From Micromonospora matsumotoense (lineage in GTDB: Bacteria > Actinomycetota > Actinomycetes > Mycobacteriales > Micromonosporaceae): DNA of 64,000 nucleotides. The notes beneath the pieces are model-generated. The model did no database searches and was not told where the DNA came from. It was given only the letters and a program-made list of their open reading frames with translations. Where the stretch lies: assembly GCF_900091525.1 (NCBI RefSeq), contig NZ_FMCU01000001.1, forward strand, positions 620,001 to 684,000, read 5' to 3'. Positions 1-64,000 of the stretch are shown here, piece by piece. The position numbers and the translations under genes were made by a program. How positions within the stretch are numbered: position 1 is the stretch's first letter; every line of letters starts with the position of its first letter.

Positions 1-228
1 GTAGATCGAGTCGACGCTGACGGTGAGCACCTGCACGTCGTCGTTGACGTAGTCGTTGAGGTTGTCCCGCACCTCGCACAGCTCACCCTGGCAGATGCCG
101 GTGAAGGCGAGCGGGTAGAAGACCAGCAGCACGGTGCGGTTGCCCCGGAAGTCCGAGAGCCGCACCTCCTGGTTGTTCTGGTCCTTCAACAGGAAGTCGG
201 GCGCCTCGGCACCAACCTCGATCGGCAT
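1..228 (-). CDS. Peroxiredoxin, AhpE/Bcp-like (3' part missing)
   Basis: N-terminal 76 residues of a thiol peroxidase; the gene runs off the left edge of the window. Residues 33-51 read VLLVFYPLAFTGICQGELC, the peroxidatic loop of the AhpE family, with the likely peroxidatic Cys46. A second cysteine, Cys51, sits five residues later, the spacing used by Bcp-type atypical 2-Cys enzymes, so a one-Cys or an intramolecular disulfide mechanism are both possible. Family members reduce H2O2 and organic peroxides in the cytoplasm using thioredoxin or mycothiol-linked donors. It is transcribed in the same direction as the DUF3052 gene upstream (102 bp gap). The ATG start gives the expected family N-terminus MPIEVGAEAPDF. 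Confidence 0.85.
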   Translation of the reverse strand, partial: MPIEVGAEAPDFLLKDQNNQEVRLSDFRGNRTVLLVFYPLAFTGICQGELCEVRDNLNDYVNDDVQVLTVSVDSIY

Positions 229-330
229 GCGAACTCCTTGGGTCGACTCTGAGGTGGGTCCAGCCTGCCACACCCGGCGGCGACGCCCCGGATGCGGGAT
301 TGCTCAGTTGGGTACGGCCCGGCCGGGACC

Positions 331-768
331 CTACTTGCGGCCCTTGGAGCCACGACGCAGCACGAGCCGGGCGGCGCTCCAGTCCAGGCCGGCGTTGAGG
401 GTCGAGGTCTGCTGGAGGCCGGCGGTCTGCGCCGACTCGGCGACCTCGCTCGGCTCGACGTGCCCGTCCCGCCCGGCCTTCGGGGTCAACAGCCACACGA
501 CTCCGGCGTCGGCCAGCGGACCGAGGGCGTCGACGAGAAGCTCGAAGAGGTCGCCGTCGCCGTCGCGGTACCAGACGAGCACCGCGTCGACCACCTCGTC
601 GGTGTCCTCGTCGACCAGTTCTCCACAGCGGTCGGTCAGGGCGTCCCGGAGATCCTGGTCGACGTCCTCGTCGTACCCCATCTCCATGACGACCATCCCC
701 GGTTCGATCCCGAACCGGTCCGCCAGGAGACGTACCCCGTCGGCGGCCTGACCAGCGGTCGCGCTCAC
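331..768 (-). CDS. DUF3052 family protein
   Basis: Acidic protein of about 145 residues belonging to a small actinobacterial family of unknown function (DUF3052). The central region is rich in Asp/Glu, followed by a hydrophobic stretch ending in GVVWLLTPKAGRDGHVEPSE, and the C-terminus is basic (RRGSKGRK). I chose the GTG at 768 because AGGAGG lies ten bases upstream; an in-frame ATG at 786 is possible but lacks that site. By recollection the family lies next to aceE and a peroxiredoxin in many actinobacteria, as here, so a role linked to pyruvate or redox metabolism is conceivable but unproven. No signal peptide or membrane segment is visible. Confidence 0.8.
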   Translation of the reverse strand: MSATAGQAADGVRLLADRFGIEPGMVVMEMGYDEDVDQDLRDALTDRCGELVDEDTDEVVDAVLVWYRDGDGDLFELLVDALGPLADAGVVWLLTPKAGRDGHVEPSEVAESAQTAGLQQTSTLNAGLDWSAARLVLRRGSKGRK

Positions 769-881
769 TGTCGCGTGCCTCCTCATCTCGTCCCTGCCCG
801 GCGGCGTCGTGGCGACGCCGTCAGGCAGAGTCCACACAGTTGTGGTCCGTCGCGCAAGTGGCGCACCGGGTGGAACGGAAT

Positions 882-4634
<3,753 letters not shown>

Positions 4635-4812
4635 CCCCCGACTCTACGTCCGTGTCGACCGCCCACCGCGCCACCGGGCCGGCCGCCCGGCCCCGATCGC
4701 CTGCCGTTGTTCGGCTGGCGGAGACGACGACGGTCTCCCGCCGTCACCTGACGGTCACCAGGGGTCGCGACGCTGCCGGGGTCAGGTACGCACCGCACCC
4801 CGGGAGGTTCCC

Positions 4813-6480
4813 ATGACACTGTCCCGCCGTACCGTCCTGCTCTCCGGCGCGGCGCTCGGCGCGGCCGGCGCGACCGGCGGTCTGTCGACGCCCGCCGACG
4901 CCGCCGACGGGCGTCCCGCCCGCCCGGTGGGCACCGCCCACCACCGACCGTTGATCTGGCCGTTCACCCTCGGGGTGGCCTCCGGCGACCCGGACCACGA
5001 GGGCGTGGTGCTGTGGACCCGGCTGGCCCCGCAGCCGCTGGCCGGGGACGGGTTGGGCGGCATGCCCGACCGGGTGGTCGAGGTGCAGTGGGAGGTGGCG
5101 GCCGACGAGTTGTTCCGGCACGTCGTCCAGCGGGGCACGGCGACCGCCCGGCCCGAGTCGGCGCACAGCGTGCACGTCGAGCTGACCGGGCTGCTGCCGG
5201 GGCGGGAGTACTTCTACCGGTTCCGGGCCGAGGGGCACCTCTCCCCCACCGCGCGGACCCGCACCGCGCCCGACCCGGCGGCCCTGCCCGCCGCGCTGGC
5301 GATGGGCTTCGTCTCCTGCTCCCACTACGAGCAGGGGTACTTCACCGCCTACCGGCGGCTGGCCGAGAGCGCCCCGGAGCTGATCCTGCACCTCGGCGAC
5401 TACCAGTACGAGTACGCCCGGGAGTACGGCCCCGACCGGCCGCGCGGGCACGAGGGTCCGGAGACCCGGACACTGGCCGGCTACCGGCAGCGGCACGCCC
5501 AGTACAAGACCGACCCGGATCTCCAGGCGGCGCACGCGGTGGCCCCCTGGGCGGTGGTCTTCGACGACCACGAGGTGGAGAACAACTGGGCCGGCGCGGT
5601 GCCGGAGGAGCCTGATCCGCACTTCCTGGCCCGGCGGGCCGCCGCCTTCCAGGCGTACCACGAGAACATGCCGTTGCGGCGGGCCTCGGTGCCGCGCGGT
5701 CCGGACCTGGCGCTGCACCGGCGGTTGCGCTGGGGTCGACTGGCCACCTTCCACCTGCTCGACACCCGGCAGTTCCGCGACGACCAGGCGTGCGGGGACG
5801 GCTACCGGGACTGCCCGGCGGCGGCCGACCCGGGCCGCACCATCACCGGCGCGGCGCAGGAGGCGTGGCTGCTCGACGGGTTCCGCCGCTCCGACACCCG
5901 CTGGGACCTCCTCGCCCAGCAGGTGTTCTTCGCCGCCCGGGACCGCGACCCCGGGCCGGCCAGGCTGACCAGCATGGACGCCTGGGACGGCTACCTTGCC
6001 TCCCGGGACCGGATCACCCGGGGCTGGGTGAACGCCGGGGTGCGCAACCCGGTGGTGCTCACCGGGGACGTGCACGCGCACTGGGCCGCCGACCTGAAGC
6101 TGGACTACACCGACCCGGGGGCGCGGGCCGTCGGCGTCGAGCTGGTCTGCTCCTCGGTCACCTCGGGCGGGGACGGCTTCGACTCGGCCAGCGGCTCGCA
6201 CCCCTGGTTGCGCACCAATCCGCACCTGCGGTTCCAGAACGACCTGCGCGGTTTCGTCCGGACCACGATCACCCTGGCGCAGCTCAGTGCGGACTTCATG
6301 GTGCTGCCGTACGTGAGCCGGGCGGGCGCCCCGGCGTACCCCCGGGCGTCGTTCGTGGTCGAGGACCGGGTGCCCGGCCTGCACCAGACGGGCGACCGGC
6401 CGCCGACGACGGCCCGCGCGCTGCCGCCGGGCGTGGACCGGGACCGGTACACCGTCGAGACGGAGACCGGGCTGCGCTGA
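4813..6480 (+). CDS. phoD: PhoD-like alkaline phosphatase, Tat-exported
   Basis: Secreted Ca/Fe-dependent phosphomono- or diesterase of the PhoD family (555 aa). The N-terminus MTLSRRTVLLSGAALGAAG carries a twin-arginine motif with SRRTVLL. Metal-binding motifs are visible in order: VASGDPDHEGVVLWTRL, FVSCSHYEQGYF, LILHLGDYQYEY, VVFDDHEVENNW and VVLTGDVHAHW. The enzyme would release phosphate from organic phosphates outside the cell. The ATG at 4813 follows GGGAGG by six bases; longer upstream reading frame has no signal peptide and is disregarded. The gene stands alone. No PHO box was identified with confidence. Confidence 0.92.
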   Translation: MTLSRRTVLLSGAALGAAGATGGLSTPADAADGRPARPVGTAHHRPLIWPFTLGVASGDPDHEGVVLWTRLAPQPLAGDGLGGMPDRVVEVQWEVAADELFRHVVQRGTATARPESAHSVHVELTGLLPGREYFYRFRAEGHLSPTARTRTAPDPAALPAALAMGFVSCSHYEQGYFTAYRRLAESAPELILHLGDYQYEYAREYGPDRPRGHEGPETRTLAGYRQRHAQYKTDPDLQAAHAVAPWAVVFDDHEVENNWAGAVPEEPDPHFLARRAAAFQAYHENMPLRRASVPRGPDLALHRRLRWGRLATFHLLDTRQFRDDQACGDGYRDCPAAADPGRTITGAAQEAWLLDGFRRSDTRWDLLAQQVFFAARDRDPGPARLTSMDAWDGYLASRDRITRGWVNAGVRNPVVLTGDVHAHWAADLKLDYTDPGARAVGVELVCSSVTSGGDGFDSASGSHPWLRTNPHLRFQNDLRGFVRTTITLAQLSADFMVLPYVSRAGAPAYPRASFVVEDRVPGLHQTGDRPPTTARALPPGVDRDRYTVETETGLR

Positions 6481-6589
6481 GCCAGCCCGACGCGGCGGCC
6501 GGGACGCGGCGCGGCACCGGGCGGCCGGGCGGGACGGTGCACCGCGCCGGGGCGGACCGGGCGCCTGCGGGAGGGGAGTGCGGGCCGGG

Positions 6590-7003
6590 TCAGCCGGGGA
6601 GGAAGGAGAAACGGACCTGGCGCGACGGGTTGTCGCCGTTGGGGTCGACCAGGCAGACCGACTGCCAGGTGCCGAGCTGGAGCCGCCCGCCGAGCACCGG
6701 CAGCGTCGCGTACGGCGGCACGAAGGCGGGCAGCACGTGGTCGCGACCGTGCCCCGGCGAGCCGTGCCGGTGCCGCCAGCGGTCGTCGGTGGGCAGCAGG
6801 TCGTCGAGCGCCCGCAGCAGGTCGTCGTCGGAGCCGGCACCGGTCTCGATGATCGCCACCCCGGCGGTGGCGTGCGGCACGAAGACGTGCAGCAGGCCGT
6901 CACCCTGCCCGGTGACGAACCGTTCGGCCTCGGCCGTGAGGTCGACGACGGTGGGTCGGGAACCGGTCCGGACGGTGCTCACCTCGCTGCGCATACGGCG
7001 CAT
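6590..7003 (-). CDS. YjbQ family protein (UPF0047)
   Basis: 137-residue single-domain protein of the YjbQ/UPF0047 family. The conserved core LLHVFVPHATAGVAIIETGAG is followed by DDDLLRALDDLLP, RHRHGSPGHGRDHVLPAFVPP and LGTWQSVCLVDPNG, which carries the His/Glu/Asp residues typical of the family. E. coli YjbQ has weak thiamine-phosphate synthase activity, but the physiological role is unsettled. Convergent with the phoD-like gene and divergent from aceE (245 bp). ATG at 7003 and ATG at 6994 are equally likely starts; no convincing Shine-Dalgarno sequence precedes either. Confidence 0.82.
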   Translation of the reverse strand: MRRMRSEVSTVRTGSRPTVVDLTAEAERFVTGQGDGLLHVFVPHATAGVAIIETGAGSDDDLLRALDDLLPTDDRWRHRHGSPGHGRDHVLPAFVPPYATLPVLGGRLQLGTWQSVCLVDPNGDNPSRQVRFSFLPG

Positions 7004-7248
7004 TCTGCCGCACCGGCCCCATCGTCGCCGTCGTCCCGTGCCGACCGGTTGGTGGGACGACCCGACGGGCGGGAACGGAACGGCCCGCAGGGCGACCGGG
7101 GCCGACTCCGGCGCGGCCGAGCGGGCAAAGTTACCGGCGGGTACCTGTGTTCAGCGTCGCGTCTGGGGGAGCTAGAGGTGACGACGGGTGCCACCAGAGG
7201 GCAGGATGGCGCTAGAGACCTATCCCACACACAACCGAGGGAACGCCT

Positions 7249-9993
7249 GTGGCTACGGAACGCAAGCGCCCGGTGATCACCGCTGGTCTGCCGAGCCAGC
7301 TTCCGGACATCGACCCCGAAGAGACCAGCGAGTGGGTCGAGTCGCTCGACGGTGTCATCGACGAGCGCGGAACCAAACGCGCACGGTACGTCATGCTGAG
7401 CCTGCTGGAGCGGGCCCGCGAGCGGCAGGTCGGGGTGCCGTCCCTGACCACCACCGACTACATCAACACCATCACCCCGGAGCAGGAACCCTGGTTCCCG
7501 GGTGACGAGCACGTCGAGCGGCGGATCCGGGCGTACGTCCGGTGGAACGCGGCGATGCTGGTGCACCGGGCACAGCGGCCGGAGATCGGCGTCGGTGGGC
7601 ACATCTCCACCTTCGCCAGCTCCGCCTCCCTCTACGAGGTGGGCTTCAACCACTTCTTCCGGGGCAAGAACCACCCGGGCGGCGGCGACCACATCTTCTA
7701 CCAGGGGCACGCCTCCCCCGGCATGTACGGGCGGGCGTTCCTGGAGGGTCGACTCTCGGAGGACCAGCTCGACGGGTTCCGCCAGGAGCTGTCCCACCCG
7801 AGCGGCGGGCTGCCGTCGTACCCGCACCCGCGGCTGATGCCGGACTTCTGGGAGTTCCCCACGGTCTCCATGGGGCTGGGGCCGCTGAACGCGATCTACC
7901 AGGCCCGGTTCAACCGCTACCTCCAGCACCGGGGCATCAAGGACACCTCCCAGCAGCACGTCTGGGCGTTCCTCGGCGACGGCGAGATGGACGAGGTGGA
8001 GTCGCTCGGCGCGATCGGCGTGGCCGCCCGCGAGGAGCTGGACAACCTCACCTTTGTCATCAACTGCAACCTCCAGCGGCTGGACGGCCCGGTCCGGGGC
8101 AACGGCAAGGTGATGCAGGAGCTGGAGGCGTTCTTCCGGGGCGCCGGCTGGAACGTCATCAAGGTGGTCTGGGGCCGGGAGTGGGACCCGCTGCTCGCCG
8201 CGGACACCGACGGCGCGCTGGTCAACCTGATGAACACCACCCCCGACGGCGACTACCAGACCTACAAGGCGGAGTCCGGGGCGTACGTCCGGGAGCACTT
8301 CTTCGGTCGTGACCAGCGGACCCGCAAGATGGTCGAGCACCTGTCCGACGACGAGATCTGGAACCTCAAGCGGGGCGGGCACGACTACCGCAAGCTCTAC
8401 GCGGCCTACAAGGCGGCCACCGAGCACACCGGGCAGCCGACCGTCATCCTGGCCAAGACCATCAAGGGCTGGACGCTGGGCTCGCACTTCGAGGGCCGCA
8501 ACGCCACGCACCAGATGAAGAAGCTGACGCTGGACGACCTCAAGCTGTTCCGCGACCGGCTCTTCCTGGACATCCCGGACAAGGTTCTGGAGGACAACCC
8601 CTACCTGCCGCCGTACTACACCCCGGATGAGTCCTCGGACGAGCTGGCGTACCTGCGGGAGCGGCGCGAGCAGCTCGGCGGTTACCTGCCGTCCCGGCGG
8701 ACCAGCCACAAGAAGCTGACGATCCCGGGGCCGGAGCGGTTCGCCGACGTCAAGCGCGGCTCGGGCAAGCAGAAGGTGGCCACCACGATGGCCTTCGTCC
8801 GCCTGCTCAAGGACATCATGAAGGACAAGGAGTTCGGCAAGCGCTGGGTGCCGATCATCCCGGACGAGGCGCGCACCTTCGGCCTGGACTCGATCTTCCC
8901 GACCGCGAAGATCTACTCGCCGCACGGCCAGCGGTACACCTCGGTCGACCGGGACCTGTTCCTGTCGTACAAGGAGTCGACCACCGGGCAGATCCTGCAC
9001 GAGGGGATCAACGAGGCCGGCTCGGTCGCCTCGTTCACCGCCGCCGGCACCGCGTACGCCACCCACGACGAGCCGATGATCCCGATGTACATGTTCTACT
9101 CGATGTTCGGGTTCCAGCGCACCGGTGACGGCTTCTGGGCGGCGGCCGACCAGATGGCCCGGGGCTTCGTCCTCGGTGCCACCGCCGGTCGGACCACGCT
9201 CAACGGTGAGGGCCTGCAGCACGAGGACGGCCACTCGCTGCTGCTGGCCGCCACCAACCCGGCGGTGGTCGCCTACGACGCGGCGTTCGGGTTCGAGCTG
9301 GCGCACATCGTGGAGCGCGGCCTGCACCGGATGTACGGCGAGGACCAGGAGAACATCTTCTACTACCTCACCGTCTACAACGAGCCGATCCACCAGCCGG
9401 TCGAGCCGTCCGAGCTGGACGTCGAGGGGCTGCTCCGGGGCATCTACCGCTATGCGGCCGCCCCGCAGGTCGACGGGGACGCGCCGAAGGCGAACATCCT
9501 GGCCTCCGGCACCGGCATGCAGTGGGCGCTCAAGGCCCAGCAGCTACTCGCCCAGGACTGGGGGGTGGCCGCCGACGTCTGGTCGGTGACCTCCTGGACC
9601 GAGCTGCGCCGCGACGCGGTGATCTGCGAGGAGCACAACCTGCTCAACCCGGGCGCGGAGCAGCGGGTGCCGTACATCCAGGAGAAGCTGGCCGACGCCG
9701 ACGGGCCGAAGGTCGCGGTCAGCGACTGGATGCGCGCGGTACCGGACCTGATCGCCCGTTGGGTACCGGGTGACTACACCTCGCTCGGCACCGACGGCTT
9801 CGGCATGTCGGACACCCGGCACGCGCTGCGCCGGCACTTCCATGTCGACGCCGAGTCGGTGGCGGTCGCGACGCTGCGACAGCTCGCCCTGCGCGGGACG
9901 GTACCGGCCACCGTCCCCGCCGAGGCGGCCAAGAAGTACGCCATCGACGACGTCAACGCCGCCCCGGTCGGCGAGACCGGCGGCGACAGCTGA
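7249..9993 (+). CDS. aceE: Pyruvate dehydrogenase E1, homodimeric
   Basis: 914-residue E1 of the AceE (homodimeric, alpha2) class, which decarboxylates pyruvate and acetylates the lipoyl domain of E2 to feed acetyl-CoA into central and lipid metabolism. The ThDP/Mg motif starts [17 protein letters not shown] near residue 243 and ends [18 protein letters not shown]. Substrate-site features [14 protein letters not shown] and [14 protein letters not shown] are intact. The GTG start is preceded by GAGGGA. Length and motifs match Streptomyces/Mycobacterium AceE. This window therefore has two E1 enzymes: this one and the fused E1 at 882-4136. A strong hairpin terminator follows at once. Confidence 0.97.
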
Positions 9994-10004
9994 CCTGCAC
10001 CACC

Positions 10005-10040
10005 CAGCGAGGCCCGGCGCCACCGCGCCGGGCCTCGCTG
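10005..10040. terminator. Bidirectional hairpin terminator, aceE/esterase
   Basis: Perfect 16-bp inverted repeat (left arm CAGCGAGGCCCGGCGC) with a 4-base loop CACC, between the convergent aceE and carboxylesterase genes. There is no U-tract, as usual in high-GC actinobacteria. Confidence 0.8.
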
Positions 10041-10058
10041 CGTCGCTGCCGGGCCACC

Positions 10059-11675
10059 TCACCCCGTTGCCAGATCCGCCCACAGGTCGCAGTGGTGCTC
10101 GACGCCGAAGTCGGTGCGCTGGCCCCCGCTGCCGGGCGCCAGCGTGCGGACCTCGGCGGTGGCGCTGCGGAACCGGGGCCAGGGTGCGGCACCGGGAGTG
10201 GCGGGCCTACCGGTCGCCGCGAAGGCAGCCCAGGAGTCGATCATGTCGGCGGCCAGCTGGCGGTGTCCGTCGCCCAGGCTGCGGTCCGCCATGTCGAACA
10301 GGTACGGCAGCTCGCTGCCGTGGTAGGCGCCGAGCGGTTCGGTGATCCAGGGCGCGGGTGGCGGGGCGTCGCGGTCGGTGAACTCGTAGCCGTACACCGG
10401 CGTGTGGCGGGCCAGGAGGCGGTCGCCGGCCAGGGTGGGGCAGGCCCAGATCCGGTCGGTGGCGACCGCCGCCCAGGCGGCGGTCGGCGAGTCGAAGTCG
10501 GTGACCGGATACCGGTCGGCGACCCGGCCCGCCGGTGCGCCGAAGGCCGCGTCCAGGAGCTGCCGGTATGCAAGGGCGTCGATCGGGGGGCTGAAGGCGA
10601 GGAAGCTGCGGTGCTCGTCGCGGGTGCTGCCGGACAACACCGGCACCCGGTGGAACGCTCCCCGCCGCAGTGCCTCGGCGGGCAGGAGGGGCAGTGTGGG
10701 CGTGCCGTAGGCCAGGGTGTCGAACATCGAGTTGACGGTGCCCTGGTCGCCGACGGTGGCGGTGAGCAGGGTCTGCGGCGTCATGCCGCGCAGGCAGGTC
10801 ACCGGCGCCGTCCCGGGGGCGCACCGCTCGGGGCCGGGCCGGCCGGCGTCGAGCGCCGCGGCGGCCTCCTCGCCGGCCTGCTGCACCTGCGCCAGGGGTG
10901 ACCAGGGGGAGCCCGCGGGAAGGCCGAACCCGAACAGCTTGTCGGGCCAGCTGGTCAGGCAGGAACCGCTTTGGATGATCGCCCTGTCGAACAGTCCGGC
11001 GGACGAGGGCGAGGTGAGCTGGGAGCAGACACTCATCCCGCCTGCCGACTGCCCGGCGACGGTGACGTCGTGCGGGTCGCCGCCGAACGCCGCCGCGTTG
11101 CGGCGTACCCAGCGCAGGGCCGCCTGCTGGTCCTGGAGGCCGAACGTGCCGGAGCCGGCCAGCCCGGGCAGCCCGAGGTAGCCCAGCACCCCCAGCCGGT
11201 AGTTGACGGTGACGACCACGATCCCACCGTCGGCGGCCAGCCGCCGGGGGTCGTAGTCGGCGCCGGCGCCACCGGTGAAGCTGCCGCCGTGCAGCCACAC
11301 CAGCACCGGACGTGGCCGGGCCGGCCGGGCGGGCGTCGTCACGTTCACGAACAGGCAGTCCTCGTCACCCAGCACCACGCCGGGTTGCCACGGGTCCGGC
11401 TGGGGGCAGGAGCTGCCCGGCTCGGTGGCGTCCCGTACCCCGGCCCAGCCGGGGACCGGTTGGGGCGCCCGCCAGCGCAGCTCGCCGACCGGGGGCGCCG
11501 CGTAGGGGATGGCCTGATAGCTGCGTACCTGGTCGTCGACGGTGCCCCGCAGCCAGCCGGCACCGGTGCGGACCAGACCCGGGGTGGCCGCGGTGGCGGG
11601 GACGGCCGTGATCGTGCCGAGCAGCGCGGCCGTCATGGTCGCCACGACCACCGCCTGTCGTGCGCGTCGTCGCAT
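10059..11675 (-). CDS. Secreted type-B carboxylesterase
   Basis: 538-residue carboxylesterase/lipase of the type-B (para-nitrobenzyl esterase) family. A signal peptide is visible (MRRRARQAVVVATMTAALLG, then Ala-rich cleavage site ending PATAA). Oxyanion-hole motif VLVWLHGGSFTGG, nucleophile elbow VTVAGQSAGGMSV, acidic residue in SGSTRDEHRSF and catalytic His in GAYHGSELPYLF are all present. The ATG at 11675 is preceded by AGGAGG, so the 62-residue upstream extension of the frame is not used. It is divergent from a TetR gene, with a perfect palindrome between them, so ligand-responsive repression is likely. The natural ester substrate is unknown. Confidence 0.92.
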   Translation of the reverse strand: MRRRARQAVVVATMTAALLGTITAVPATAATPGLVRTGAGWLRGTVDDQVRSYQAIPYAAPPVGELRWRAPQPVPGWAGVRDATEPGSSCPQPDPWQPGVVLGDEDCLFVNVTTPARPARPRPVLVWLHGGSFTGGAGADYDPRRLAADGGIVVVTVNYRLGVLGYLGLPGLAGSGTFGLQDQQAALRWVRRNAAAFGGDPHDVTVAGQSAGGMSVCSQLTSPSSAGLFDRAIIQSGSCLTSWPDKLFGFGLPAGSPWSPLAQVQQAGEEAAAALDAGRPGPERCAPGTAPVTCLRGMTPQTLLTATVGDQGTVNSMFDTLAYGTPTLPLLPAEALRRGAFHRVPVLSGSTRDEHRSFLAFSPPIDALAYRQLLDAAFGAPAGRVADRYPVTDFDSPTAAWAAVATDRIWACPTLAGDRLLARHTPVYGYEFTDRDAPPPAPWITEPLGAYHGSELPYLFDMADRSLGDGHRQLAADMIDSWAAFAATGRPATPGAAPWPRFRSATAEVRTLAPGSGGQRTDFGVEHHCDLWADLATG

Positions 11676-11860
11676 GCACTTCCTCCTTCGGCGGGACGGT
11701 GTCGTCCTGGGGCGCGGCGGGGTCGGCGGTGCCGCCCCGGCGCAGGGTGTCGGGAGGCTCCCGACCCGGCGGCGACGTGCCGGGGCCTGGCGCCGGAGGG
11801 TGTGGAATCGTCTCCGGGCGCGGTCGCTGGTGGAATCGCCGATCCGTGCCGGCGGTTTCA

Positions 11861-11876
11861 TGATACGACCGTATCA
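11861..11876. promoter_or_regulatory. Palindromic operator for the adjacent TetR regulator
   Basis: TGATACG-AC-CGTATCA, a perfect 7-bp inverted repeat with a 2-bp centre, in the 230-bp divergent region. It lies 29 bp before the tetR start and 185 bp before the esterase start. Size and symmetry fit a TetR-family dimer site. Assignment to this regulator is inferred from position. Confidence 0.7.
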
Positions 11877-11905
11877 GAAAAGTGTCTCCGAACTGGACGG
11901 TGCCC

Positions 11906-12526
11906 ATGCCCAAACGCGTCGACCACGACCAGCGACGCCGGCACATCGCCGGCGCGCTGTTGCGGATCGCCGAACAGCGCGGGCTGCAGCACGCCAGCAT
12001 GCGTGAGGTCGCGGCGGCGGCCGAGGTGTCGGTACGACTGGTGCAGTACTACTTCCACACCAAGGACGAACTACTCCTGGCCTCGCTCGGCTACCTCGCG
12101 GAGGAACTCGGGGCCCGGGTCGCCCGGCGGATCGCCGCGCTCGGATCGCCGCCCACCCCACGCGACGTCGTGTCCGGCACCCTGACGGCGATCCTGCCGA
12201 CCGACCCGGAGAGCGTCCGGCTGACCCGCACCTACGCCGCCTTCTACAGCCTGGTCCTCGCCGAACCGGACCTGACCAGGCACGGAGCACCCCACCCCGA
12301 CCTGCTCGAACGCCTGCTCGCCCACCAACTCCGCGCCGCCCAGCAGGCCGGCGCCGCGCACGCCGAGCTGGACCCCGGGCTCACCGCCGCCGGCCTGCTC
12401 GCCCTGACCAACGGCCTCGGTTCCAGCGTCCTCGGCGGTCAACGCGACGCCGAGGCCGCCCTGCGCATCCTCACCTACCACCTCGACCGCCTGTTCGTCC
12501 CCTCGGCGGGCCACACCCCGCCGTAG
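11906..12526 (+). CDS. TetR-family transcriptional regulator
   Basis: 206-residue repressor. N-terminal helix-turn-helix: HIAGALLRIAEQRGLQHASM then REVAAAAEVSVRLVQYYFHT, the canonical TetR_N recognition helix with V-x-x-YYF. The C-terminal domain is a ligand-binding helical bundle (LTRTYAAFYSLVLAEPDL, ending AALRILTYHLDRLFVP). ATG at 11906 gives the usual short N-terminus; an in-frame start at 11882 overlaps the operator flank and is less likely. Divergent from the esterase, so the likely target is the esterase promoter plus its own. Confidence 0.9.
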   Translation: MPKRVDHDQRRRHIAGALLRIAEQRGLQHASMREVAAAAEVSVRLVQYYFHTKDELLLASLGYLAEELGARVARRIAALGSPPTPRDVVSGTLTAILPTDPESVRLTRTYAAFYSLVLAEPDLTRHGAPHPDLLERLLAHQLRAAQQAGAAHAELDPGLTAAGLLALTNGLGSSVLGGQRDAEAALRILTYHLDRLFVPSAGHTPP

Positions 12527-12598
12527 GCGACCGCCGGCACGCCGACGACCAGCAGTCGTCCGAAGGAGCCCACGGCCGGCGACGCCGGAGCACGAGGA

Positions 12599-12641
12599 CG
12601 GCGGTGGCCGGCGTCCCTGACAGGGAGGCCGGCCACCGCCG
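12599..12641. terminator. Bidirectional hairpin terminator, tetR/SRPBCC
   Basis: 14-bp perfect outer stem (CGGCGGTGGCCGGC) and, after a G-G mismatch, an inner 5-bp stem TCCCT-GAC-AGGGA. It sits between the convergent tetR and SRPBCC genes. Confidence 0.78.
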
Positions 12642-12669
12642 GGTGCGGGTGACGCGGGAAGGCGGCCGG

Positions 12670-13116
12670 TCAGCCGACGGCGGCCAGGTCGGTGAGGCGG
12701 GCCAGCGAGTCCTCCAGGTCGGCGCCGACCCGACGCAGCCCGAGGCGCAGCAGGGCACCCTTGACCGGGCCGGCCGGCCAACGGACCACGATCAGCCGGA
12801 CGATCGTGCCACCCTCCTCCTCGTCGGCGGTGAGCTGCACGTAGATCTCGGTGCGCGCCTCGGCCCGGGCACCGGCCCCCCTGGCGCGTTCCCGCCAGCC
12901 GATCAGGGTGGGTTCCTGGTAGGCGATCACCTCGGCCTCGTGCGCCGAGCCACGCCCGGCCTGGACGAGTTGTCGGCGGCCGAAGCCCTCCCCCGAGAGG
13001 ACCTCGGCGGCCCGGACCCCGGCCAGCCAGGCGGGCAACTGCTCGGCCCGCTGGACGACTTCCCAGACCGCTTCCACCGGCGCCGTCACGTGCGCACTGC
13101 GTTCGACGAGGATCAT
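12670..13116 (-). CDS. SRPBCC (START-like) family protein
   Basis: 148-residue SRPBCC-fold protein. The family signature is clear: VERSAHVTAPVEAVWEVVQ, then AEQLPAWLAGVRAAEVLSGEG, a central beta region, and a C-terminal helix ending DLEDSLARLTDLAAVG. These proteins have a deep hydrophobic ligand cavity, but the ligand here is unknown. Convergent with tetR and divergent from the beta-glucosidase gene. ATG at 13116 is the only plausible start. Confidence 0.85.
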   Translation of the reverse strand: MILVERSAHVTAPVEAVWEVVQRAEQLPAWLAGVRAAEVLSGEGFGRRQLVQAGRGSAHEAEVIAYQEPTLIGWRERARGAGARAEARTEIYVQLTADEEEGGTIVRLIVVRWPAGPVKGALLRLGLRRVGADLEDSLARLTDLAAVG

Positions 13117-13298
13117 TCTTTTCTTCCCCCACTGAGGACATCCGCGATATTCCGCACTCTATGCGCTAAATCGGACTTACTGGGACGTGTTTGGAAAAAG
13201 ACACGCCGAGAGCCCTTGCGCCCGCATTGCTTCGCACCTATAGCGCTCGCGGACTTCGCGCCCTAGAGTGCGAGCACGTTTCGCGTTTTGGAGGGTGG

Positions 13299-14624
13299 AT
13301 GACGACCGCACCGATCCCCGGTTTCCCCGCCGGCTTCCGTTGGGGGGTGTCCACCTCCGCGTACCAGATCGAGGGGGGCGCCGACGCCGACGGCCGGGGA
13401 CCATCCATCTGGGACACCTTCGCCCACACGCCCGGCCGGATCATCGACGGGAGCACCGGCGACGTGGCCTGCGACCACTACCACCGGCACCGGGAGGACG
13501 TCGCGCTGCTGGCCGGGCTCGGGGTCTCGGCCTACCGGTTCTCGATCGCCTGGCCCCGGGTGCGACCCGGCGGGACCGGCCCGGTCAACGCCGCCGGCCT
13601 GGACTTCTACGACCGACTCGTCGACGACCTGCTGGCCGCCGGCATCGACCCGGTCGCCACCCTGTTCCACTGGGACCTGCCGCAGCCCCTGGAGGACGCC
13701 GGCGGCTGGCTCAACCGGGACACCGCCGGCCACTTCGCCGAGTACGCCGACCTGACCGCCGCCCGCCTCGGCGACCGGGTGAAGCTCTGGATCACCCTCA
13801 ACGAGCCGTTCATCCACCTGAGCCTCGGCCACGGCACCGGGGAGCACGCCCCCGGCCGGACCCTGCTCTTCGACTCCTTCCCGGCCGCCCACCACCAACT
13901 ACTCGGGCACGGGCTGGCGGTCGCCGCGCTGCGCGCCCACAGCACCGCGCCGGTGGCCATCGCCAACAACTACTCGCCGGTGGTCCGGCACGGCGACACC
14001 GACGCCGACCACGCCGCCGCGGCGGCGTACGACGCCCTGCACAACCACCTGTTCACCGACCCGTTGCTGGGCCGGGGCTACCCGGACGGCTTCGACCCGG
14101 GCGTGGTCCGCGACGGCGACCTGGCGGTGATCGCCGCGCCGCTCGACGTGCTCGGGGTCAACTACTACAACCCCACCGGGGTACGCGCCCCCGAGGCCGG
14201 CTCGCCGCTGCCGTTCGAGCTGGTCCCGCTGGAGGGGTACCCGCGTACCGCGTTCGACTGGCCGGTGGTCCCGGACGGCCTGCGCGACCTGCTCGTCGGG
14301 CTACGCGACCGGTACGGCGACGCGCTGCCGCCGATCCAGATCACCGAGGGCGGCTGCGCCTACGACGACGTCCCGGACGCCGACGGCCGGGTGTCCGACC
14401 CGGACCGGATCGCCTACCTCGACGGGCACCTGCGCGCCGTCCGGGCGGCGATCGACGAGGGCGTCGACGTGACCGGGTACTTCGTCTGGTCGCTGCTGGA
14501 CAACTGGGAATGGGCGGAGGGCTTCACCAAGCGCTTCGGCCTGGTGCACGTCGACTTCGCCACCGGGACCCGCACGCCCAAGTCCTCGTACGCCTGGTAC
14601 CGGTCCCAGGTCGGCCGGGAGTGA
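13299..14624 (+). CDS. GH1 beta-glucosidase
   Basis: 441-residue family GH1 retaining glycosidase, cytoplasmic (no signal peptide). FRWGVSTSAYQIEGG is the family N-terminal signature, the acid/base is Glu169 in TLNEPF, and the nucleophile is Glu350 in ITEGGCAY (family consensus I/V-T-E-N-G; here Gly replaces Asn). It would hydrolyse cellobiose or other beta-glucosides after uptake. The ATG at 13299 has GGAGGG upstream. Its stop overlaps the GTG of the MFS gene, giving a translationally coupled transport-hydrolysis pair. The 182-bp divergent upstream region is relatively AT-rich and probably carries the promoter. Confidence 0.93.
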   Translation: MTTAPIPGFPAGFRWGVSTSAYQIEGGADADGRGPSIWDTFAHTPGRIIDGSTGDVACDHYHRHREDVALLAGLGVSAYRFSIAWPRVRPGGTGPVNAAGLDFYDRLVDDLLAAGIDPVATLFHWDLPQPLEDAGGWLNRDTAGHFAEYADLTAARLGDRVKLWITLNEPFIHLSLGHGTGEHAPGRTLLFDSFPAAHHQLLGHGLAVAALRAHSTAPVAIANNYSPVVRHGDTDADHAAAAAYDALHNHLFTDPLLGRGYPDGFDPGVVRDGDLAVIAAPLDVLGVNYYNPTGVRAPEAGSPLPFELVPLEGYPRTAFDWPVVPDGLRDLLVGLRDRYGDALPPIQITEGGCAYDDVPDADGRVSDPDRIAYLDGHLRAVRAAIDEGVDVTGYFVWSLLDNWEWAEGFTKRFGLVHVDFATGTRTPKSSYAWYRSQVGRE

Positions 14625-15898
14625 CCACCGTCGACCCCACGCCGGCCTCGCTGCCGGCGGCGCTCGCCGACCCGGTCGTGCCGGTGCGGCGGAGCTGGAT
14701 CGCGTTGATCTTCGCGGCCAACCTCGGTGTGTGGATGGCCTTCTTCACCCCCATCCAGGTGTTGCTGCCCCAGCAGGTGGAACGGATCGCCCCGGACCAC
14801 AAGGAGGCGATGCTGGCCGTCGTCACCGGGCTGGGCGCGCTCGCCGCGGTGCTGGCCAACCCGCTCGCCGGGGCCCTGTCGGACCGGACCTGCCTGCGCA
14901 TCGGCGGACGGGAGTTCGGCCGCCGGCACGTCTGGACCGCCGGCGGCGCGGTGCTCGGCGCGCTGGCGCTGCTGCTGCTGGCCCGGCAGCAGACCATCGC
15001 CGGGGTGGCGCTGGGCTGGGTCGCCGCCCAGGTCTGCTTCAACGCGATGCTGGCCAGCCTCACCGCCGCCATCCCCGACCGGGTGCCGGTCGTCCAGCGC
15101 GGCGGCGTCTCCGGCTGGGTGGGCATCCCGCAGGCGCTCGGCCTGGTGCTCGGCGCGGTGCTGGTCACCGCCCTGGTCAGCGGCACCGTGCCGGGCTACA
15201 CGGCGATGGCGCTGGTGGTGGTGCTGCTGTCGCTGCCGTTCGCGCTGCTCACCCGCGACGACCCGCTGCCCCGGGCACACCGCCCGCCGCTGCGGCTGCG
15301 CACGCTGGTCGCCTCGATGTGGATCGACCCGCGCCGGCACCCCGACTTCGCCTGGGCCTGGATCACCCGGTTCCTGGTCCAGATCGGCAACGCCCTGGGC
15401 ACCCTCTACCTGCTGTACTTCCTCACCGACGGGGTGCGCTACCCCGACCCCGAGGGTGGCCTGCTGGTGCTGATCCTGCTCTACACCGTCGGCATGATGC
15501 TCACCGCCGTGGTGGCCGGGGTGCTGTCCGACCGGTCCGGCCGGCGCAAGGTCTACGTGATCGTCTCCGGGGTGGTGATGGCGGTGGCCGCGGTGCTGCT
15601 GGCGGTCGCGCCGACCTGGTCGATGGCGCTGGTCGCCGCCGTGCTGCTCGGCGCCGGCTACGGCGTCTACCTCTCGGTCGACGCGGCGCTGATCACCGAG
15701 GTGCTGCCGCGCGCCACCGACCGGGCCAAGGACCTCGGCGTGATCAACATCGCCAACTCCGCGCCCCAGGTGCTCGGCCCGGCGCTCTCCGCCCCGATCG
15801 TGGTGCACCTCGGCGGCTACCCGACGCTCTACGCGGTGACCGCCGTGGTGACCCTGCTCGGCAGCGCCCTGGTCCTCAAGATCCGCGGGGTCCGCTGA
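14621..15898 (+). CDS. MFS transporter, probably sugar
   Basis: 425-residue integral membrane protein with about twelve hydrophobic helices. Loop 2-3 reads ALSDRTCLRIGGREFGRRH and the sixth-seventh helix loop contains a cytoplasmic segment with RHPDFAWAWITRFLV; a second MFS loop GVLSDRSGRRKVYVI follows. GTG start at 14621 overlaps the GH1 stop by GTGA. The pairing suggests import of beta-glucosides for the coupled glucosidase, although efflux cannot be excluded. Downstream to 16054 there is only GC-rich sequence with several short self-complementary stretches. Confidence 0.88.
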   Translation: MTTVDPTPASLPAALADPVVPVRRSWIALIFAANLGVWMAFFTPIQVLLPQQVERIAPDHKEAMLAVVTGLGALAAVLANPLAGALSDRTCLRIGGREFGRRHVWTAGGAVLGALALLLLARQQTIAGVALGWVAAQVCFNAMLASLTAAIPDRVPVVQRGGVSGWVGIPQALGLVLGAVLVTALVSGTVPGYTAMALVVVLLSLPFALLTRDDPLPRAHRPPLRLRTLVASMWIDPRRHPDFAWAWITRFLVQIGNALGTLYLLYFLTDGVRYPDPEGGLLVLILLYTVGMMLTAVVAGVLSDRSGRRKVYVIVSGVVMAVAAVLLAVAPTWSMALVAAVLLGAGYGVYLSVDAALITEVLPRATDRAKDLGVINIANSAPQVLGPALSAPIVVHLGGYPTLYAVTAVVTLLGSALVLKIRGVR

Positions 15899-16041
15899 GC
15901 ACCGGCCCGGGCCCGGGGCCGGTGGCGGGCCGGGGCCGGCGGCACCGGGCCGGGCGCGTGGCAGCGGCGGGCCGGCCCGCTGCCGCCGCGCGCCCGGCAC
16001 CGGCGTCCGGCCCCCTGGCGAAACCGGGTCGCGCCCGGCCG

Positions 16042-16047
16042 TAGGCT
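16042..16047 (+). promoter_or_regulatory. -10 element for a probably leaderless gltX mRNA
   Basis: TAGGCT lies seven bases before the GTG start of gltX. In actinobacteria a TANNNT hexamer at this distance usually means that transcription starts at, or next to, the start codon. No Shine-Dalgarno sequence is present. Confidence 0.5.
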
Positions 16048-16054
16048 GGGCGGC

Positions 16055-17464
16055 GTGACGGTACGCGTGCGATTCGCCCCCTCCCCGACCGGTATGTTCC
16101 ACGTCGGCGGTGCCCGCTCGGCGCTGCAGAACTGGATCTACGCCAAGCAGCAGGGCGGGGTGTTCGTGCTGCGCGTCGAGGACACCGACGCCGCCCGCAA
16201 CCGGCCCGAGTGGACCGAGGGCATCCTGTCCGCGTTGGACTGGATCGGCATCGCCCGGGGCAGCTACGAGGGCCCCTACTTCCAGTCGGCGTACGCCGGT
16301 GAGCACCGGGCCGCCGCCCAGCGGCTGCACGACGCCGGCCGGGCCTACTACTGCGACTGCACCCGGGAGGCGGTGCAGGCCCGCACCGGCTCGCAGTACC
16401 AGGGCTACGACGGCTTCTGCCGGGACCGGGGGCTGACCCCGGGCGAGGGGCGGGCGCTGCGCTTCCGTACCCCCGACGAGGGTACGACCGTGGTGGTCGA
16501 CCTGATCCGGGGCGAGCCGACCTTCGAGAACAAGCTGATCGAGGACTTCGTCATCGCCCGGGGTGACGGCTCCCCGGTGTTCCTGCTCGCCAACGTCGTG
16601 GACGACATGACGATGGGGATCACCCACGTGATCCGGGCCGAGGAGCACCTGCCCAACACCCCGAAGCAGCAGCTGCTCTGGGACGCCCTGGGCGTCAAGC
16701 CGCCGATCTGGGCCCACGTGCCGGTGGTGGTCAACGAGAAGCGGCAGAAGCTCTCCAAGCGGCGCGACAAGGTGGCCCTGGAGGCATACCGGGACGAGGG
16801 TTATCTCGCCGCCGCGATGCGCAACTACCTGATGCTGCTCGGCTGGGCGCCGTCGGGCGACCGGGAGATCGTGCCCTGGTCGGTGATCGAGGAGGAGTTC
16901 CGGTTGACCGAGGTCAACCCCTCCCCCGCCTTCTTCGACGAGAAGAAGCTGCGCGCGTTCAACGGCGAGTACATCCGGGCCCTGCCGGTCGACGAGTTCG
17001 TGGCCGCCTGCCAGCCCTGGTTGACCGGCACCGACACCATCGCGCCGCCGCCGTGGCAGTCGGCGGAGTTCGACGCCGACGCGTTCGCCGCGGTGGCCCC
17101 GCTGGCGCAGACCCGGCTCGCGGTGCTCAGCGAGATCGTGCCGAACGTCGACTTCCTCTTCCTCGCCGAGCCGCTGATCGACGAGGCGGCCTGGGCGAAG
17201 GCGATGAAGGCCGGGGCGGCCGAACTGCTCGACGCGGCGATCGCCGGGTACGCAGCTCTCGACTCCTGGGACGCGGAGTCGCTGAAGTCGACGCTGGAGG
17301 CGGTCGGCGCGGAACGCGGCCTGAAGCTGGGCAAGGCGCAGGCACCCGTCCGGGTGGCGGTCACCGGCCGCACCGTCGGGCTGCCGCTGTTCGAGTCGCT
17401 GGAGGTGCTCGGTCGGGAGCGCAGCCTGACCCGGCTGCGCGCCGCCCGGCTCCGGCTGGTCTAG
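16055..17464 (+). CDS. gltX: Glutamyl-tRNA synthetase
   Basis: 469-residue class I aminoacyl-tRNA synthetase that charges tRNA(Glu) (and possibly tRNA(Gln) for the amidation pathway common in actinobacteria). ATP-site motifs are [17 protein letters not shown] (HIGH-type, residues 16-19) and [11 protein letters not shown] (KMSKS-type, near residue 231). The zinc-knuckle region reads [11 protein letters not shown]. The C-terminal helical anticodon-binding domain is complete. The gene starts with GTG, probably on a leaderless transcript, and is followed by a strong hairpin. No tRNA gene is adjacent. Confidence 0.97.
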
Positions 17465-17483
17465 GGGCACCACGCCTCGCGTC

Positions 17484-17510
17484 AGGGCCCGCCGGTCACC
17501 GGCGGGCCCT
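17484..17510. terminator. Bidirectional hairpin terminator, gltX/copC
   Basis: Perfect 13-bp inverted repeat AGGGCCCGCCGGT-C-ACCGGCGGGCCCT between convergent gltX and the CopC-domain gene. Confidence 0.8.
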
Positions 17511-17524
17511 TCGCCGTACCCCGG

Positions 17525-18130
17525 TCAGGGGCGGGCGGAGCGGCGGCGGCGCAGGACCAGGCCGGTGGCGAGCGCCGCGAGCAGCACCAGGCCGCCGACC
17601 GCCCAGAGCCAGCCCCGGCCGGTGTCCCCGGTGTCGGCGACGGCGACCGGGGTGGCCGACGGGGAGGCGGGTGCCGGGCTGCTCGGCGGCGTCGTTGCCG
17701 GGGCGGTGCTGGCCGGCGGGGTGGCCGACGGAGGCGCGGCGGCGGTGCCGGTGGTGAGGGTGAACCGCACCTCCCCCTTGATCGGATGCCCGTCACTGGA
17801 GGGCAGTTGGTATCCGACGATGTAGAGGCCGGCCGCACCGGGGGAGAACGGCACGCTGACCCGGCTGCCGGAGAAGGCCGGCGCGCCACCGGCGGCCGGG
17901 ATGTTGTCCGGTCCGACCACTGTGATCTTCGTCCGGCCCGGATCCAGTTTGGCCAGAAAGCGCAGCTCGACCTTGGCCGGCGCGGTGGCCACCTTGGCCC
18001 CGTTGACCGGATTGCTCCCGGTGAGCGAGTTGTGTGCGAACGCTGGCGTCGCCGGCAGCAACGCCACGCCGAGCGCCACGCCGACGAGCACTGGCACCGC
18101 CCGCGCCAACCGTGGGACCCTGCCCCCCAT
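17525..18130 (-). CDS. CopC-domain copper-binding membrane protein
   Basis: 201-residue exported protein. Signal peptide (ARAVPVLVGVALGVALLPA) is cut before HNSLTGSNPVNGAKV, which places a histidine at or near the mature N-terminus, the usual first copper ligand of CopC. A single beta-sandwich domain (about 28-125) ends in YQLPSSDGHPIKGEVRFTL with the second conserved His. A Pro/Ser/Ala-rich linker leads to one C-terminal membrane helix (GWLWAVGGLVLLAALATGLV) and RRRR. No CopD-like gene is adjacent. ATG at 18130 has GGAGGG upstream. Role in periplasmic copper handling is inferred from the family. Confidence 0.88.
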   Translation of the reverse strand: MGGRVPRLARAVPVLVGVALGVALLPATPAFAHNSLTGSNPVNGAKVATAPAKVELRFLAKLDPGRTKITVVGPDNIPAAGGAPAFSGSRVSVPFSPGAAGLYIVGYQLPSSDGHPIKGEVRFTLTTGTAAAPPSATPPASTAPATTPPSSPAPASPSATPVAVADTGDTGRGWLWAVGGLVLLAALATGLVLRRRRSARP

Positions 18131-18352
18131 GAAGCCCTCCGCAAAGGTACGATCCGCCCGCTGATCACGCGGCTGCCCATTGGTCGTTCCAGGATCGCAG
18201 ATAGTTCCACATATTGTTCCCAGAGCTGCATCCGCGCGATGTTCCAGGGAGTCTATGAGGTGGGCCGGCGACACCCGGTCGATCACCGATGTCGACCGAC
18301 CCGCACGTGACCCGCAGCACAGCCATCCATCGAACGGGGCGAGGAGGCGGCG

Positions 18353-19015
18353 ATGGTCGAAAGGGTGAGGCGACTACTCGCAGTGGTTGCCATGGTCGTG
18401 GCGGCGGCGGTACTCACCACCGCCCCGACCGCGCAGGCGGCCGGGGCGCACCGGGCGGCGCCGAAGACGCCGCCCGCCGGGGTGGACATCACCGGCGTCG
18501 GGCTGACGGAGCCGTTGCGACTACGCGCCGACACCGCCCCGACCCAGGTGGTCGCGGTCATCGACCAGGTCAGCTGGTTCGGTCGCACCGGTGAGGCCAA
18601 GGGGCCCAAGCCGGCCGACCTCGGTCCGAAGTACACCATCGTGGTGCTCGCCGGGGACGTGCCCAAGCAGACGTACGACCTCTACCCGCTGGCCAAGGGC
18701 GGTCCCCGGGCCTTCCGCCCGGCCAAGCAGCCCGACCTGCGTAAGACCACCGCCGGCTGGTTCCTGGGCCGGCTCACCATGTCCGAGACGCTGCGCGCCG
18801 CCGGGGTGCCGCTGGAGCGACGGCTCGACACGGTCACCGGCGGCGTCGGCGGCGGCGACCGGACCCTCCCGGAGGACGGCCTGAACCCGGGCCGCGACCT
18901 CGACGACGCGATCGCCGAACTCCAGCGGTTGCTGCTGCTCAACGTCGGCGTGATGCTGGTGATCACCGTCGGCCTGGCAGGCATCGCCCTGCTGGTGCGC
19001 CGCCGCACCCGCTGA
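18353..19015 (+). CDS. Exported membrane-anchored protein of unknown function
   Basis: 220 residues. Signal peptide (VRRLLAVVAMVVAAAVLTTA, cleavage near AQA), an extracytoplasmic domain of about 140 residues without a motif I recognise, a short acidic helix (DLDDAIAELQRLLLLN) and a C-terminal membrane helix (VGVMLVITVGLAGIALLV) followed by RRRTR. ATG at 18353 has GAGGAGG upstream. Divergent from the CopC gene; the 222-bp spacer contains four GTTCC motifs (see findings), so shared control is possible. Confidence 0.78.
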   Translation: MVERVRRLLAVVAMVVAAAVLTTAPTAQAAGAHRAAPKTPPAGVDITGVGLTEPLRLRADTAPTQVVAVIDQVSWFGRTGEAKGPKPADLGPKYTIVVLAGDVPKQTYDLYPLAKGGPRAFRPAKQPDLRKTTAGWFLGRLTMSETLRAAGVPLERRLDTVTGGVGGGDRTLPEDGLNPGRDLDDAIAELQRLLLLNVGVMLVITVGLAGIALLVRRRTR

Positions 19016-19056
19016 GGTCACGTCGCCGGCAGGGTCACGCAGCGGACCTGGTCACG

Positions 19057-19122
19057 CCGGTGACCGCAGGTGGCCGGGCCGGTGACCGCAGTCGGCCCGA
19101 CCGGTGACCGCAGGTGGCCGGC
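19057..19122. repeat. 22-bp tandem repeat (3 imperfect units)
   Basis: Three head-to-tail 22-bp units, each beginning CCGGTGACCGCAG, between the exported protein gene and the small ORF on the other strand. It could be a terminator-proximal spacer; no function is evident. Confidence 0.75.
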
Positions 19123-19136
19123 GGGGAGTCAGCGGG

Positions 19137-19481
19137 TCAGCACCAGCGGTGTGGCGGGCGCTGGAGGCGCTGGGGGCGCCGGCCGGGTCGCACCGGGCCG
19201 TGCCGGTGGGCACCGGCCCAACCCGCCAGGTCGCTGCGGCAGGCCCGGATCGGCGCGTCCGGTTGCCCGGTCGGGCCCGGTTCCCCGGCAGCCGGCCCCT
19301 CGGTGGTCTCGGCGCTGCGCTGGCGGGGCAGCGCCGACTCCTCGTCAGCCCGCTCCGCCGCCCGACAGACCTGCTCCGTCGCCACCCGGCGGTGCGGTCG
19401 TGCCGCCCCCGGCTGGTCGTGGTGGCCCGGCCGGCAGGGCTCACCCTGGGCGCAGCCGTGTTCGGCCTCCCCGTGCGCCAT
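19137..19481 (-). CDS. Small Cys/His-rich hypothetical protein
   Basis: 114 residues, unrecognised. The N-terminal third contains clustered Cys and His (EAEHGCAQGEPCRPGHHDQP), suggestive of metal binding, and the rest is hydrophilic and Arg/Gly/Pro-rich. Support for coding: AGGAG seven bases before the ATG and third-position GC above 90 percent throughout this frame. Other frames in the same stretch give no better signal. It ends close to the convergent exported protein gene and may be co-transcribed with the membrane protein gene upstream. Confidence 0.5.
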   Translation of the reverse strand: MAHGEAEHGCAQGEPCRPGHHDQPGAARPHRRVATEQVCRAAERADEESALPRQRSAETTEGPAAGEPGPTGQPDAPIRACRSDLAGWAGAHRHGPVRPGRRPQRLQRPPHRWC

Positions 19482-19584
19482 CCCGGTCTCCTCACACTCG
19501 CGTCGCGCGCCGGGACGACACCCCGGCGCGGCAGTGCCACCGTACTGGCCGGCACCGACGCGTCGTGCAGCGCGTACCCCGGTG

Positions 19585-20124
19585 TCAGGACTTCGGTCGA
19601 CGCGGGAAGATCGTCTCCCAGACCGGGAACGCGACCAGCCAGATCAACAGCCCGACGGTGAGGCTGCGGATCCAGTTCGCCAGCTCCCGGGTGCGCTCGG
19701 CGTCACCGACGACGACGATCGCGGTGGCGAGCAGGGCGCACGCGACGGCCCAACCGAGCAGTGCCTTCCCCCACTCCCACCACTCGTGCCGGGCCCGCGC
19801 CCAGCCGTAGCGGGGTGGCTTTACCGGCGGCGGCCCGCCCGCGAAGCGGTGGGCGAACCGCTGGTCCGTCCACCGGATCAGGGAGTGCCCGAACGCCACC
19901 GAGAAGCCGAGGTAGATGGCGGCCAGCCCGTGGGTGGCGTCGGCGGTGGCCCCTCGACGCAGGTCCACCGCCGCCGCGACCAGCAGCACCAGGTCGACCA
20001 GCGGTACGCAGACCAGCAGCGCCGCACCCCACCGGGGTCGCCGCAGCGGGTACCGGGCGACCAGCCCGGCGACGAGCAGCACCCAGAACCCGATCTCGCA
20101 GCCGATGATGACGGCCAGCAGCAT
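19585..20124 (-). CDS. Polytopic membrane protein of unknown function
   Basis: 179 residues with four or five predicted membrane helices (AVIIGCEIGFWVLLVAGLVA, ALLVCVPLVDLVLLVAAAV, LAAIYLGFSVAFGHSL, LGWAVACALLATAIVVV, SLTVGLLIWLVAFPVW). The loop after helix 3 reads RWTDQRFAHRFAGGPPPVKP and a Trp-rich HEWWEWGKA precedes helix 4. I chose the ATG at 20124 because GGGGAGGTG lies just upstream. No function can be assigned. Divergent from the two-component system, with 188 bp between starts. Confidence 0.75.
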   Translation of the reverse strand: MLLAVIIGCEIGFWVLLVAGLVARYPLRRPRWGAALLVCVPLVDLVLLVAAAVDLRRGATADATHGLAAIYLGFSVAFGHSLIRWTDQRFAHRFAGGPPPVKPPRYGWARARHEWWEWGKALLGWAVACALLATAIVVVGDAERTRELANWIRSLTVGLLIWLVAFPVWETIFPRRPKS

Positions 20125-20312
20125 GCCCACCTCCCCGTTCGGTTCCAGCGTGCCGGGGCGGACCGACGCCCACCTCACCGGCGGGGACGAGTTGCGGGTC
20201 CATCGTTCGACGGACCGGTGGCCCGGCGTACCCCCTTTGACGGACGGCCGGGCGGACGGTCTCCTACGCAGGTCGGAGGGGACCGGCCCCGGGGTGTGCT
20301 GGGATCGGGACC

Positions 20313-21512
20313 ATGCGGATGCCGGGCTGGGCCGGCTCCGGCCGGCCGGGACGCGACCTGGCCCTGGCCGGGGCGTCCCTCGTCGGCGGCCTGGCGGTCT
20401 GGGGCGTCGGCCTGCAACCCCAGTTCCCCTGGGCGCCGCAGGTGTCGAGGGCGTGGTTCCTGCTGCCGCTGCTGGCGGTGAGCGGGGCCGTCGGGCTGCG
20501 CCGGGTGGCGACCCGGACCGGTCTGGCGGTGGGCACCGTGGCGGTGCTGGCCGACGCCGCGCTCGGCGTCTCGGTGGGCAGCACCGTGATCTACACCCAG
20601 GTCCTGTACGACTCGTGCGTGTACGGCCCGCCCCGGTTGCGGCGCTGGCTGCTGCGGGTCACCGTCGGGCTGAGTGTCGGCAGCGCCGCCCTCGGCCTGC
20701 TGGCCTGGGGTTGGCGGGGTGCCGCCGTCGGGGTGCCGTTCGCGCTGCTCGGGGTGCTGCCCGTGGTCACCGGGTTCAGCGTGCGGCAGTACCGGGACCA
20801 GGCGGCGGCCGAACGGGCCCGTGCCGAGCAGACCGCCCGGCTGGTCGAGCTGGACCGGCGGCAGGCGGTGCTGGCCGAGCGGGCCCGGATGGCCCGGGAG
20901 TTGCACGACGTGGTGGCCAACCACCTCAGCGCGGTGGCCCTGCACGCCACCGCCGTGCTGTCCGCCCCCGGGCTGGACCGGCCCCGGGTCGACGCGGCGC
21001 TGCGGGTGATCCGGGAGAGCAGCGTGCAGGGACTGGCCGAGATGCGGCAGCTCATCGGGCTGCTGCGGGAGCCGACCGTCGATCCGGTGGAGGAGGCCAC
21101 CCGGGTGCGCCTGGACGAGCTGGACCGGTTGCTGGCCCGGATGACCGGGGCCGGCCTGCGGGTCCGGGCGACGGTCGAGGGCCGACCCCGACCACTGCCG
21201 GTCGGGGTCGACCTGGCGGCGTACCGGATCGTGCAGGAGTCGTTGACCAACGCGCTGCGCCACGGCGGGGGCACGGCGGAGCTGACCGTGGCGTACCGGC
21301 CGACGGAGGTGGTGGTGACGGTGGAGAACCCGGTCCCCGACGGTGGGGACGGTGCCGGCCCGACGGCGGGCGGGGCGGGGCTGCCGGGCGGTGGCGCGGG
21401 GCTGATCGGGATGCGGGAGCGGGCCATCCTGCTCGACGGGGAGTTCACCGGCGGCCTGCGGGACGGGTGTTGGCGGGTGCGGGCGACGCTGCCCACCGGG
21501 ACGTCGCCGTGA
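20313..21512 (+). CDS. NarL-type sensor histidine kinase
   Basis: 399 residues. Four to six membrane helices in the first 155 residues, a short coiled region (AAAERARAEQTARLVELDRR), then the HisKA_3 dimerisation/phosphoacceptor motif ERARMARELHDVVANHLSAV with the phospho-His near residue 198. The ATPase domain has AAYRIVQESLTNALRHGGG (N box), a short G1 region around VENPVPDGGDGAG, and GLIGMRERAILL (G2). No periplasmic sensor domain is evident, so it may sense through its membrane helices. Its stop overlaps the response regulator start by GTGA. Confidence 0.93.
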   Translation: MRMPGWAGSGRPGRDLALAGASLVGGLAVWGVGLQPQFPWAPQVSRAWFLLPLLAVSGAVGLRRVATRTGLAVGTVAVLADAALGVSVGSTVIYTQVLYDSCVYGPPRLRRWLLRVTVGLSVGSAALGLLAWGWRGAAVGVPFALLGVLPVVTGFSVRQYRDQAAAERARAEQTARLVELDRRQAVLAERARMARELHDVVANHLSAVALHATAVLSAPGLDRPRVDAALRVIRESSVQGLAEMRQLIGLLREPTVDPVEEATRVRLDELDRLLARMTGAGLRVRATVEGRPRPLPVGVDLAAYRIVQESLTNALRHGGGTAELTVAYRPTEVVVTVENPVPDGGDGAGPTAGGAGLPGGGAGLIGMRERAILLDGEFTGGLRDGCWRVRATLPTGTSP

Positions 21513-22174
21513 CCGCCCCGGTGCGGGTGGTGCTGGCCGACGACCAGGACGCGGTGCGCGCCGGTCTGGTGCTGATCCTGGCCGGGGCGCCGGAGATCGA
21601 GGTGGTGGGTGAGGCGGCCGACGGCGCGGCGGCGGTCCGGCTCTGCCGGGAGCTGCGCCCCGACGTCGCGGTGCTGGACATCCGGATGCCCCGGCTGGAC
21701 GGGGTGTCCGCGACCCGGGAGATCGTCGCCGCCGGCACCGCCGAGGTGCTGGTGCTGACCACCTTCGACCTCGACGAGTACGTCTTCGGCGCGCTGCGCG
21801 CCGGGGCAGCCGGCTTCCTGCTCAAGGACACCGACGCGGCCGGTCTGGTGGCGGCGGTGCGCACGGTGGCCCGGGGTGAGGGGGTGATCGCCCCGACCCT
21901 GACCCGGCGACTGATCACTGCCTTCGCGGCGACCGCGCCGGGCGTCGGCGGGGCGGACCGGGCCGCCGTGGCCGCGTTGACCCCCCGGGAACGCGACGTG
22001 CTGGCCTGTCTGGGCGTCGGCCTGTCCAACCAGGAGATCGCGGACCGGCTGGCGGTGGCGGAGAGCACCGCCAAGACCCATGTCAGCCGGATCCTGGCGA
22101 AGCTGGCGCTGCGCAGCCGGGTGCAGGCGGCGATCCTGGCCCAGGAGTTGGCCCTGCCCGTGCCACCGCCATGA
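21509..22174 (+). CDS. NarL/LuxR-type response regulator
   Basis: 221 residues. Receiver domain with VRVVLADDQDAVRAGL, phospho-acceptor Asp near residue 57 in AVLDIRMPRLDG, and conserved Thr and Lys in LTTFDLDEYV and LLKDTDAAG. A C-terminal LuxR helix-turn-helix follows: LTPRERDVLACLGVGLSNQE and IADRLAVAESTAKTHVSRIL. It forms a pair with the overlapping kinase gene. The downstream 160 bp carries the promoter of the CBM2 gene, a possible but unproven target. Confidence 0.94.
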   Translation: MTAPVRVVLADDQDAVRAGLVLILAGAPEIEVVGEAADGAAAVRLCRELRPDVAVLDIRMPRLDGVSATREIVAAGTAEVLVLTTFDLDEYVFGALRAGAAGFLLKDTDAAGLVAAVRTVARGEGVIAPTLTRRLITAFAATAPGVGGADRAAVAALTPRERDVLACLGVGLSNQEIADRLAVAESTAKTHVSRILAKLALRSRVQAAILAQELALPVPPP

Positions 22175-22221
22175 TCCCGGACCGGCTGCCCCCCCCATCC
22201 GCTAACATCGATCATCATCTA

Positions 22222-22250
22222 TTGACGGCCCGCCAGGGCGGTCGTAGGGT
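22222..22250 (+). promoter_or_regulatory. Sigma-70-like promoter for the CBM2 protein gene
   Basis: TTGACG, 17-bp spacer, TAGGGT, ending 84 bp before the ATG at 22335. It lies in a locally AT-rich stretch between the response regulator and the CBM2 gene. Confidence 0.6.
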
Positions 22251-22334
22251 GCGGTGCAGAACCGTGGGCTTCCAGTCGACGCCTGTCGTCCGACGCCGTG
22301 ACCGGCCGGAGGTCCGCCGATCGGAGGAATGGCC

Positions 22335-23414
22335 ATGATCGCGTCCAGGCGGTCCGTTCTCACGGCGAGCGGCATCCTCGCCGCCACCACCATCGTCGCC
22401 CTCGGCATGACCACGGTCGCCGGTAGCACGCCCGCCACGGCCACCACGGTCGGCGGGTGCACCGCGACGGTCCGGGTCGACTCCCAATGGGGCAGCGGCG
22501 CCAGCGGCGGCCAGGTCGTCACCTTCACCGTCGCGAACACCTCGTCGTCGACCGCCAGCCGGTGGACGGTCACCTGGCCGCTCGCCGACGGCCAGCGGAT
22601 CGTGTCGTCGTGGAACACCTCGATCGGCGCGGCCGGCGGCACCGCGACCGCGACCAACACGTCGTACAACGGGGTGCTGACGTCGGGCGCGTCGACCACC
22701 TTCGGTGTCCAGCTCGCCGGCCCCACCTCGGCGCCGACGCCGGGCTGCGCCAACGACGCCGCCCCACCGACCACCGCCAGCCCGCCGAGCGGGGCCGACG
22801 TCACGGTCCGGGAGGCCGACAACCAGCGCACCGTCACCCTGTTCGTCGGGCAGACGCTGGGCGTGGCCCTGGCAGCCGACTACCTGCCGGTCACGGCCAC
22901 CGGGGGCGCACTCACCCCCGTCTCGACCAGCGGCGGCTACCCGACCGGGCAGCCCCTCCTGGCGACGTTGCGTGCCGTGACGCCGGGCACTGCCGAGCTG
23001 ACCACCCGCACCGACCACGCCTGCCTGCACGCCACCCCGCCGTGCGCCCTGCCGACCGTGCTGTGGACGGTGCGCATCACGGTCGTCGACCTGCCGCCGA
23101 CCGACGCCGGGCAGACCGTCGTCGTCACCGCACCCGACAACCAGCGCGACCTCAGGCTGCGCGTCGGTGACACGCTAGTGGTGAGCCTGGCCAGCAACTA
23201 CCTGCCCCCGACGGTCACCCCCGCCGGGGTCGTCGTGCCGCACGACGTGACCGGCGGCTACCCGACCGGCCAGCCGCTCGTCGCCCGCTACGTGGCCGCC
23301 GCCCCCGGGCAGGTCGACGTCGCCACCATCACCGACAACCTCTGCCGGCACCAGCCGACCCCCTGCCCGTCCCCCCAGGTGCGCTGGGTGGTGCACGTCA
23401 CCGTCACGACCTGA
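22335..23414 (+). CDS. Secreted CBM2 protein with two tandem chagasin-like repeats
   Basis: 359 residues. Signal peptide (SRRSVLTASGILAATTIVAL), then a family 2 carbohydrate-binding module (about 38-135: CTATVRVDSQWGSGASGGQV, WTVTWPLADGQRI, SSWNTSIG), which normally binds crystalline cellulose or xylan. After a linker come two repeats of about 90 residues (about 152-243 and 260-355). Both share VxxxDNQR, LxVGxTLxVxLAxxYLP, GGYPTGQPLxA, a Cys pair, and end VxWxVxxTV. The fold resembles chagasin-type Ig-like inhibitor domains, which is inference only. No catalytic domain is present. ATG at 22335 has GGAGG seven bases upstream; the ATG at 22329 is too close to it. Confidence 0.82.
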   Translation: MIASRRSVLTASGILAATTIVALGMTTVAGSTPATATTVGGCTATVRVDSQWGSGASGGQVVTFTVANTSSSTASRWTVTWPLADGQRIVSSWNTSIGAAGGTATATNTSYNGVLTSGASTTFGVQLAGPTSAPTPGCANDAAPPTTASPPSGADVTVREADNQRTVTLFVGQTLGVALAADYLPVTATGGALTPVSTSGGYPTGQPLLATLRAVTPGTAELTTRTDHACLHATPPCALPTVLWTVRITVVDLPPTDAGQTVVVTAPDNQRDLRLRVGDTLVVSLASNYLPPTVTPAGVVVPHDVTGGYPTGQPLVARYVAAAPGQVDVATITDNLCRHQPTPCPSPQVRWVVHVTVTT

Positions 23415-23517
23415 CCGCACGCCGCCGACCTGCGCCCCAGCGCCTGCGGGACCGTCCCGTGCGGGCTGCCCCGGAGCCGGCGTCGAGTCCCTGCTCAGGG
23501 CATGTCACGCTGGAGCG

Positions 23518-24720
23518 GTGAGCGAGTCGGGCGGGATGGGACTGACGGCCACCCTGCGCCGGATCGAACGGGCGGCGGGGGCGCTGGCCACGGCCAGCGT
23601 CACCCGGATGGACGAGAGCCTGCCCTGGTTCCGCGAGCTGCCGGCCGACCAGCGCTCCTGGGTGATGCTGGTGGCGCAGGCCGGCGCCCGGTCCCTGGTC
23701 GAGTGGCTGGGCTCCGGCGGCGGCACCACGGACAGCACCCAGGAGGTGTCGGACGAGGTGTTCGCCACCGCGCCGCTGGCCCTGGCCCGGTCGATCAGCC
23801 TCCAGCAGACGGTGGCGCTGATCAAGGTGACCATCGACGTGGTCGAGGAGCAGGTGTCGCACCTGGCCGCACCCGGCGAGGAGCAGCAGCTACGGGAGGC
23901 GGTGCTGCGCTTCTCCCGGGAGATCGCCTTCGCCGCCGCCCGGGTCTACGCCCGCGCCGCCGAGTCCCGGGGCTCCTGGGACGCCCGGTTGCAGGCGCTG
24001 CTGGTCGACGCCCTGCTGCGCGGGGACTCCCCCGACGTGCTGGCCAGCCGGGCCGCCGCGCTGGGCTGGGCCGACGCGCCACCGGTGGCGGTGGCGGTGG
24101 GCCGGTCCCCCGGCGGGGAGGTGACCGCCGTGCTGCACACCGTCTACCGGCACGCCCGCCGGATCGGGGTGGAGGTGATCGGCGGCGTACACGGCGACCG
24201 GCTGGTGATCGTGCTCGGTGGCGCGGCCGACCCGATGGCCGCCACCGAGAAGCTGCTTCCCGCGTTCGGCGAGGGTCCGGTGGTGGTCGGTCCCGCCGTA
24301 CCCAGCCTGGACGAGGCGACGGACTCGGCGCGGGCCGCGCTGGCCGGCTACCGGGCGGCGCCGGCCTGGCCGACCGCGCCCCGGCCCGTGCCGGCGGCCG
24401 ACCTGCTGCCCGAGCGGGCCCTCGCCGGTGACGCCGAGGCCCGCCGCCGGCTGCGCCACGACGTGTACGCCACCCTGGTACGCGCCGGCGGCGAGCTGTT
24501 GGAGACGTTGGACGCCTTCTTCGCCGCCGGCGGGACGCTGGAGAGCGCGGCCCGGGCGCTCTTCGTCCACCCCAACACGGTGCGTTACCGGCTGCGCCGG
24601 ATCGCCGAGGTGACCGGGTTCTCCCCCCTGACCCCCCGGGACGCCTTCGCCCTCCAGGTGGCGCTGACGGTGGGCCGGTTGGATCCGATCGTCCCGCCCG
24701 GGGCGCCGAGCCAGAAATGA
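23518..24720 (+). CDS. fasR: FasR-type activator of fatty acid synthesis (PucR family)
   Basis: 400-residue regulator with an N-terminal all-helical region, a central GGDEF-like/CdaR-type region (PPVAVAVGRSPGGEVTAVLH, GGVHGDRLVIVLGG) and a C-terminal PucR helix-turn-helix (ESAARALFVHPNTVRYRLRR). It lies immediately upstream of fabD-fabH-acpP-fabF, the position of FasR in Streptomyces, where it activates that operon. A candidate binding palindrome lies in the 135-bp gap before fabD. GTG start at 23518 with GGAG close upstream. No signal or membrane segment. Confidence 0.88.
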   Translation: MSESGGMGLTATLRRIERAAGALATASVTRMDESLPWFRELPADQRSWVMLVAQAGARSLVEWLGSGGGTTDSTQEVSDEVFATAPLALARSISLQQTVALIKVTIDVVEEQVSHLAAPGEEQQLREAVLRFSREIAFAAARVYARAAESRGSWDARLQALLVDALLRGDSPDVLASRAAALGWADAPPVAVAVGRSPGGEVTAVLHTVYRHARRIGVEVIGGVHGDRLVIVLGGAADPMAATEKLLPAFGEGPVVVGPAVPSLDEATDSARAALAGYRAAPAWPTAPRPVPAADLLPERALAGDAEARRRLRHDVYATLVRAGGELLETLDAFFAAGGTLESAARALFVHPNTVRYRLRRIAEVTGFSPLTPRDAFALQVALTVGRLDPIVPPGAPSQK

Positions 24721-24770
24721 CCCCGGCTGGCCGCTGAGCAGCACCGAACGGCGACGATCATCGCCGATGT

Positions 24771-24787
24771 TTGTAGGAAACCTCCAA
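24771..24787. promoter_or_regulatory. Candidate FasR operator upstream of fabD
   Basis: TTGTAGG-AAA-CCTCCAA, an imperfect inverted repeat (6 of 7 positions), 69 bp before the fabD start in the fasR-fabD gap. Placement suggests activation by FasR; the exact binding rule is not verified here. Confidence 0.45.
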
Positions 24788-24855
24788 GAGTTCTAGTGCG
24801 GTTTGGTGTCTGCCCGCACAGCGGATACCCCGGGGTATCGGGAAGAGTCATAGAC

Positions 24856-26025
24856 GTGCTCGCCGTCCTCTCTCCCGGCCAGGGTTCCCAGAAGCCCGGC
24901 TTCCTGACCCCCTGGCTCGCGCTGCGTGGCGCCGAGTCACGGCTGCGCTGGTGGTCGGTGCCGGCCGGGGTCGACCTGGTGCGGCTCGGCACCGAGGCGG
25001 ACGCCGACGAGATCCGGGACACCGCCCGCACCCAACCGCTGCTGGTGGCCTCCGCGCTGCTGGCGGCCGAGCACCTGCCCCTGCACGACGTGAACCTGGT
25101 CGCCGGGCACAGCGTCGGCGAGCTGGCCGCCGCCGCGCTGGCCGGGGTGTTCTCCGCCGAGACGGCGATCACCCTGGCCGGGGTACGCGGCCGGGAGATG
25201 GCCGCCGCCTGCGCGCTGGCACCGACCGGGATGGCCGCCGTGCTCGGTGGCGACCCGGACGAGGTGCTCGCCGCCCTCGCCACCCGCGGCCTGCACCCGG
25301 CCAACCGCAACGGTGGCGGCCAGGTGGTCGCCGCCGGCACGCTCGACGCCCTGGACAAGCTCGCCGCCGAGCCCCCGACGAAGGCCCGGATCATCCGGCT
25401 CAAGGTCGCCGGGGCGTTCCACACCCCGCACATGGCCCCCGCCGAAGCGGCGCTGGCCGCCGTCGCCGCCGGGATCACCCCGTCGGACCCGGCCCGCATC
25501 CTGCTCTCCGACCTCGACGGGGCTCCCGTCCCGCACGGCCGGGAACTGGTCCACCGGCTGGTCCGGCAGGTCACCGCGCCGGTGCGCTGGGACCTGTGCA
25601 TGCGTACGCTGGCCGACCTGGGGGTCACCGGCGTACTCGAACTCCCCCCGGCCGGCACCCTCGCCGGGCTGGTCAAGCGGGAACTCAAGGCCACCGGCGC
25701 ACCGGAGATCGTCACCCTGAACACCCCCGCCGACCTGCCCGCCGCCCGGGACCTGATCGCCCGGCACAGCGGCCCGCCCGGTCGCCGGCCGACGTCCCGC
25801 TCCCGGGTGGTCGTCGCCCCCGCCGTAGGCACCTTCGCCCCGGCGGAGGGCCTCACCGAGGGCACCGAGCTGAGCACCGGTCAGGTACTCGGGCAGGTCG
25901 CCACCCGGCAGGGGCCGGTCGAGGTGACCGCCCACGACAGCGGCCCGCTCACCGAGTGGCTCGCCCACCAGGACGACCCGGTCGCGCCGGGCCGACCCAT
26001 CGCCCGCATCGGAGGCCAGGCATGA
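24856..26025 (+). CDS. fabD: Malonyl-CoA:ACP transacylase with C-terminal biotinyl-like domain
   Basis: 389 residues. Residues 1-310 are a complete FabD that loads malonate onto ACP: LSPGQGSQKPG, nucleophile Ser86 in GHSVGELAAAALAG, and His189 in GAFHTPHM. From about residue 315 an extra domain of about 75 residues follows (VVAPAVGTFAPAE, GTELSTGQVLGQV, VTAHDSGPLTEWL, DDPVAPGRPIARI) with the hairpin pattern of a biotinyl/lipoyl domain but without the modifiable lysine. GTG at 24856 fits family N-termini; an in-frame start at 24796 would overlap promoter sequence. The stop overlaps the fabH start (ATGA). Confidence 0.93.
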   Translation: MLAVLSPGQGSQKPGFLTPWLALRGAESRLRWWSVPAGVDLVRLGTEADADEIRDTARTQPLLVASALLAAEHLPLHDVNLVAGHSVGELAAAALAGVFSAETAITLAGVRGREMAAACALAPTGMAAVLGGDPDEVLAALATRGLHPANRNGGGQVVAAGTLDALDKLAAEPPTKARIIRLKVAGAFHTPHMAPAEAALAAVAAGITPSDPARILLSDLDGAPVPHGRELVHRLVRQVTAPVRWDLCMRTLADLGVTGVLELPPAGTLAGLVKRELKATGAPEIVTLNTPADLPAARDLIARHSGPPGRRPTSRSRVVVAPAVGTFAPAEGLTEGTELSTGQVLGQVATRQGPVEVTAHDSGPLTEWLAHQDDPVAPGRPIARIGGQA

Positions 26026-26966
26026 GCGGCAGTCGGATCGTCGCCCTCGGGCACTACCAACCCTCCCGGGTGGTGACCAACAACGACATCGCCCAGTTCG
26101 TCGACACCAACGACGAGTGGATCAGGGACCGGGTCGGCATCGTCAGCCGGCGGATCGCCGACGGCGAGACGGTGGCCGACATGGCCGCCGCCGCCGCCGA
26201 CAAGGCGCTGGCCAACTCGGGCCTCACCGCCGCCGACATCGACCTGGTGGTCGTCGCCACCTGCACGTCGATCGACCGCAGCCCCAACGTGGCCTGCCGG
26301 GTCGCCGCCAAGCTGGGCATCACCGCCCCGGGCGCGTTCGACCTCAACACCGCCTGCTCCGGCTTCGCCTACGCGCTGGGCACCGTCGACCACGCCATCC
26401 GGGCCGGCGCGTCCCGCAACGCCCTCGTCATCGGCGCCGAGAAGCTCTCCGACGTCACCGACTGGACGGACCGCTCCACCTGCATCATCTTCGCCGACGG
26501 CGCCGGCGCGGCGGTGGTCACCGCCACCACCGGCGACGAGCCGACCGGGATCGGGCCGGTGGTGTGGGGCTCCGCGCCGGACAAGAGCGACGCGGTACGC
26601 ATCGAGGGCTGGCGGCCGTACATCGCCCAGGAGGGGCAGTCGGTGTTCCGCTGGGCCACCACCGCGCTGGCCCCGCTGGCCCTCCAGGCGTGCGAGAAGG
26701 CCGGCGTCGACCCGTCCGAACTGGCCGCGTTCGTGCCGCACCAGGCCAACTCGCGGATCATCGACGGCATCGCCAAGCGGCTGAACATCCCGCAGGCGAT
26801 CATCGCCAAGGACATCGTCGAGTCCGGCAACACCTCGGCGGCGAGCGTGCCGCTGGCCCTGTCCAAGCTGGTCGAGCGGCGGGAGGTGCCCTCGGGCGCC
26901 CCGGTGCTGCTGTTCGGCTTCGGCGGCGGCCTGACCTACGCCGGTCAGGTCATCCGCTGCCCCTGA
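26022..26966 (+). CDS. fabH: 3-oxoacyl-ACP synthase III
   Basis: 314-residue condensing enzyme that starts fatty acid chains from acyl-CoA and malonyl-ACP. Catalytic triad intact: Cys112 in NTACSGFAYAL, His240 in VPHQANSR and Asn270 in GNTSAAS. The C-terminal glycine-rich FGFGGGLTYAGQV is complete. In actinobacteria FabH primer choice decides iso/anteiso branching. GGAGG precedes the ATG, which overlaps the fabD stop, so the two are translationally coupled. Confidence 0.96.
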   Translation: MSGSRIVALGHYQPSRVVTNNDIAQFVDTNDEWIRDRVGIVSRRIADGETVADMAAAAADKALANSGLTAADIDLVVVATCTSIDRSPNVACRVAAKLGITAPGAFDLNTACSGFAYALGTVDHAIRAGASRNALVIGAEKLSDVTDWTDRSTCIIFADGAGAAVVTATTGDEPTGIGPVVWGSAPDKSDAVRIEGWRPYIAQEGQSVFRWATTALAPLALQACEKAGVDPSELAAFVPHQANSRIIDGIAKRLNIPQAIIAKDIVESGNTSAASVPLALSKLVERREVPSGAPVLLFGFGGGLTYAGQVIRCP

Positions 26967-27042
26967 AGACCCGCCGCGGTCGGCGACCGCGGCGCACCGC
27001 CATCCGGCGGAGAACAAACCCCGATGAGAGGAACCCACCGCA

Positions 27043-27282
27043 ATGACCCGTGACGAGATCACCTCCGGCCTCGCCGAGATCCTCGAAGAGGTCGCCGGGG
27101 TGAACCCGGACGACGTGGCCGAGGGGAAGTCCTTCACCGACGACCTCGACGTCGACTCGCTCTCCATGGTGGAGGTCGTGGTCGCCGCCGAGGAGAAGTT
27201 CGGCGTCAAGATCCCGGACAACGAGGTGCAGAACCTGAAGACCGTCGGGGACGCCGTCAGCTTCATCGAGGCGCAGTCCTGA
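27043..27282 (+). CDS. acpP: Acyl carrier protein
   Basis: 79-residue acidic four-helix carrier with the phosphopantetheine site Ser39 in DLDVDSLSMVEVV. It carries growing chains for FabH and FabF. It lies 76 bp after fabH and ends one base before the fabF start, as in other actinobacterial fab operons. Confidence 0.96.
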   Translation: MTRDEITSGLAEILEEVAGVNPDDVAEGKSFTDDLDVDSLSMVEVVVAAEEKFGVKIPDNEVQNLKTVGDAVSFIEAQS

Positions 27283-27283
27283 T

Positions 27284-28510
27284 ATGAGTCGCGTCGACGT
27301 CGTCGTCACCGGGCTCGGCGCGACCACCCCGCTGGGCGGGGACGTCGCGTCGACCTGGGACGCCATGCTCGCCGGCCGCTCCGGGGTGAGTCCGCTCACC
27401 CAGGAGTGGGCCGGCCAGCTCCCGGTCCGGATCGCCGCCCAGCTCGCGGTGGAGCCGACCGAGGTGCTGGACCGGGTGAAGCTGCGCCGGCTGGACCGCT
27501 CGGAGGCGATCGCGCTCATCGCGGCGCAGCAGGCCTGGGCGGACTCCGGGCTCGCCGACTCCGGGCTGGACCCGGAGCGGTTGGGCGCCAGCGTGGGCTC
27601 GGGCATCGGCGGTGCCCTGACCCTGCTCGCGCAGGACGACATCCTGGAGGCGTCCGGCCCGCGCCGGGTCTCCCCGCACACCATCCCGATGCTGATGCCG
27701 AACGGTCCCGCCGCCTGGGTGGGGCTGGAGCTGGGCGCGCAGGCCGGGGTGCACTCGGTGGCGAGCGCCTGTGCGACCGGCGCGGAGGCGATCGCGCTCG
27801 GCCTGGACATGATCCGCTCCGGCCGGGCCGACGTGGTGGTGGCCGGCGGCACCGAGGCGGTCATCCACCCGCTGCCGATCGCCGGGTTCAGCTCCATGCG
27901 GGCCATGTCGACCCGCAACGACGAGCCGGAGCAGGCCTCCCGCCCGTGGGACAAGAGCCGGGACGGCTTCGTCCTCGGCGAGGGTGCCGGCATCGTGGTG
28001 CTGGAGCGGGCCGACCACGCCGCCGCCCGGGGCGCGCACATCTACGCCCGGCTCGCCGGTGCGGGCATCACCTCCGACGGGTACGACATCGTCCAGCCGC
28101 ACCCCGAGGGGGCCGGCGCGATCCGGGCCATCGCCAAGGCGATCGCCGACGCCGACGTGGCGAAGGCCGACATCGTGCACGTCAACGCGCACGCCACCTC
28201 GACCCCGGTGGGCGACCTGGCCGAGATCAAGGCGCTGCACCGGGCACTCGGTGACCATCCGGTGCTGACCGCCACCAAGTCGATGACCGGGCACCTGCTC
28301 GGCGCGGCCGGCGCGTTGGAGTCGATCGCCACCATCCTGACCATCCGCGATGGAGTCATCCCGCCGACGATCAACCTGGACGACCCGGACGACGGCCTCG
28401 ACATGGACGTCGCCGCGAACAAGGTCCGCCACCTGGACGTGCCGGCGGCGCTGAACAACTCGTTCGGCTTCGGCGGCCACAACGTCGCCCTGGTCTTCAC
28501 CCGCCCCTGA
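27284..28510 (+). CDS. fabF: 3-oxoacyl-ACP synthase II
   Basis: 408-residue elongating condensing enzyme. Catalytic Cys163 in VASACATGAEA, first His in NAHATSTPVGD and second His in TKSMTGHLLGAAGA; C-terminal FGFGGHN is intact. Starts immediately after acpP (ATG overlaps by spacing of one base), last gene of the fasR-fabDHPF unit and followed by a strong hairpin. Confidence 0.96.
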   Translation: MSRVDVVVTGLGATTPLGGDVASTWDAMLAGRSGVSPLTQEWAGQLPVRIAAQLAVEPTEVLDRVKLRRLDRSEAIALIAAQQAWADSGLADSGLDPERLGASVGSGIGGALTLLAQDDILEASGPRRVSPHTIPMLMPNGPAAWVGLELGAQAGVHSVASACATGAEAIALGLDMIRSGRADVVVAGGTEAVIHPLPIAGFSSMRAMSTRNDEPEQASRPWDKSRDGFVLGEGAGIVVLERADHAAARGAHIYARLAGAGITSDGYDIVQPHPEGAGAIRAIAKAIADADVAKADIVHVNAHATSTPVGDLAEIKALHRALGDHPVLTATKSMTGHLLGAAGALESIATILTIRDGVIPPTINLDDPDDGLDMDVAANKVRHLDVPAALNNSFGFGGHNVALVFTRP

Positions 28511-28518
28511 CCCCGGTC

Positions 28519-28549
28519 CCCGTCGCGGCGCGTGTCGCGCCGCGACGGG
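28519..28549 (+). terminator. Hairpin terminator of the fab operon
   Basis: Perfect 14-bp stem CCCGTCGCGGCGCG with a 3-base loop, nine bases after the fabF stop. Confidence 0.78.
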
Positions 28550-28680
28550 CCGGCCAGCCGCGACGCGGTCGGCCGTTCCCGGGCCGGGCGCGGCAGCGGG
28601 GCAGCACGGCGGGATCTCCGTTCGCTAGCATCCACCGGCCGTCACACCGGCGGCGAGATGTGAACGGGGACCCCAGACCG

Positions 28681-29313
28681 ATGATCCGACGTACGGCCGC
28701 GCTGGCCGCACTCACCCTCACCCTGACCGCCGGCTGCGCCCGGGCCAGCACGGAGGACCAGAAGGCCTCGCCCGCGCCGTCGGCCAGCCCGACCGCCTCG
28801 CCGGTCGTCGCCGGCCCGCCCTGGTACGACGACGTCGCCCCGGCCACCGCCGCCACCACCACGGTCGGCCCCGAGGGCAGCGCCTGCACGCTGTCGATGA
28901 CGTTCTCGGTGCCGGCGAAATGGAAGGCCAAGGCGGTGAAGGGTGGGGCCGAGTTCGGCCTCGGCCCGGCCGTGCCGCTCTGCGAGATCGACGCGAAGCC
29001 CGCCGGGAACATCGGTTTCCTGCGGGTCTGGCAGATCACCGGGGCCACGCCGCTGAACCCGCAGGACACGGTGGACAAGTACCTCGCCGCGTTCGACACT
29101 CCGAAGGAGCAGCAGTACCGGCGGACGAAGGCCGGCCCGCTGGACGCCTTCGAGGCCACCTGGACCGAGGACGGCGAACGCAAGCGGGCGATCCTGGTGT
29201 CCACCCTGTACGGCAAGCTGATGATCACCCTCGGCGGCCTGGACACCGAGGAGTTCGAGGCGATGCTGCCGGCGTACCAACTGGCGAAGTCGAGCGCCAA
29301 CCTGCCGAAGTGA
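28681..29313 (+). CDS. Hypothetical lipoprotein
   Basis: 210 residues. Lipoprotein signal MIRRTAALAALTLTLTAGC with lipobox LTAGC, a Ser/Pro/Ala linker, then a compact domain of about 155 residues (CTLSMTFSVPAKWKAKAVKG, GNIGFLRVWQITG, YLAAFDTPKEQQY, LMITLGGLDTEEFEAMLPAY), a pattern seen in actinobacterial membrane-anchored lipoproteins of unknown function. A GTG at 28660 is an alternative start; a TAGCAT hexamer at 28626 could be its -10 element. Monocistronic between two hairpins. Confidence 0.78.
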   Translation: MIRRTAALAALTLTLTAGCARASTEDQKASPAPSASPTASPVVAGPPWYDDVAPATAATTTVGPEGSACTLSMTFSVPAKWKAKAVKGGAEFGLGPAVPLCEIDAKPAGNIGFLRVWQITGATPLNPQDTVDKYLAAFDTPKEQQYRRTKAGPLDAFEATWTEDGERKRAILVSTLYGKLMITLGGLDTEEFEAMLPAYQLAKSSANLPK

Positions 29314-29316
29314 ACA

Positions 29317-29359
29317 CCGGGGCGTCCGGTCCGCCCCCTTCGCGGGCCGGACGCCCCGG
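29317..29359. terminator. Bidirectional hairpin terminator, lipoprotein/ROK kinase
   Basis: 13-bp perfect stem CCGGGGCGTCCGG with a 17-base loop, between convergent genes; also ends the 39.3-29.4 kb catabolic cluster on the minus strand. Confidence 0.72.
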
Positions 29360-29401
29360 CCGACCGGTCCGCCCCTCGCGGCCGGACGCACAGCTGGCCG
29401 G

Positions 29402-30331
29402 TCAGCGGGTCGCCGGCACCGCTTCCCGGGCCAGGGTGATCGCGCCGAGCAACGCCGCGTCGTCGGCGAACCGGGACAGCACCACGTCGGGGCGGTGCGG
29501 CAGCACCTCGGCCAACCGGTCGACGAGCAGCCCCCGGATCAGGGTGCTGCCGGCGACCCCGCCGACCAGCACCACCCGCTGCGGATCGAGCAGCAGGCAG
29601 CAGGTGACCAGGTGCCGGGCCAGCTCGTCGACCCGGGCGGTGAGCGCGTCCCGGGCCGCGCCGGGCAACTCGGCGGCGGCGGCCAGCCCGGCCGCCTGCC
29701 CGGCCACCCCCAGCTCGTCGGCCAACCGGTCCAGCGCCCGGCCGGAGAAGTCCAGCTCCAGCATGGTGCCGGGCCACGGGCCACCGGCCACCGCGTACCC
29801 GATCTCGCCGGCCGCGCCCCGGTGACCGGCGAGCACCGCGCCGCCCACGGTGACGGCCGCCGCCACACCGGTGCCGATCCCCACCACCAGGCCGGGGTCG
29901 GCGTCGCGCAGGGCACCGAGCCGCAGCTCGGCCAGGGCGGCGGCGTTCAGGTCGTTGTCCACCGCCACCCGGGCCACCCCGAGGGTGTCGGAGACGGCGT
30001 CGGCCAGTCGCAGCCGTTCCCAGCCGGGCACGTTGGGGGCCAGGTCGATGCCGTCGGGGCGCACCACCCCCGGTGAGGCCACGCCGGCCGCCACGAGCGG
30101 CCCGCCGACCTCGGCGACCAGCGCGGCGGCCAACTCCAGGGCCCGGTCCAACGCCTGCGGGGCACCCCGCTCGGCGTGCGTGGCGATCCGCTTGTGGGCC
30201 AGCAGCCGACCGGTGCCGTCGGCCACCCCGACCGCCATCTTGGTCCCGCCGAAGTCGATGCCGAGCAGCAGTTCGGCGGTGCGGGTCCCGGTGTCGGCCC
30301 GGCCGGCCAACCGCACGGTCACCTGGTCCAC
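29402..30331 (-). CDS. ROK-family sugar kinase-like protein
   Basis: About 309 residues. The ATP motif LLGIDFGGTKMAVGVADGTG lies at the N-terminus, substrate/catalytic region VAVDNDLNAAALAE follows, then GLVVGIGTGVAAAV and GHRGAAGEIGYAV. The zinc-finger cysteines (CxCGxxGC) found just after that point in most ROK sugar kinases are absent here. ROK kinases phosphorylate glucose, fructose, N-acetylmannosamine and similar sugars. Last gene of the catabolic cluster, 91 bp after the lyase gene. The GTG at 30331 is my choice; GTG at 30322 and longer forms overlapping the lyase gene are possible. Confidence 0.8.
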   Translation of the reverse strand: MDQVTVRLAGRADTGTRTAELLLGIDFGGTKMAVGVADGTGRLLAHKRIATHAERGAPQALDRALELAAALVAEVGGPLVAAGVASPGVVRPDGIDLAPNVPGWERLRLADAVSDTLGVARVAVDNDLNAAALAELRLGALRDADPGLVVGIGTGVAAAVTVGGAVLAGHRGAAGEIGYAVAGGPWPGTMLELDFSGRALDRLADELGVAGQAAGLAAAAELPGAARDALTARVDELARHLVTCCLLLDPQRVVLVGGVAGSTLIRGLLVDRLAEVLPHRPDVVLSRFADDAALLGAITLAREAVPATR

Positions 30332-30422
30332 CGTCGCCGCCGCACCCGGTCCGCCGGTCGCGTCCGCGACGGTCTCCCCGCTCGGGCAGGCGGACGGACT
30401 TCGGATCGCCCACTCGACGCGC

Positions 30423-31874
30423 TCATCGGCCGGCCACCTCGGCGGCGACCGTGTCCAGCGCCTCGTCGGCGCGGGCCAGCCGGTCGCGGATCGCGGCGAG
30501 GCGGTCGGAGACACCGGTGAACGCGACCCGCAGGGTGCCGACCTGGGCACGGACGGCGGCGGCTCCCGGCCCGTCCACCTGCACCCGGTCCAGCACCAGG
30601 TCGGGGCGGACGGCGGCGGCGATCAGGTCGGCGACGGCGTCGTCGGTCAGCCGGTCGGTGAGCCCCTCGGCGGCGGCCCGGACCCCGTCGGCGGTCCAAC
30701 TGTCCGGCGCACCGGCCCGGACCAGCCGGCCGACGACCGAGTGGGCGGCCCGGAACGGCACCCCGTGCCGGGTCAACGCGTCGGCCGCCGCGGTGGTGGT
30801 GGCCCCGGACGCGACGATCTCCTCGCGGCTGGGCGGGTTCAACGGCTCCAACTCGGCGAGGAAGCCGCCGACCAGGGCGAAGAACCGGTCCGCCCGGTCG
30901 TTGCTGTCCCAGAGCCGGACCTGCACGTCGGTGGTGGCGTTGTTGGAGTCCTCCCACCAGGCCGCCCCGACGTTGTTGAGCACCGACGCGGCGTCGGCGG
31001 CGCTCGCACCGGCCATCGACACCAGGTGCTCCAGCACGACCGGGTTGCGCTTCTGCGGCATGATGCTGCTGCCCTGGGTGAAGTCGCCGGGGGTGGCCAC
31101 CCACTGCCAGGTCAGCCAGTCCATCAGGGTGCGGGCCAACCGGGCGCCGGTGGCCAGGGCCTGGGCGTTGAGGGTGCCCACCCGGACCAGGTGATCGGCC
31201 CCGGCGACCGCCTCGTACGAGTTGGTGACCAGGCCGTCGAAGCCGAGCAGTTCGGCCACCCGGGCCGGGGCGATGGCCAGGTCGGTGCCGGCGAACGCGC
31301 AGGAGCCCAACGGCGAGACGTTGAGCTGGTCGATCAGGTCGGCGTACGCGGCAGCCTCACCGGCCAGCGCCTCGGCGTAACCGGCCAGGGCGTGCCCGAT
31401 GGTGGTGGGCTGGGCCGGTCGGCGGTGGGTGTAGCCGGTGATCACCACGTCGGCGTACCGGTCGGCGGCGTCCAGCGCGGTCCGGCCGGTGGTCAGCACC
31501 CGGTCCAGCACATCGAGCAGTTGGCCGCGCAGGAGCATCCGGAACACCCCGGCGTCCAGGTCGTTGCGGCTGCGGGCCATCTGCACGTCCAGTTCGGACG
31601 GGGGCACGCCGCACGCCTCGGCGAGCTTCTTCTCCAGCAGGTAGTAGGTGTCCTCGAAGCTGCCGTCGAACGCCGGGGCGGGGGTGGTGTCGGCGCGCAG
31701 GGCGGCCAGCCCGCGCAGCAGCCGGGCACCCCGCTCGGCGGGGACGAGCCCTTGCTCGGTCAGCATCACCACGTGTGCCTGGCTGGCGCGCACCATCGCC
31801 GGGTAGAGCTGGCCGACGTGGTGGTCGTAGGTCGGGGCCAGGTGGTGCCGCTGGTAGGTGGTCAGCTCGCTCAT
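30423..31874 (-). CDS. Argininosuccinate-lyase-like enzyme
   Basis: 483-residue member of the aspartase/fumarase superfamily, closest in pattern to ArgH. Motifs: MARSRNDLDAGVFRMLLRG, the general-acid region GYTHRRPAQPTTIG, and the signature loop TQGSSIMPQKRNPVVLEH. These enzymes eliminate fumarate from N-succinyl compounds. No arginine-biosynthesis gene lies near; instead it sits in a transporter/hydrolase cluster, 9 bp after the amidohydrolase gene. The N-terminal substrate-binding segment differs from housekeeping ArgH. It may therefore cleave another N-succinyl-amine (EDDS lyases are a known example of such drift). AAGGA precedes the ATG. Confidence 0.82.
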   Translation of the reverse strand: MSELTTYQRHHLAPTYDHHVGQLYPAMVRASQAHVVMLTEQGLVPAERGARLLRGLAALRADTTPAPAFDGSFEDTYYLLEKKLAEACGVPPSELDVQMARSRNDLDAGVFRMLLRGQLLDVLDRVLTTGRTALDAADRYADVVITGYTHRRPAQPTTIGHALAGYAEALAGEAAAYADLIDQLNVSPLGSCAFAGTDLAIAPARVAELLGFDGLVTNSYEAVAGADHLVRVGTLNAQALATGARLARTLMDWLTWQWVATPGDFTQGSSIMPQKRNPVVLEHLVSMAGASAADAASVLNNVGAAWWEDSNNATTDVQVRLWDSNDRADRFFALVGGFLAELEPLNPPSREEIVASGATTTAAADALTRHGVPFRAAHSVVGRLVRAGAPDSWTADGVRAAAEGLTDRLTDDAVADLIAAAVRPDLVLDRVQVDGPGAAAVRAQVGTLRVAFTGVSDRLAAIRDRLARADEALDTVAAEVAGR

Positions 31875-31883
31875 GGCGGTTCC

Positions 31884-32894
31884 TTACTTCCTTCCGGGCC
31901 GGGACGCGGCGCGTGGGCCGGGTCCCGGGTTCTCGGCTGGTCGGTCGGTCAGGCCCAGCAGCCGTTCGGCGTTACCGGCGAAGATCGCGCGGAGGTGGTC
32001 GTCGGGCATCCCCAGCTCGCGGCAGACCCGCAGCTGGTCGTCGAGGTAGCGGGTGACGTAGCCGCGCGGGAACCACGACGAGTCGCTGCCGTACACGATG
32101 CGCTGCGGGCCGATCGTCTCGTAGCAACGGCGGAACAGGTCCTCCAGCGTCAGCTTGTACGGCATCCAGCGCACCCACTGGTTGGAGCCGGAGGTGTCGA
32201 CGTGGATGTTGGGGCAGCCCCAGGCGGCGAAGAGCAGATCCTGCACGTGCTGGACGCCGAAGTGCGGCACCACCACGTGCAGCTCGGGGAAGCGGCGGGC
32301 CATCCGGGCCAGCTCGTCGGGGTTGCCGTACCGGCCGAAGGAGAGGCCACCGGCGCTGCCGTAGTGGCCGATGTGGATCAGCACCGGCACGCCGAGGCGC
32401 TGGGCGGTGGACCAGAGCGGGTCCAGGTCGGTGTGGTCCAGCGGGCCGCGCAGCAGCGGGGCGAACAGCTTCAACCCGCGCAGGCCCCGTTCGGTCACCG
32501 CGCGTTCCAGCTCGTCGGCGGCCCCCGGCGAGTACGGGTCGTGGTGGGCGAAGCCGAGCAGCAGGTCCGGGTGGCGGTCGACCACGTCGGCGACGGTGTC
32601 GTTGCCGCCGCCGGTGACGAAGACGGCCCGCCGCACCTGCACCGCGCGCAGCTCGTCGGCCCACCGGTCGGCCTCGTCCTGCCAGCGCGGGGCGGGCGGC
32701 TCGGGGTCGGGGAAGCTCCACGCCTGCCGCCACGCCCGCGCGTACGGGGCGGAGCCGGCGGCCCGGACGGCCCGTTCGTGCTCCCCGCCCGGGTGCATCC
32801 CGGCGGCGTCCTCGCAGGCGTGGATCGTCTCGTCGGTGCCGATCCGGAAGTGCAGGTGGAAGTCGACGATGTCGAGTCCCCGGTCCACGCTCAT
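31884..32894 (-). CDS. Metal-dependent amidohydrolase (PF04909-like)
   Basis: 336-residue TIM-barrel hydrolase or decarboxylase. Metal-ligand motifs: FHLHFRIG (HxH) at the N-terminus, IHIGHYGS, VVPHFGVQH and the late Asp in YGSDSSWFPRGY. Members hydrolyse amides or lactones or decarboxylate aromatic acids. The ATG overlaps the creatininase-family stop (ATGA) and GGGGGAG lies upstream, showing tight coupling. The substrate is unknown; position suggests a step after the creatininase-like enzyme. Confidence 0.85.
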   Translation of the reverse strand: MSVDRGLDIVDFHLHFRIGTDETIHACEDAAGMHPGGEHERAVRAAGSAPYARAWRQAWSFPDPEPPAPRWQDEADRWADELRAVQVRRAVFVTGGGNDTVADVVDRHPDLLLGFAHHDPYSPGAADELERAVTERGLRGLKLFAPLLRGPLDHTDLDPLWSTAQRLGVPVLIHIGHYGSAGGLSFGRYGNPDELARMARRFPELHVVVPHFGVQHVQDLLFAAWGCPNIHVDTSGSNQWVRWMPYKLTLEDLFRRCYETIGPQRIVYGSDSSWFPRGYVTRYLDDQLRVCRELGMPDDHLRAIFAGNAERLLGLTDRPAENPGPGPRAASRPGRK

Positions 32895-33913
32895 CGCACT
32901 CCCCCGGTCGATCCGTCCGCCGCCGCAGCACCGGTCGGCGCCGGGCCGTCCGCCGTCGGCGCCGGGCCGTCCGCCGTCGCGCCCGGGAGCGGGTCGGTGG
33001 TGGGTGGGGCCGGCGGTGGGGCGGCCACCCAGGCGGCGACGATCTCCCGCAGCCGCGCGCCGGCCGTGGCGCGGACCTGACGGCCGGCCGCCTCGGAGGC
33101 CAGCGAGATGTGCCCGGACCAGCCCTGCCAGGGATCGGGACGGGACTCGACCAGCACGTACGGGTGGCCGACCGGCAGCTTCGGCTTCGGCGGCAGGTCG
33201 GCCACGGCGTCGAGGCGGACCGCGCCGGGATCGAACCCGAGCACCCCGGAGGTCTCGTACGCGCCGCCGTGCCCACGGGCGGTCAGCGGCCCGTACAGGT
33301 CGGTGGTCTCCGCCGGGGTGACCAGTTGGAACCAGTTGACCAGCAGCAGGCTGGCGGTGCGCCGGCCGGAGACCCATTCCATCGCGGCCCGCACGGTGGA
33401 CATGTTGGCGTCGTGGCCGTTGACGATCAGCAGCCGGGGGAAGCCGGCGGCGACGATCCCCTCGATCACGTCGGCGAGGTAGCCGACGGCGATCTCCGGC
33501 CGGATCGACACCGTCCCCGGCCAGGGTCGGGTCTGCCCCGGGCAGGCCGCGTACGGCACCGCCGGGAAGAGCACCCCGCGCGGCCCGGGGAAGCCGGTGG
33601 CCGCCTCCCCGGAGGCGCCGGCGGCCGACGCGGCAGCGCCACCGGCCCCGGCGGCCGGATCGGATGTGCCGCCGGCCCCGGCGGTCGGGCCGGATGTGCC
33701 GCCGGCCCCGGCGGTCGGGCCGGACCCGCCGCCGGCCTCGGCGGCGAAGCCTTCGGCGAGGATCAGGTCGGTGCCCAGCGGCAGGTGCGGGCCGTGCCAC
33801 TCGACGGCGCCGACGGGCAGCACCGCGTAGTCCGCCGCCGCCGCGACGGCGGCCAGCTCACCGCCGGGGATCCGGGTGGCGGGCAGCAGCCCACCACCGG
33901 CCGGCCAGGTCAC
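32891..33913 (-). CDS. Creatininase-family amidohydrolase with repeat insert
   Basis: 340-residue creatininase-fold hydrolase. Metal-site motifs: VLPVGAVEWHGPHLPLGTD, PWPGTVSIRPE, LLIVNGHDANMSTVRAA and RGHGGAYETSGVLG, all as in creatinine amidohydrolases and related enzymes. Between TDLILAEGFAAEA and FPGPRGVLFPAVPY is an insert of about 45 residues made of ten-residue repeats rich in Gly/Ala/Thr. The C-terminus has a second short Ala/Pro repeat tail. GTG at 33913 overlaps the permease stop. Reactions in the family include opening of cyclic amides and other ring cleavages; not necessarily creatinine. Confidence 0.85.
   Translation of the reverse strand: MTWPAGGGLLPATRIPGGELAAVAAAADYAVLPVGAVEWHGPHLPLGTDLILAEGFAAEAGGGSGPTAGAGGTSGPTAGAGGTSDPAAGAGGAAASAAGASGEAATGFPGPRGVLFPAVPYAACPGQTRPWPGTVSIRPEIAVGYLADVIEGIVAAGFPRLLIVNGHDANMSTVRAAMEWVSGRRTASLLLVNWFQLVTPAETTDLYGPLTARGHGGAYETSGVLGFDPGAVRLDAVADLPPKPKLPVGHPYVLVESRPDPWQGWSGHISLASEAAGRQVRATAGARLREIVAAWVAAPPPAPPTTDPLPGATADGPAPTADGPAPTGAAAADGSTGGVR
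33631..33750. repeat. 30-bp tandem repeat in the creatininase-family gene
   Basis: Two identical 30-bp units (33661-33690 and 33691-33720) flanked by diverged ones on each side. The coding strand gives decapeptides of the type GPTAGAGGTS. The unit length keeps the frame, as in the E1 insert. Confidence 0.85.
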
Positions 33914-35691
33914 GCCGTCCACTTCACTGCCTCCCGGGCGGCCCGGCCGCCGTTCTGCAAGCGGCCGGAGAACACCATCACGATGAAGATCAACACCACC
34001 TGGAGCATGCCGTACGCGGCGGCGGTACCGACCTCGAACGAGTACATCCGGTTGTTGATCTCGACCGAGATGGGTGCCGTCTCCGAGGTGTAGATCAGCA
34101 CCGAGGCGACGAACTCGCCGACCCCGTTGACGAAGGCGAGCAGCGCGCCGGCCAGCACACCGGGCAGCATCAGCCGCAGGGTGACCGTGCCGAACGCCCG
34201 CCACCAGGGGGCCCCGAGGTTGCGGGCGGCCTCCTCCAGCGAGGGGTCGAGCTGGGCCAGCGTCGCCGAGCTGGACCGGAACACCAGCGGCAGGAACCGC
34301 ACGAAGTACGCCAGCGGCATGATCCAGAAGGTGCCGATCAGCACCTGGCCGAAGCTGAACGCGTTGCCGGTGCTGAACGCCGAGATCAGGTTGATCGCCA
34401 CCACCGTGCCGGGCAGCGCCCAGGCCAGCATGACCGCCACGTCGAGCAGCCCGCGCCCCCGGAAGTCGAGCCGGCGCACCGCGTACGCGATCAGCACGCC
34501 GACCACCACGCAGCCCACCGTGGCGAGCACGCTCATCCGCAACGAGTTGAGGATCGGCCGGTACGCGCCCGGGTCGGAGAAGATCGTGACGAAGTTCTGC
34601 ATGGTGTACTCCGACGGGATCACCTCGGTGGTCCACGAACCGTCCCGGGAGAAGGCGACCAGCGCGATGGTCGCCACCGGGGCGAGCAGCACCAGGGTGG
34701 CCAGCACCGAGGCGGTCAGCGCCAGCCACTTGCCCAACGGGTTGGTGATCTCGCGGCGGTGCGAGGCGACGCCCTTGGACTGGGAGCGGTAGCTGCGCCG
34801 CCCCTCGTACCAGCGCATGCCGAGCAGGAACAGCACCGAGGCCACCGCGAGCACCGAGGCGTAGGTGGAGGCCATCGGCAGGTCGCCGTTGGTGCGGTTG
34901 ATGTAGATCTGCATGGTCATCGTCCGGTCCACCCCGAACAGCAACGGCGCGGTGTACGACGCCAGCGACGTCATGAAGACCAGCAGCGACGCGGAGACCA
35001 GGGCCGGGGTGAGCATCGGCAGCAGCACGGTGCGCCAGACCCGGACCCGGCTGGCACCCAGGTTGTAGGCCGCCTCCTCCACCGACGGGTCCATCCCGGT
35101 CAGGGCGGCGGACGCGGCGAGGTAGAAGAACGGGTACATGGTGAAGGTGTGCACCACCAGCACCCCGCCGATGCCGGTGAACGGGAGCACCGGGTCCTCG
35201 GTGCCGAGCAGGTGTTGCAGGCCGCGCGGCAGGATGCCGGTCTCGCTGTAGAGCAGCTGGAACGAGATCGCCCCGATCAGCGGCGGCAGCGCCGCCGGCA
35301 CCAGGATGATCGCCTCGATCAGCCGCCGGCCGGGGAAGGAGAAGCGCTTGAGTAGGAAGGCCATCGCCACCCCGACGATCCCGCAGAGCAGCACGCTGGC
35401 CGCCGAGATCATCAGTGAGGTGAGCAGCGCCGACCGGGCCACCCCGGTGCCGGTGACGAACTCGGAGTAGTTGGCCACCCCGTCCACCCCGACGCTCTCG
35501 GCGAAGGTGGCGAACATCGGCTGCACCACGTAGCCGAAGAGGATCAGCACCAGCGGGAAGACCAGCAGGTACGGGAACCAGGGCGAGTTGGCGTTGAGGC
35601 CGCGCCGGGGCCGGCCGGCCTTCGGTGGGGCGGGGTCCGTGGTGACCGGCGGCACGGTGGCCGGGCTCGGCGTGGCGGGAATGGTGCTCAC
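33910..35691 (-). CDS. ABC transporter double permease (Fe3+/2-AEP/spermidine type)
   Basis: 593-residue fusion of two BPD-type permease domains, each with about six helices and its own EAA loop: EEAAYNLGASRVRVWRTVLL in the first half and EEAARNLGAPWWRAFGTVTL in the second. Fused permeases are typical of Fbp/PhnU-like importers. The N-terminus is a Pro/Thr-rich cytoplasmic tail. With the ATPase upstream and the binding protein it forms a complete importer. Start ATG at 35691; its stop overlaps the creatininase GTG. A 115-bp gap to the ATPase gene holds a duplicated repeat. Confidence 0.92.
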   Translation of the reverse strand: MSTIPATPSPATVPPVTTDPAPPKAGRPRRGLNANSPWFPYLLVFPLVLILFGYVVQPMFATFAESVGVDGVANYSEFVTGTGVARSALLTSLMISAASVLLCGIVGVAMAFLLKRFSFPGRRLIEAIILVPAALPPLIGAISFQLLYSETGILPRGLQHLLGTEDPVLPFTGIGGVLVVHTFTMYPFFYLAASAALTGMDPSVEEAAYNLGASRVRVWRTVLLPMLTPALVSASLLVFMTSLASYTAPLLFGVDRTMTMQIYINRTNGDLPMASTYASVLAVASVLFLLGMRWYEGRRSYRSQSKGVASHRREITNPLGKWLALTASVLATLVLLAPVATIALVAFSRDGSWTTEVIPSEYTMQNFVTIFSDPGAYRPILNSLRMSVLATVGCVVVGVLIAYAVRRLDFRGRGLLDVAVMLAWALPGTVVAINLISAFSTGNAFSFGQVLIGTFWIMPLAYFVRFLPLVFRSSSATLAQLDPSLEEAARNLGAPWWRAFGTVTLRLMLPGVLAGALLAFVNGVGEFVASVLIYTSETAPISVEINNRMYSFEVGTAAAYGMLQVVLIFIVMVFSGRLQNGGRAAREAVKWTA

Positions 35692-35703
35692 AGTGTCACC
35701 TCG

Positions 35704-35750
35704 GTTCGCGACTGCGGGGCTCGCAAAACCGGCTCACTCCTCGCGCTCAC
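35704..35750 (-). repeat. 47-bp direct repeat, copy 2 of 2 in transcription order
   Basis: Identical over 47 bp to 35764-35810, offset 60 bp. On the minus strand it starts GTGAGCGCGAGGAGTGAGCC and ends GCAGTCGCGAAC. It lies just before the permease start. Confidence 0.9.
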
Positions 35751-35763
35751 CCGCGTCTCCTTC

Positions 35764-35806
35764 GTTCGCGACTGCGGGGCTCGCAAAACCGGCTCACTCC
35801 TCGCGC

Positions 35807-35810
<4 letters not shown>
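35764..35810 (-). repeat. 47-bp direct repeat, copy 1 of 2, overlapping the ATPase stop codon
   Basis: The first four bases (minus strand GTGA) contain the TGA stop of the ABC ATPase, so the repeat provides the end of the gene. Each copy has an internal GGAGTGAGC and an AT-poor body with a single TTTT. Possibly an interspersed intergenic element; see findings. Confidence 0.9.
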
Positions 35811-36880
<1,070 letters not shown>

Positions 36881-37035
36881 GATGTCCTCTCCTTCATGCG
36901 GTACCGGCCTGGCCGGGCGGGCGGGGGTGCGGGGACCGGGCCGGTGGGCACGGGGTACGGATCACGGGACGCCGTCGGGCCGTCGCCGCAGCGATGGGAG
37001 CGAGTTCCGGTCGGGCCGTCGCGTCGCGGGCGGGC

Positions 37036-37066
37036 GGTGCCGGGGGCGGGACGTGCCCCCGGCACC
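37036..37066 (-). terminator. Hairpin between the binding-protein and ATPase genes
   Basis: 12-bp perfect stem GGTGCCGGGGGC / GCCCCCGGCACC with a 7-base loop, eight bases after the binding-protein stop on the minus strand. Such intra-operon hairpins usually let the binding protein be made in excess over the membrane parts. Confidence 0.68.
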
Positions 37067-37073
37067 CGTGCGG

Positions 37074-38117
37074 TCAGCCCTTGTTCTTGATCTGGCTGTT
37101 CCAGTTGTTGATCCACTCGGTCTCGTTCTTGCCGATGATGTCCCAGTTGACGTCGAGCGGCTTGAGGTTGAGCTGGGCCAGCCACTCCGGCTGCTGGGCG
37201 ATCTCGACGGCCGGGATCTGGAAGTAGTCCTTGGCCAGGTCGGCGCGGAGCGTGTCGTCGAAGAGGAACTCGATGAACTTCTGCGCGCCGGCGCTGTTGC
37301 CGCCCTTGACCGCAGCCAGCCCGTCGACCAGCACCGGGGCGCCGGAGGCCGGCATCACGTAGCCGAACGGCATGTTGGACTGGTTGGCCTGGAGCAGGAT
37401 GTCCTGGAGGTTCCAGGCGCTGAGGGTGCCCTGCTGGCGCGAGAGCTTGAGATAGAGGTCGGCCGGGTTGGCCGCGTACGCGCCGGTGTTGGCGTCCAGC
37501 TTCTTGAGCCAGTCGTAACCCGGCTGCGGGTTGCTGCCGTCCGGCGACTGCCGCATGATCATCGCGGCGTAGATCGACCGCATGGTGCCCGAGGCGGCCA
37601 CGTCCCGGATGATGATCTTGTCTTTCCACTCCGGCTTCAGCAGGTCGTCCCAGTCCTTCGGGGCCTGCTCCGCGGTCAGCGCCTTGTTGTTGTACATGAT
37701 GACCTCGGGCAGCAGGATCTCACCGAACCAGCGCCCCTCGGCGTCCTTGTACTTGGCGTCCATCTTGCCGGCGAACGCGGGCTGCCAGGCGGTCAGCAGG
37801 TCCTCGCCGGCACCGGCGGACAGCCCCTGCTGGGTGCCGCCCCACCAGACGTCGGCCTGCGGGTTGGCCTTCTCGGCCCGGACCCGCTCCAGGATCTCCT
37901 GGGCGCCCAGGTTGAGGATCTCCACCTTCCCCTTGTACTCGGGGTACTTGGCGGTGAACTTGTCCACGACGAAGGTGGAGACCTTCTTGTCGCGGGCGGT
38001 GTAGATCGTCAGCTTCTCCGTCTCACCTGCGGCCGTGTCGTCCGAGCCGCCGCCGCAGGCGGTGCCGGCGGCGAGGACGGTGGCGAGCGCTCCGGCGAGT
38101 AGAAGTCGACGTCTCAT
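37074..38117 (-). CDS. Extracellular solute-binding lipoprotein
   Basis: 347 residues. Lipoprotein signal (RRRLLLAGALATVLAAGTAC) with the lipobox Cys near residue 21. The mature protein is a family 1 binding protein: LTIYTARDKKVSTFVVDKF, LNLGAQEILERVRAEKANPQ, DVWWGGTQQGLSAG, IMYNNKALTAEQAPKDWDDL, AASGTMRSIYAAMIM. The pattern fits the Fe(III)/2-aminoethylphosphonate/polyamine group; ferric-binding Tyr pairs are not evident, so iron is not a safe call. It lies 48 bp after the ROK regulator gene on the same strand. Confidence 0.9.
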   Translation of the reverse strand: MRRRLLLAGALATVLAAGTACGGGSDDTAAGETEKLTIYTARDKKVSTFVVDKFTAKYPEYKGKVEILNLGAQEILERVRAEKANPQADVWWGGTQQGLSAGAGEDLLTAWQPAFAGKMDAKYKDAEGRWFGEILLPEVIMYNNKALTAEQAPKDWDDLLKPEWKDKIIIRDVAASGTMRSIYAAMIMRQSPDGSNPQPGYDWLKKLDANTGAYAANPADLYLKLSRQQGTLSAWNLQDILLQANQSNMPFGYVMPASGAPVLVDGLAAVKGGNSAGAQKFIEFLFDDTLRADLAKDYFQIPAVEIAQQPEWLAQLNLKPLDVNWDIIGKNETEWINNWNSQIKNKG

Positions 38118-38165
38118 GGGGTACCTCCGAGGTGTTGGGGAGAGGAGCTCAGCGGTGCGGTCAGG

Positions 38166-39329
38166 TCAGGGGGCCGGCAACAGGGTGGGCAGTCCGGCGG
38201 CGGCGGCGGAGAGGGCGTAGCTGACCGCGCCGTGCAGCACGGCCCGGTCGCCGAGTACGGCCCGGCGTACCTCGGTGGTGCTGGGTACGGCGGCGGTGAC
38301 CAGGCCCTGGAGCCGGTCGACGGCGGCGTCGTCGAGGTCGGCGGCGGCGCCGCTGAGCAGCACCCGGCCGGGGTCGATGACGCAGACGCAGGAGACGATC
38401 AGCCGGGACCAGGCGTGCAGCACCTCGTCGAGGTAGCCGGCGGCGCGCGGGTCGGTGGCGGCCAGGGCGACCAGCGCGCGGACCGGCGAGTCGGGGCGAC
38501 GGCCCGGGGCCAGCGCGACCACCCGCTCGGCGATCGCGTTCTCCGACCAGCGGGCCTCGAACGGGCCGATCCCGTCGTGTCCCCGGCCGGCCGGGTCCAG
38601 CGGCAGGAAACCCACCTCCCCGGCCGCGCCCCGGGCACCCCGCCGGACCTGGCCGTCGAGCACCAGGCCCGCGCCGATGCCGTCGGCGACGTGCAGCAGC
38701 AGCAGGTCGGCGACGTCCATGCCGGCCCCGGCGGCGTGTTCGCCGGCCGCCATCAGGTTGACGTCGTTGTCCACCACCACGGGCACGCCCAGCGCCCGCT
38801 GGACCGACTCCCCTATCGGACGGCCCTCGATCAGGCCGACCGAGGGGGCCAGCCGGACCGCGCCGCCGGAGATGACGCCGGGCGCGGCGATGGCCACCCC
38901 GCGCAGCGCCGGCAGGCCGTCCCCGGCCAGCTCGGGCACCGACCGGCAGATGGTGTCGACGATGTCGCCGGTCAGCCGGACCGCGCGGTGGGCGACCACC
39001 GCACCGTCGCTGTCGGCGATCTCGCAGCTGATCCGGGACGGCTCCAGGGAGACGGCGGCGACCAGCTCGGCCCGGGGGTTGAACTCCAGCATCGCCCGTG
39101 GGCGGCCGGCCCGGGAGGCGCCCGGACCGCGTTCGATCAGGTATCCCTCGGCGATCAGGTCACGCACGAGCGGGGTGAGCGTCGCGGGGCTCAGGCCGGT
39201 GAGCTCGGTCAGCTCGGCCCGGGAGAGCAGCCGGACCTGGCGGGCGGTGGAGATCACGGATAACCGCTTGATCTCCTTCGACCGCTCCCGGCTCACCGGG
39301 CTCGTTGGTGGCGTCACCACGTCTGTCAC
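38166..39329 (-). CDS. ROK-family transcriptional repressor
   Basis: 387 residues. N-terminal winged helix (LSRAELTELTGLSPATLTPL, VRDLIAEGYLIERGPGASRA) followed by a ROK sugar-sensing domain (VAIAAPGVISGGAV, VVVDNDVNLMAAGE, LLLHVADGIGAGLVLDG, GARGAAGEVGFLPLDPAGRG). The kinase-type zinc cysteines are missing, as in the ROK kinase at the other end of the cluster. First gene of the cluster, so likely its local regulator, responding to a sugar or sugar derivative. A perfect AT-rich palindrome lies 161 bp upstream. Confidence 0.9.
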   Translation of the reverse strand: MTDVVTPPTSPVSRERSKEIKRLSVISTARQVRLLSRAELTELTGLSPATLTPLVRDLIAEGYLIERGPGASRAGRPRAMLEFNPRAELVAAVSLEPSRISCEIADSDGAVVAHRAVRLTGDIVDTICRSVPELAGDGLPALRGVAIAAPGVISGGAVRLAPSVGLIEGRPIGESVQRALGVPVVVDNDVNLMAAGEHAAGAGMDVADLLLLHVADGIGAGLVLDGQVRRGARGAAGEVGFLPLDPAGRGHDGIGPFEARWSENAIAERVVALAPGRRPDSPVRALVALAATDPRAAGYLDEVLHAWSRLIVSCVCVIDPGRVLLSGAAADLDDAAVDRLQGLVTAAVPSTTEVRRAVLGDRAVLHGAVSYALSAAAAGLPTLLPAP

Positions 39330-39489
39330 ACTTCCTTCCTACGGCGAACGAATTAAAGAGTCAAGTAACGAGTCCGTCTCGACCCGGCCACCGGCAGCCG
39401 TCGGAGCAGCGAAAACGTCCGCAAATGGGGGCAGTGGGCGGGTTCGGGTCACCGTCGCGTCGCAACGCAGGACATCCCGGACACCGCCC

Positions 39490-39518
39490 TATTTCTTTCT
39501 TCTGCAAAGAAAGAAATA
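39490..39518. promoter_or_regulatory. AT-rich 12-5-12 palindrome, candidate ROK operator
   Basis: Arms TATTTCTTTCTT and AAGAAAGAAATA are perfectly complementary, centre CTGCA. It stands out in a roughly 70 percent GC region, in the 417-bp divergent space between the ROK regulator (start 39329) and the PIG-L gene (start 39747). AT-rich palindromes are typical of ROK repressors such as NagC/Mlc. The rest of this 417-bp region holds only the promoter below; I see no gene in it. Confidence 0.65.
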
Positions 39519-39530
39519 CCTTCCAAAGCA

Positions 39531-39560
39531 TTGACGCACCACCACGCCGGTCCCTAGCGT
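39531..39560 (+). promoter_or_regulatory. Sigma-70-like promoter toward the PIG-L gene
   Basis: TTGACG, 18-bp spacer, TAGCGT. The -35 box starts 12 bp after the palindrome, so a bound repressor would hinder polymerase. Predicted leader about 180 nt. Confidence 0.55.
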
Positions 39561-39746
39561 CACCGAGCGAAGGCCTTCCAGTGTGTACGGAACCCGTACC
39601 GCTGCCGTATCCGGTGCACCGCGTCCGAGGACGCCCACCGTTCCCCGTTCCCACCGCCTCACCGTCCACTGACGACCCCGCGTCGGACGCCCCGCGTCCG
39701 ACGATGACGGTCGCTGCCCGGACGTCGTGGTTCCGGAAGGATCTGC

Positions 39747-42440
39747 ATGCGCATCAAGGGTTTCCTGCTACCCACCGCACTCGCCCTGGCCGTGGCCGGG
39801 GCACCTGCCACCGCCGTCGCCGCCCCGGCCGACGTCCGCCCCGCCAAGGCCGTCGACCTCGACGTCCTCTTCGTCAGCGCCCACCCCGACGACGAGGCCG
39901 GCAGCCTCGCCACCCTCGGCCAGTGGAAGGAGAAGTACGGCGCCAAGGCCGGCGTCGTCACCATCACCCGCGGCGAGGGCGGCGGTAACGCCGTCGGTCT
40001 CGAAGAGGGCCCGCCGCTGGGCATCATCCGCGAACGCGAGGAACGCACCGCGATCGGCAAGGCCGGCGTGGAGAACCTCTACAACCTCGACCGGGTCGAC
40101 TTCTGGTACACCGCGTCCGCCCCGCTGTCCGAGCAGATCTGGGGACACGACGACACCCTGGGCCAGATCGTCCGGGTCATCCGGACCACCCGGCCCGAGA
40201 TCATCATGACGATGAACCCGTCGCCGACCCCGGGCAACCACGGCAACCACCAGCAGGCCGCCCGGTTCGCCGCCGAGGCGTTCGCCGCCGCCGCCGACCC
40301 GAAGGCCTTCCCCGAGCAGCTCAGCGCCGAGGGCCTCACCCCGTTCCGGGCCGCGAAGTTCCTGCGTAGCGGCGGCACCGGCACCTCCGCCGCCGGGCCG
40401 CAGTGCGCGACCAGCTTCACCCCGACCGTCCCCACCGATCAGGTCTTCGGCGTCTGGGAGGGCACCCCCAGCGCCAGCGGGAAGACCTGGGCCGAGATCG
40501 AGGTCGACGCCCGCCGGGAGTACGTCACCCAGGGCTGGGCCGGCACCGCCGCCGCCCCCACCGACCCGACGAAGATCCGCTGTGACTTCTACACCCTGAT
40601 CGACAGCCGCGTCCCGTACGACCCGGCGGACACCTCCCCGGAGGCGATCCTGCGCGGCTCGGTGCTGCCGCCGGCGACCGGTGGCCTGCCCAAGGGCAGC
40701 GAGCTGTACCTCACCACCGACCGGTTCGACCTCGCCCCCGGTGCGACCGTCGAGGTCACCGCGCACCTGCGCGCCCCGCACAACCGGACCCTGGCCAAGC
40801 CCCGGATCGACCTGCGGCTGCCGGCGGGCTGGAAGGCCAAGGGCTCCGGCGTGCTGAACAACGACGTGCCGGCGGGCAAGGAGCGGACCAGGACGTTCAC
40901 CGTCACCGTCCCGGCCGACGCCGCCACCAACGAGCAGCAGCTCATCGGGGCCACCCTGACCACCCGCCAGGGTGTCGGGCGCACCGACCGGGCCGTCCGG
41001 GTGGTCGCCGACGTCCGGGGCACCCTGGAGCCGCTGCCCGAGGTGGGCATCTTCCGCGACTGGGCCGGCGACGGCGGGTACCCGCAACTGGACACCCTGA
41101 TCAAGCCGGTGCTCACCATCGGCTCCGGTAAGCAGCGCACGGTCCGCATCGACCTGCGCAACCACGGCCGGGTCAGCCGCGACGGCACCGTCACCCTCGG
41201 CCTGCCGGCCGGCTTCACCGCCGACGCGACCACCAAGAGCTACCCCGCGCTGGCCCCCGGCGCGACCGGTGCGGTCACCTTCACCGTCACCAACACCGAC
41301 GCCACCCTGCCGACCGCCAACGAGGGCGGCACGGACGGCGACTACGGCATCACCATCACCACCACCAGCGCCGCCGGCAGCACCGTGGAGAACGGCGCGC
41401 TGGAGATCGTGCCGACCACCGAGGTCCCGGCCGCCGGCAACGGCACCGTCGATGGCGTCGCCTCCCCCGGCGAGTACCCCGGCCCGGAGCTGGACCTCTC
41501 CCGCATCTGGGAGGGACAGGCCACCACGCCGCAGGACGCCTCGGCCACCGGCCGGATCGCCTGGACCCCCGACGCCCTGAAGGTGTTCGTCCAGGTCACC
41601 GACGACGTGCTCGGCAAGAAGGTGGTGCCGCAGGACTGCAAGCGGCAGCGCCGCACCGACAGTGTGGAGATCATCGTCGACCCGAAGGGGAACTCGGCGG
41701 ACACCTCCACCGCGTTCAAGGCGGGCATCTTCCCGATCACCGACGACCCGGCCAACGGCAACCCGCCCTGCTGGCAGCGCGACGCCGACAACCGGCAGGG
41801 CCCGGGGGCGACGACCGCACCCGGAATGACCGTGGTCAGCAAGGTCAGCTCCCCCTACACCGGGTACACCATCGAGACGAGCATCCCGTTCGCGGTGCTG
41901 CCCGACGCGGTGGACCCGGCCCGGATGGGTCTCAACGTGCTGGTCTACGACTCGGACACCCAGGACCTCAGCTCGCAGTCCCGGCTGGGCTGGTCCACCT
42001 TCACCGGCGTCCGGGCCGACCCGTACCGCTACGGTCTGGCCACCCTGCCCGGCTACCAGCCGGCGGCCCGGCAGCCCAGCGCGCCGGTCTTCCCGGACAC
42101 CTCCGCCCGCAGCGTGCTCAGCCCGCAGACCATCGCCCAGTCGGCCGTGGACGGGGTGGCCCCGGCCGCCGTGCCCCGGCTGAAGAACTCGGCGCTGCGG
42201 CTGACCTCGGCCCACCGGGTCACCGACGGGGTGCAGGTCACCCTGCGCGCCGACCGGGCCGGCACCGCCTACCTGTACGCCTGGGACGGCGACACGGCCC
42301 AGGGTGAGCGCACCGTACGGATGGCCGCCGGTGACCGGGTCACCGTGACGGTCCCGGTCAGCGGGGGCACCCCGACGTCGCTGCTGGCCGCCTTCGAGGG
42401 CGGCGGCGCCGCCGTGGCCCAGCAGGTCGCGCTGGGCTGA
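39747..42440 (+). CDS. Secreted PIG-L deacetylase with NEW3-like and CBM9-like domains
   Basis: 897 residues. Signal peptide (KGFLLPTALALAVAGAPATA). PIG-L/LmbE zinc deacetylase domain (about 35-300): AHPDDE at 45-50 and the distal zinc His in GNHGNHQQAARFA. Two beta-sandwich regions follow (about 325-430 and 455-565; DLAPGATVEVTAHLRAPHNR, PALAPGATGAVTFTVTNTDA), NEW3-like. A CBM9-like domain comes next (about 568-770: GTVDGVASPGEYPGPELDLS to YTIETSIPFAVLP) and a C-terminal beta tail. Likely removes N-acetyl groups from extracellular amino-sugar polymers or conjugates. GGAAGGA precedes the ATG. Convergent with a GH3 enzyme. Confidence 0.85.
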   Translation: MRIKGFLLPTALALAVAGAPATAVAAPADVRPAKAVDLDVLFVSAHPDDEAGSLATLGQWKEKYGAKAGVVTITRGEGGGNAVGLEEGPPLGIIREREERTAIGKAGVENLYNLDRVDFWYTASAPLSEQIWGHDDTLGQIVRVIRTTRPEIIMTMNPSPTPGNHGNHQQAARFAAEAFAAAADPKAFPEQLSAEGLTPFRAAKFLRSGGTGTSAAGPQCATSFTPTVPTDQVFGVWEGTPSASGKTWAEIEVDARREYVTQGWAGTAAAPTDPTKIRCDFYTLIDSRVPYDPADTSPEAILRGSVLPPATGGLPKGSELYLTTDRFDLAPGATVEVTAHLRAPHNRTLAKPRIDLRLPAGWKAKGSGVLNNDVPAGKERTRTFTVTVPADAATNEQQLIGATLTTRQGVGRTDRAVRVVADVRGTLEPLPEVGIFRDWAGDGGYPQLDTLIKPVLTIGSGKQRTVRIDLRNHGRVSRDGTVTLGLPAGFTADATTKSYPALAPGATGAVTFTVTNTDATLPTANEGGTDGDYGITITTTSAAGSTVENGALEIVPTTEVPAAGNGTVDGVASPGEYPGPELDLSRIWEGQATTPQDASATGRIAWTPDALKVFVQVTDDVLGKKVVPQDCKRQRRTDSVEIIVDPKGNSADTSTAFKAGIFPITDDPANGNPPCWQRDADNRQGPGATTAPGMTVVSKVSSPYTGYTIETSIPFAVLPDAVDPARMGLNVLVYDSDTQDLSSQSRLGWSTFTGVRADPYRYGLATLPGYQPAARQPSAPVFPDTSARSVLSPQTIAQSAVDGVAPAAVPRLKNSALRLTSAHRVTDGVQVTLRADRAGTAYLYAWDGDTAQGERTVRMAAGDRVTVTVPVSGGTPTSLLAAFEGGGAAVAQQVALG

Positions 42441-42579
42441 CCCGCCACCACGTGACCCGTGGCCGGCCGTCGACCTCCATCGGCGGCCGGCCACGCTGGC
42501 GTCGGGCCCCCGTCGCCGCCGGCATCCGCCGGTCGCCCGGCCCTGTCAGCAGCTACCCCCGCCCGGGGTCACGACGGGC

Positions 42580-44310
42580 TCAGCCGGTGCAGCTGGTGGC
42601 GGGCAGCCCGGTCAGCGGCACCGGGGAGCGCCCGGTCGGATGGGCCTTGCCGGCCAGCACCTCGGCGAGCGCGGTCATCGAGGCCCGGCTGGACGAGTAG
42701 GTGGCCAGCAGGGTCTTCGAGGTCGCCTTCTCCAGCACGTACGGGGTGTCCATCGCCACCGTGACCGCCGCGTCGGCGGCGAGGTCCTTCGGTCCGTCGC
42801 CGTAGCCGACCAGATGCACCCGGGTGCCGCCCTTCGGCACCACCCGCACGCCCGCCTTGGTCAGCGCCTCGGTGAGCGCCGTCCGGGTCCGGTCCCGACC
42901 GGCGGAGGTGGTGACGGTGACCGGGCCGGACACCTGCACGCCACACTTGCCCCGCAGCTGGGTGACCGCTGCGGCGGCCAGCGCGGCCGCGGCGGCCCGG
43001 TGCGGGGCGCTGTCGAGCGTGGACATCGCCGGCGTCGGTCGGTCGGCGAGCCGGAACTTCATGGTCAACACCCGGGTGACCGACGCCACCAGCCGGTCGC
43101 GGGGCAGCGAGCCGTCGCGCAGCGCAGCCAGCAGCCCGTCGTACGCCTGGCCGACGTTCGGGGTCATCAGGATCAGGTCGTTGCCGGCGAGCAGGGCCTT
43201 CACCGCCGCCTCGCCCGGCGGGTAGCGCTTGGCCGGCGGCATGTTCATCCCGTCGGTGATCACCACGCCCTGGAATCCCAGCTCGCCGCGCAGCACGTCG
43301 GTGAGCAGCTTGCGGGAGAAGGTGGCCGGGGTGCCCGGGTCGACCGCGGTGACGTCGAGGTGGGCGGACATCACCGCCATCGCCCCGGCGTCGATGCCGG
43401 CCCGGAACGGCGGGAAGGCGGTGGCGTCCAGCTCGGCCCGGGGCTGGCCGACCACCGGGACCTCCTGGTGGGAGTCGGCGGCGCTGAGCCCGTGCCCGGG
43501 GAAGTGCTTGACGCTGGCCGCCACCCCGGCGCTCTGCAATCCCTGGACCGCGCCCGCGACCTGCGCGGCGGCCCGTTTCGGGTCGGCGCCGAAGGAACGT
43601 GAGCCGATCACCGTGCTGCGGGTGGCGAGGACGTCGGCGACCGGGGCGAAGTCCAGGTTCACCCCCATCGCCGCCAGCTCGGTGCCGGCGGCCTTCCAGG
43701 CGGCCTCGGTCCGGGCCGGGTCGTCGGCCGCCCCGGCGGCGAGCGCACTGGGCAGCGTGGTCACCCCCTCGGTGATCCGGGTGACCACCCCGTACTCCTG
43801 GTCGGTGCCGACCAGGAACGGTGCCGGGCCGGCGGTCAGCTTCCCGGCGGCCTCGCGCAGCCCGGCGGTCAGCTTCCGCACCTGCGCCGGGTTGTCGACG
43901 TTGGTGGTGGACTGGTTGCCGGAGGTGGGGTCGTCGGCGCTGAAGCCGACCAGGATCAACCCGCCGAGCCGGTACTTCGCGATCATCTCGGCGGGGGTGT
44001 CGACCCCGCCGAGGGCCTGGTTGCCGGCGGCCGAGCCGGGCGTCACCGTCGTCGCCGAACTGCCGTACGCGTAGGGCATCAGCACCTGGCCGACCAGGTC
44101 CTCGTCGGCGAGCGTGCCGGCCAGCGCGGCGGCCCGGCGGGCCGGGTCGTCGGCGGTGGACGCGGCAACGGTCGGGCTGGCTGTCGGGACGGCCCCGGAC
44201 AGGGCCGGCGCAGGAGCCTGCCCCTCCCCCGCACATCCGGAGGTGAGCAGCGCGGTCAGGGCGGCGACGGCGACGCCGGCACGTCGCGGGGAGATCGGCA
44301 CCCGGCCCAT
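42580..44310 (-). CDS. GH3 beta-N-acetylglucosaminidase-like lipoprotein
   Basis: 576 residues. Lipoprotein signal (AGVAVAALTALLTSGC, lipobox Cys26), then a GH3 catalytic domain. VKHFPGHGLSAADSHQEVP carries the NagZ-type catalytic His/Asp loop and VITDGMNM the nucleophile Asp. About 200 C-terminal residues form the second GH3 sandwich-like domain. NagZ-type enzymes release N-acetylglucosamine from muropeptides or chitooligosaccharides. With the PIG-L neighbour this suggests amino-sugar polymer processing at the surface. ATG at 44310 chosen because it gives the lipoprotein signal; an upstream TTG at 44337 is unlikely. Confidence 0.88.
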   Translation of the reverse strand: MGRVPISPRRAGVAVAALTALLTSGCAGEGQAPAPALSGAVPTASPTVAASTADDPARRAAALAGTLADEDLVGQVLMPYAYGSSATTVTPGSAAGNQALGGVDTPAEMIAKYRLGGLILVGFSADDPTSGNQSTTNVDNPAQVRKLTAGLREAAGKLTAGPAPFLVGTDQEYGVVTRITEGVTTLPSALAAGAADDPARTEAAWKAAGTELAAMGVNLDFAPVADVLATRSTVIGSRSFGADPKRAAAQVAGAVQGLQSAGVAASVKHFPGHGLSAADSHQEVPVVGQPRAELDATAFPPFRAGIDAGAMAVMSAHLDVTAVDPGTPATFSRKLLTDVLRGELGFQGVVITDGMNMPPAKRYPPGEAAVKALLAGNDLILMTPNVGQAYDGLLAALRDGSLPRDRLVASVTRVLTMKFRLADRPTPAMSTLDSAPHRAAAAALAAAAVTQLRGKCGVQVSGPVTVTTSAGRDRTRTALTEALTKAGVRVVPKGGTRVHLVGYGDGPKDLAADAAVTVAMDTPYVLEKATSKTLLATYSSSRASMTALAEVLAGKAHPTGRSPVPLTGLPATSCTG

Positions 44311-44583
44311 CCAACCCGCGCCGAAGATCAGCGGCAACCCGACCAGGTCACGCCATGGGCGGAGGGTGCCCGTCCCCGACCGGGTGTCCGGCTGACCCGG
44401 CCCTCCTGGCCGCTGGATGGCCGGTCCGGGTGAGCAGGCTCACCCAACTCCGGGACACCGACCGAGCGCAGCGCGAAGGTCTCCGCAGCCGGTCGCGCAG
44501 TGCCGGGGCAACCACCGACCCGGGTGAGCGGCTGACCCCTCGCGCGTGGCCCATCACCAGTGACCATCGCGCCTGGTACGCGA

Positions 44584-44720
44584 CCGCCGGCCGAGTCGGC
44601 CAGGCATGCGCCGCAGACCCCATCGAGTGCCACCGCCGGCCGAGTCGGACAAACGTGCGCGCAGGCCCCATCGAGCACGCCCGTCGGCCGAACGGCCAGG
44701 CATGCGCCGCAGGTGAGTAC
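44584..44720. repeat. About 48-bp tandem repeat (3 imperfect units)
   Basis: Units starting near 44584, 44633 and 44681 share CCGCCGGCCGAGTCGG, a GCATGCGC/CGTGCGC core and CCCCATCGAG. The array runs directly into the perfect hairpin at 44726. No open frame in it is convincing. Confidence 0.7.
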
Positions 44721-44725
44721 CACTT

Positions 44726-44785
44726 CCCTGGGAGGTCTATGCCTGTCAGTCATATTCATGACTGACAGGCATAGACCTCCCAGGG
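44726..44785. terminator. Perfect 28-bp hairpin in an 804-bp gene-free region
   Basis: Left arm starts CCCTGGGAGGTCTATGCCTG and the right arm is its exact complement; the loop is ATTC. It is the only feature with ordinary terminator geometry between the GH3 start (44310, divergent side) and DUF3145 stop (45115). The 44311-45114 region otherwise holds tandem repeats on the left and G-rich sequence on the right; no gene is seen. Confidence 0.6.
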
Positions 44786-44799
44786 TCATAGATGTGGAG

Positions 44800-45060
44800 G
44801 CGCGCCGGTGGGCGCAGGAGCACGGCAGGATCGGGAGTCGAGCCGGAGCGTGCGGGCGCGCGAGTGGGAGCGAGTGGGAGACAGAGCGGAGGGCGCGGAA
44901 GAGGGGGCGGAGGGCGCGGCGCGGGAGACGGGGCGGGAGGGCGCGGGCACACGGCACGGGTGAGGTCACGCCGGTAGGCGCGGGGCGCACGGCAAGCGGG
45001 AGACGGGGCGGCGGGTGTGAGACGGGGCGGTGGGTGTGGGCGCAGACGCGAAAACGGGGC
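44800..45060. other. Strongly G-biased, C-poor non-coding tract
   Basis: The plus strand is dominated by GGGA, GGCGG and GGGCG runs over about 260 bp with several clusters of four or more G-runs, a sequence able to form G-quadruplexes. No frame shows a start with a ribosome site or family similarity. Confidence 0.6.
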
Positions 45061-45114
45061 GGTGAGGGCCGCGCCCCCGGCGACCGATCAGCACGGCCAC
45101 CGGCGCCGCTGTGG

Positions 45115-45603
45115 TCAGCCGACCCGGGTGAGCAGGGTCACCGGTGCGCCGTCGCCGGCATACCGGTAGGGCTCCAGCTCCGCGTCCCAGGCGGTGCCCA
45201 TCGCCTTGTCCAGGGCGTGCGCCAGCGCCTCGGGGCGTACCGACGCCATGATGCTGCGCAGCCGGTCCTCGCCGAGCTGGATGTCGCCGGCCGCGCCCAC
45301 CGCCGCCCGGAACAGGCCACGGCCCGGCACGTGCATGAATCGCTCGCCGTCCGCGCCCGCGCTGGGTTCCTCGGTCACCTCGAAACGGATCATGGGCCAC
45401 TGTCTCAGGGCAGCAGCCAGCTCGGCACCCGTCCCCGACCGACCGGTCCATCCGCACTCCGCCCGGCGGGCGCCGGGATCGACGGGCTGGGCCGTCCAGT
45501 GCAGGTTGACCGGCGCGGCGAGGACGCGCGCGATCGCCCACTCGACGTGTGAACACACGGCGAGCGGGGTCGAGTGGACGTATACGACGCCACGCGTTGG
45601 CAC
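45115..45603 (-). CDS. DUF3145 family protein
   Basis: 162-residue cytoplasmic protein of an actinobacterial family of unknown function (DUF3145): begins MPTRGVVYVHSTPLAVCSHV, then HWTAQPVDPGARRAECGW and LRQWPMIRFEVTEEP, ending LTRVG. By recollection it follows fabF in many actinobacteria; here about 16 kb of other genes separate them. GTG at 45603 follows GGGAGG. Confidence 0.85.
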   Translation of the reverse strand: MPTRGVVYVHSTPLAVCSHVEWAIARVLAAPVNLHWTAQPVDPGARRAECGWTGRSGTGAELAAALRQWPMIRFEVTEEPSAGADGERFMHVPGRGLFRAAVGAAGDIQLGEDRLRSIMASVRPEALAHALDKAMGTAWDAELEPYRYAGDGAPVTLLTRVG

Positions 45604-45942
45604 GGTGACCTCCCGGAGAGCGAGGTGCGTCTTCCCCTACGACCTCGACCACCCGAGTGGCTGTTGCCACACATGATGACTGCTGTGACGGATGGTGCGC
45701 CAGAGAATCGGAAAATTGGCCGGCCGGAAATACCCGGACCGGTGACCGCGGTTGTGCTCTCCGACGGGCACGGTGAGCTGCCAGACACCGTGGTCGTGTA
45801 TATTTCCCTGGGCGGTTCTGTGCCGTCGTACCACTTCGCGGGCCGATGAATCACTCGGGCGTCAGATGGCCAACCCGGGCGTCACCCGCTACAGCCCCCG
45901 GACGTTCCCCGTCCTCCCGTACGTCTTGCAAGGAGCATCTCC
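45604..45942. other. 339-bp divergent intergenic region
   Basis: Lies between DUF3145 and the 109-residue small protein. It is less GC-rich than its surroundings and probably contains both promoters. A 58-codon frame (45673-45849, plus) exists but has mixed codon use and no clear ribosome site, so I do not call it. Confidence 0.5.
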
Positions 45943-46272
45943 GTGGCGAGCAACACCTCTAAGACCGCGCGCGCGTCAGTCCGGGCCGGCCAGGCTGGCC
46001 AGGGTGGCGCCCTCAGCGTGCTGGGCGAGTTCAAGTACCTCATCCCGCTCAACGGCGGCAAGCACGCCTACGTGCGGAACCTGACCAACGGCAAGACCGC
46101 GCACCTGCGTACCGACTCCGACGCCTTCGTGGAGGAGATCCGCACGCTGGCCACCGCCGGCCACGCCACCAAGATCCGCGCCGAGATCAACAACCTCGCC
46201 GCCGCCCACCCGGGCGACGGCTGGGACAAGACCGAGAAGCGTCTCGTCGAGGCCGGCGTCTTCGAGGGCTGA
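45943..46272 (+). CDS. Small conserved-looking hypothetical protein
   Basis: 109 residues, unrecognised. Basic Ala/Ser-rich N-terminus (MASNTSKTARASVRAGQAGQ), a beta-rich middle (LGEFKYLIPLNGGKHAYVRN) and a helical C-terminus (FVEEIRTLATAGHATKIRAE, then WDKTEKRLVEAGVFEG). Strong AAGGAG seven to eight bases before the GTG, uniform codon use and a very strong terminator suggest a well-expressed gene. No signal, membrane or catalytic motif seen. Confidence 0.75.
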   Translation: MASNTSKTARASVRAGQAGQGGALSVLGEFKYLIPLNGGKHAYVRNLTNGKTAHLRTDSDAFVEEIRTLATAGHATKIRAEINNLAAAHPGDGWDKTEKRLVEAGVFEG

Positions 46273-46293
46273 GCCCTCCCCCGTACCACACCT

Positions 46294-46328
46294 GGAACCG
46301 CCCGTCGGGTCACCCGACGGGCGGTTCC
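46294..46328. terminator. Bidirectional hairpin terminator, small protein/carbonic anhydrase
   Basis: Perfect 17-bp stem GGAACCGCCCGTCGGGT around a single C, between convergent genes. One of the strongest hairpins in the window. Confidence 0.85.
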
Positions 46329-46385
46329 GCGTCTCCCGGTCGCCGGGCCGCCGGCACGGCAGCTCGGTCCCGGGGCCGGCGGTCG

Positions 46386-47150
46386 TCAACGTCCGTCGTC
46401 GAGCAGGGTGACCTCGCCGGTGTCCAGGGCGTACAGGGCGCCGACAACGTCGACATCACCGGTGGTCACCGGGCCGGCCAGCAGGTCCTCGGTGCGCAGC
46501 GCCCGCACCGTACGGCGTACGTGCCGACGTACCGCCAGCGGGTGGACGGCCGGGTGGTGCGCACCCACCTCGACCACCGCCGGGGCGATCCGGTCGACGA
46601 GGTAGCCCAGGTCCCCGCCCGGCCGCTGTCCCGTGCGCAGGCTCTGCACCGTCGAGGCCACCGCACCGCACCGCTCGTGCCCGAGCACCATCACCAGCGT
46701 CACCCCGAGCTGGTCCACCACGTACTCGATCGAACCCCGGACGGCCCGGTCCAGCACGTGGCCCCCGGTGCGGATCACGCAGATCGAGCCGAAGGTCTGG
46801 TCGAAGATCGCCTCCAGCGGCACCCGCGAGTCGATGCAGCCGAGCAGCACCGCGTACGGCTGCTGGTCACCGGAGGCGACGGCCGCGGCGGCGGTGACGT
46901 CGTGCCCGTGGAGGGGCCGGCCACTGACGAAGCGCCGGTTGCCGGCGAGCAGCTCCGCCAGCGCCGCCCCGGGCCGACAGGCGGCCCGGGGCCACCCGTC
47001 AGGCGCCTCAGGCCCGGCAGGCCCGCGCGCGTCAGTCGCGGCAGGCCCGGCAGGCAACAGGGGCACCACGGGCAGCACGGGAGGCGGGCCGGCAGCGCCC
47101 AGGGGTCCCGGTCGGGGGGGCCGGGCAGCTCCGGCGGGCGGACTCGGCAT
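46386..47150 (-). CDS. Beta-class carbonic anhydrase
   Basis: 254 residues. Zinc ligands are in the family motifs: GCIDSRVPLEAIFDQTFG (Cys and Asp-Arg dyad) and VLGHERCGAVAS (His and Cys). It interconverts CO2 and bicarbonate, feeding carboxylases such as those of fatty acid synthesis. The first 50 residues are Pro/Ala/Gly-rich (PRPGPLGAAGPPPVLPVVP) and not part of the enzyme fold; they may be a repeat-expanded extension or a mis-chosen start. ATG at 47150 has GGAG upstream. Confidence 0.92.
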   Translation of the reverse strand: MPSPPAGAARPPRPGPLGAAGPPPVLPVVPLLPAGPAATDARGPAGPEAPDGWPRAACRPGAALAELLAGNRRFVSGRPLHGHDVTAAAAVASGDQQPYAVLLGCIDSRVPLEAIFDQTFGSICVIRTGGHVLDRAVRGSIEYVVDQLGVTLVMVLGHERCGAVASTVQSLRTGQRPGGDLGYLVDRIAPAVVEVGAHHPAVHPLAVRRHVRRTVRALRTEDLLAGPVTTGDVDVVGALYALDTGEVTLLDDGR

Positions 47151-47295
47151 GTCTCCAGACTGGTCGCCGGGCCGCCCCCGCGCGGGCGGGTCGGGAATCT
47201 TCTCACCACCACGGTTGGCGTGCTCTCATGTCGGGTAGCCGGTGTCATCGCCGGGTTACACCGGTGAATGTGTCCCGGTGGCCTGGGAGGTGGCG

Positions 47296-48276
47296 ATGCC
47301 GGATCAGCGGGAGTTGCGGCTACCCGACGAGGTACGACTGCACGTCGAGGTGAGTGGCCCGGCCGATGCCGAGGTCACCGTGGTCCTACTGCACGGCTGG
47401 ACGCTGGACGGTCGGGCCTGGCACCAGCAGCTCACCGACCTGCGGAGCCGGTTCGGCGACCGGGTCCGGGTGGTCAGCTACGACGCCCGGGGGCACGGCC
47501 GGTCGAGCTGTATGGCGCTGCGCACGGCGACCCTGGCCCAGCTCGGCGACGACCTCGCGGCGGTGCTGGACGAGGTGGCCCCGGCCGGGCCGGTGGTTCT
47601 CGTCGGGCACTCGATGGGCGGAATGACGGTGATGGAGTACGCCCACCGGCACCCGGCCCACTTCGCCGCCCGGACGGCCGGGCTCGTTTTCGTCTCCACC
47701 ACGGCCGAGGGGCACACCCACACCGCGTACGGCCTGTCGCCCCGGATCGCCCGGTTGATCCGGCTCGCCGAGACCACCGGGGCGGGGGTGCTGGCCCGGT
47801 GCGGCTCCTGGCGGCCGCCCCGCCCGCTGCTGCGCGCCCTGGCTCCCAGCATCCGCTGGATGCTCTTCGGCGACCATTGCTCCGCCTCCGACATCCGCCT
47901 GGTCACCTCGGCGGTGGCCCGCGCGTCGCTGCGCTCGATCGGTGGCTTCCGCGCCTCGATCGGCGGCCAGCACCGGTTGGCCACCCTGACCGCGTTGGCG
48001 CACCTGCCGGCGGCGGCGCTGGTCGGCGACCGGGACCGGTTGACCCCGCCGCCCTGTGCGGAGTCGATCGCGGCGGCGCTGCCCGCCACCGAGCTGACCG
48101 TCTGCCCCGGGGCCGGGCACATGCTGATGATGGAGCGTCCGGACGAGGTGAACGCCGCCCTCGCCGGGGTGCTCCACCGGGTGCTGACCGCCGTTCCCGC
48201 AGGTCCGCCGCCCGGCCCCCGCCGCCCCACCGGCACTCCGGGCCGCCCCGCACCCGCCGGGGCGACGGCGGGCTGA
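47296..48276 (+). CDS. Alpha/beta-fold hydrolase
   Basis: 326 residues. VVLLHGWTLDGRAWHQQL (oxyanion hole), nucleophile Ser106 in LVGHSMGGMTVMEYA, late Asp in LVGDRDRLTPP and catalytic His in CPGAGHMLMMERPDEV. A Pro/Gly-rich tail of about 25 residues ends the protein. Substrate unknown (esterase, lactonase or thioesterase possible). ATG at 47296 follows GGGAGG; the longer frame from 47242 lacks one. Divergent from carbonic anhydrase by 145 bp. Confidence 0.9.
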   Translation: MPDQRELRLPDEVRLHVEVSGPADAEVTVVLLHGWTLDGRAWHQQLTDLRSRFGDRVRVVSYDARGHGRSSCMALRTATLAQLGDDLAAVLDEVAPAGPVVLVGHSMGGMTVMEYAHRHPAHFAARTAGLVFVSTTAEGHTHTAYGLSPRIARLIRLAETTGAGVLARCGSWRPPRPLLRALAPSIRWMLFGDHCSASDIRLVTSAVARASLRSIGGFRASIGGQHRLATLTALAHLPAAALVGDRDRLTPPPCAESIAAALPATELTVCPGAGHMLMMERPDEVNAALAGVLHRVLTAVPAGPPPGPRRPTGTPGRPAPAGATAG

Positions 48277-48484
48277 GCCACCCCATCGGTGTCCCGTGCC
48301 ACCCCACCCACCGGCGGGGCGCCCCGGCGCATCGCGCGTCGGGGCGTCGGGTCGGGCAGGTCCCCGGAAGTGGCGGAGGTCGCCGGACGGGTATCGCCCC
48401 GACGCGGGTGGGCGGCTGCCCGTACCCTCATTCCGCCTGGCATGCACCCGTGCCCGGCGTCGCCGTCGCACAGGAGCCGGTACG

Positions 48485-50602
48485 TTGACCGACCAGACCA
48501 CCCTGGAACAGGAGATCGCCGCCGAACAACGGCATCTCGACCGGGTGTACGCCCGGCTCGCCGAACTGCGTCGCGCGGCCGCCCGCGCCGAGCGGGACGG
48601 CTACCGGCTCGCCGGAGTCGGCACCTTCGGCGCGCTGGTGGAGCGGGACGCCATGGTCTTCCACGCCGCCCAGCGCCGGCACCTGTTGGACGCCGAGCAC
48701 GAGGGGCTGGTCTTCGGCCGGCTGGACCTGCGCGACCGGCAGGTGCTGCACGTCGGGCGGCTCGGGGTGCGTGGCGACGACGCCGAGACGCTGGTGGTCG
48801 ACTGGCGGGCACCGGCCGCCGCCGCCTTCTACCGGGCCACTCCGGCGGAGCCGCTGGGGGTGGTGCGGCGGCGCACGATCAGCTCGTCGGACGAGAAGGT
48901 CACCCGGATCGAGGACGACCTGCTCGACCCGGAGGCCGCCCCGCCGGACATGCCGGTGGTCGGCGACGGTGCGCTGCTGGCGACCCTGTCCCGGGCGACC
49001 GGGCGGGGGATGCGGGACATCATCGCGACCATCCAGCGGGAGCAGGACGAGGCGATCCGCTCCCCCGGTTCGGGGGTCACCATCGTCTCCGGCGGGCCGG
49101 GCACCGGAAAGACGGCGGTGGCGCTGCACCGGGCGGCGTACCTGCTCTATGCCGACCGCAGCCGGTACGCCGGCGGCGGCATCCTGGTGGTCGGTCCGTC
49201 GGCGGTCTTCGTGGAGTACATCGCCTCGGTGCTGCCGTCGCTGGGTGAGGAGACCGCCACCCTGCACTCGCTGGGTTCGCTGTTCCCCGGCATGTCGGCC
49301 ACCCGCACGGACGGGCCGGAGGTGGCGGCGGTGAAGGGCTCGCTGCGGATGCGTCGGGTGCTGGAGCGCGCGGCCCGGGACGCGGTGCCGGACGGCCCGC
49401 AGGAGCTGCGGCTGCTCTACCGGGGGGCGCTGCTGCGGCTGGAGCGACGTGAGCTGGACGGCATCCGGGACCGGGTGTTGCACCGCGGGGCCCGCCGTAA
49501 CGAGGTCCGCCGGGCCGGCTTCGACGGGGTGCTCGCCGCGCTCTATGCGCAGGCCCGCCGGGTGGCCGTCACCGGGCTGCCCGAGCAGCGCGCCTTCGAG
49601 GACGAGATCATCGAGCGGCCGGAGTTCCGGGAGTTCCTCAAGGCGTGGTGGCCCCGGCTGCATCCCCGGCACGTGCTGGGCTGGCTGGCCCGCCCGGATC
49701 GGCTGCACCGGTACGCGGCCGGAATCCTCTCCCGGGCGGAGGTCGGGTTGCTGGCCGGGGCGTACCGGTCGTTGGACGCCGAGGGGCTGACGGTGGCCGA
49801 CATCGCCCTCCTCGACGAGTTGGACGCCCTGCTGGGCAAGCCGGTACGACCGAAGAAGGCGAACCGGGACCCGTTCCAGCTCTCCGGCGGGGTACGCGAG
49901 CTGAGCACCTTCGGCGAGCGGCAGCGCGCCGCCCGCGCGGCGGCCCGGGAGCGGCCGGACGACTACCGGGACTACGCGCACGTGGTGGTGGACGAGTCGC
50001 AGGACGTCTCGCCGATGCAGTGGCGGATGGTCGGCCGGCGCGGTCGGCTCGCCTCCTGGACGGTGGTGGGCGATCCGGCGCAGACCGCCTGGACGGGTGA
50101 CCAGGAGGAGCTGGACCGGGCCCGGGACCAGGCGCTGGGCCGGCGGCGTCGGCACCGCTTCACGCTCTCCACCAACTACCGCAACTCGGCGGAGATCTTC
50201 GCGGTGGCGGCGGCGGAGATCCGCCGGATCTATCCCGACCTGGCGCTGCCGAGCGCGGTCCGGTCCACCGGGGTGGACCCGGTGGCGCTGCACGTGCCGG
50301 TGGCGGAGCTGGCCCCGGCGACGCTGGACGCGGTGGACGCGGTGCTGGCCGAGGTGGCGGGGACGGTCGGCGTGATCACGCCGGTGCCCCGCCGGGACGA
50401 GGTCGCCGGCTGGTTGGGCGACCGGGGCGGGGCGCGCCTCCAGGTGGTGACCAGTCTCCAGGCCAAGGGCATGGAGTACGACGGGGTGGTGCTGGTCTGC
50501 CCCGGCGAGATCCGGGCCGATCCGGGCTCCGGGGTGCGGACGCTCTATGTGGCGTTGTCCCGGGCCACCCAGCGTCTGACCACCGTCGAACCCACGGGCT
50601 GA
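48485..50602 (+). CDS. HelD-like superfamily 1 ATPase
   Basis: 705 residues. N-terminal coiled coil (EQEIAAEQRHLDRVYARLAE), then split helicase domains: Walker A SGGPGTGKTAVALHRAAYLL near 202, Walker B HVVVDESQDVSPMQWRM near 500, VVGDPAQTAW, LSTNYRNSAEIF and, at the end, SLQAKGMEYDGVVLV and LYVALSRATQRL. The N-terminal arm plus interrupted 1A domain match HelD, the RNA polymerase recycling factor, rather than UvrD; actinobacterial HelD can also protect polymerase from rifampicin. TTG start at 48485 with AGGAG upstream, no better start exists. Confidence 0.88.
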   Translation: MTDQTTLEQEIAAEQRHLDRVYARLAELRRAAARAERDGYRLAGVGTFGALVERDAMVFHAAQRRHLLDAEHEGLVFGRLDLRDRQVLHVGRLGVRGDDAETLVVDWRAPAAAAFYRATPAEPLGVVRRRTISSSDEKVTRIEDDLLDPEAAPPDMPVVGDGALLATLSRATGRGMRDIIATIQREQDEAIRSPGSGVTIVSGGPGTGKTAVALHRAAYLLYADRSRYAGGGILVVGPSAVFVEYIASVLPSLGEETATLHSLGSLFPGMSATRTDGPEVAAVKGSLRMRRVLERAARDAVPDGPQELRLLYRGALLRLERRELDGIRDRVLHRGARRNEVRRAGFDGVLAALYAQARRVAVTGLPEQRAFEDEIIERPEFREFLKAWWPRLHPRHVLGWLARPDRLHRYAAGILSRAEVGLLAGAYRSLDAEGLTVADIALLDELDALLGKPVRPKKANRDPFQLSGGVRELSTFGERQRAARAAARERPDDYRDYAHVVVDESQDVSPMQWRMVGRRGRLASWTVVGDPAQTAWTGDQEELDRARDQALGRRRRHRFTLSTNYRNSAEIFAVAAAEIRRIYPDLALPSAVRSTGVDPVALHVPVAELAPATLDAVDAVLAEVAGTVGVITPVPRRDEVAGWLGDRGGARLQVVTSLQAKGMEYDGVVLVCPGEIRADPGSGVRTLYVALSRATQRLTTVEPTG

Positions 50603-50655
50603 CCCGCCGACATCCGACCGACCCGACCGACCTGGCCGAAGGCCCGACCGTCAGT

Positions 50656-50677
50656 TGCATACATAGCGATGTGAGCA
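50656..50677. promoter_or_regulatory. Possible ArsR-type operator before the CDF exporter
   Basis: TGCATACAT-AGCG-ATGTGAGCA has 7 of 9 positions complementary between arms, in AT-rich sequence 42 bp before the CDF start. The geometry suits ArsR/SmtB metal sensors, but no sensor gene is in the window. Confidence 0.4.
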
Positions 50678-50718
50678 TAGATTGGACCGGGTCCGCAGCG
50701 GCGACGGAAGGTGTGGAC

Positions 50719-51633
50719 GTGGGCGCAGGTCATGACCACAGCGCGACGATCAGCAACGCCGCGCACCGGCACCGCGGCCGGCTCTGGGCGGCGTTCGGGC
50801 TGCTCACCGTGTTCATGGTGGTCGAGGCGGTGGCCGCGTTCGGCACCGGCTCGCTGGCCCTGCTCTCCGACGCCGGGCACATGTTCACCGACGTCCTCGG
50901 CATCGGAATGGCCCTGGCGGCGATCACCGCCACCCAGCGGGCCGGCCGGGACCCGCAGCGCACCTTCGGCCTCTACCGGCTGGAGGTGCTCGCCGCACTC
51001 GCCAACGCCGTCCTGCTCAGCGGGGTGGCGGTCTACGTGCTGATCGAGGCGGTCCGCCGCTTCGGTGAGCCACCCGAGGTGCTGGCCGGCCCGATGCTGG
51101 TGGTGGCGGTGCTCGGCCTGCTCGCCAACCTCGTCGCGTTCGGCCTGCTGCGCGAGGGCGCCAAGGAGAGCATCAACCTGCGCGGGGCGTACCTGGAGGT
51201 GGTCGGCGACCTGCTCGGCTCCCTCGGCGTGATCGTGGCGGCGCTGCTGATCGCCGGCACCGGCTGGTGGTGGGCCGACCCGGTGGTCGCCGTGGCGATC
51301 GGCGTGTTCATCCTGCCCCGCACCTGGCGGCTCGGGCGGGCGGCGGTGCGCATCCTGGTGCAGGCCGCCCCGGAGCATCTGCCGGTGACCGCCGTACACG
51401 ACCGGTTGACCGCCGTGCCCGGCGTCGCCGAGGTGCACGACCTGCACGTCTGGACGCTCACCTCCGGCATGGACGTCGCCTCGGCCCACCTCACCCTGGC
51501 CGGCGACGCCGAGGTCGGCACCGTGCTCGCCGCCGCCCGGGGGGCCCTGCGGGACGACTTCCACATCGAGCACGCCACCCTTCAGATCGAGCCCGGAGCC
51601 AGCCCCGGCGCCTGCGGCCCGGCCCACTGGTGA
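50719..51633 (+). CDS. Cation diffusion facilitator metal exporter
   Basis: 304 residues, six membrane helices and a C-terminal cytoplasmic ferredoxin-like domain (TAVPGVAEVHDLHVWTLTSG). Helix 2 has LLSDAGHMFTD, the usual HxxxD half of the transport site. Helix 5 reads GAYLEVVGDLLGS, so the expected HxxxD is ExxxD. Likely exports Zn(II) or a related divalent ion. GTG at 50719 is seven bases after GGAAGG; a GTG at 50671 would overlap the candidate operator and is not chosen. His-rich GHDHSATISNAAHRHR at the N-terminus fits metal binding. Confidence 0.9.
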   Translation: MGAGHDHSATISNAAHRHRGRLWAAFGLLTVFMVVEAVAAFGTGSLALLSDAGHMFTDVLGIGMALAAITATQRAGRDPQRTFGLYRLEVLAALANAVLLSGVAVYVLIEAVRRFGEPPEVLAGPMLVVAVLGLLANLVAFGLLREGAKESINLRGAYLEVVGDLLGSLGVIVAALLIAGTGWWWADPVVAVAIGVFILPRTWRLGRAAVRILVQAAPEHLPVTAVHDRLTAVPGVAEVHDLHVWTLTSGMDVASAHLTLAGDAEVGTVLAAARGALRDDFHIEHATLQIEPGASPGACGPAHW

Positions 51634-51705
51634 CCCCGGTCGCGTCCCGACGGACACCGGACCGCGCTCACTTCCCGGGACACCGGACCGAAGATCGTTA
51701 GCAAT

Positions 51706-51733
51706 TTGTGCCGTTTGGCCCTTTTAGTAGTAT
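51706..51733 (+). promoter_or_regulatory. Promoter of the riboswitch-controlled gene
   Basis: TTGTGC, 16-bp spacer, TAGTAT, in an AT-rich stretch after the CDF gene. Start near 51740 would give a leader of about 225 nt containing the riboswitch. Confidence 0.5.
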
Positions 51734-51835
51734 TCACTCTCGTACCCTCAGTCACGAGGTAGGCAGCTGTCCCACGCGTACCGGTAGGCTCGGCTCCGGC
51801 CTCCGCCAGGCGGCGCCCACCGGCGCCGGCAGTGG

Positions 51836-51946
51836 CCGCCGCCTAATCGCCCACCAGGGCGAACCGGGGAACCATGTTCCTGGGGTGCATCCGCGTCAGC
51901 GGTAGGGATCTTCCGTCCCGAACCCGTCAGCTAACCCGGTCGGCGG
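51836..51946 (+). ncRNA. c-di-AMP (ydaO/yuaA) riboswitch
   Basis: Closing helix CCGCCG (51836) with CGGCGG (51941). Class signatures in order: CGAACCGGGGAACCA, TGGGGTGCAT, AGGGATCTTCCGTCC and CGAACCCGTCAGCTAACC. This is the typical actinobacterial ydaO form, an OFF switch that responds to cyclic di-AMP upstream of cell-wall hydrolase genes. The 3' closing helix ends five bases before GGAAGGA, the ribosome site of the next gene; no separate terminator is obvious. Confidence 0.9.
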
Positions 51947-51965
51947 CTGACGGAAGGACATTCGC

Positions 51966-53024
51966 ATGCACGTACGCACCACCACGCGACTACTGGCCGC
52001 AGTCGTCACGGCGCTCGCCCTGGGCGTGTCGTCCGCGCCGTTCACCCCGGCCGTCGCCGCGCCCACCACCCGGCTCGCCGCCCCCGGCGACGACGAGGAG
52101 GGCGGCACCCCGGCGCTGCGCGACCAGCTCGACGCGGCCAGCAAGGGGTGGATCGGCGCGAAGGCCGCCCTGGAGCGTTCCACCAAGCGCCAGCAGGAGT
52201 TGGACGGCCAGCTCAAGACCATCGAGGCAGAGTTGGTCGTGCAGACCGGCAAGGTCGGCGAGATCGCCGGTGCGGCCTACCGCACCGGCCGCCTCGGACC
52301 GATGTCCGCCCTGCTCAACAGCAGCAGCCCCGGCGGCTTCATGGACCGCGCGTCGGCGCTGGAGACGGTCGCGGCCCGGGAGGACCAGGAACTGCGCAAG
52401 ATGATCGACACCCGGGACCAGGCCACCCGGACCCGGGCCGCCGTGAGCCGGGAGATCACCGAACAGCGCAAGCAGGTCGCCACCATGGGCAAGCGCAAGG
52501 ATCAGGCCGAACGCGCACTGGCGGTGGCCGCCGCCGACAAGCCGACCCCCGCCTCCACCGACTCCGGCAGCTCGGACGGCACGTCCAGCAGCAACGCCAA
52601 GGGGTCGCCCCGCAACTCCGACGGTTCCTGGCCGTCCGAGTCGTGCAGCGTCAACGACCCGACCCCGGCCAACGGCTGCATCACCCCCCGCACCCTCAAC
52701 GCCCTCCAGCAGGCCAAGGCGGCCGGTTTCACCCGGTACGTCTCCTGCCACCGGCCCAGCGGTTCCGGTGAGCACCCCAAGGGCCGGGCGTGCGACTTCG
52801 CCGCCCAGAAGAACGGCTTCGGTGGGGTGGCCAGTGGCGGCGACCGGACGTACGGCAACAACCTCGCCGCGTACTTCATCCGCAACGCCGACCGGCTCGG
52901 CGTGCTCTACGTGATCTGGTTCAAGCGGATCTGGCTGCCGAGCAGCGGGTGGAAGTCCTACAGCGGGGGCAACGGTGACCCGTCCAGCGACCACACCAAC
53001 CACGTGCACCTGTCGATGATCTGA
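51966..53024 (+). CDS. Secreted coiled-coil protein with VanY/ARB_07466-like C-terminal domain
   Basis: 352 residues. Signal peptide (TTRLLAAVVTALALGVSSA), an N-terminal coiled coil (about 45-190) as in NlpC/P60 and RipA-like wall enzymes, a Ser/Thr/Gly linker, and a C-terminal domain of about 135 residues (TPRTLNALQQAKAAG, YVSCHRPSGSGEHPKGRACD, YVIWFKRIWLPSS, DHTNHVHLSM). The conserved His/Asp (EHPKGRACDF, NHVHLS) match the ARB_07466/VanY-like fold. It probably acts on, or is regulated with, peptidoglycan. The riboswitch links it to c-di-AMP and osmotic or wall status. Confidence 0.85.
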   Translation: MHVRTTTRLLAAVVTALALGVSSAPFTPAVAAPTTRLAAPGDDEEGGTPALRDQLDAASKGWIGAKAALERSTKRQQELDGQLKTIEAELVVQTGKVGEIAGAAYRTGRLGPMSALLNSSSPGGFMDRASALETVAAREDQELRKMIDTRDQATRTRAAVSREITEQRKQVATMGKRKDQAERALAVAAADKPTPASTDSGSSDGTSSSNAKGSPRNSDGSWPSESCSVNDPTPANGCITPRTLNALQQAKAAGFTRYVSCHRPSGSGEHPKGRACDFAAQKNGFGGVASGGDRTYGNNLAAYFIRNADRLGVLYVIWFKRIWLPSSGWKSYSGGNGDPSSDHTNHVHLSMI

Positions 53025-53030
53025 GCCGGC

Positions 53031-53062
53031 CCGGTGGCCCGCCCACGACGGCGGGCCACCGG
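53031..53062 (+). terminator. Hairpin terminator
   Basis: Perfect 13-bp stem CCGGTGGCCCGCC with loop CACGAC, six bases after the stop of the riboswitch-controlled gene. Confidence 0.8.
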
Positions 53063-53169
53063 CCGACGGGCCCGGCCGGCGCCACGCCCGTCGGCCGTGG
53101 CGAGGTCGCCGCCCGGTCAGTCCTTGGGCGCGAGATCGCCGCTCAGGGCACGGGGCGTCGCGGGGTCGG

Positions 53170-53637
53170 TCAGTCCGTGGATGGGGGGTCGCCGGCCCGG
53201 CCGTCCAGCACCGCGCCGAGCCGGCTGGCCAGCCCCAGGTGGGCGGCGCGGGCCTGACGGAAGGCATAGCCGAACAACGGTGCCGGCGCGGTGAGGGTGA
53301 TCTCCACGTCGATCCGCAGCATCTCACCCTCCACCCGGAGCCGGGTGTGGTTGCGGACCGTGGTGCCCGGCTGCTGCCGGGCCACCGTCACGATCTCGTC
53401 GTCGCCGGCCAGCAGCACATCCGCCTGATAGGTGACGGGGAACCGCAGCGGCCCCAACTCCAGCCGATCGGTGATCGCATAGCTGGCCAGGGCACCCGGC
53501 CGGGCCGGCAACCGCCGTACCCGGACGATCAGGGGATGCAGCTCCTCCTGCCGGGACAGGTCGCTCAGCAGCGCCACCGCGTCCGCCTGTGAGCAGCGCG
53601 CCTGCACCGTGTAGCTGAAGCTCTCCCGCCGGACCAC
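53170..53637 (-). CDS. SRPBCC-fold protein
   Basis: 155 residues. Pattern of polyketide-cyclase/dehydrase-like SRPBCC proteins: FSYTVQARCSQADAVALLSD, a central beta sheet and C-terminal helix FGYAFRQARAAHLGLASRLG. Ligand unknown. GTG at 53637 has GGAGG upstream. Second SRPBCC protein of the window, unrelated in sequence to that at 12670. Confidence 0.78.
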   Translation of the reverse strand: MVRRESFSYTVQARCSQADAVALLSDLSRQEELHPLIVRVRRLPARPGALASYAITDRLELGPLRFPVTYQADVLLAGDDEIVTVARQQPGTTVRNHTRLRVEGEMLRIDVEITLTAPAPLFGYAFRQARAAHLGLASRLGAVLDGRAGDPPSTD

Positions 53638-53734
53638 CGGGCCTCCTGACCGTCGTCGGTCGCACGATCGTGCCGTACCGGAGACGCACTGGCAACGTCC
53701 CGGCCGGACGGCACGGACGTCGACGGTGGGGCGG

Positions 53735-54097
53735 TCAGGCGCCCGGCAGCACCTCGGGCGTGGCGGCACCGGCGAAGTACGGCTCCGGCGCACCGAAGAG
53801 ACCGAGCAGGCCGGTCACCCAGAGCTGCCGGTGCACGAACCGGCTCGGTTCGGTGACGATCAGCTTGACCCCGCTGACCTCGGCGGTCTGGAACCCGGCG
53901 ACCATCGCGCTGATCCCGACGGAGTCGATGAAGGTGACCAGTCGCATGTTGAGCTCGATCCGAGCGGGCCGGCCCTTGGCCAGCACGTCGGCGATCGCCT
54001 CACGTACCTCGTATGCGGTGTCGACGTCGATCTCCCCACGGGGGGCGATCTCGATGACACCGGCCGGCAGAACCGACTTCACGATCGACAGGCTCAC
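53735..54097 (-). CDS. STAS-domain anti-sigma factor antagonist-like protein
   Basis: 120 residues. PAGVIEIAPRGEIDVDTAYE, then IELNMRLVTFIDSVGISAMV, with the conserved Ser (DSVG, family DSSG) that is phosphorylated in anti-sigma antagonists. No anti-sigma kinase is adjacent. GTG at 54097 follows GGAGG. The 333 bp from 54098 to 54430 hold no gene I can support. Confidence 0.85.
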   Translation of the reverse strand: MSLSIVKSVLPAGVIEIAPRGEIDVDTAYEVREAIADVLAKGRPARIELNMRLVTFIDSVGISAMVAGFQTAEVSGVKLIVTEPSRFVHRQLWVTGLLGLFGAPEPYFAGAATPEVLPGA

Positions 54098-54430
54098 GCG
54101 AGCACCTCCACTCGCCCGTCTCCGGGCGCCTCATCAGTACGCGGGCCGCGACCGAGAGTATTCCTCCGATGGCCTCGGTCGCCACCCCTCGGGATGAGCA
54201 ATTCGCGGATCCGGACGGACCGGACCGTCCCTCACCGTCCCGTTGCTGGTCCTGCTCTCTCCGACGAACGACACAGCTCGGCCGTTCCAACCGTCCCAGA
54301 GTAGCGGTCCGGGTCCACCCGCAGCCGGAACCGGAAGGTCGGGCGAGCCCTGCCCGACCTCCCGGCGCAGGTTGTGCCCGGTGCCTAATGTGGGCGAGAG
54401 ATGGGTCACCACGATCGAGGAGACGGATCG

Positions 54431-54583
54431 ATGATCAAAAGACTGCTCGGGCTGGCCGGGGTCGGCGCGCTGCTCGCCCTCGTACTGGCCTGCGGCTTCG
54501 GCGGCGGCGGCGGCGGAGACGACGACGATGACGATGACGACGACGATTTCGCCCGTGCGACGTCCGTGGTCATGGTCCGCTAG
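54431..54583 (+). CDS. Mini-lipoprotein with poly-Gly/poly-Asp run
   Basis: 50 residues. Lipoprotein signal MIKRLLGLAGVGALLALVLA followed by the lipobox Cys, then Gly-Phe, six Gly, ten consecutive Asp and FARATSVVMVR. GAGGAG lies eight bases before the ATG. The mature peptide would be about 29 residues, anchored outside the membrane, and could chelate Ca2+ or other cations. The Asp run mixes GAC and GAT codons, which argues against a simple recent triplet slip. No family recognised. Confidence 0.6.
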   Translation: MIKRLLGLAGVGALLALVLACGFGGGGGGDDDDDDDDDDFARATSVVMVR

Positions 54584-54781
54584 AACCCGGATCTGCGATC
54601 TGCCCGAAGCGGGTTTGCGGTCCGACCGGGCGGGGCACTGCTCGATGAGCGGCCTGGCACTCGGTGACCGCCGGGTGCTCGGCGACCGGCCGGGTACGGT
54701 CGGTGCGAGAACCGTCACACGCCGCAGAGACGACGAAGTCCGAAGTGGCCGCAGACTTCGGCACCCGAGGAGGTAATCACG

Positions 54782-55180
54782 ATGTTCGGCAGCAACCTTC
54801 TGGAGCGCCGCAGCAGGCCCGAGCGGATCGCCGACCAGGCCTGGCACCACCTGCTCTCGGCGGTCGACTCCGCCGGTGACAGCGTCCGTGACGCCGCCAG
54901 GTCGGTCCGGGACTCCGGGTTGTCCGACGCCGGCGACCTGGTCGGCTCGACGGCCGACGAGGCACGCCGCCGCGCGACGCTCGCCTTCGACGCGCTCGCC
55001 GGCCGCCGTCAGGCGCTGCCCTGGACCCTGCTGATCAGCGCCGCGCTGGTCGGCGCGGCGATCGGCTGGGCCGCCGGCACCGCCGCACGGGCCGCCGGCA
55101 GCGGAGGCGACCGGGCCGCCGACGACATCGAGTTCGTCGACGTGGACCGGCCCAACTCCCCGGTCGGCCTGGACGACTGA
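54782..55180 (+). CDS. Membrane protein of unknown function
   Basis: 132 residues. Helical, repeat-like N-terminal half (SAVDSAGDSVRDAARSVRDS), one membrane helix (LPWTLLISAALVGAAIGWAA) and an acidic tail (DDIEFVDVDRPNSPVGLDD). Resembles small actinobacterial transmembrane stress-type proteins; no assignment. GGAGG lies eight to nine bases before the ATG. Confidence 0.75.
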   Translation: MFGSNLLERRSRPERIADQAWHHLLSAVDSAGDSVRDAARSVRDSGLSDAGDLVGSTADEARRRATLAFDALAGRRQALPWTLLISAALVGAAIGWAAGTAARAAGSGGDRAADDIEFVDVDRPNSPVGLDD

Positions 55181-55202
55181 CCCGCCCCGGCCCCGTTGCA
55201 CG

Positions 55203-55243
55203 GCAGGCCCCGGTCGCGCCCCTCGGCGTCGACCGGGGCCTGC
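55203..55243 (+). terminator. Hairpin terminator
   Basis: 14-bp perfect stem GCAGGCCCCGGTCG with a 13-base loop, 22 bp after the preceding stop. Confidence 0.7.
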
Positions 55244-55256
55244 GCCGTTCCGCCCC

Positions 55257-55346
55257 CCGCCACCCCGACCCGCAGGTCCGACCCGCCACCCCGACCTGCC
55301 ACCCCGACCCACAGGTCCAACCCGCCACCCCGACCTGCAGGTACGG
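55257..55346. repeat. Degenerate tandem repeat around CCGCCACCCCGACC
   Basis: Four spaced copies of CCACCCCGACC, three extended by CAGGT, in the 416-bp region between the membrane protein gene and the GH74 gene. No gene is seen in that region. Confidence 0.65.
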
Positions 55347-55443
55347 CCCCGCTGATCCCACCCGCCGATCCGAACCGCCTCACCCACCCGCAGGGCCGCC
55401 GCCGGACTCCCCTCCCTGCGGGGCAGGCGAGCAGGCCGGCCCA

Positions 55444-55519
55444 TGATCCACTCTGTTGGGCCGATGTAGCGGCCCAACCACGAGTTGATGCCGCTACATC
55501 GCCACCAATGAGTGGATCA
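55444..55519. terminator. Nested alternative hairpins at convergent gene ends
   Basis: Outer stem TGATCCACTC/GAGTGGATCA plus CGATGTAGCGGC/GCCGCTACATCG with an 8-bp bulge. Mutually exclusive inner hairpin GTTGGGCCG-ATGTAG-CGGCCCAAC (55455-55478) uses part of the outer left arm. Lies 78 bp before the GH74 stop on the convergent strand. Confidence 0.65.
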
Positions 55520-55596
55520 ACGTGGTCCGCACGGGGCTGGACAGGCCGCCGGCTCCCCCAGGTGGATCGGGGGAGCCGGCGGGTGTCGGATAGTTG

Positions 55597-58350
55597 TCAG
55601 CGACTGGTGCAGGTGACCGCCGGGACGGTGTTGCTGCCGGTCACGTTGGCGGTGAAGCCGATGCTGGTGGTGGCACCGGCACCGAGCCCGCCGTTCCATC
55701 CGGCGTCACGCACCGCGACGGTCGCCCCGGTCTGGGTCAGCGTGCCGCCCCAGAGCGAGTTGATCGTCTGGCCGTTGGCGAACGTCCAGCCGAGCGTCCA
55801 ACCGGCGATCGGCGCGGTGCCCGCGTTCCGCACCGTCACCTCACCCTGGAAGCCACCCGGCCACGAACCGGTCACCTTGTACGTCGCCGCGCAGCCACCG
55901 GTCGGCGGCGGGGTCGTCGGTGGCGGGGTCGTCGGCGGCGGCGTGGTGGGCGGCGGGGTCGTCGGCGGCGGCGTGGTCGGTGGCGGGGTGGTGGGCGGCG
56001 GCGTGGTCGGGTTGGGGGTCGTCGGCGTCGGGGTGGGGGTGCCGCCGAGCCGGTCGGCGACCAGGATGCCCCGGCCGTTGGTGCCCAGGTAGACCCGGCC
56101 GTAGACCCTCGGGTCGCCGGTCAACGCATCGCCCGCGTTGCCGTACTGGTGCTGGTCGTCGTTGATCCGCACCCAGGCCGCGCCGGTGTTGTCGGAGCGG
56201 TAGACGCCGGCCTTGCCGTCGACGGTGCCGAAGGTGAACACCGCCGGGTACGTCTGCCCGGGGGCAGCCTTGCCGAAGCCGACGTTCACCGCCGCCGACA
56301 CCCCGGCCAGCGTGGTGAAGGTGGCCCCGGAGTCGGTGGAGCGCCACAGCCCACCCTCGCCGGCCAGCCAGATGTCGCCCTCCTTGCCGGGCACCGCCTT
56401 GAACTTGACGTTGCCGGTGGTGGGCAGGCCGGTGGCGGCGGAGGCGGTGAAGCTGGCCCCGCCGTTGGTGCTGACATAGAACTTGCCACCGCTGAAGCCG
56501 TAGAACTTGTTCTTGTTGACCCGGTCGGACTCGACCACCGCGTTGGCCGGGATGCCGGTGGCGGCGGTCCACGAGTTGCCGAACCCGACCGAGCGGATCA
56601 CCTGCTGCCCGGCGTCACCGGGGGCCCAGACGAACTGGCTGCCGTCGGCGGCGGCGGCGACCGTGCCGCCGTTGTTGACCCCGCCCGGCTCGCTGCCCTG
56701 GAACCAGTTCGCCCCACCGTCGGTGGAGAACGCGATGTGGCTGTCGTTGGGGCGGTCGGCGTCGGTGAAGTTCCCGGCCCGGACCATCGTCGCCGGGTTG
56801 GCCTCGGCGTAGTCGAGGCTGGTGGTGGTGGTGAAGACCGGCTGGGTGAACAGCATCGGCGGCACCGCGTCCAGGTCGGTGTGCCGGAAGCCGCCGATGT
56901 CCCCGAGCCCGCTGATCAGCGGCGCCCCGGTGGGCGGGCTGATCAGGTCCTGTACGGCGGTCTCCTCCAGGCCCTTCACCATCGGCTTGATGGTGAACTG
57001 GCCGCCGGTGTCCCACTTGGTGAGGTCGGTGCTGCCGTAGATGGTCGCGCCGGTGCCGTACATGAAGCGGTTCGAGTCGAACGGGTCGATCTCCACCGAC
57101 TCGTTCATCCAGCCCAGCTTCGGGGTCTCCTCCGGGGGCGCCGGGTTGGTGCCGAAGGTCAGCCACGGCACCGAGCTGATGTCCATCTTGAACTTCTTGG
57201 TGCGCTCCGGGTAGCTGGCGAACTCCCAGATCCGGGTCCAGGTCGCGCCGCCGTCGGTGCTGCGGAAGAAGATCGCGTCCGGCCACCAGGAGATCTGGGT
57301 GGCGACCATCAGGGTGTTCGGATGCTGCCGGTCGATGGTCAGACCCGAGTAGCCGAAGTAGGCGTCACTGCTGGACGACGGGATCGGGCTGATCTGCGTC
57401 CACGCGCCGGTGGCCCGGTTGAACTTCCACACGTCACCCTTGCCCCCGTCGTACGGGCCGCCGGTGTCGCTGGTGGCGATGTAGAGGAAGCCGCCGACCG
57501 GGTCGACCACGCCCTTGTGGGCCAGGTAACCGGTGGGTTGACCGGCGATCCGCTCCCACGTGGTGCCACCGTTGGTCGAGCGGTACACCGGGTTGGCCTT
57601 GTCCGCCACCCCGACGTAGATGGTCTGGGTGGCGTTGCCGGCCGTACCGGTGCTCTTGTCGAAGGTGACCCAGGTCAGACCCTGGTTCTGGCTCTGGTAG
57701 CCGGTGGTGTCGTTGGGGTCGGCCCGGTAGTTGCCGACGTTCGGGAAGTTCGCCACCTTGGCCCAGGTGGCCCCGAAGTCGGTGCTGCGCCACAGACCGT
57801 TGCCGCCCTCGGCGCCGTAGTAGAGCACGCTGTTCTTGTTGGGGTCGACGGCGAGCCGCTCCCCCATGCCCCGGCCGGGCATGTTGCCGCCGTTCTTGAA
57901 CGGCAGCGCGGTGGCCTGCCAGGTGGCGCCCTTGTCGGCCGAGCGCAGGATCGCGCCGTTGTTCGGGTCCCAGTCGTTGGTGTACATGCCGACGGCGGCG
58001 TACACCCGGTTGGTCTGCACCGGGTCGGTGGCCAGGCTGACCACCCCGTTGTAGCCCCACTTGTCCGCGCCGACCCAGTCGAGCAGCGGTGTCCAGGACT
58101 GGCTGGACTGCTCCCACCGGTACGCGCCGCCGATGTCGGTGCGCGCGTAGATCAGGTTCTTCTCGGTCGGATTGAAGACGATGCCGGGGACGAAGCCACC
58201 GCCGTCGATCCGGACGTTCTTCCAGTTGTACGGCTCGGCCGCCGCGGCGGCGGCGGCTTGGGTGGAGGGTGCGATGGTGAACTGGACGGCCACGACGGCC
58301 GTGGCAGCGGCCAGCACGGTGGTGACCGCGCCGACGAGACTTCTCCGCAT
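55597..58350 (-). CDS. GH74 xyloglucanase with CBM2
   Basis: 917 residues. Signal peptide (MRRSLVGAVTTVLAAATAVV), two seven-bladed propeller halves typical of GH74, with repeated Asp-box-like RSTDGGATW motifs and conserved TDIGGAYRW and GLGDIGGFRH where the two catalytic Asp residues lie. After residue 780 a (PPPTT)n linker of about seven units joins a CBM2 (about 820-917; GCAATYKVTGSWPGGFQGEV, IAGWTLGWTFANGQ). It would cleave xyloglucan in plant debris. A CebR/CelR-type operator lies 150 bp upstream. Confidence 0.94.
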   Translation of the reverse strand: MRRSLVGAVTTVLAAATAVVAVQFTIAPSTQAAAAAAAEPYNWKNVRIDGGGFVPGIVFNPTEKNLIYARTDIGGAYRWEQSSQSWTPLLDWVGADKWGYNGVVSLATDPVQTNRVYAAVGMYTNDWDPNNGAILRSADKGATWQATALPFKNGGNMPGRGMGERLAVDPNKNSVLYYGAEGGNGLWRSTDFGATWAKVANFPNVGNYRADPNDTTGYQSQNQGLTWVTFDKSTGTAGNATQTIYVGVADKANPVYRSTNGGTTWERIAGQPTGYLAHKGVVDPVGGFLYIATSDTGGPYDGGKGDVWKFNRATGAWTQISPIPSSSSDAYFGYSGLTIDRQHPNTLMVATQISWWPDAIFFRSTDGGATWTRIWEFASYPERTKKFKMDISSVPWLTFGTNPAPPEETPKLGWMNESVEIDPFDSNRFMYGTGATIYGSTDLTKWDTGGQFTIKPMVKGLEETAVQDLISPPTGAPLISGLGDIGGFRHTDLDAVPPMLFTQPVFTTTTSLDYAEANPATMVRAGNFTDADRPNDSHIAFSTDGGANWFQGSEPGGVNNGGTVAAAADGSQFVWAPGDAGQQVIRSVGFGNSWTAATGIPANAVVESDRVNKNKFYGFSGGKFYVSTNGGASFTASAATGLPTTGNVKFKAVPGKEGDIWLAGEGGLWRSTDSGATFTTLAGVSAAVNVGFGKAAPGQTYPAVFTFGTVDGKAGVYRSDNTGAAWVRINDDQHQYGNAGDALTGDPRVYGRVYLGTNGRGILVADRLGGTPTPTPTTPNPTTPPPTTPPPTTPPPTTPPPTTPPPTTPPPTTPPPTGGCAATYKVTGSWPGGFQGEVTVRNAGTAPIAGWTLGWTFANGQTINSLWGGTLTQTGATVAVRDAGWNGGLGAGATTSIGFTANVTGSNTVPAVTCTSR

Positions 58351-58499
58351 CTGCGGTTCCTCTCGGGAATGCCAGGGTGAGGGTGCGACGCCCCAGGAGG
58401 GACGTCGACGGGTGCGAAGAGCTGCCCTGGCTCCCCGCCGGCACGCTTGGCTCCCGCTGCCGAAGAAGAAGTCAACAGTAACCGCTGCGCCGCCGAATT

Positions 58500-58513
58500 A
58501 GGAAGCGCTCCCA
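58500..58513. promoter_or_regulatory. CebR/CelR-type operator of the GH74 gene
   Basis: On the minus strand TGGGAGCGCTTCCT, matching 12 of 14 positions of the published TGGGAGCGCTCCCA box bound by cellobiose-responsive LacI regulators in actinobacteria. It sits in the 176-bp gap before the GH74 start. Confidence 0.7.
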
Positions 58514-58526
58514 ACTAACTCGGCCA

Positions 58527-60629
58527 TCAGAGCCGGTAGATGACGTCCTCACCGACGATCTCGCGACTGATGCCCAGCCCGTCCACCGGCCGGGTGGCCA
58601 CGTCGGCCCACGGGGTGCCGGCGGCCCAGCCGGGCAGCAGCACCACCGTGCGCAGCCCGACCTGCCGCAGGTACGCCACCGAGGTGGCGTCCGGGAAGGT
58701 CATGCTCACCGCCCGGATCCGCTCCTGGGCCTGCGGGGTGAACGAGGCGAGCCCGTTGACCACCTTGGGGAACCCGTCGGTGGACCAGAGCATCACGTGC
58801 AGTTCCCGGATGCCGTCGCTGGGCAGCACCAACGCCGGGCCGGTCAGCCCGCGCAGCGCGGCCGGTTGCTCCGGCGCCGGCACGTGCGGGGTGCGGTTGA
58901 CCCCCTCCAGCAGGACCAGCAACAACGGCACCACCAACGCCAACCGGGCCAGCCGCCACCGCTGACCGTCCCGCTTCGGGGTCGACTCCCGGGTGGCCGC
59001 CTGCTCGGCCGGCGACCCGGACCACGCCGCCGACCGCAGCAACGGCCGCGCCGGTTGCGCCTGCGCCGGAACGGCCGACTCCCCGGCAACGGCCGACTCC
59101 CCCGGCACGGCAGACCCGGCCGAAACGGCCGATTCCACCTTCGCAGCCGACGCCGCCGGGACGGTCGACCCGGCCGGCCGCAGCGCGGCCTGCGCCTCCT
59201 CTTCCGACTCCACCGGCACGGCCGATGCCGCCGGTCGCAGCGCCGGCTGCGCCCCCGGCCCCACCGCCAGCTCCGCCTCCGCGCCTGGTTCCGCCGGCTG
59301 TTCCCCCGTCGACCCCGGTGCCGGTTGCGGGTCCCGGGCGGCCCGGGACGCCGGCTCACGCACCGTCAACGCACCGGCGGCGAGCAGGCCGAGCAGCAGG
59401 GTTGTCCACAGCACCAGCCGACCCGGGGTGCGCACCCCGTCCCAGCCCGGGGCGTGCTCGACCAGCGTCACGTAGCCCGGGTTGCCGTCACCACCGAACG
59501 TGGTGCCCGCCGCGAGCGCCATGCTGACCAGTGCCGCGCCGGCCAGCATCAGCCGGTGCCGCAACCGCCACACGGAGAAGAAGATCCCGGCCATCGCCAG
59601 CGACAGCAGCACCACCCCGGGCAGCAGGGTCATCTCCCCCGGGAAGCCGAGCGTGGCGCGGGCCGCCTCGTGCCGCTCCCCCCATAGCCAGGACTCCGGC
59701 GGCGCGGTGACGAACCCCCGCCACGGCGGGGAGAACATCTCGATCTGGGCCACCGTGCGCCGGCCGGACGGGTTGCGGGCCACCACCTCGAAGTACGGCA
59801 CGGCCATCGCCAGGGTCACCCCGGCGAATCCGATCCCGCCGGCCAGGTCGGCCAGGAGCAGACGGCGCGGCACCGCCGGCCGGGCCCGCCGCCGCCACCA
59901 GACCACGCCGTACGTCACCGCACTGCCGAGGCAGAGCACTCCCAGCGCGTACGCGAAGGGCAGGCCGATGCCGAAGCCGAGGGTGACCTGCCAGGCGGCG
60001 ACCACCCACCCGGCGACCACCCAGCCGGGGCGGACCCGGTCGGGCCGGTGGCCGTGCCGCAGTGACCAGCCGTGCCCCCGGGCCAGCATGGCCAACGCGA
60101 GGGCGATCCCCCCGATGCTGAGCACGTGCAGGTGACCGGCCTGGGCGAGCTTCCACGGGGCGTAGGCGAACGACACCCCGGCCACCGCCGCACCGGCCCG
60201 GCCGGCCCCCACCTGCCGGGCCAGCGCGTACGCCCCGAACAGGGCGAGGGCGTGGGTCAGCAGGTAGAGCAGGTTGTAACGGACCACTGCGGCCACTGGA
60301 CCGTCCCCGATCATCCCGAACGGGGCGTACCCGAGCAGGGTGTCGGAGTAGGCGTAGGTGTACGGCTCCGGATAGAACGTGTTCGAGTGCCAGACCTGGA
60401 ACGGGTTGGTGAGCAGGGCGTGTCCGCCCCAGGCCACCTGCCACGCCTGGAGCGTCGGGTCGCCGGTGTCCTGCGGGATGGTGCTCGCCGGGTCCCGCAG
60501 GGTCGGCCAGGTCAGCACCACGGCCAGCAACAGTGCGGCGAGCGCCGCCAGGGTCCACTCGTGCCGGGCCAGCCGCCACGACACGCCCGCCAGCCGGCGA
60601 CCGAAGATCCGCACCTGATCGACGTTCAT
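58527..60629 (-). CDS. Polytopic membrane protein, GT-C/YfhO-like
   Basis: 700 residues with about ten membrane helices. First extracytoplasmic loop contains TIPQDTGDPTLQAWQVAWGG, with an acidic motif like those of GT-C glycosyltransferases. The C-terminal domain is hydrophilic (VLPSDGIRELHVMLWSTDGF). A cytoplasmic or lumenal loop of about 130 residues between helices 9 and 10 is a repeat-rich Ala/Glu/Ser/Val segment (VESAVSAGSAVPGESAVAGE). Function unassigned; a role in surface glycan transfer is likely by fold only. ATG at 60629. Confidence 0.65.
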   Translation of the reverse strand: MNVDQVRIFGRRLAGVSWRLARHEWTLAALAALLLAVVLTWPTLRDPASTIPQDTGDPTLQAWQVAWGGHALLTNPFQVWHSNTFYPEPYTYAYSDTLLGYAPFGMIGDGPVAAVVRYNLLYLLTHALALFGAYALARQVGAGRAGAAVAGVSFAYAPWKLAQAGHLHVLSIGGIALALAMLARGHGWSLRHGHRPDRVRPGWVVAGWVVAAWQVTLGFGIGLPFAYALGVLCLGSAVTYGVVWWRRRARPAVPRRLLLADLAGGIGFAGVTLAMAVPYFEVVARNPSGRRTVAQIEMFSPPWRGFVTAPPESWLWGERHEAARATLGFPGEMTLLPGVVLLSLAMAGIFFSVWRLRHRLMLAGAALVSMALAAGTTFGGDGNPGYVTLVEHAPGWDGVRTPGRLVLWTTLLLGLLAAGALTVREPASRAARDPQPAPGSTGEQPAEPGAEAELAVGPGAQPALRPAASAVPVESEEEAQAALRPAGSTVPAASAAKVESAVSAGSAVPGESAVAGESAVPAQAQPARPLLRSAAWSGSPAEQAATRESTPKRDGQRWRLARLALVVPLLLVLLEGVNRTPHVPAPEQPAALRGLTGPALVLPSDGIRELHVMLWSTDGFPKVVNGLASFTPQAQERIRAVSMTFPDATSVAYLRQVGLRTVVLLPGWAAGTPWADVATRPVDGLGISREIVGEDVIYRL

Positions 60630-60767
60630 CTCTCCACCCCGTCCTTTGCCGTCCGTCAGACTGCCCGAGTCCGATCCGGTTGTCGACACCGCAACCCGCC
60701 CGGATTTCGACCAGGGGTCCCCTTCGACGTCCGAATCCGATCTGAGGGGCAGCGACCGAGGACCACC

Positions 60768-60798
60768 CGGGTCGGGTGAGCCGCCCTCACCCGACCCG
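60768..60798. promoter_or_regulatory. Perfect inverted repeat upstream of peroxiredoxin
   Basis: 13-bp arms CGGGTCGGGTGAG / CTCACCCGACCCG, loop CCGCC, ending two to three bases before the GGAAGG ribosome site of the peroxiredoxin gene. May be an operator or a translation-modulating hairpin; its divergent partner is the membrane protein gene. Confidence 0.5.
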
Positions 60799-60814
60799 CC
60801 GGAAGGTGGGAGAC

Positions 60815-61312
60815 ATGACTGGACCCGACGGGCTGATCCGACCCGGGACGCCGGCCCCCGACTTCACCCTGCCGGCCACCCCGGACGGGCGACGGACCGG
60901 ACCCGGGCAGTTCCGTGGCCGGCCGGTGGTGCTGGCCTTCTATCCCGCCGACTGGTCCCCGGTCTGCGGCGACCAGATGGCGCTCTACCAGGCCGCGATG
61001 CCGGAGTTCGCGCGGTACGACGCGGTGGTGCTGGGCATCTCGGTGGACAGCCTCTGGTCGCACCGGGCCTTCGCCGAGGCCCGGGGCGTCCGGTTCCCGC
61101 TGCTGGCCGACTTCGAACCGAAGGGCGAGGTGACCCGCGGCTACGGGGTGTACACCCCGCAGGGGCAGGCCGGCCGGGCCCTGGTGGTGGTCGACCCGGC
61201 CGGGGCGGTGGCCTGGAGCTACCTGTCCCCCGCCGAGGTGAACCCGGGCGCCGACGGCATCCTCGACGCGTTGGACCAACTCGGCACCGGGCGGCAGGTG
61301 ACGGCCCGATGA
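60815..61312 (+). CDS. AhpC/TSA-type peroxiredoxin
   Basis: 165 residues. Thioredoxin fold with the peroxidatic Cys51 in YPADWSPVCGDQMALYQ. Other motifs: VLGISVDSLWSHRAFAEARG, FPLLADFEPKGEVTRGYGVY. Differs from the first peroxiredoxin (VC instead of FTGIC). ATG at 60815 with GGAAGGTGGGAG upstream. Overlaps the DsbA-like gene (ATGA), so the two are co-expressed and possibly act together. Confidence 0.9.
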   Translation: MTGPDGLIRPGTPAPDFTLPATPDGRRTGPGQFRGRPVVLAFYPADWSPVCGDQMALYQAAMPEFARYDAVVLGISVDSLWSHRAFAEARGVRFPLLADFEPKGEVTRGYGVYTPQGQAGRALVVVDPAGAVAWSYLSPAEVNPGADGILDALDQLGTGRQVTAR

Positions 61313-61869
61313 GCACCCCGTTGCAGGTCACCGCCCGGCTCCGGGTACCCGTGACCGAAATCGACCATATTCGTGGGCCACTGGACGCACCGGTCACCAT
61401 CGTGCAGTACGGCGACTTCCAGTGCCCGTTCTGCGGAGCGGCGCACCCCAACCTGGCGGAGTTGCTGCGGCAGCGCCGGGACACCGTCCGGTTGGTCTAC
61501 CGGCACTTCCCGATCACCAACCTCCACCCGTACGCCGAACGGGCCGCCGAGGTGGCCGAGGCCGCCGGCCGCCGGGGGCGGTTCTGGGAGATGCACGACT
61601 GGCTCTACGAGCACCAGGACCAACTCGATCCCGTTCACCTGTCGCTCGGCGTGGAGCAGCTGGGTCTCCTGCCGGACGAGATCGACGCGGAGGTCGACCG
61701 GCACACGTACGGCGACCGGGTCCGGCACGACTTCACCGGCGGCATCCGCAGCGGGGTGAACGGCACCCCCACCCTCTTCATCGGCGACCACCGCCACGAG
61801 GGCGGCGTCGACCTACCCGACCTCCTCACCGCAGTAGACGCCACCCCCACCCCCACCCCCACCCCCTAA
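61309..61869 (+). CDS. DsbA-family thiol oxidoreductase
   Basis: 186 residues. VTIVQYGDFQCPFCGAAHPN carries the CPFC active site (Cys39, Cys42). Later cis-Pro in SGVNGTPTLFIGDHRHEGG. No signal peptide, so probably cytoplasmic (FrnE/thioredoxin_4-like), maybe recycling the coupled peroxiredoxin. Ends in a short (PT)4 repeat tail. Confidence 0.9.
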   Translation: MSTPLQVTARLRVPVTEIDHIRGPLDAPVTIVQYGDFQCPFCGAAHPNLAELLRQRRDTVRLVYRHFPITNLHPYAERAAEVAEAAGRRGRFWEMHDWLYEHQDQLDPVHLSLGVEQLGLLPDEIDAEVDRHTYGDRVRHDFTGGIRSGVNGTPTLFIGDHRHEGGVDLPDLLTAVDATPTPTPTP

Positions 61870-61912
61870 CCCCCGCGCCGCGCCGCCCCCGCGCCGCCCC
61901 GTCCGCGCTGGC

Positions 61913-61980
61913 CCCCGGTGATCAAGAGGTTTACGTCAGATTGAAGATCAAAGTTGACGCAAACCTCTTGATCACCGGGG
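61913..61980. terminator. Long hairpin between convergent DsbA and LuxR genes
   Basis: 26-bp arms with one mismatch (left starts CCCCGGTGATCAAGAGG; right ends CCTCTTGATCACCGGGG) and a 16-base spacer. C-rich sequence precedes and G-rich sequence follows on the plus strand. Confidence 0.75.
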
Positions 61981-62044
61981 AAAACCGCGGGGCGGGGGCG
62001 GGGGAGGCGGGGGCGGGGGCGGGAGTGAGGGTGGGTGGGGGGTT
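61981..62044. other. G-run tract, potential G-quadruplex
   Basis: More than eight closely spaced runs of three to six G on the plus strand, immediately before the stop codon of the LuxR gene (template of which is the plus strand). Confidence 0.6.
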
Positions 62045-64000
62045 AGAGGAGGTGGAGGGCTCGGGCTCGGCGGACGGCTTCGCGGCGGCGGGTGGCGTCG
62101 AGCTTGCGGTAGATGTTGCGTACGTGGGTCTTGACGGTGTTGACCGACAGGGACAGCTCAGCGGCGATCTCCACGTTGGACAGGATGCTCTGGAGGTAGC
62201 GCAGAACGGTCAGCTCCCGTTCGGTGAGCGGCTCGGTCAGCGCCCGTTCCGGACCGCCCGGCCCCCGCTGCGGTTCACCCGGCCCGTGCTCGGCTGGCTG
62301 TTCGGCGTCGCGTACCAGGTCGCTGACCGCTGGCCAGTGGGCGGTGCCGGAATCGAGGTGGGCGGCGAGCAGGTCGCGGACCTCCGGTTCGGCCCGGGTG
62401 AAGACCCGCCGGTAACCGTGTCGGCCGGACAGGTCCAGCACCCGCTCCAACAGCCGACCGGCCCGGCGCTCGTCACCGCCCCGGCGGGCCAGCACCGCGT
62501 CCAGGACACCGGTGGCGAGTCGTACCGACAGCGGCCAGTCGGCGGCACCCGGGGCCTCCCAGTCGGGTAGCGCGTGACCGGCGGCCCGGACGTCACCGGC
62601 CCGCAGCTCCACCCGGGCCAGCGCCAACCCCAGCACCGGCACCGGGTCCCGCTCCCGGGCCCGCTCGGCGAGCAACCGACGGGCGGTGTCCAGGTCTCCC
62701 TGCTCGCCACGCAGGTCCGCCTCCAGGGCGAGCAGCCGATCGGCCAGTTCCCCACCCCCGGCACGATCTCCCTCCCCAGCCGGCTCCCCAGCCGGTGTGG
62801 CGAGCGTGCCGGTCAGCTCGTCCCGGGCCCGGCGTACCACCTCGATGGCCACCGCCGGCTCACCGGCGTCGCGCAGCAACGCCGCCCGGCACAGCGCCAT
62901 CACCGCCCCGACCACGCCCCCACCGGCGACCACCCCGACCGTCGCCACCCCGACCATGGCCGGGCCCACCGCCGCCACGCCCGACACCCCCCCGACCGAC
63001 ACCCCCCCGACCGCCGCCGCGCCGGACACCACCCCGACCATGGCCGCCCCGACCATGGCCGTGCCGGCCGCCGCCAGTTCGGCGACGGCCTCCGTGGGCT
63101 GGTCCCGGTGCAACGCCACCAGGGCCAGCGTCAGGTGCGCGTAGCCACAGTCGGCCCGACTCGACCATCCCTGGCAGGGAGGCATGACCAGCGCCGCGCG
63201 GGCGGTCTCCTCAGCCGGCGACAGCTCACCGGCGAGGGCGAGCAGCAGTGCCGTCCGGGTCGCGTCGACCAGTTCCGTCCGCGGCCGCCCGGCCCGGCGG
63301 GCCGCCGCCAGCGCCCGACCGAACCACGCCCCGGCCACCACCAACTCCCCCTCGGCCAGCTCGATCAGGCCGAGCGCGGTGCCGGCCACCGCCCGTACGT
63401 CCGCGTCCTCCCCGGTCCGGGGGTCGTCATCGGTCGGCGCCACCGCCCCGGGCGGGCTGGTGCCCGTCGGCATCCCCGGGAGATCGACACCGGCGGGTGT
63501 CTCCTCCAGGCCGGCACCGGCAGGTGTCCTGGGGAGGCCGGGTCCGGTGGCGGTGGTCAGCAGTCGGGCGGCGGCCCGGCGTACCTCCGGGTGGTCGCCG
63601 GCCAGCCGGGCCAGGGTGAGTTCCAGCACCAGTGCCAGCCGACGGAACCGGTCCCGGCGCGGGGCCGGCAGCGCGCGGGCCGCCGCCACCGCGTCCCGCA
63701 ACCGGGCGGCCGCCGCCTCCCGGTCGCCCGCGTACGCCCGCTCGGCACCGGCGGCCAGCGCCAGCTCCGGGTCCCGGCGCACCGCCTCGGCGGGCGGCGG
63801 CGCAAGTGGGGGTACGTCCGGTGACTCCCGGTCGTACGGCACCAGCTCCGGCCAGTGGGTCAGCAGCAGCCCGGTGGCCCGGTCCCATTGCCCGGCGGTG
63901 AGCGCATGACGCAGCGCCTCGGCCGGTCGGTCGTGGTCGGTGTGCCAGTCGGCGGCCCGCCCGTGCAGCGCGGCGCGCTCCCCGTCGGCGAGGTCGGCCA
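62043..64000 (-). CDS. LuxR-type regulator of the MalT/LAL group (5' part missing)
   Basis: About 652 C-terminal residues; the frame stays open to the window edge (AALHGRAADWHTDHDRPAEA, THWPELVPYDRES), so the start lies outside, probably with an AAA/NTPase domain. Helical TPR-like middle region, then LuxR helix-turn-helix LTERELTVLRYLQSILSNVE and IAAELSLSVNTVKTHVRNIY near the end. A low-complexity block of about 60 residues made of VGVA/MVG-type repeats (62885-63075) interrupts the TPR-like region. A start at 63842 is only an internal GTG. Confidence 0.85.
   Translation of the reverse strand, partial: ADLADGERAALHGRAADWHTDHDRPAEALRHALTAGQWDRATGLLLTHWPELVPYDRESPDVPPLAPPPAEAVRRDPELALAAGAERAYAGDREAAAARLRDAVAAARALPAPRRDRFRRLALVLELTLARLAGDHPEVRRAAARLLTTATGPGLPRTPAGAGLEETPAGVDLPGMPTGTSPPGAVAPTDDDPRTGEDADVRAVAGTALGLIELAEGELVVAGAWFGRALAAARRAGRPRTELVDATRTALLLALAGELSPAEETARAALVMPPCQGWSSRADCGYAHLTLALVALHRDQPTEAVAELAAAGTAMVGAAMVGVVSGAAAVGGVSVGGVSGVAAVGPAMVGVATVGVVAGGGVVGAVMALCRAALLRDAGEPAVAIEVVRRARDELTGTLATPAGEPAGEGDRAGGGELADRLLALEADLRGEQGDLDTARRLLAERARERDPVPVLGLALARVELRAGDVRAAGHALPDWEAPGAADWPLSVRLATGVLDAVLARRGGDERRAGRLLERVLDLSGRHGYRRVFTRAEPEVRDLLAAHLDSGTAHWPAVSDLVRDAEQPAEHGPGEPQRGPGGPERALTEPLTERELTVLRYLQSILSNVEIAAELSLSVNTVKTHVRNIYRKLDATRRREAVRRARALHLL

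Follow-up and report, generated by a model that had tools for sequence, protein, structure and literature searches.

A conserved actinobacterial gene cluster with an ArgH-like lyase that may break down the bacillithiol backbone

Introduction

Bacillithiol is a widespread bacterial thiol whose synthesis is known. Our literature searches found no breakdown pathway for its glucosaminyl-malate (GlcN-malate) backbone. The idea of feeding on a foreign low-molecular-weight thiol is familiar from the glutathione uptake and utilisation systems of other bacteria, which realize it with entirely different enzymes. Here we describe a gene cluster of Micromonospora matsumotoense for which a comparable role is proposed.

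The cluster resembles several described systems in part. With the bacillithiol pathway (BshA, BshB, BshC and the conjugate amidase Bca) it has a member of the PIG-L family in common and, as proposed, GlcN-malate as a shared intermediate; however, that pathway makes what the cluster would break down, and the PIG-L protein of the cluster is secreted and multidomain. N-acetylglucosamine utilisation (kinase, NagA and NagB) likewise combines a sugar kinase, a deacylase (here a candidate), a ROK regulator and, at seven of the cluster loci, a NagB-like gene, but the cluster would put a lyase step first, has no PTS or NagA family member, and relies on an importer of the Fe3+/aminoethylphosphonate type. 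The cluster lyase has the fold and invariant catalytic residues of ArgH, although its actinobacterial members fall below the argH cut-off and their leaving-group residues are changed. It also shares the superfamily core with the EDDS lyase of Chelativorans (PDB 6g3d and others), from which it differs in sequence (about 30% identity) and in its sugar-kinase context.

Layout of the cluster

The window, the whole stretch of 64,000 nucleotides that was analysed, carries eight minus-strand genes at 29402-39329, where the preliminary description had placed them. Its limit of eight genes was drawn too narrowly, missing a divergent gene for a secreted PIG-L protein:

39747..42440, plus strand: secreted PIG-L (LmbE-type) deacylase with NEW3 and CBM9 domains (Pfam), divergent from the ROK repressor
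39490..39518, unstranded: 12-bp perfect inverted repeat, candidate operator, in the ROK/PIG-L intergenic region
38166..39329, minus strand: ROK-family repressor (Pfam ROK, 101.8 bits)
37074..38117, minus strand: substrate-binding lipoprotein, Fe3+/AfuA/2-aminoethylphosphonate type (Pfam SBP_bac_6)
35807..36880, minus strand: ABC importer ATPase (Pfam ABC_tran and TOBE_2)
33910..35691, minus strand: fused two-domain ABC permease (Pfam BPD_transp_1, two stretches)
32891..33913, minus strand: creatininase-family hydrolase, accessory (Pfam Creatininase, 141.5 bits)
31884..32894, minus strand: Amidohydro_2 TIM-barrel metal hydrolase, accessory (Pfam Amidohydro_2, 130.2 bits)
30423..31874, minus strand: ArgH-like lyase (Pfam Lyase_1, 111.2 bits, and ASL_C2)
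29402..30322, minus strand: ROK-family kinase with its own start at about 30322 (Pfam ROK, 113.5 bits)

The Pfam matches of all eight genes lie above the curated cut-offs. Their common direction, two stop-start overlaps and short spacing before the lyase, all reported earlier, are confirmed in the sequence: the permease and creatininase genes overlap by 4 bp (GTGA, 33910-33913), as do the creatininase and amidohydrolase genes (ATGA, 32891-32894), and 9 bp (31875-31883) separate the amidohydrolase gene from that of the lyase. Co-transcription is presumed. A GTG near 30322 is more likely than 30550 to be the kinase start, and the gap after the lyase would then be about 100 bp. The binding protein scores 88.9 bits with NCBIfam phnS2, far below the cut-off of 392.75, and a PLP-binding protein and 4r72 are among its relatives in the PDB.

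The PIG-L protein matches Pfam PIG-L (PF02585) at 75.5 bits (cut-off 28.2), as well as CBM9_1 (79.1 bits) and NPCBM_assoc (54.9 bits), both above cut-off, and its N-terminus resembles a signal peptide by eye. It reaches 38.9 bits with the BshB1 model TIGR04001 (cut-off 182.5), and the secreted PIG-L proteins reach 37-45 bits with the BshB1 or Mca models (cut-offs 182.5 and 277.15). A GH3 gene at 42580-44337 adjoins it; as a part of the cluster this gene was rejected: it stands beside PIG-L in the one same-genus genome checked, and a search of the Dactylosporangium and Brachybacterium stretches did not find it. Regulation of the cluster would involve the ROK repressor and the intergenic region. 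A repeat like the 12-bp one of the window occurs at the same distance only in loci L002-L005 and L037, Arthrobacter-type loci have other repeats there, and an operator common to the loci did not emerge, most giving no repeat at the stringency used. Positions 39250-39800 gave no match to a sigma-70-type promoter or terminator.

Conservation and accessory genes

Loci were counted among the best 79 of 238 matches, and the counts are not population frequencies. Within this set all eight genes are present in 19 of the 66 actinobacterial loci and all but the amidohydrolase in 15; in three further loci of one or the other kind, the contig ends before the repressor. Clustering thus exceeds chance, and the neighbourhood search proposed at the outset supports an uptake-and-breakdown cluster in outline. 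The recurring core consists of repressor, importer, lyase and sugar kinase. ROK relatives occupy the repressor position in 60 of the 66 actinobacterial loci (again among the best 79 of 238 matches), the other six being five contig ends and one locus, L065, of another layout. PIG-L lies beside the cluster in 36 of the 59 actinobacterial loci that have a repressor followed by 2.6 kb or more of further sequence. Two carriers, the window genome among them, were found when 296 Actinomycetota were drawn, scoring being limited to five candidates per genome.

The two hydrolases, which the preliminary description had counted as two steps of the pathway, do not belong to this core. The creatininase gene is confined to loci with a ROK kinase and missing from those with a PfkB kinase, and two of the four main gene sets lack the amidohydrolase gene. 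The creatininase-family protein scores 72.5 bits with the creatininase equivalog TIGR04448 (cut-off 235) and also falls below the MftE and IolN equivalog cut-offs; the amidohydrolase has no NCBIfam match at E <= 0.001, and its predicted structure (pLDDT 81) is nearest in fold to PF04909 decarboxylases and lactonases, also hydratases, and not to NagA. Assigning functions to either from solved relatives was abandoned, the profile searches yielding distant members only. In PfkB-type loci 16 have only the amidohydrolase, eight only PIG-L, none both and none neither. This exclusion (Fisher 1.4e-6) was set aside as strong evidence: in the lyase tree the eight PIG-L-bearing loci form one clade (100/100) nested among the remaining PfkB-type loci, so it represents a single exchange and the p-value carries no weight.

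The lyase and its sugar partners

The lyase belongs to the fumarase/aspartase/ArgH superfamily, with both the Lyase_1 match and the SSxMPxKxN signature, which is invariant across 52 aligned rows in four groups. Lyase and ArgH rows share SRN, TH, SSxMPQKxN and E without exception, and since these are residues of a fumarate-forming superfamily the substrate is probably a four-carbon diacid. With TIGR00838 the window lyase scores 214.7 bits and other actinobacterial lyases 197-238, below the argH cut-off of 279.5, whereas acidobacterial and Chloroflexota relatives score 344-367. In actinobacterial and acidobacterial lyases Asp335, Tyr365, Gln370 and Lys373 (numbering of the own ArgH), which we take to have a role in arginine binding, are replaced by Val, Asp, Thr/Glu and Val/Leu. 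A true ArgH is encoded separately in 14 of 15 carrier genomes, including that of the window; in the exception, G005, the match is the lyase of locus L078 itself. The separate ArgH and the changed leaving-group residues suggest that the cluster lyase is a fumarate-type enzyme outside the arginine pathway, as first proposed. Databases now label this group of proteins argininosuccinate lyase.

What does the lyase release? In eight of the 24 PfkB-type loci with a repressor it forms a single ORF with the PfkB kinase, the fusion being present in 8/8 loci of one clade. Its product is therefore probably a sugar, and the sugar-like phosphorylation suggested earlier is indeed tied to the lyase. In seven loci (among the best 79 of 238 matches) a glucosamine-6-phosphate-deaminase-like gene closes the cluster; together with the PIG-L neighbour, this makes an amino sugar probable. 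The NagB-like proteins of L049 and L054 score 211.5 and 208.4 bits (TIGR00502 cut-off 236.9), and NagB above this cut-off occurs in only two of six carrier genomes. No glucosamine-6-phosphate-deaminase-like gene lies in the window cluster, and its genome has no clear NagB (a single 93-bit match). The ROK kinase has the ROK domain and departs from ExGH, the usual substrate motif of ROK sugar kinases: all 38 of 38 aligned rows have Tyr where His is usual.

Association with bacillithiol genes

Other phyla connect the lyase to bacillithiol. Of 119 Acidobacteriota genomes sampled, 16 matched the lyase at 1e-60, and three of these (G058, G121 and G129; 34-35% matches, about 206-211 bits) were taken as ordinary ArgH and dropped. 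All 13 remaining carriers have bshC, against 63 of 119 genomes overall (hypergeometric 1.3e-4, with no kinship correction); with the three dropped genomes counted, the figure is 15 of 16. The bshC gene lies within 12 kb of the lyase relative in five of the 13 and is unlinked in eight. Four of the linked carriers are one kin group, in which the linkage may be one event, and the fifth, G028, has another arrangement, with a distance of 214 bp. In acidobacteria repressor ROK, PIG-L and lyase recur with other importers, and a TonB receptor is found there. Of five acidobacterial carriers tested for BshA, two lack it, both of them MAGs. At the Anaerolineaceae locus L075 the lyase is directly followed by a BshB1-like PIG-L gene (140.1 bits, cut-off 182.5); bshC does not occur in the carrier genomes tested from Chloroflexota (three) and Bacillota (one). 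Each of the six actinobacterial carriers tested has MshC but no BshC, so use of the backbone by them would be catabolic.

Candidate substrates

Could the lyase act on an argininosuccinate- or EDDS-like compound after all? A second argininosuccinate lyase, with argininosuccinate or a relative imported, would account for the ASL_C2 domain, the TIGR00838 similarity and the relatives above the argH cut-off; given the separate ArgH, the changed leaving-group positions, the lack of further arginine genes in the cluster and the kinase fused to the lyase, we consider it highly improbable. Import of an aminopolycarboxylate such as EDDS, or of an opine, followed by cleavage by an EDDS-lyase-like enzyme, is scarcely more probable. 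Among solved proteins, EDDS lyase gives the best sequence match (168 and 232 bits) and the closest fold to the predicted lyase structure (E 3e-24), and at the level of fold the early hint at EDDS holds. However, its amine-side residues Asp290 and Tyr320, which a PDB title lists as the sites of a D290M/Y320M variant, correspond to Val279 and Asp309 here, and in the lyase tree it groups with ArgH, away from the cluster lyases (95; long branches), a tree in which a common origin of all lyases is not proven without a closer outgroup. As substrates, EDDS and the opine-like compounds also suggested leave the sugar kinase, the NagB-like gene, PIG-L and the bshC linkage unexplained.

Two readings that keep the amino sugar fare better, though both seem unlikely. 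An N-linked amino-sugar succinate, for example a Heyns or Amadori product of hexose and aspartate, would undergo C-N elimination to fumarate and an amino sugar, followed by kinase and deaminase; C-N elimination is the chemistry of ArgH and EDDS lyase, the nearest solved relatives, and this reading accommodates the kinase fusion and the NagB-like gene. It explains neither the bshC association, nor the BshB1-like neighbour in L075, nor PIG-L, as characterised members of that superfamily act on N-acetyl- or N-acylglucosamine cores (PMC4101496). Rather improbable, too, is a different glycoside or oligosaccharide of N-acylglucosamine that bears a malyl or succinyl-type group and derives from a polymer or secondary metabolite, not from bacillithiol. 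The carbohydrate-binding domains (CBM9 and NEW3) of the secreted PIG-L could indicate such a larger glycan, with which the acidobacterial TonB receptor and the GH3 gene adjoining PIG-L in the window genus agree, but a check of two other genera found no GH3 neighbour of PIG-L, and the bshC linkage does not fit. We know of no abundant glycoside of this kind outside bacillithiol.

A proposed route for the bacillithiol backbone

The reading we put forward, tentatively and at slightly less than an even chance, is that the eight genes and the divergent PIG-L feed on N-acylglucosaminyl-malate, the bacillithiol backbone. We infer the substrate from the neighbouring genes, and every reaction likewise. 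Outside the cell, the secreted PIG-L would remove the acyl group, and the ABC importer would take up the resulting GlcN-malate. The lyase would then split it into fumarate and glucosamine, which the ROK kinase would convert to glucosamine-6-phosphate. The amidohydrolase is guessed to be a second, intracellular deacylase: in loci with a PfkB kinase it takes the place of PIG-L, and the gene order lyase-kinase-amidohydrolase-NagB parallels the kinase-NagA-NagB steps of a known route. The creatininase might, as a guess too, open a GlcN-malate lactam.

A more specific claim, to which we give somewhat less credence, is that the cluster encodes a pathway dedicated to bacillithiol feeding in mycothiol-making actinobacteria, with a new GlcN-malate lyase that cleaves a C-O bond and expels the sugar to give fumarate and glucosamine, and is coupled, in one clade by fusion, to an amino-sugar kinase. 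To our knowledge, no member of the fumarase/ArgH superfamily has been described whose leaving group is a sugar oxygen. If true, the proposal would supply a testable enzyme for the missing step in GlcN-malate breakdown, add a new leaving group to the superfamily and give a function to a protein group now named after another reaction. It would also mean that one bacterial group feeds on the redox buffer of another.

Composition and setting of the cluster

The cluster consists of eight minus-strand genes, and both these and the overlaps reported between them in the preliminary description are borne out by the sequence and by Pfam matches; the ROK kinase probably starts at 30322. The features of the region are as follows.

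24796-28510, plus strand: downstream flank, three genes FabD-, FabH- and FabF-like by eye (fatty-acid synthesis)
29402-39329, minus strand: ROK repressor, ABC importer genes, creatininase, amidohydrolase, ArgH-like lyase, ROK kinase
30423-31874, minus strand: the lyase
39490-39518, separating the repressor from PIG-L: perfect inverted repeat with two 12-bp arms and a 5-bp spacer
39747-42440, plus strand, adjoining the repressor: secreted PIG-L protein, 897 aa; signal-peptide-like start, PIG-L, NEW3-type and CBM9 domains
42580-44337, minus strand, convergent with PIG-L: GH3-family lipoprotein-like gene (Pfam Glyco_hydro_3, 255 bits)

The inverted repeat recurs in five close loci with both arms altered, and Arthrobacter-type loci carry other repeats 20-86 bp before the repressor. 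The GH3 neighbour has a 94% identical counterpart in a same-genus genome (L157); no GH3 gene was found beside PIG-L in loci L158 or L159. In this 7.76 Mb genome (G000, contig C27), the lyase has a best protein match of 98% identity, its nearest named relatives being Micromonospora proteins at no more than 93%; the nearest named loci, among the best 79 of 238 lyase-family matches, are likewise from Micromonospora.

Conservation of the gene set

A scan for the lyase family, with one genome per species, gave 238 matches, the best 79 of which were kept as loci, 66 of them actinobacterial. All eight genes occur in 19 of these 66 (15 also with PIG-L), and all but the amidohydrolase in 15 (13 with PIG-L). 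In two further sets a PfkB kinase accompanies the repressor, importer and lyase: 16 loci add the amidohydrolase but neither PIG-L nor creatininase, 6 of them with a NagB-like gene, and 8 add PIG-L but neither creatininase nor amidohydrolase. The other eight are cut by a contig end (L012, L023, L036, L042, L048 and L052, the last with a seventh NagB-like gene), decayed (L027) or differently laid out (L065). These four gene sets define a recurring core: the repressor, the importer, the lyase, and a sugar kinase from either of two unrelated families. Among the 66, the creatininase accompanies the ROK kinase and the amidohydrolase is present or absent from locus to locus; in PfkB-type loci, the exchange of PIG-L for amidohydrolase is a single event on the lyase tree. 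PIG-L adjoins the repressor in 36 of the 59 actinobacterial loci, within the same best 79, in which the repressor is present and the sequence runs on for 2.6 kb or more past it.

The cluster is real and conserved, but only 2 of the 296 Actinomycetota genomes sampled carry it, this one counted, which makes it rare. It is undescribed in the open-access literature searched for bacillithiol breakdown, uptake and recycling and for the gene combination. A decayed copy in Micromonospora sp. ATCC 39149 (L027, 7778-11207) retains the repressor and fragments of PIG-L, amidohydrolase and lyase; a search there for the importer gave no match. In Phytohabitans suffuscus (L066, 3975-11417), repressor and lyase match only as overlapping pieces, and the locus looks frame-shifted or misassembled.

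Relation to ArgH and EDDS lyase

Neither argininosuccinate nor EDDS is a likely substrate of the lyase. The genome's own ArgH scores 560 bits, versus 214.8 for the cluster lyase. Fourteen other carrier genomes were compared, and 13 have a separate ArgH (557-638 bits); the exception, G005, is a fragmented MAG whose sole strong match is the cluster lyase itself. Comparison of 21 actinobacterial, 14 acidobacterial and 3 Chloroflexota lyases with 14 true ArgH proteins showed that the catalytic residues are invariant throughout, whereas the actinobacterial and acidobacterial lyases have Val, Asp, Thr/Glu and Val/Leu where ArgH has Asp335, Tyr365, Gln370 and Lys373 (numbered in the genome's own ArgH). 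All three lyase groups have Gln267, Val279, His283 and Asp309 (window lyase numbering) in common, at 93-100%. The acidobacterial and Chloroflexota lyases score above the argH cut-off, so that a single lyase family rests on common residues and context.

EDDS lyase is the nearest solved structure (Foldseek 3e-24, versus 1e-19 for ArgH), yet it groups with ArgH in a quick tree (support 95; both on long branches). ArgH Asp335 and Tyr365 correspond to Asp290 and Tyr320 of EDDS lyase, two residues that the PDB entry for an engineered variant gives in its title. In two Bacillota MAGs (L068, L069), a lyase relative of 39-40% identity lies at about 10001-11431 among different genes, none of which was recognisable by eye as a sugar gene; these lyases may have a different substrate.

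The lyase product

In eight loci within the best 79 of 238 (L050, L051, L055, L056, L061, L062, L063 and L067), lyase and PfkB kinase form one ORF of 764-836 aa. The carriers are Actinotalea, Brachybacterium, Tessaracoccus, Galactobacter, Helcobacillus and a Propionibacteriaceae MAG, and the eight loci form one clade on the lyase tree. These fused ORFs are direct evidence that lyase and kinase work in one pathway, and they suggest that the product of the lyase is the substrate of the kinase.

What is this product? In seven loci, also within the best 79, the cluster ends with a protein nearest glucosamine-6-phosphate deaminase, although such NagB-like proteins fall below the nagB cut-off of 236.9 bits (L049, 211.5; L054, 208.4). 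Characterised PIG-L relatives, as described in PMC4101496, act on N-acetyl- or N-acylglucosamine cores. Together, the NagB-like genes and these substrates point to an amino sugar. NagB is above cut-off in 2 of 6 carriers checked, this genome's only match scoring 93 bits. All 38 rows compared for the ROK kinase have Tyr at the position of the His of the ExGH motif. At another locus (L077, 3544-4581 and 4633-5649), a ROK protein, a BadF-type N-acetylglucosamine-kinase-like gene (102 of 370 bits) and an amidohydrolase are consecutive, and a lyase relative lies 4 kb after them.

A proposed link to bacillithiol

Bacillithiol is cysteinyl-glucosamine joined to malate. An ArgH-superfamily lyase acting on GlcN-malate would release fumarate and glucosamine, and this substrate would account for lyase, kinase, deaminase and PIG-L together. 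PMC4101496 has the GlcN-malate part (printed GlcN-maleate) presumably recycled through the conjugate amidase.

Lyase relatives, counted at 46% identity or more to the L071 lyase, occur in 13 of 119 sampled acidobacterial genomes. The bacillithiol synthesis gene bshC is present in 13/13, versus 63/119 overall (hypergeometric 1.3e-4, kinship ignored), and lies within 12 kb of the lyase relative in five carriers.

Distance between bshC and the lyase relative
G001: 7.8 kb
G002, G006, G052 (kin): about 11.2 kb
G028: 214 bp, convergent

On one strand, L071 carries, in order, bshC, an outer-membrane receptor, an SSF symporter, a PIG-L/NEW3 protein, the lyase and mutL. In L150, L152 and L153 the genes for ROK, receptor and lyase diverge from PIG-L, which is the Micromonospora layout with a different importer; in L150 an amino-acid-permease-family gene (11428-12903; PF13520, 161 bits) directly follows the lyase. 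Across 15 acidobacterial loci inspected, PIG-L is found in 10, a symporter in 10 and a ROK protein in 7; within the stretch examined, L149, L151, L154 and L155 pair the lyase with a symporter but contain no PIG-L, and L156 has bshC without PIG-L, symporter or ROK. BshA is above cut-off in the Pyrinomonadaceae genomes G001, G002 and G006, not in G013 or G014. L075, an Anaerolineaceae locus, has a BshB1-like gene directly following the lyase; its score of 140 bits is below cut-off.

All six actinobacterial carriers tested have MshC, of mycothiol synthesis, and lack BshC, and the secreted PIG-L proteins reach only 37-45 bits against BshB1 or Mca models. Relatives found by profile and fold comparison suggest no role for either the amidohydrolase or the creatininase. 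The cluster is likely to handle a conjugate in which an amino sugar is joined to a four-carbon diacid, and the best single reading, a tentative one, is that this predicted conjugate is the bacillithiol backbone, N-acylglucosaminyl-malate, which the cluster would take up and break down.
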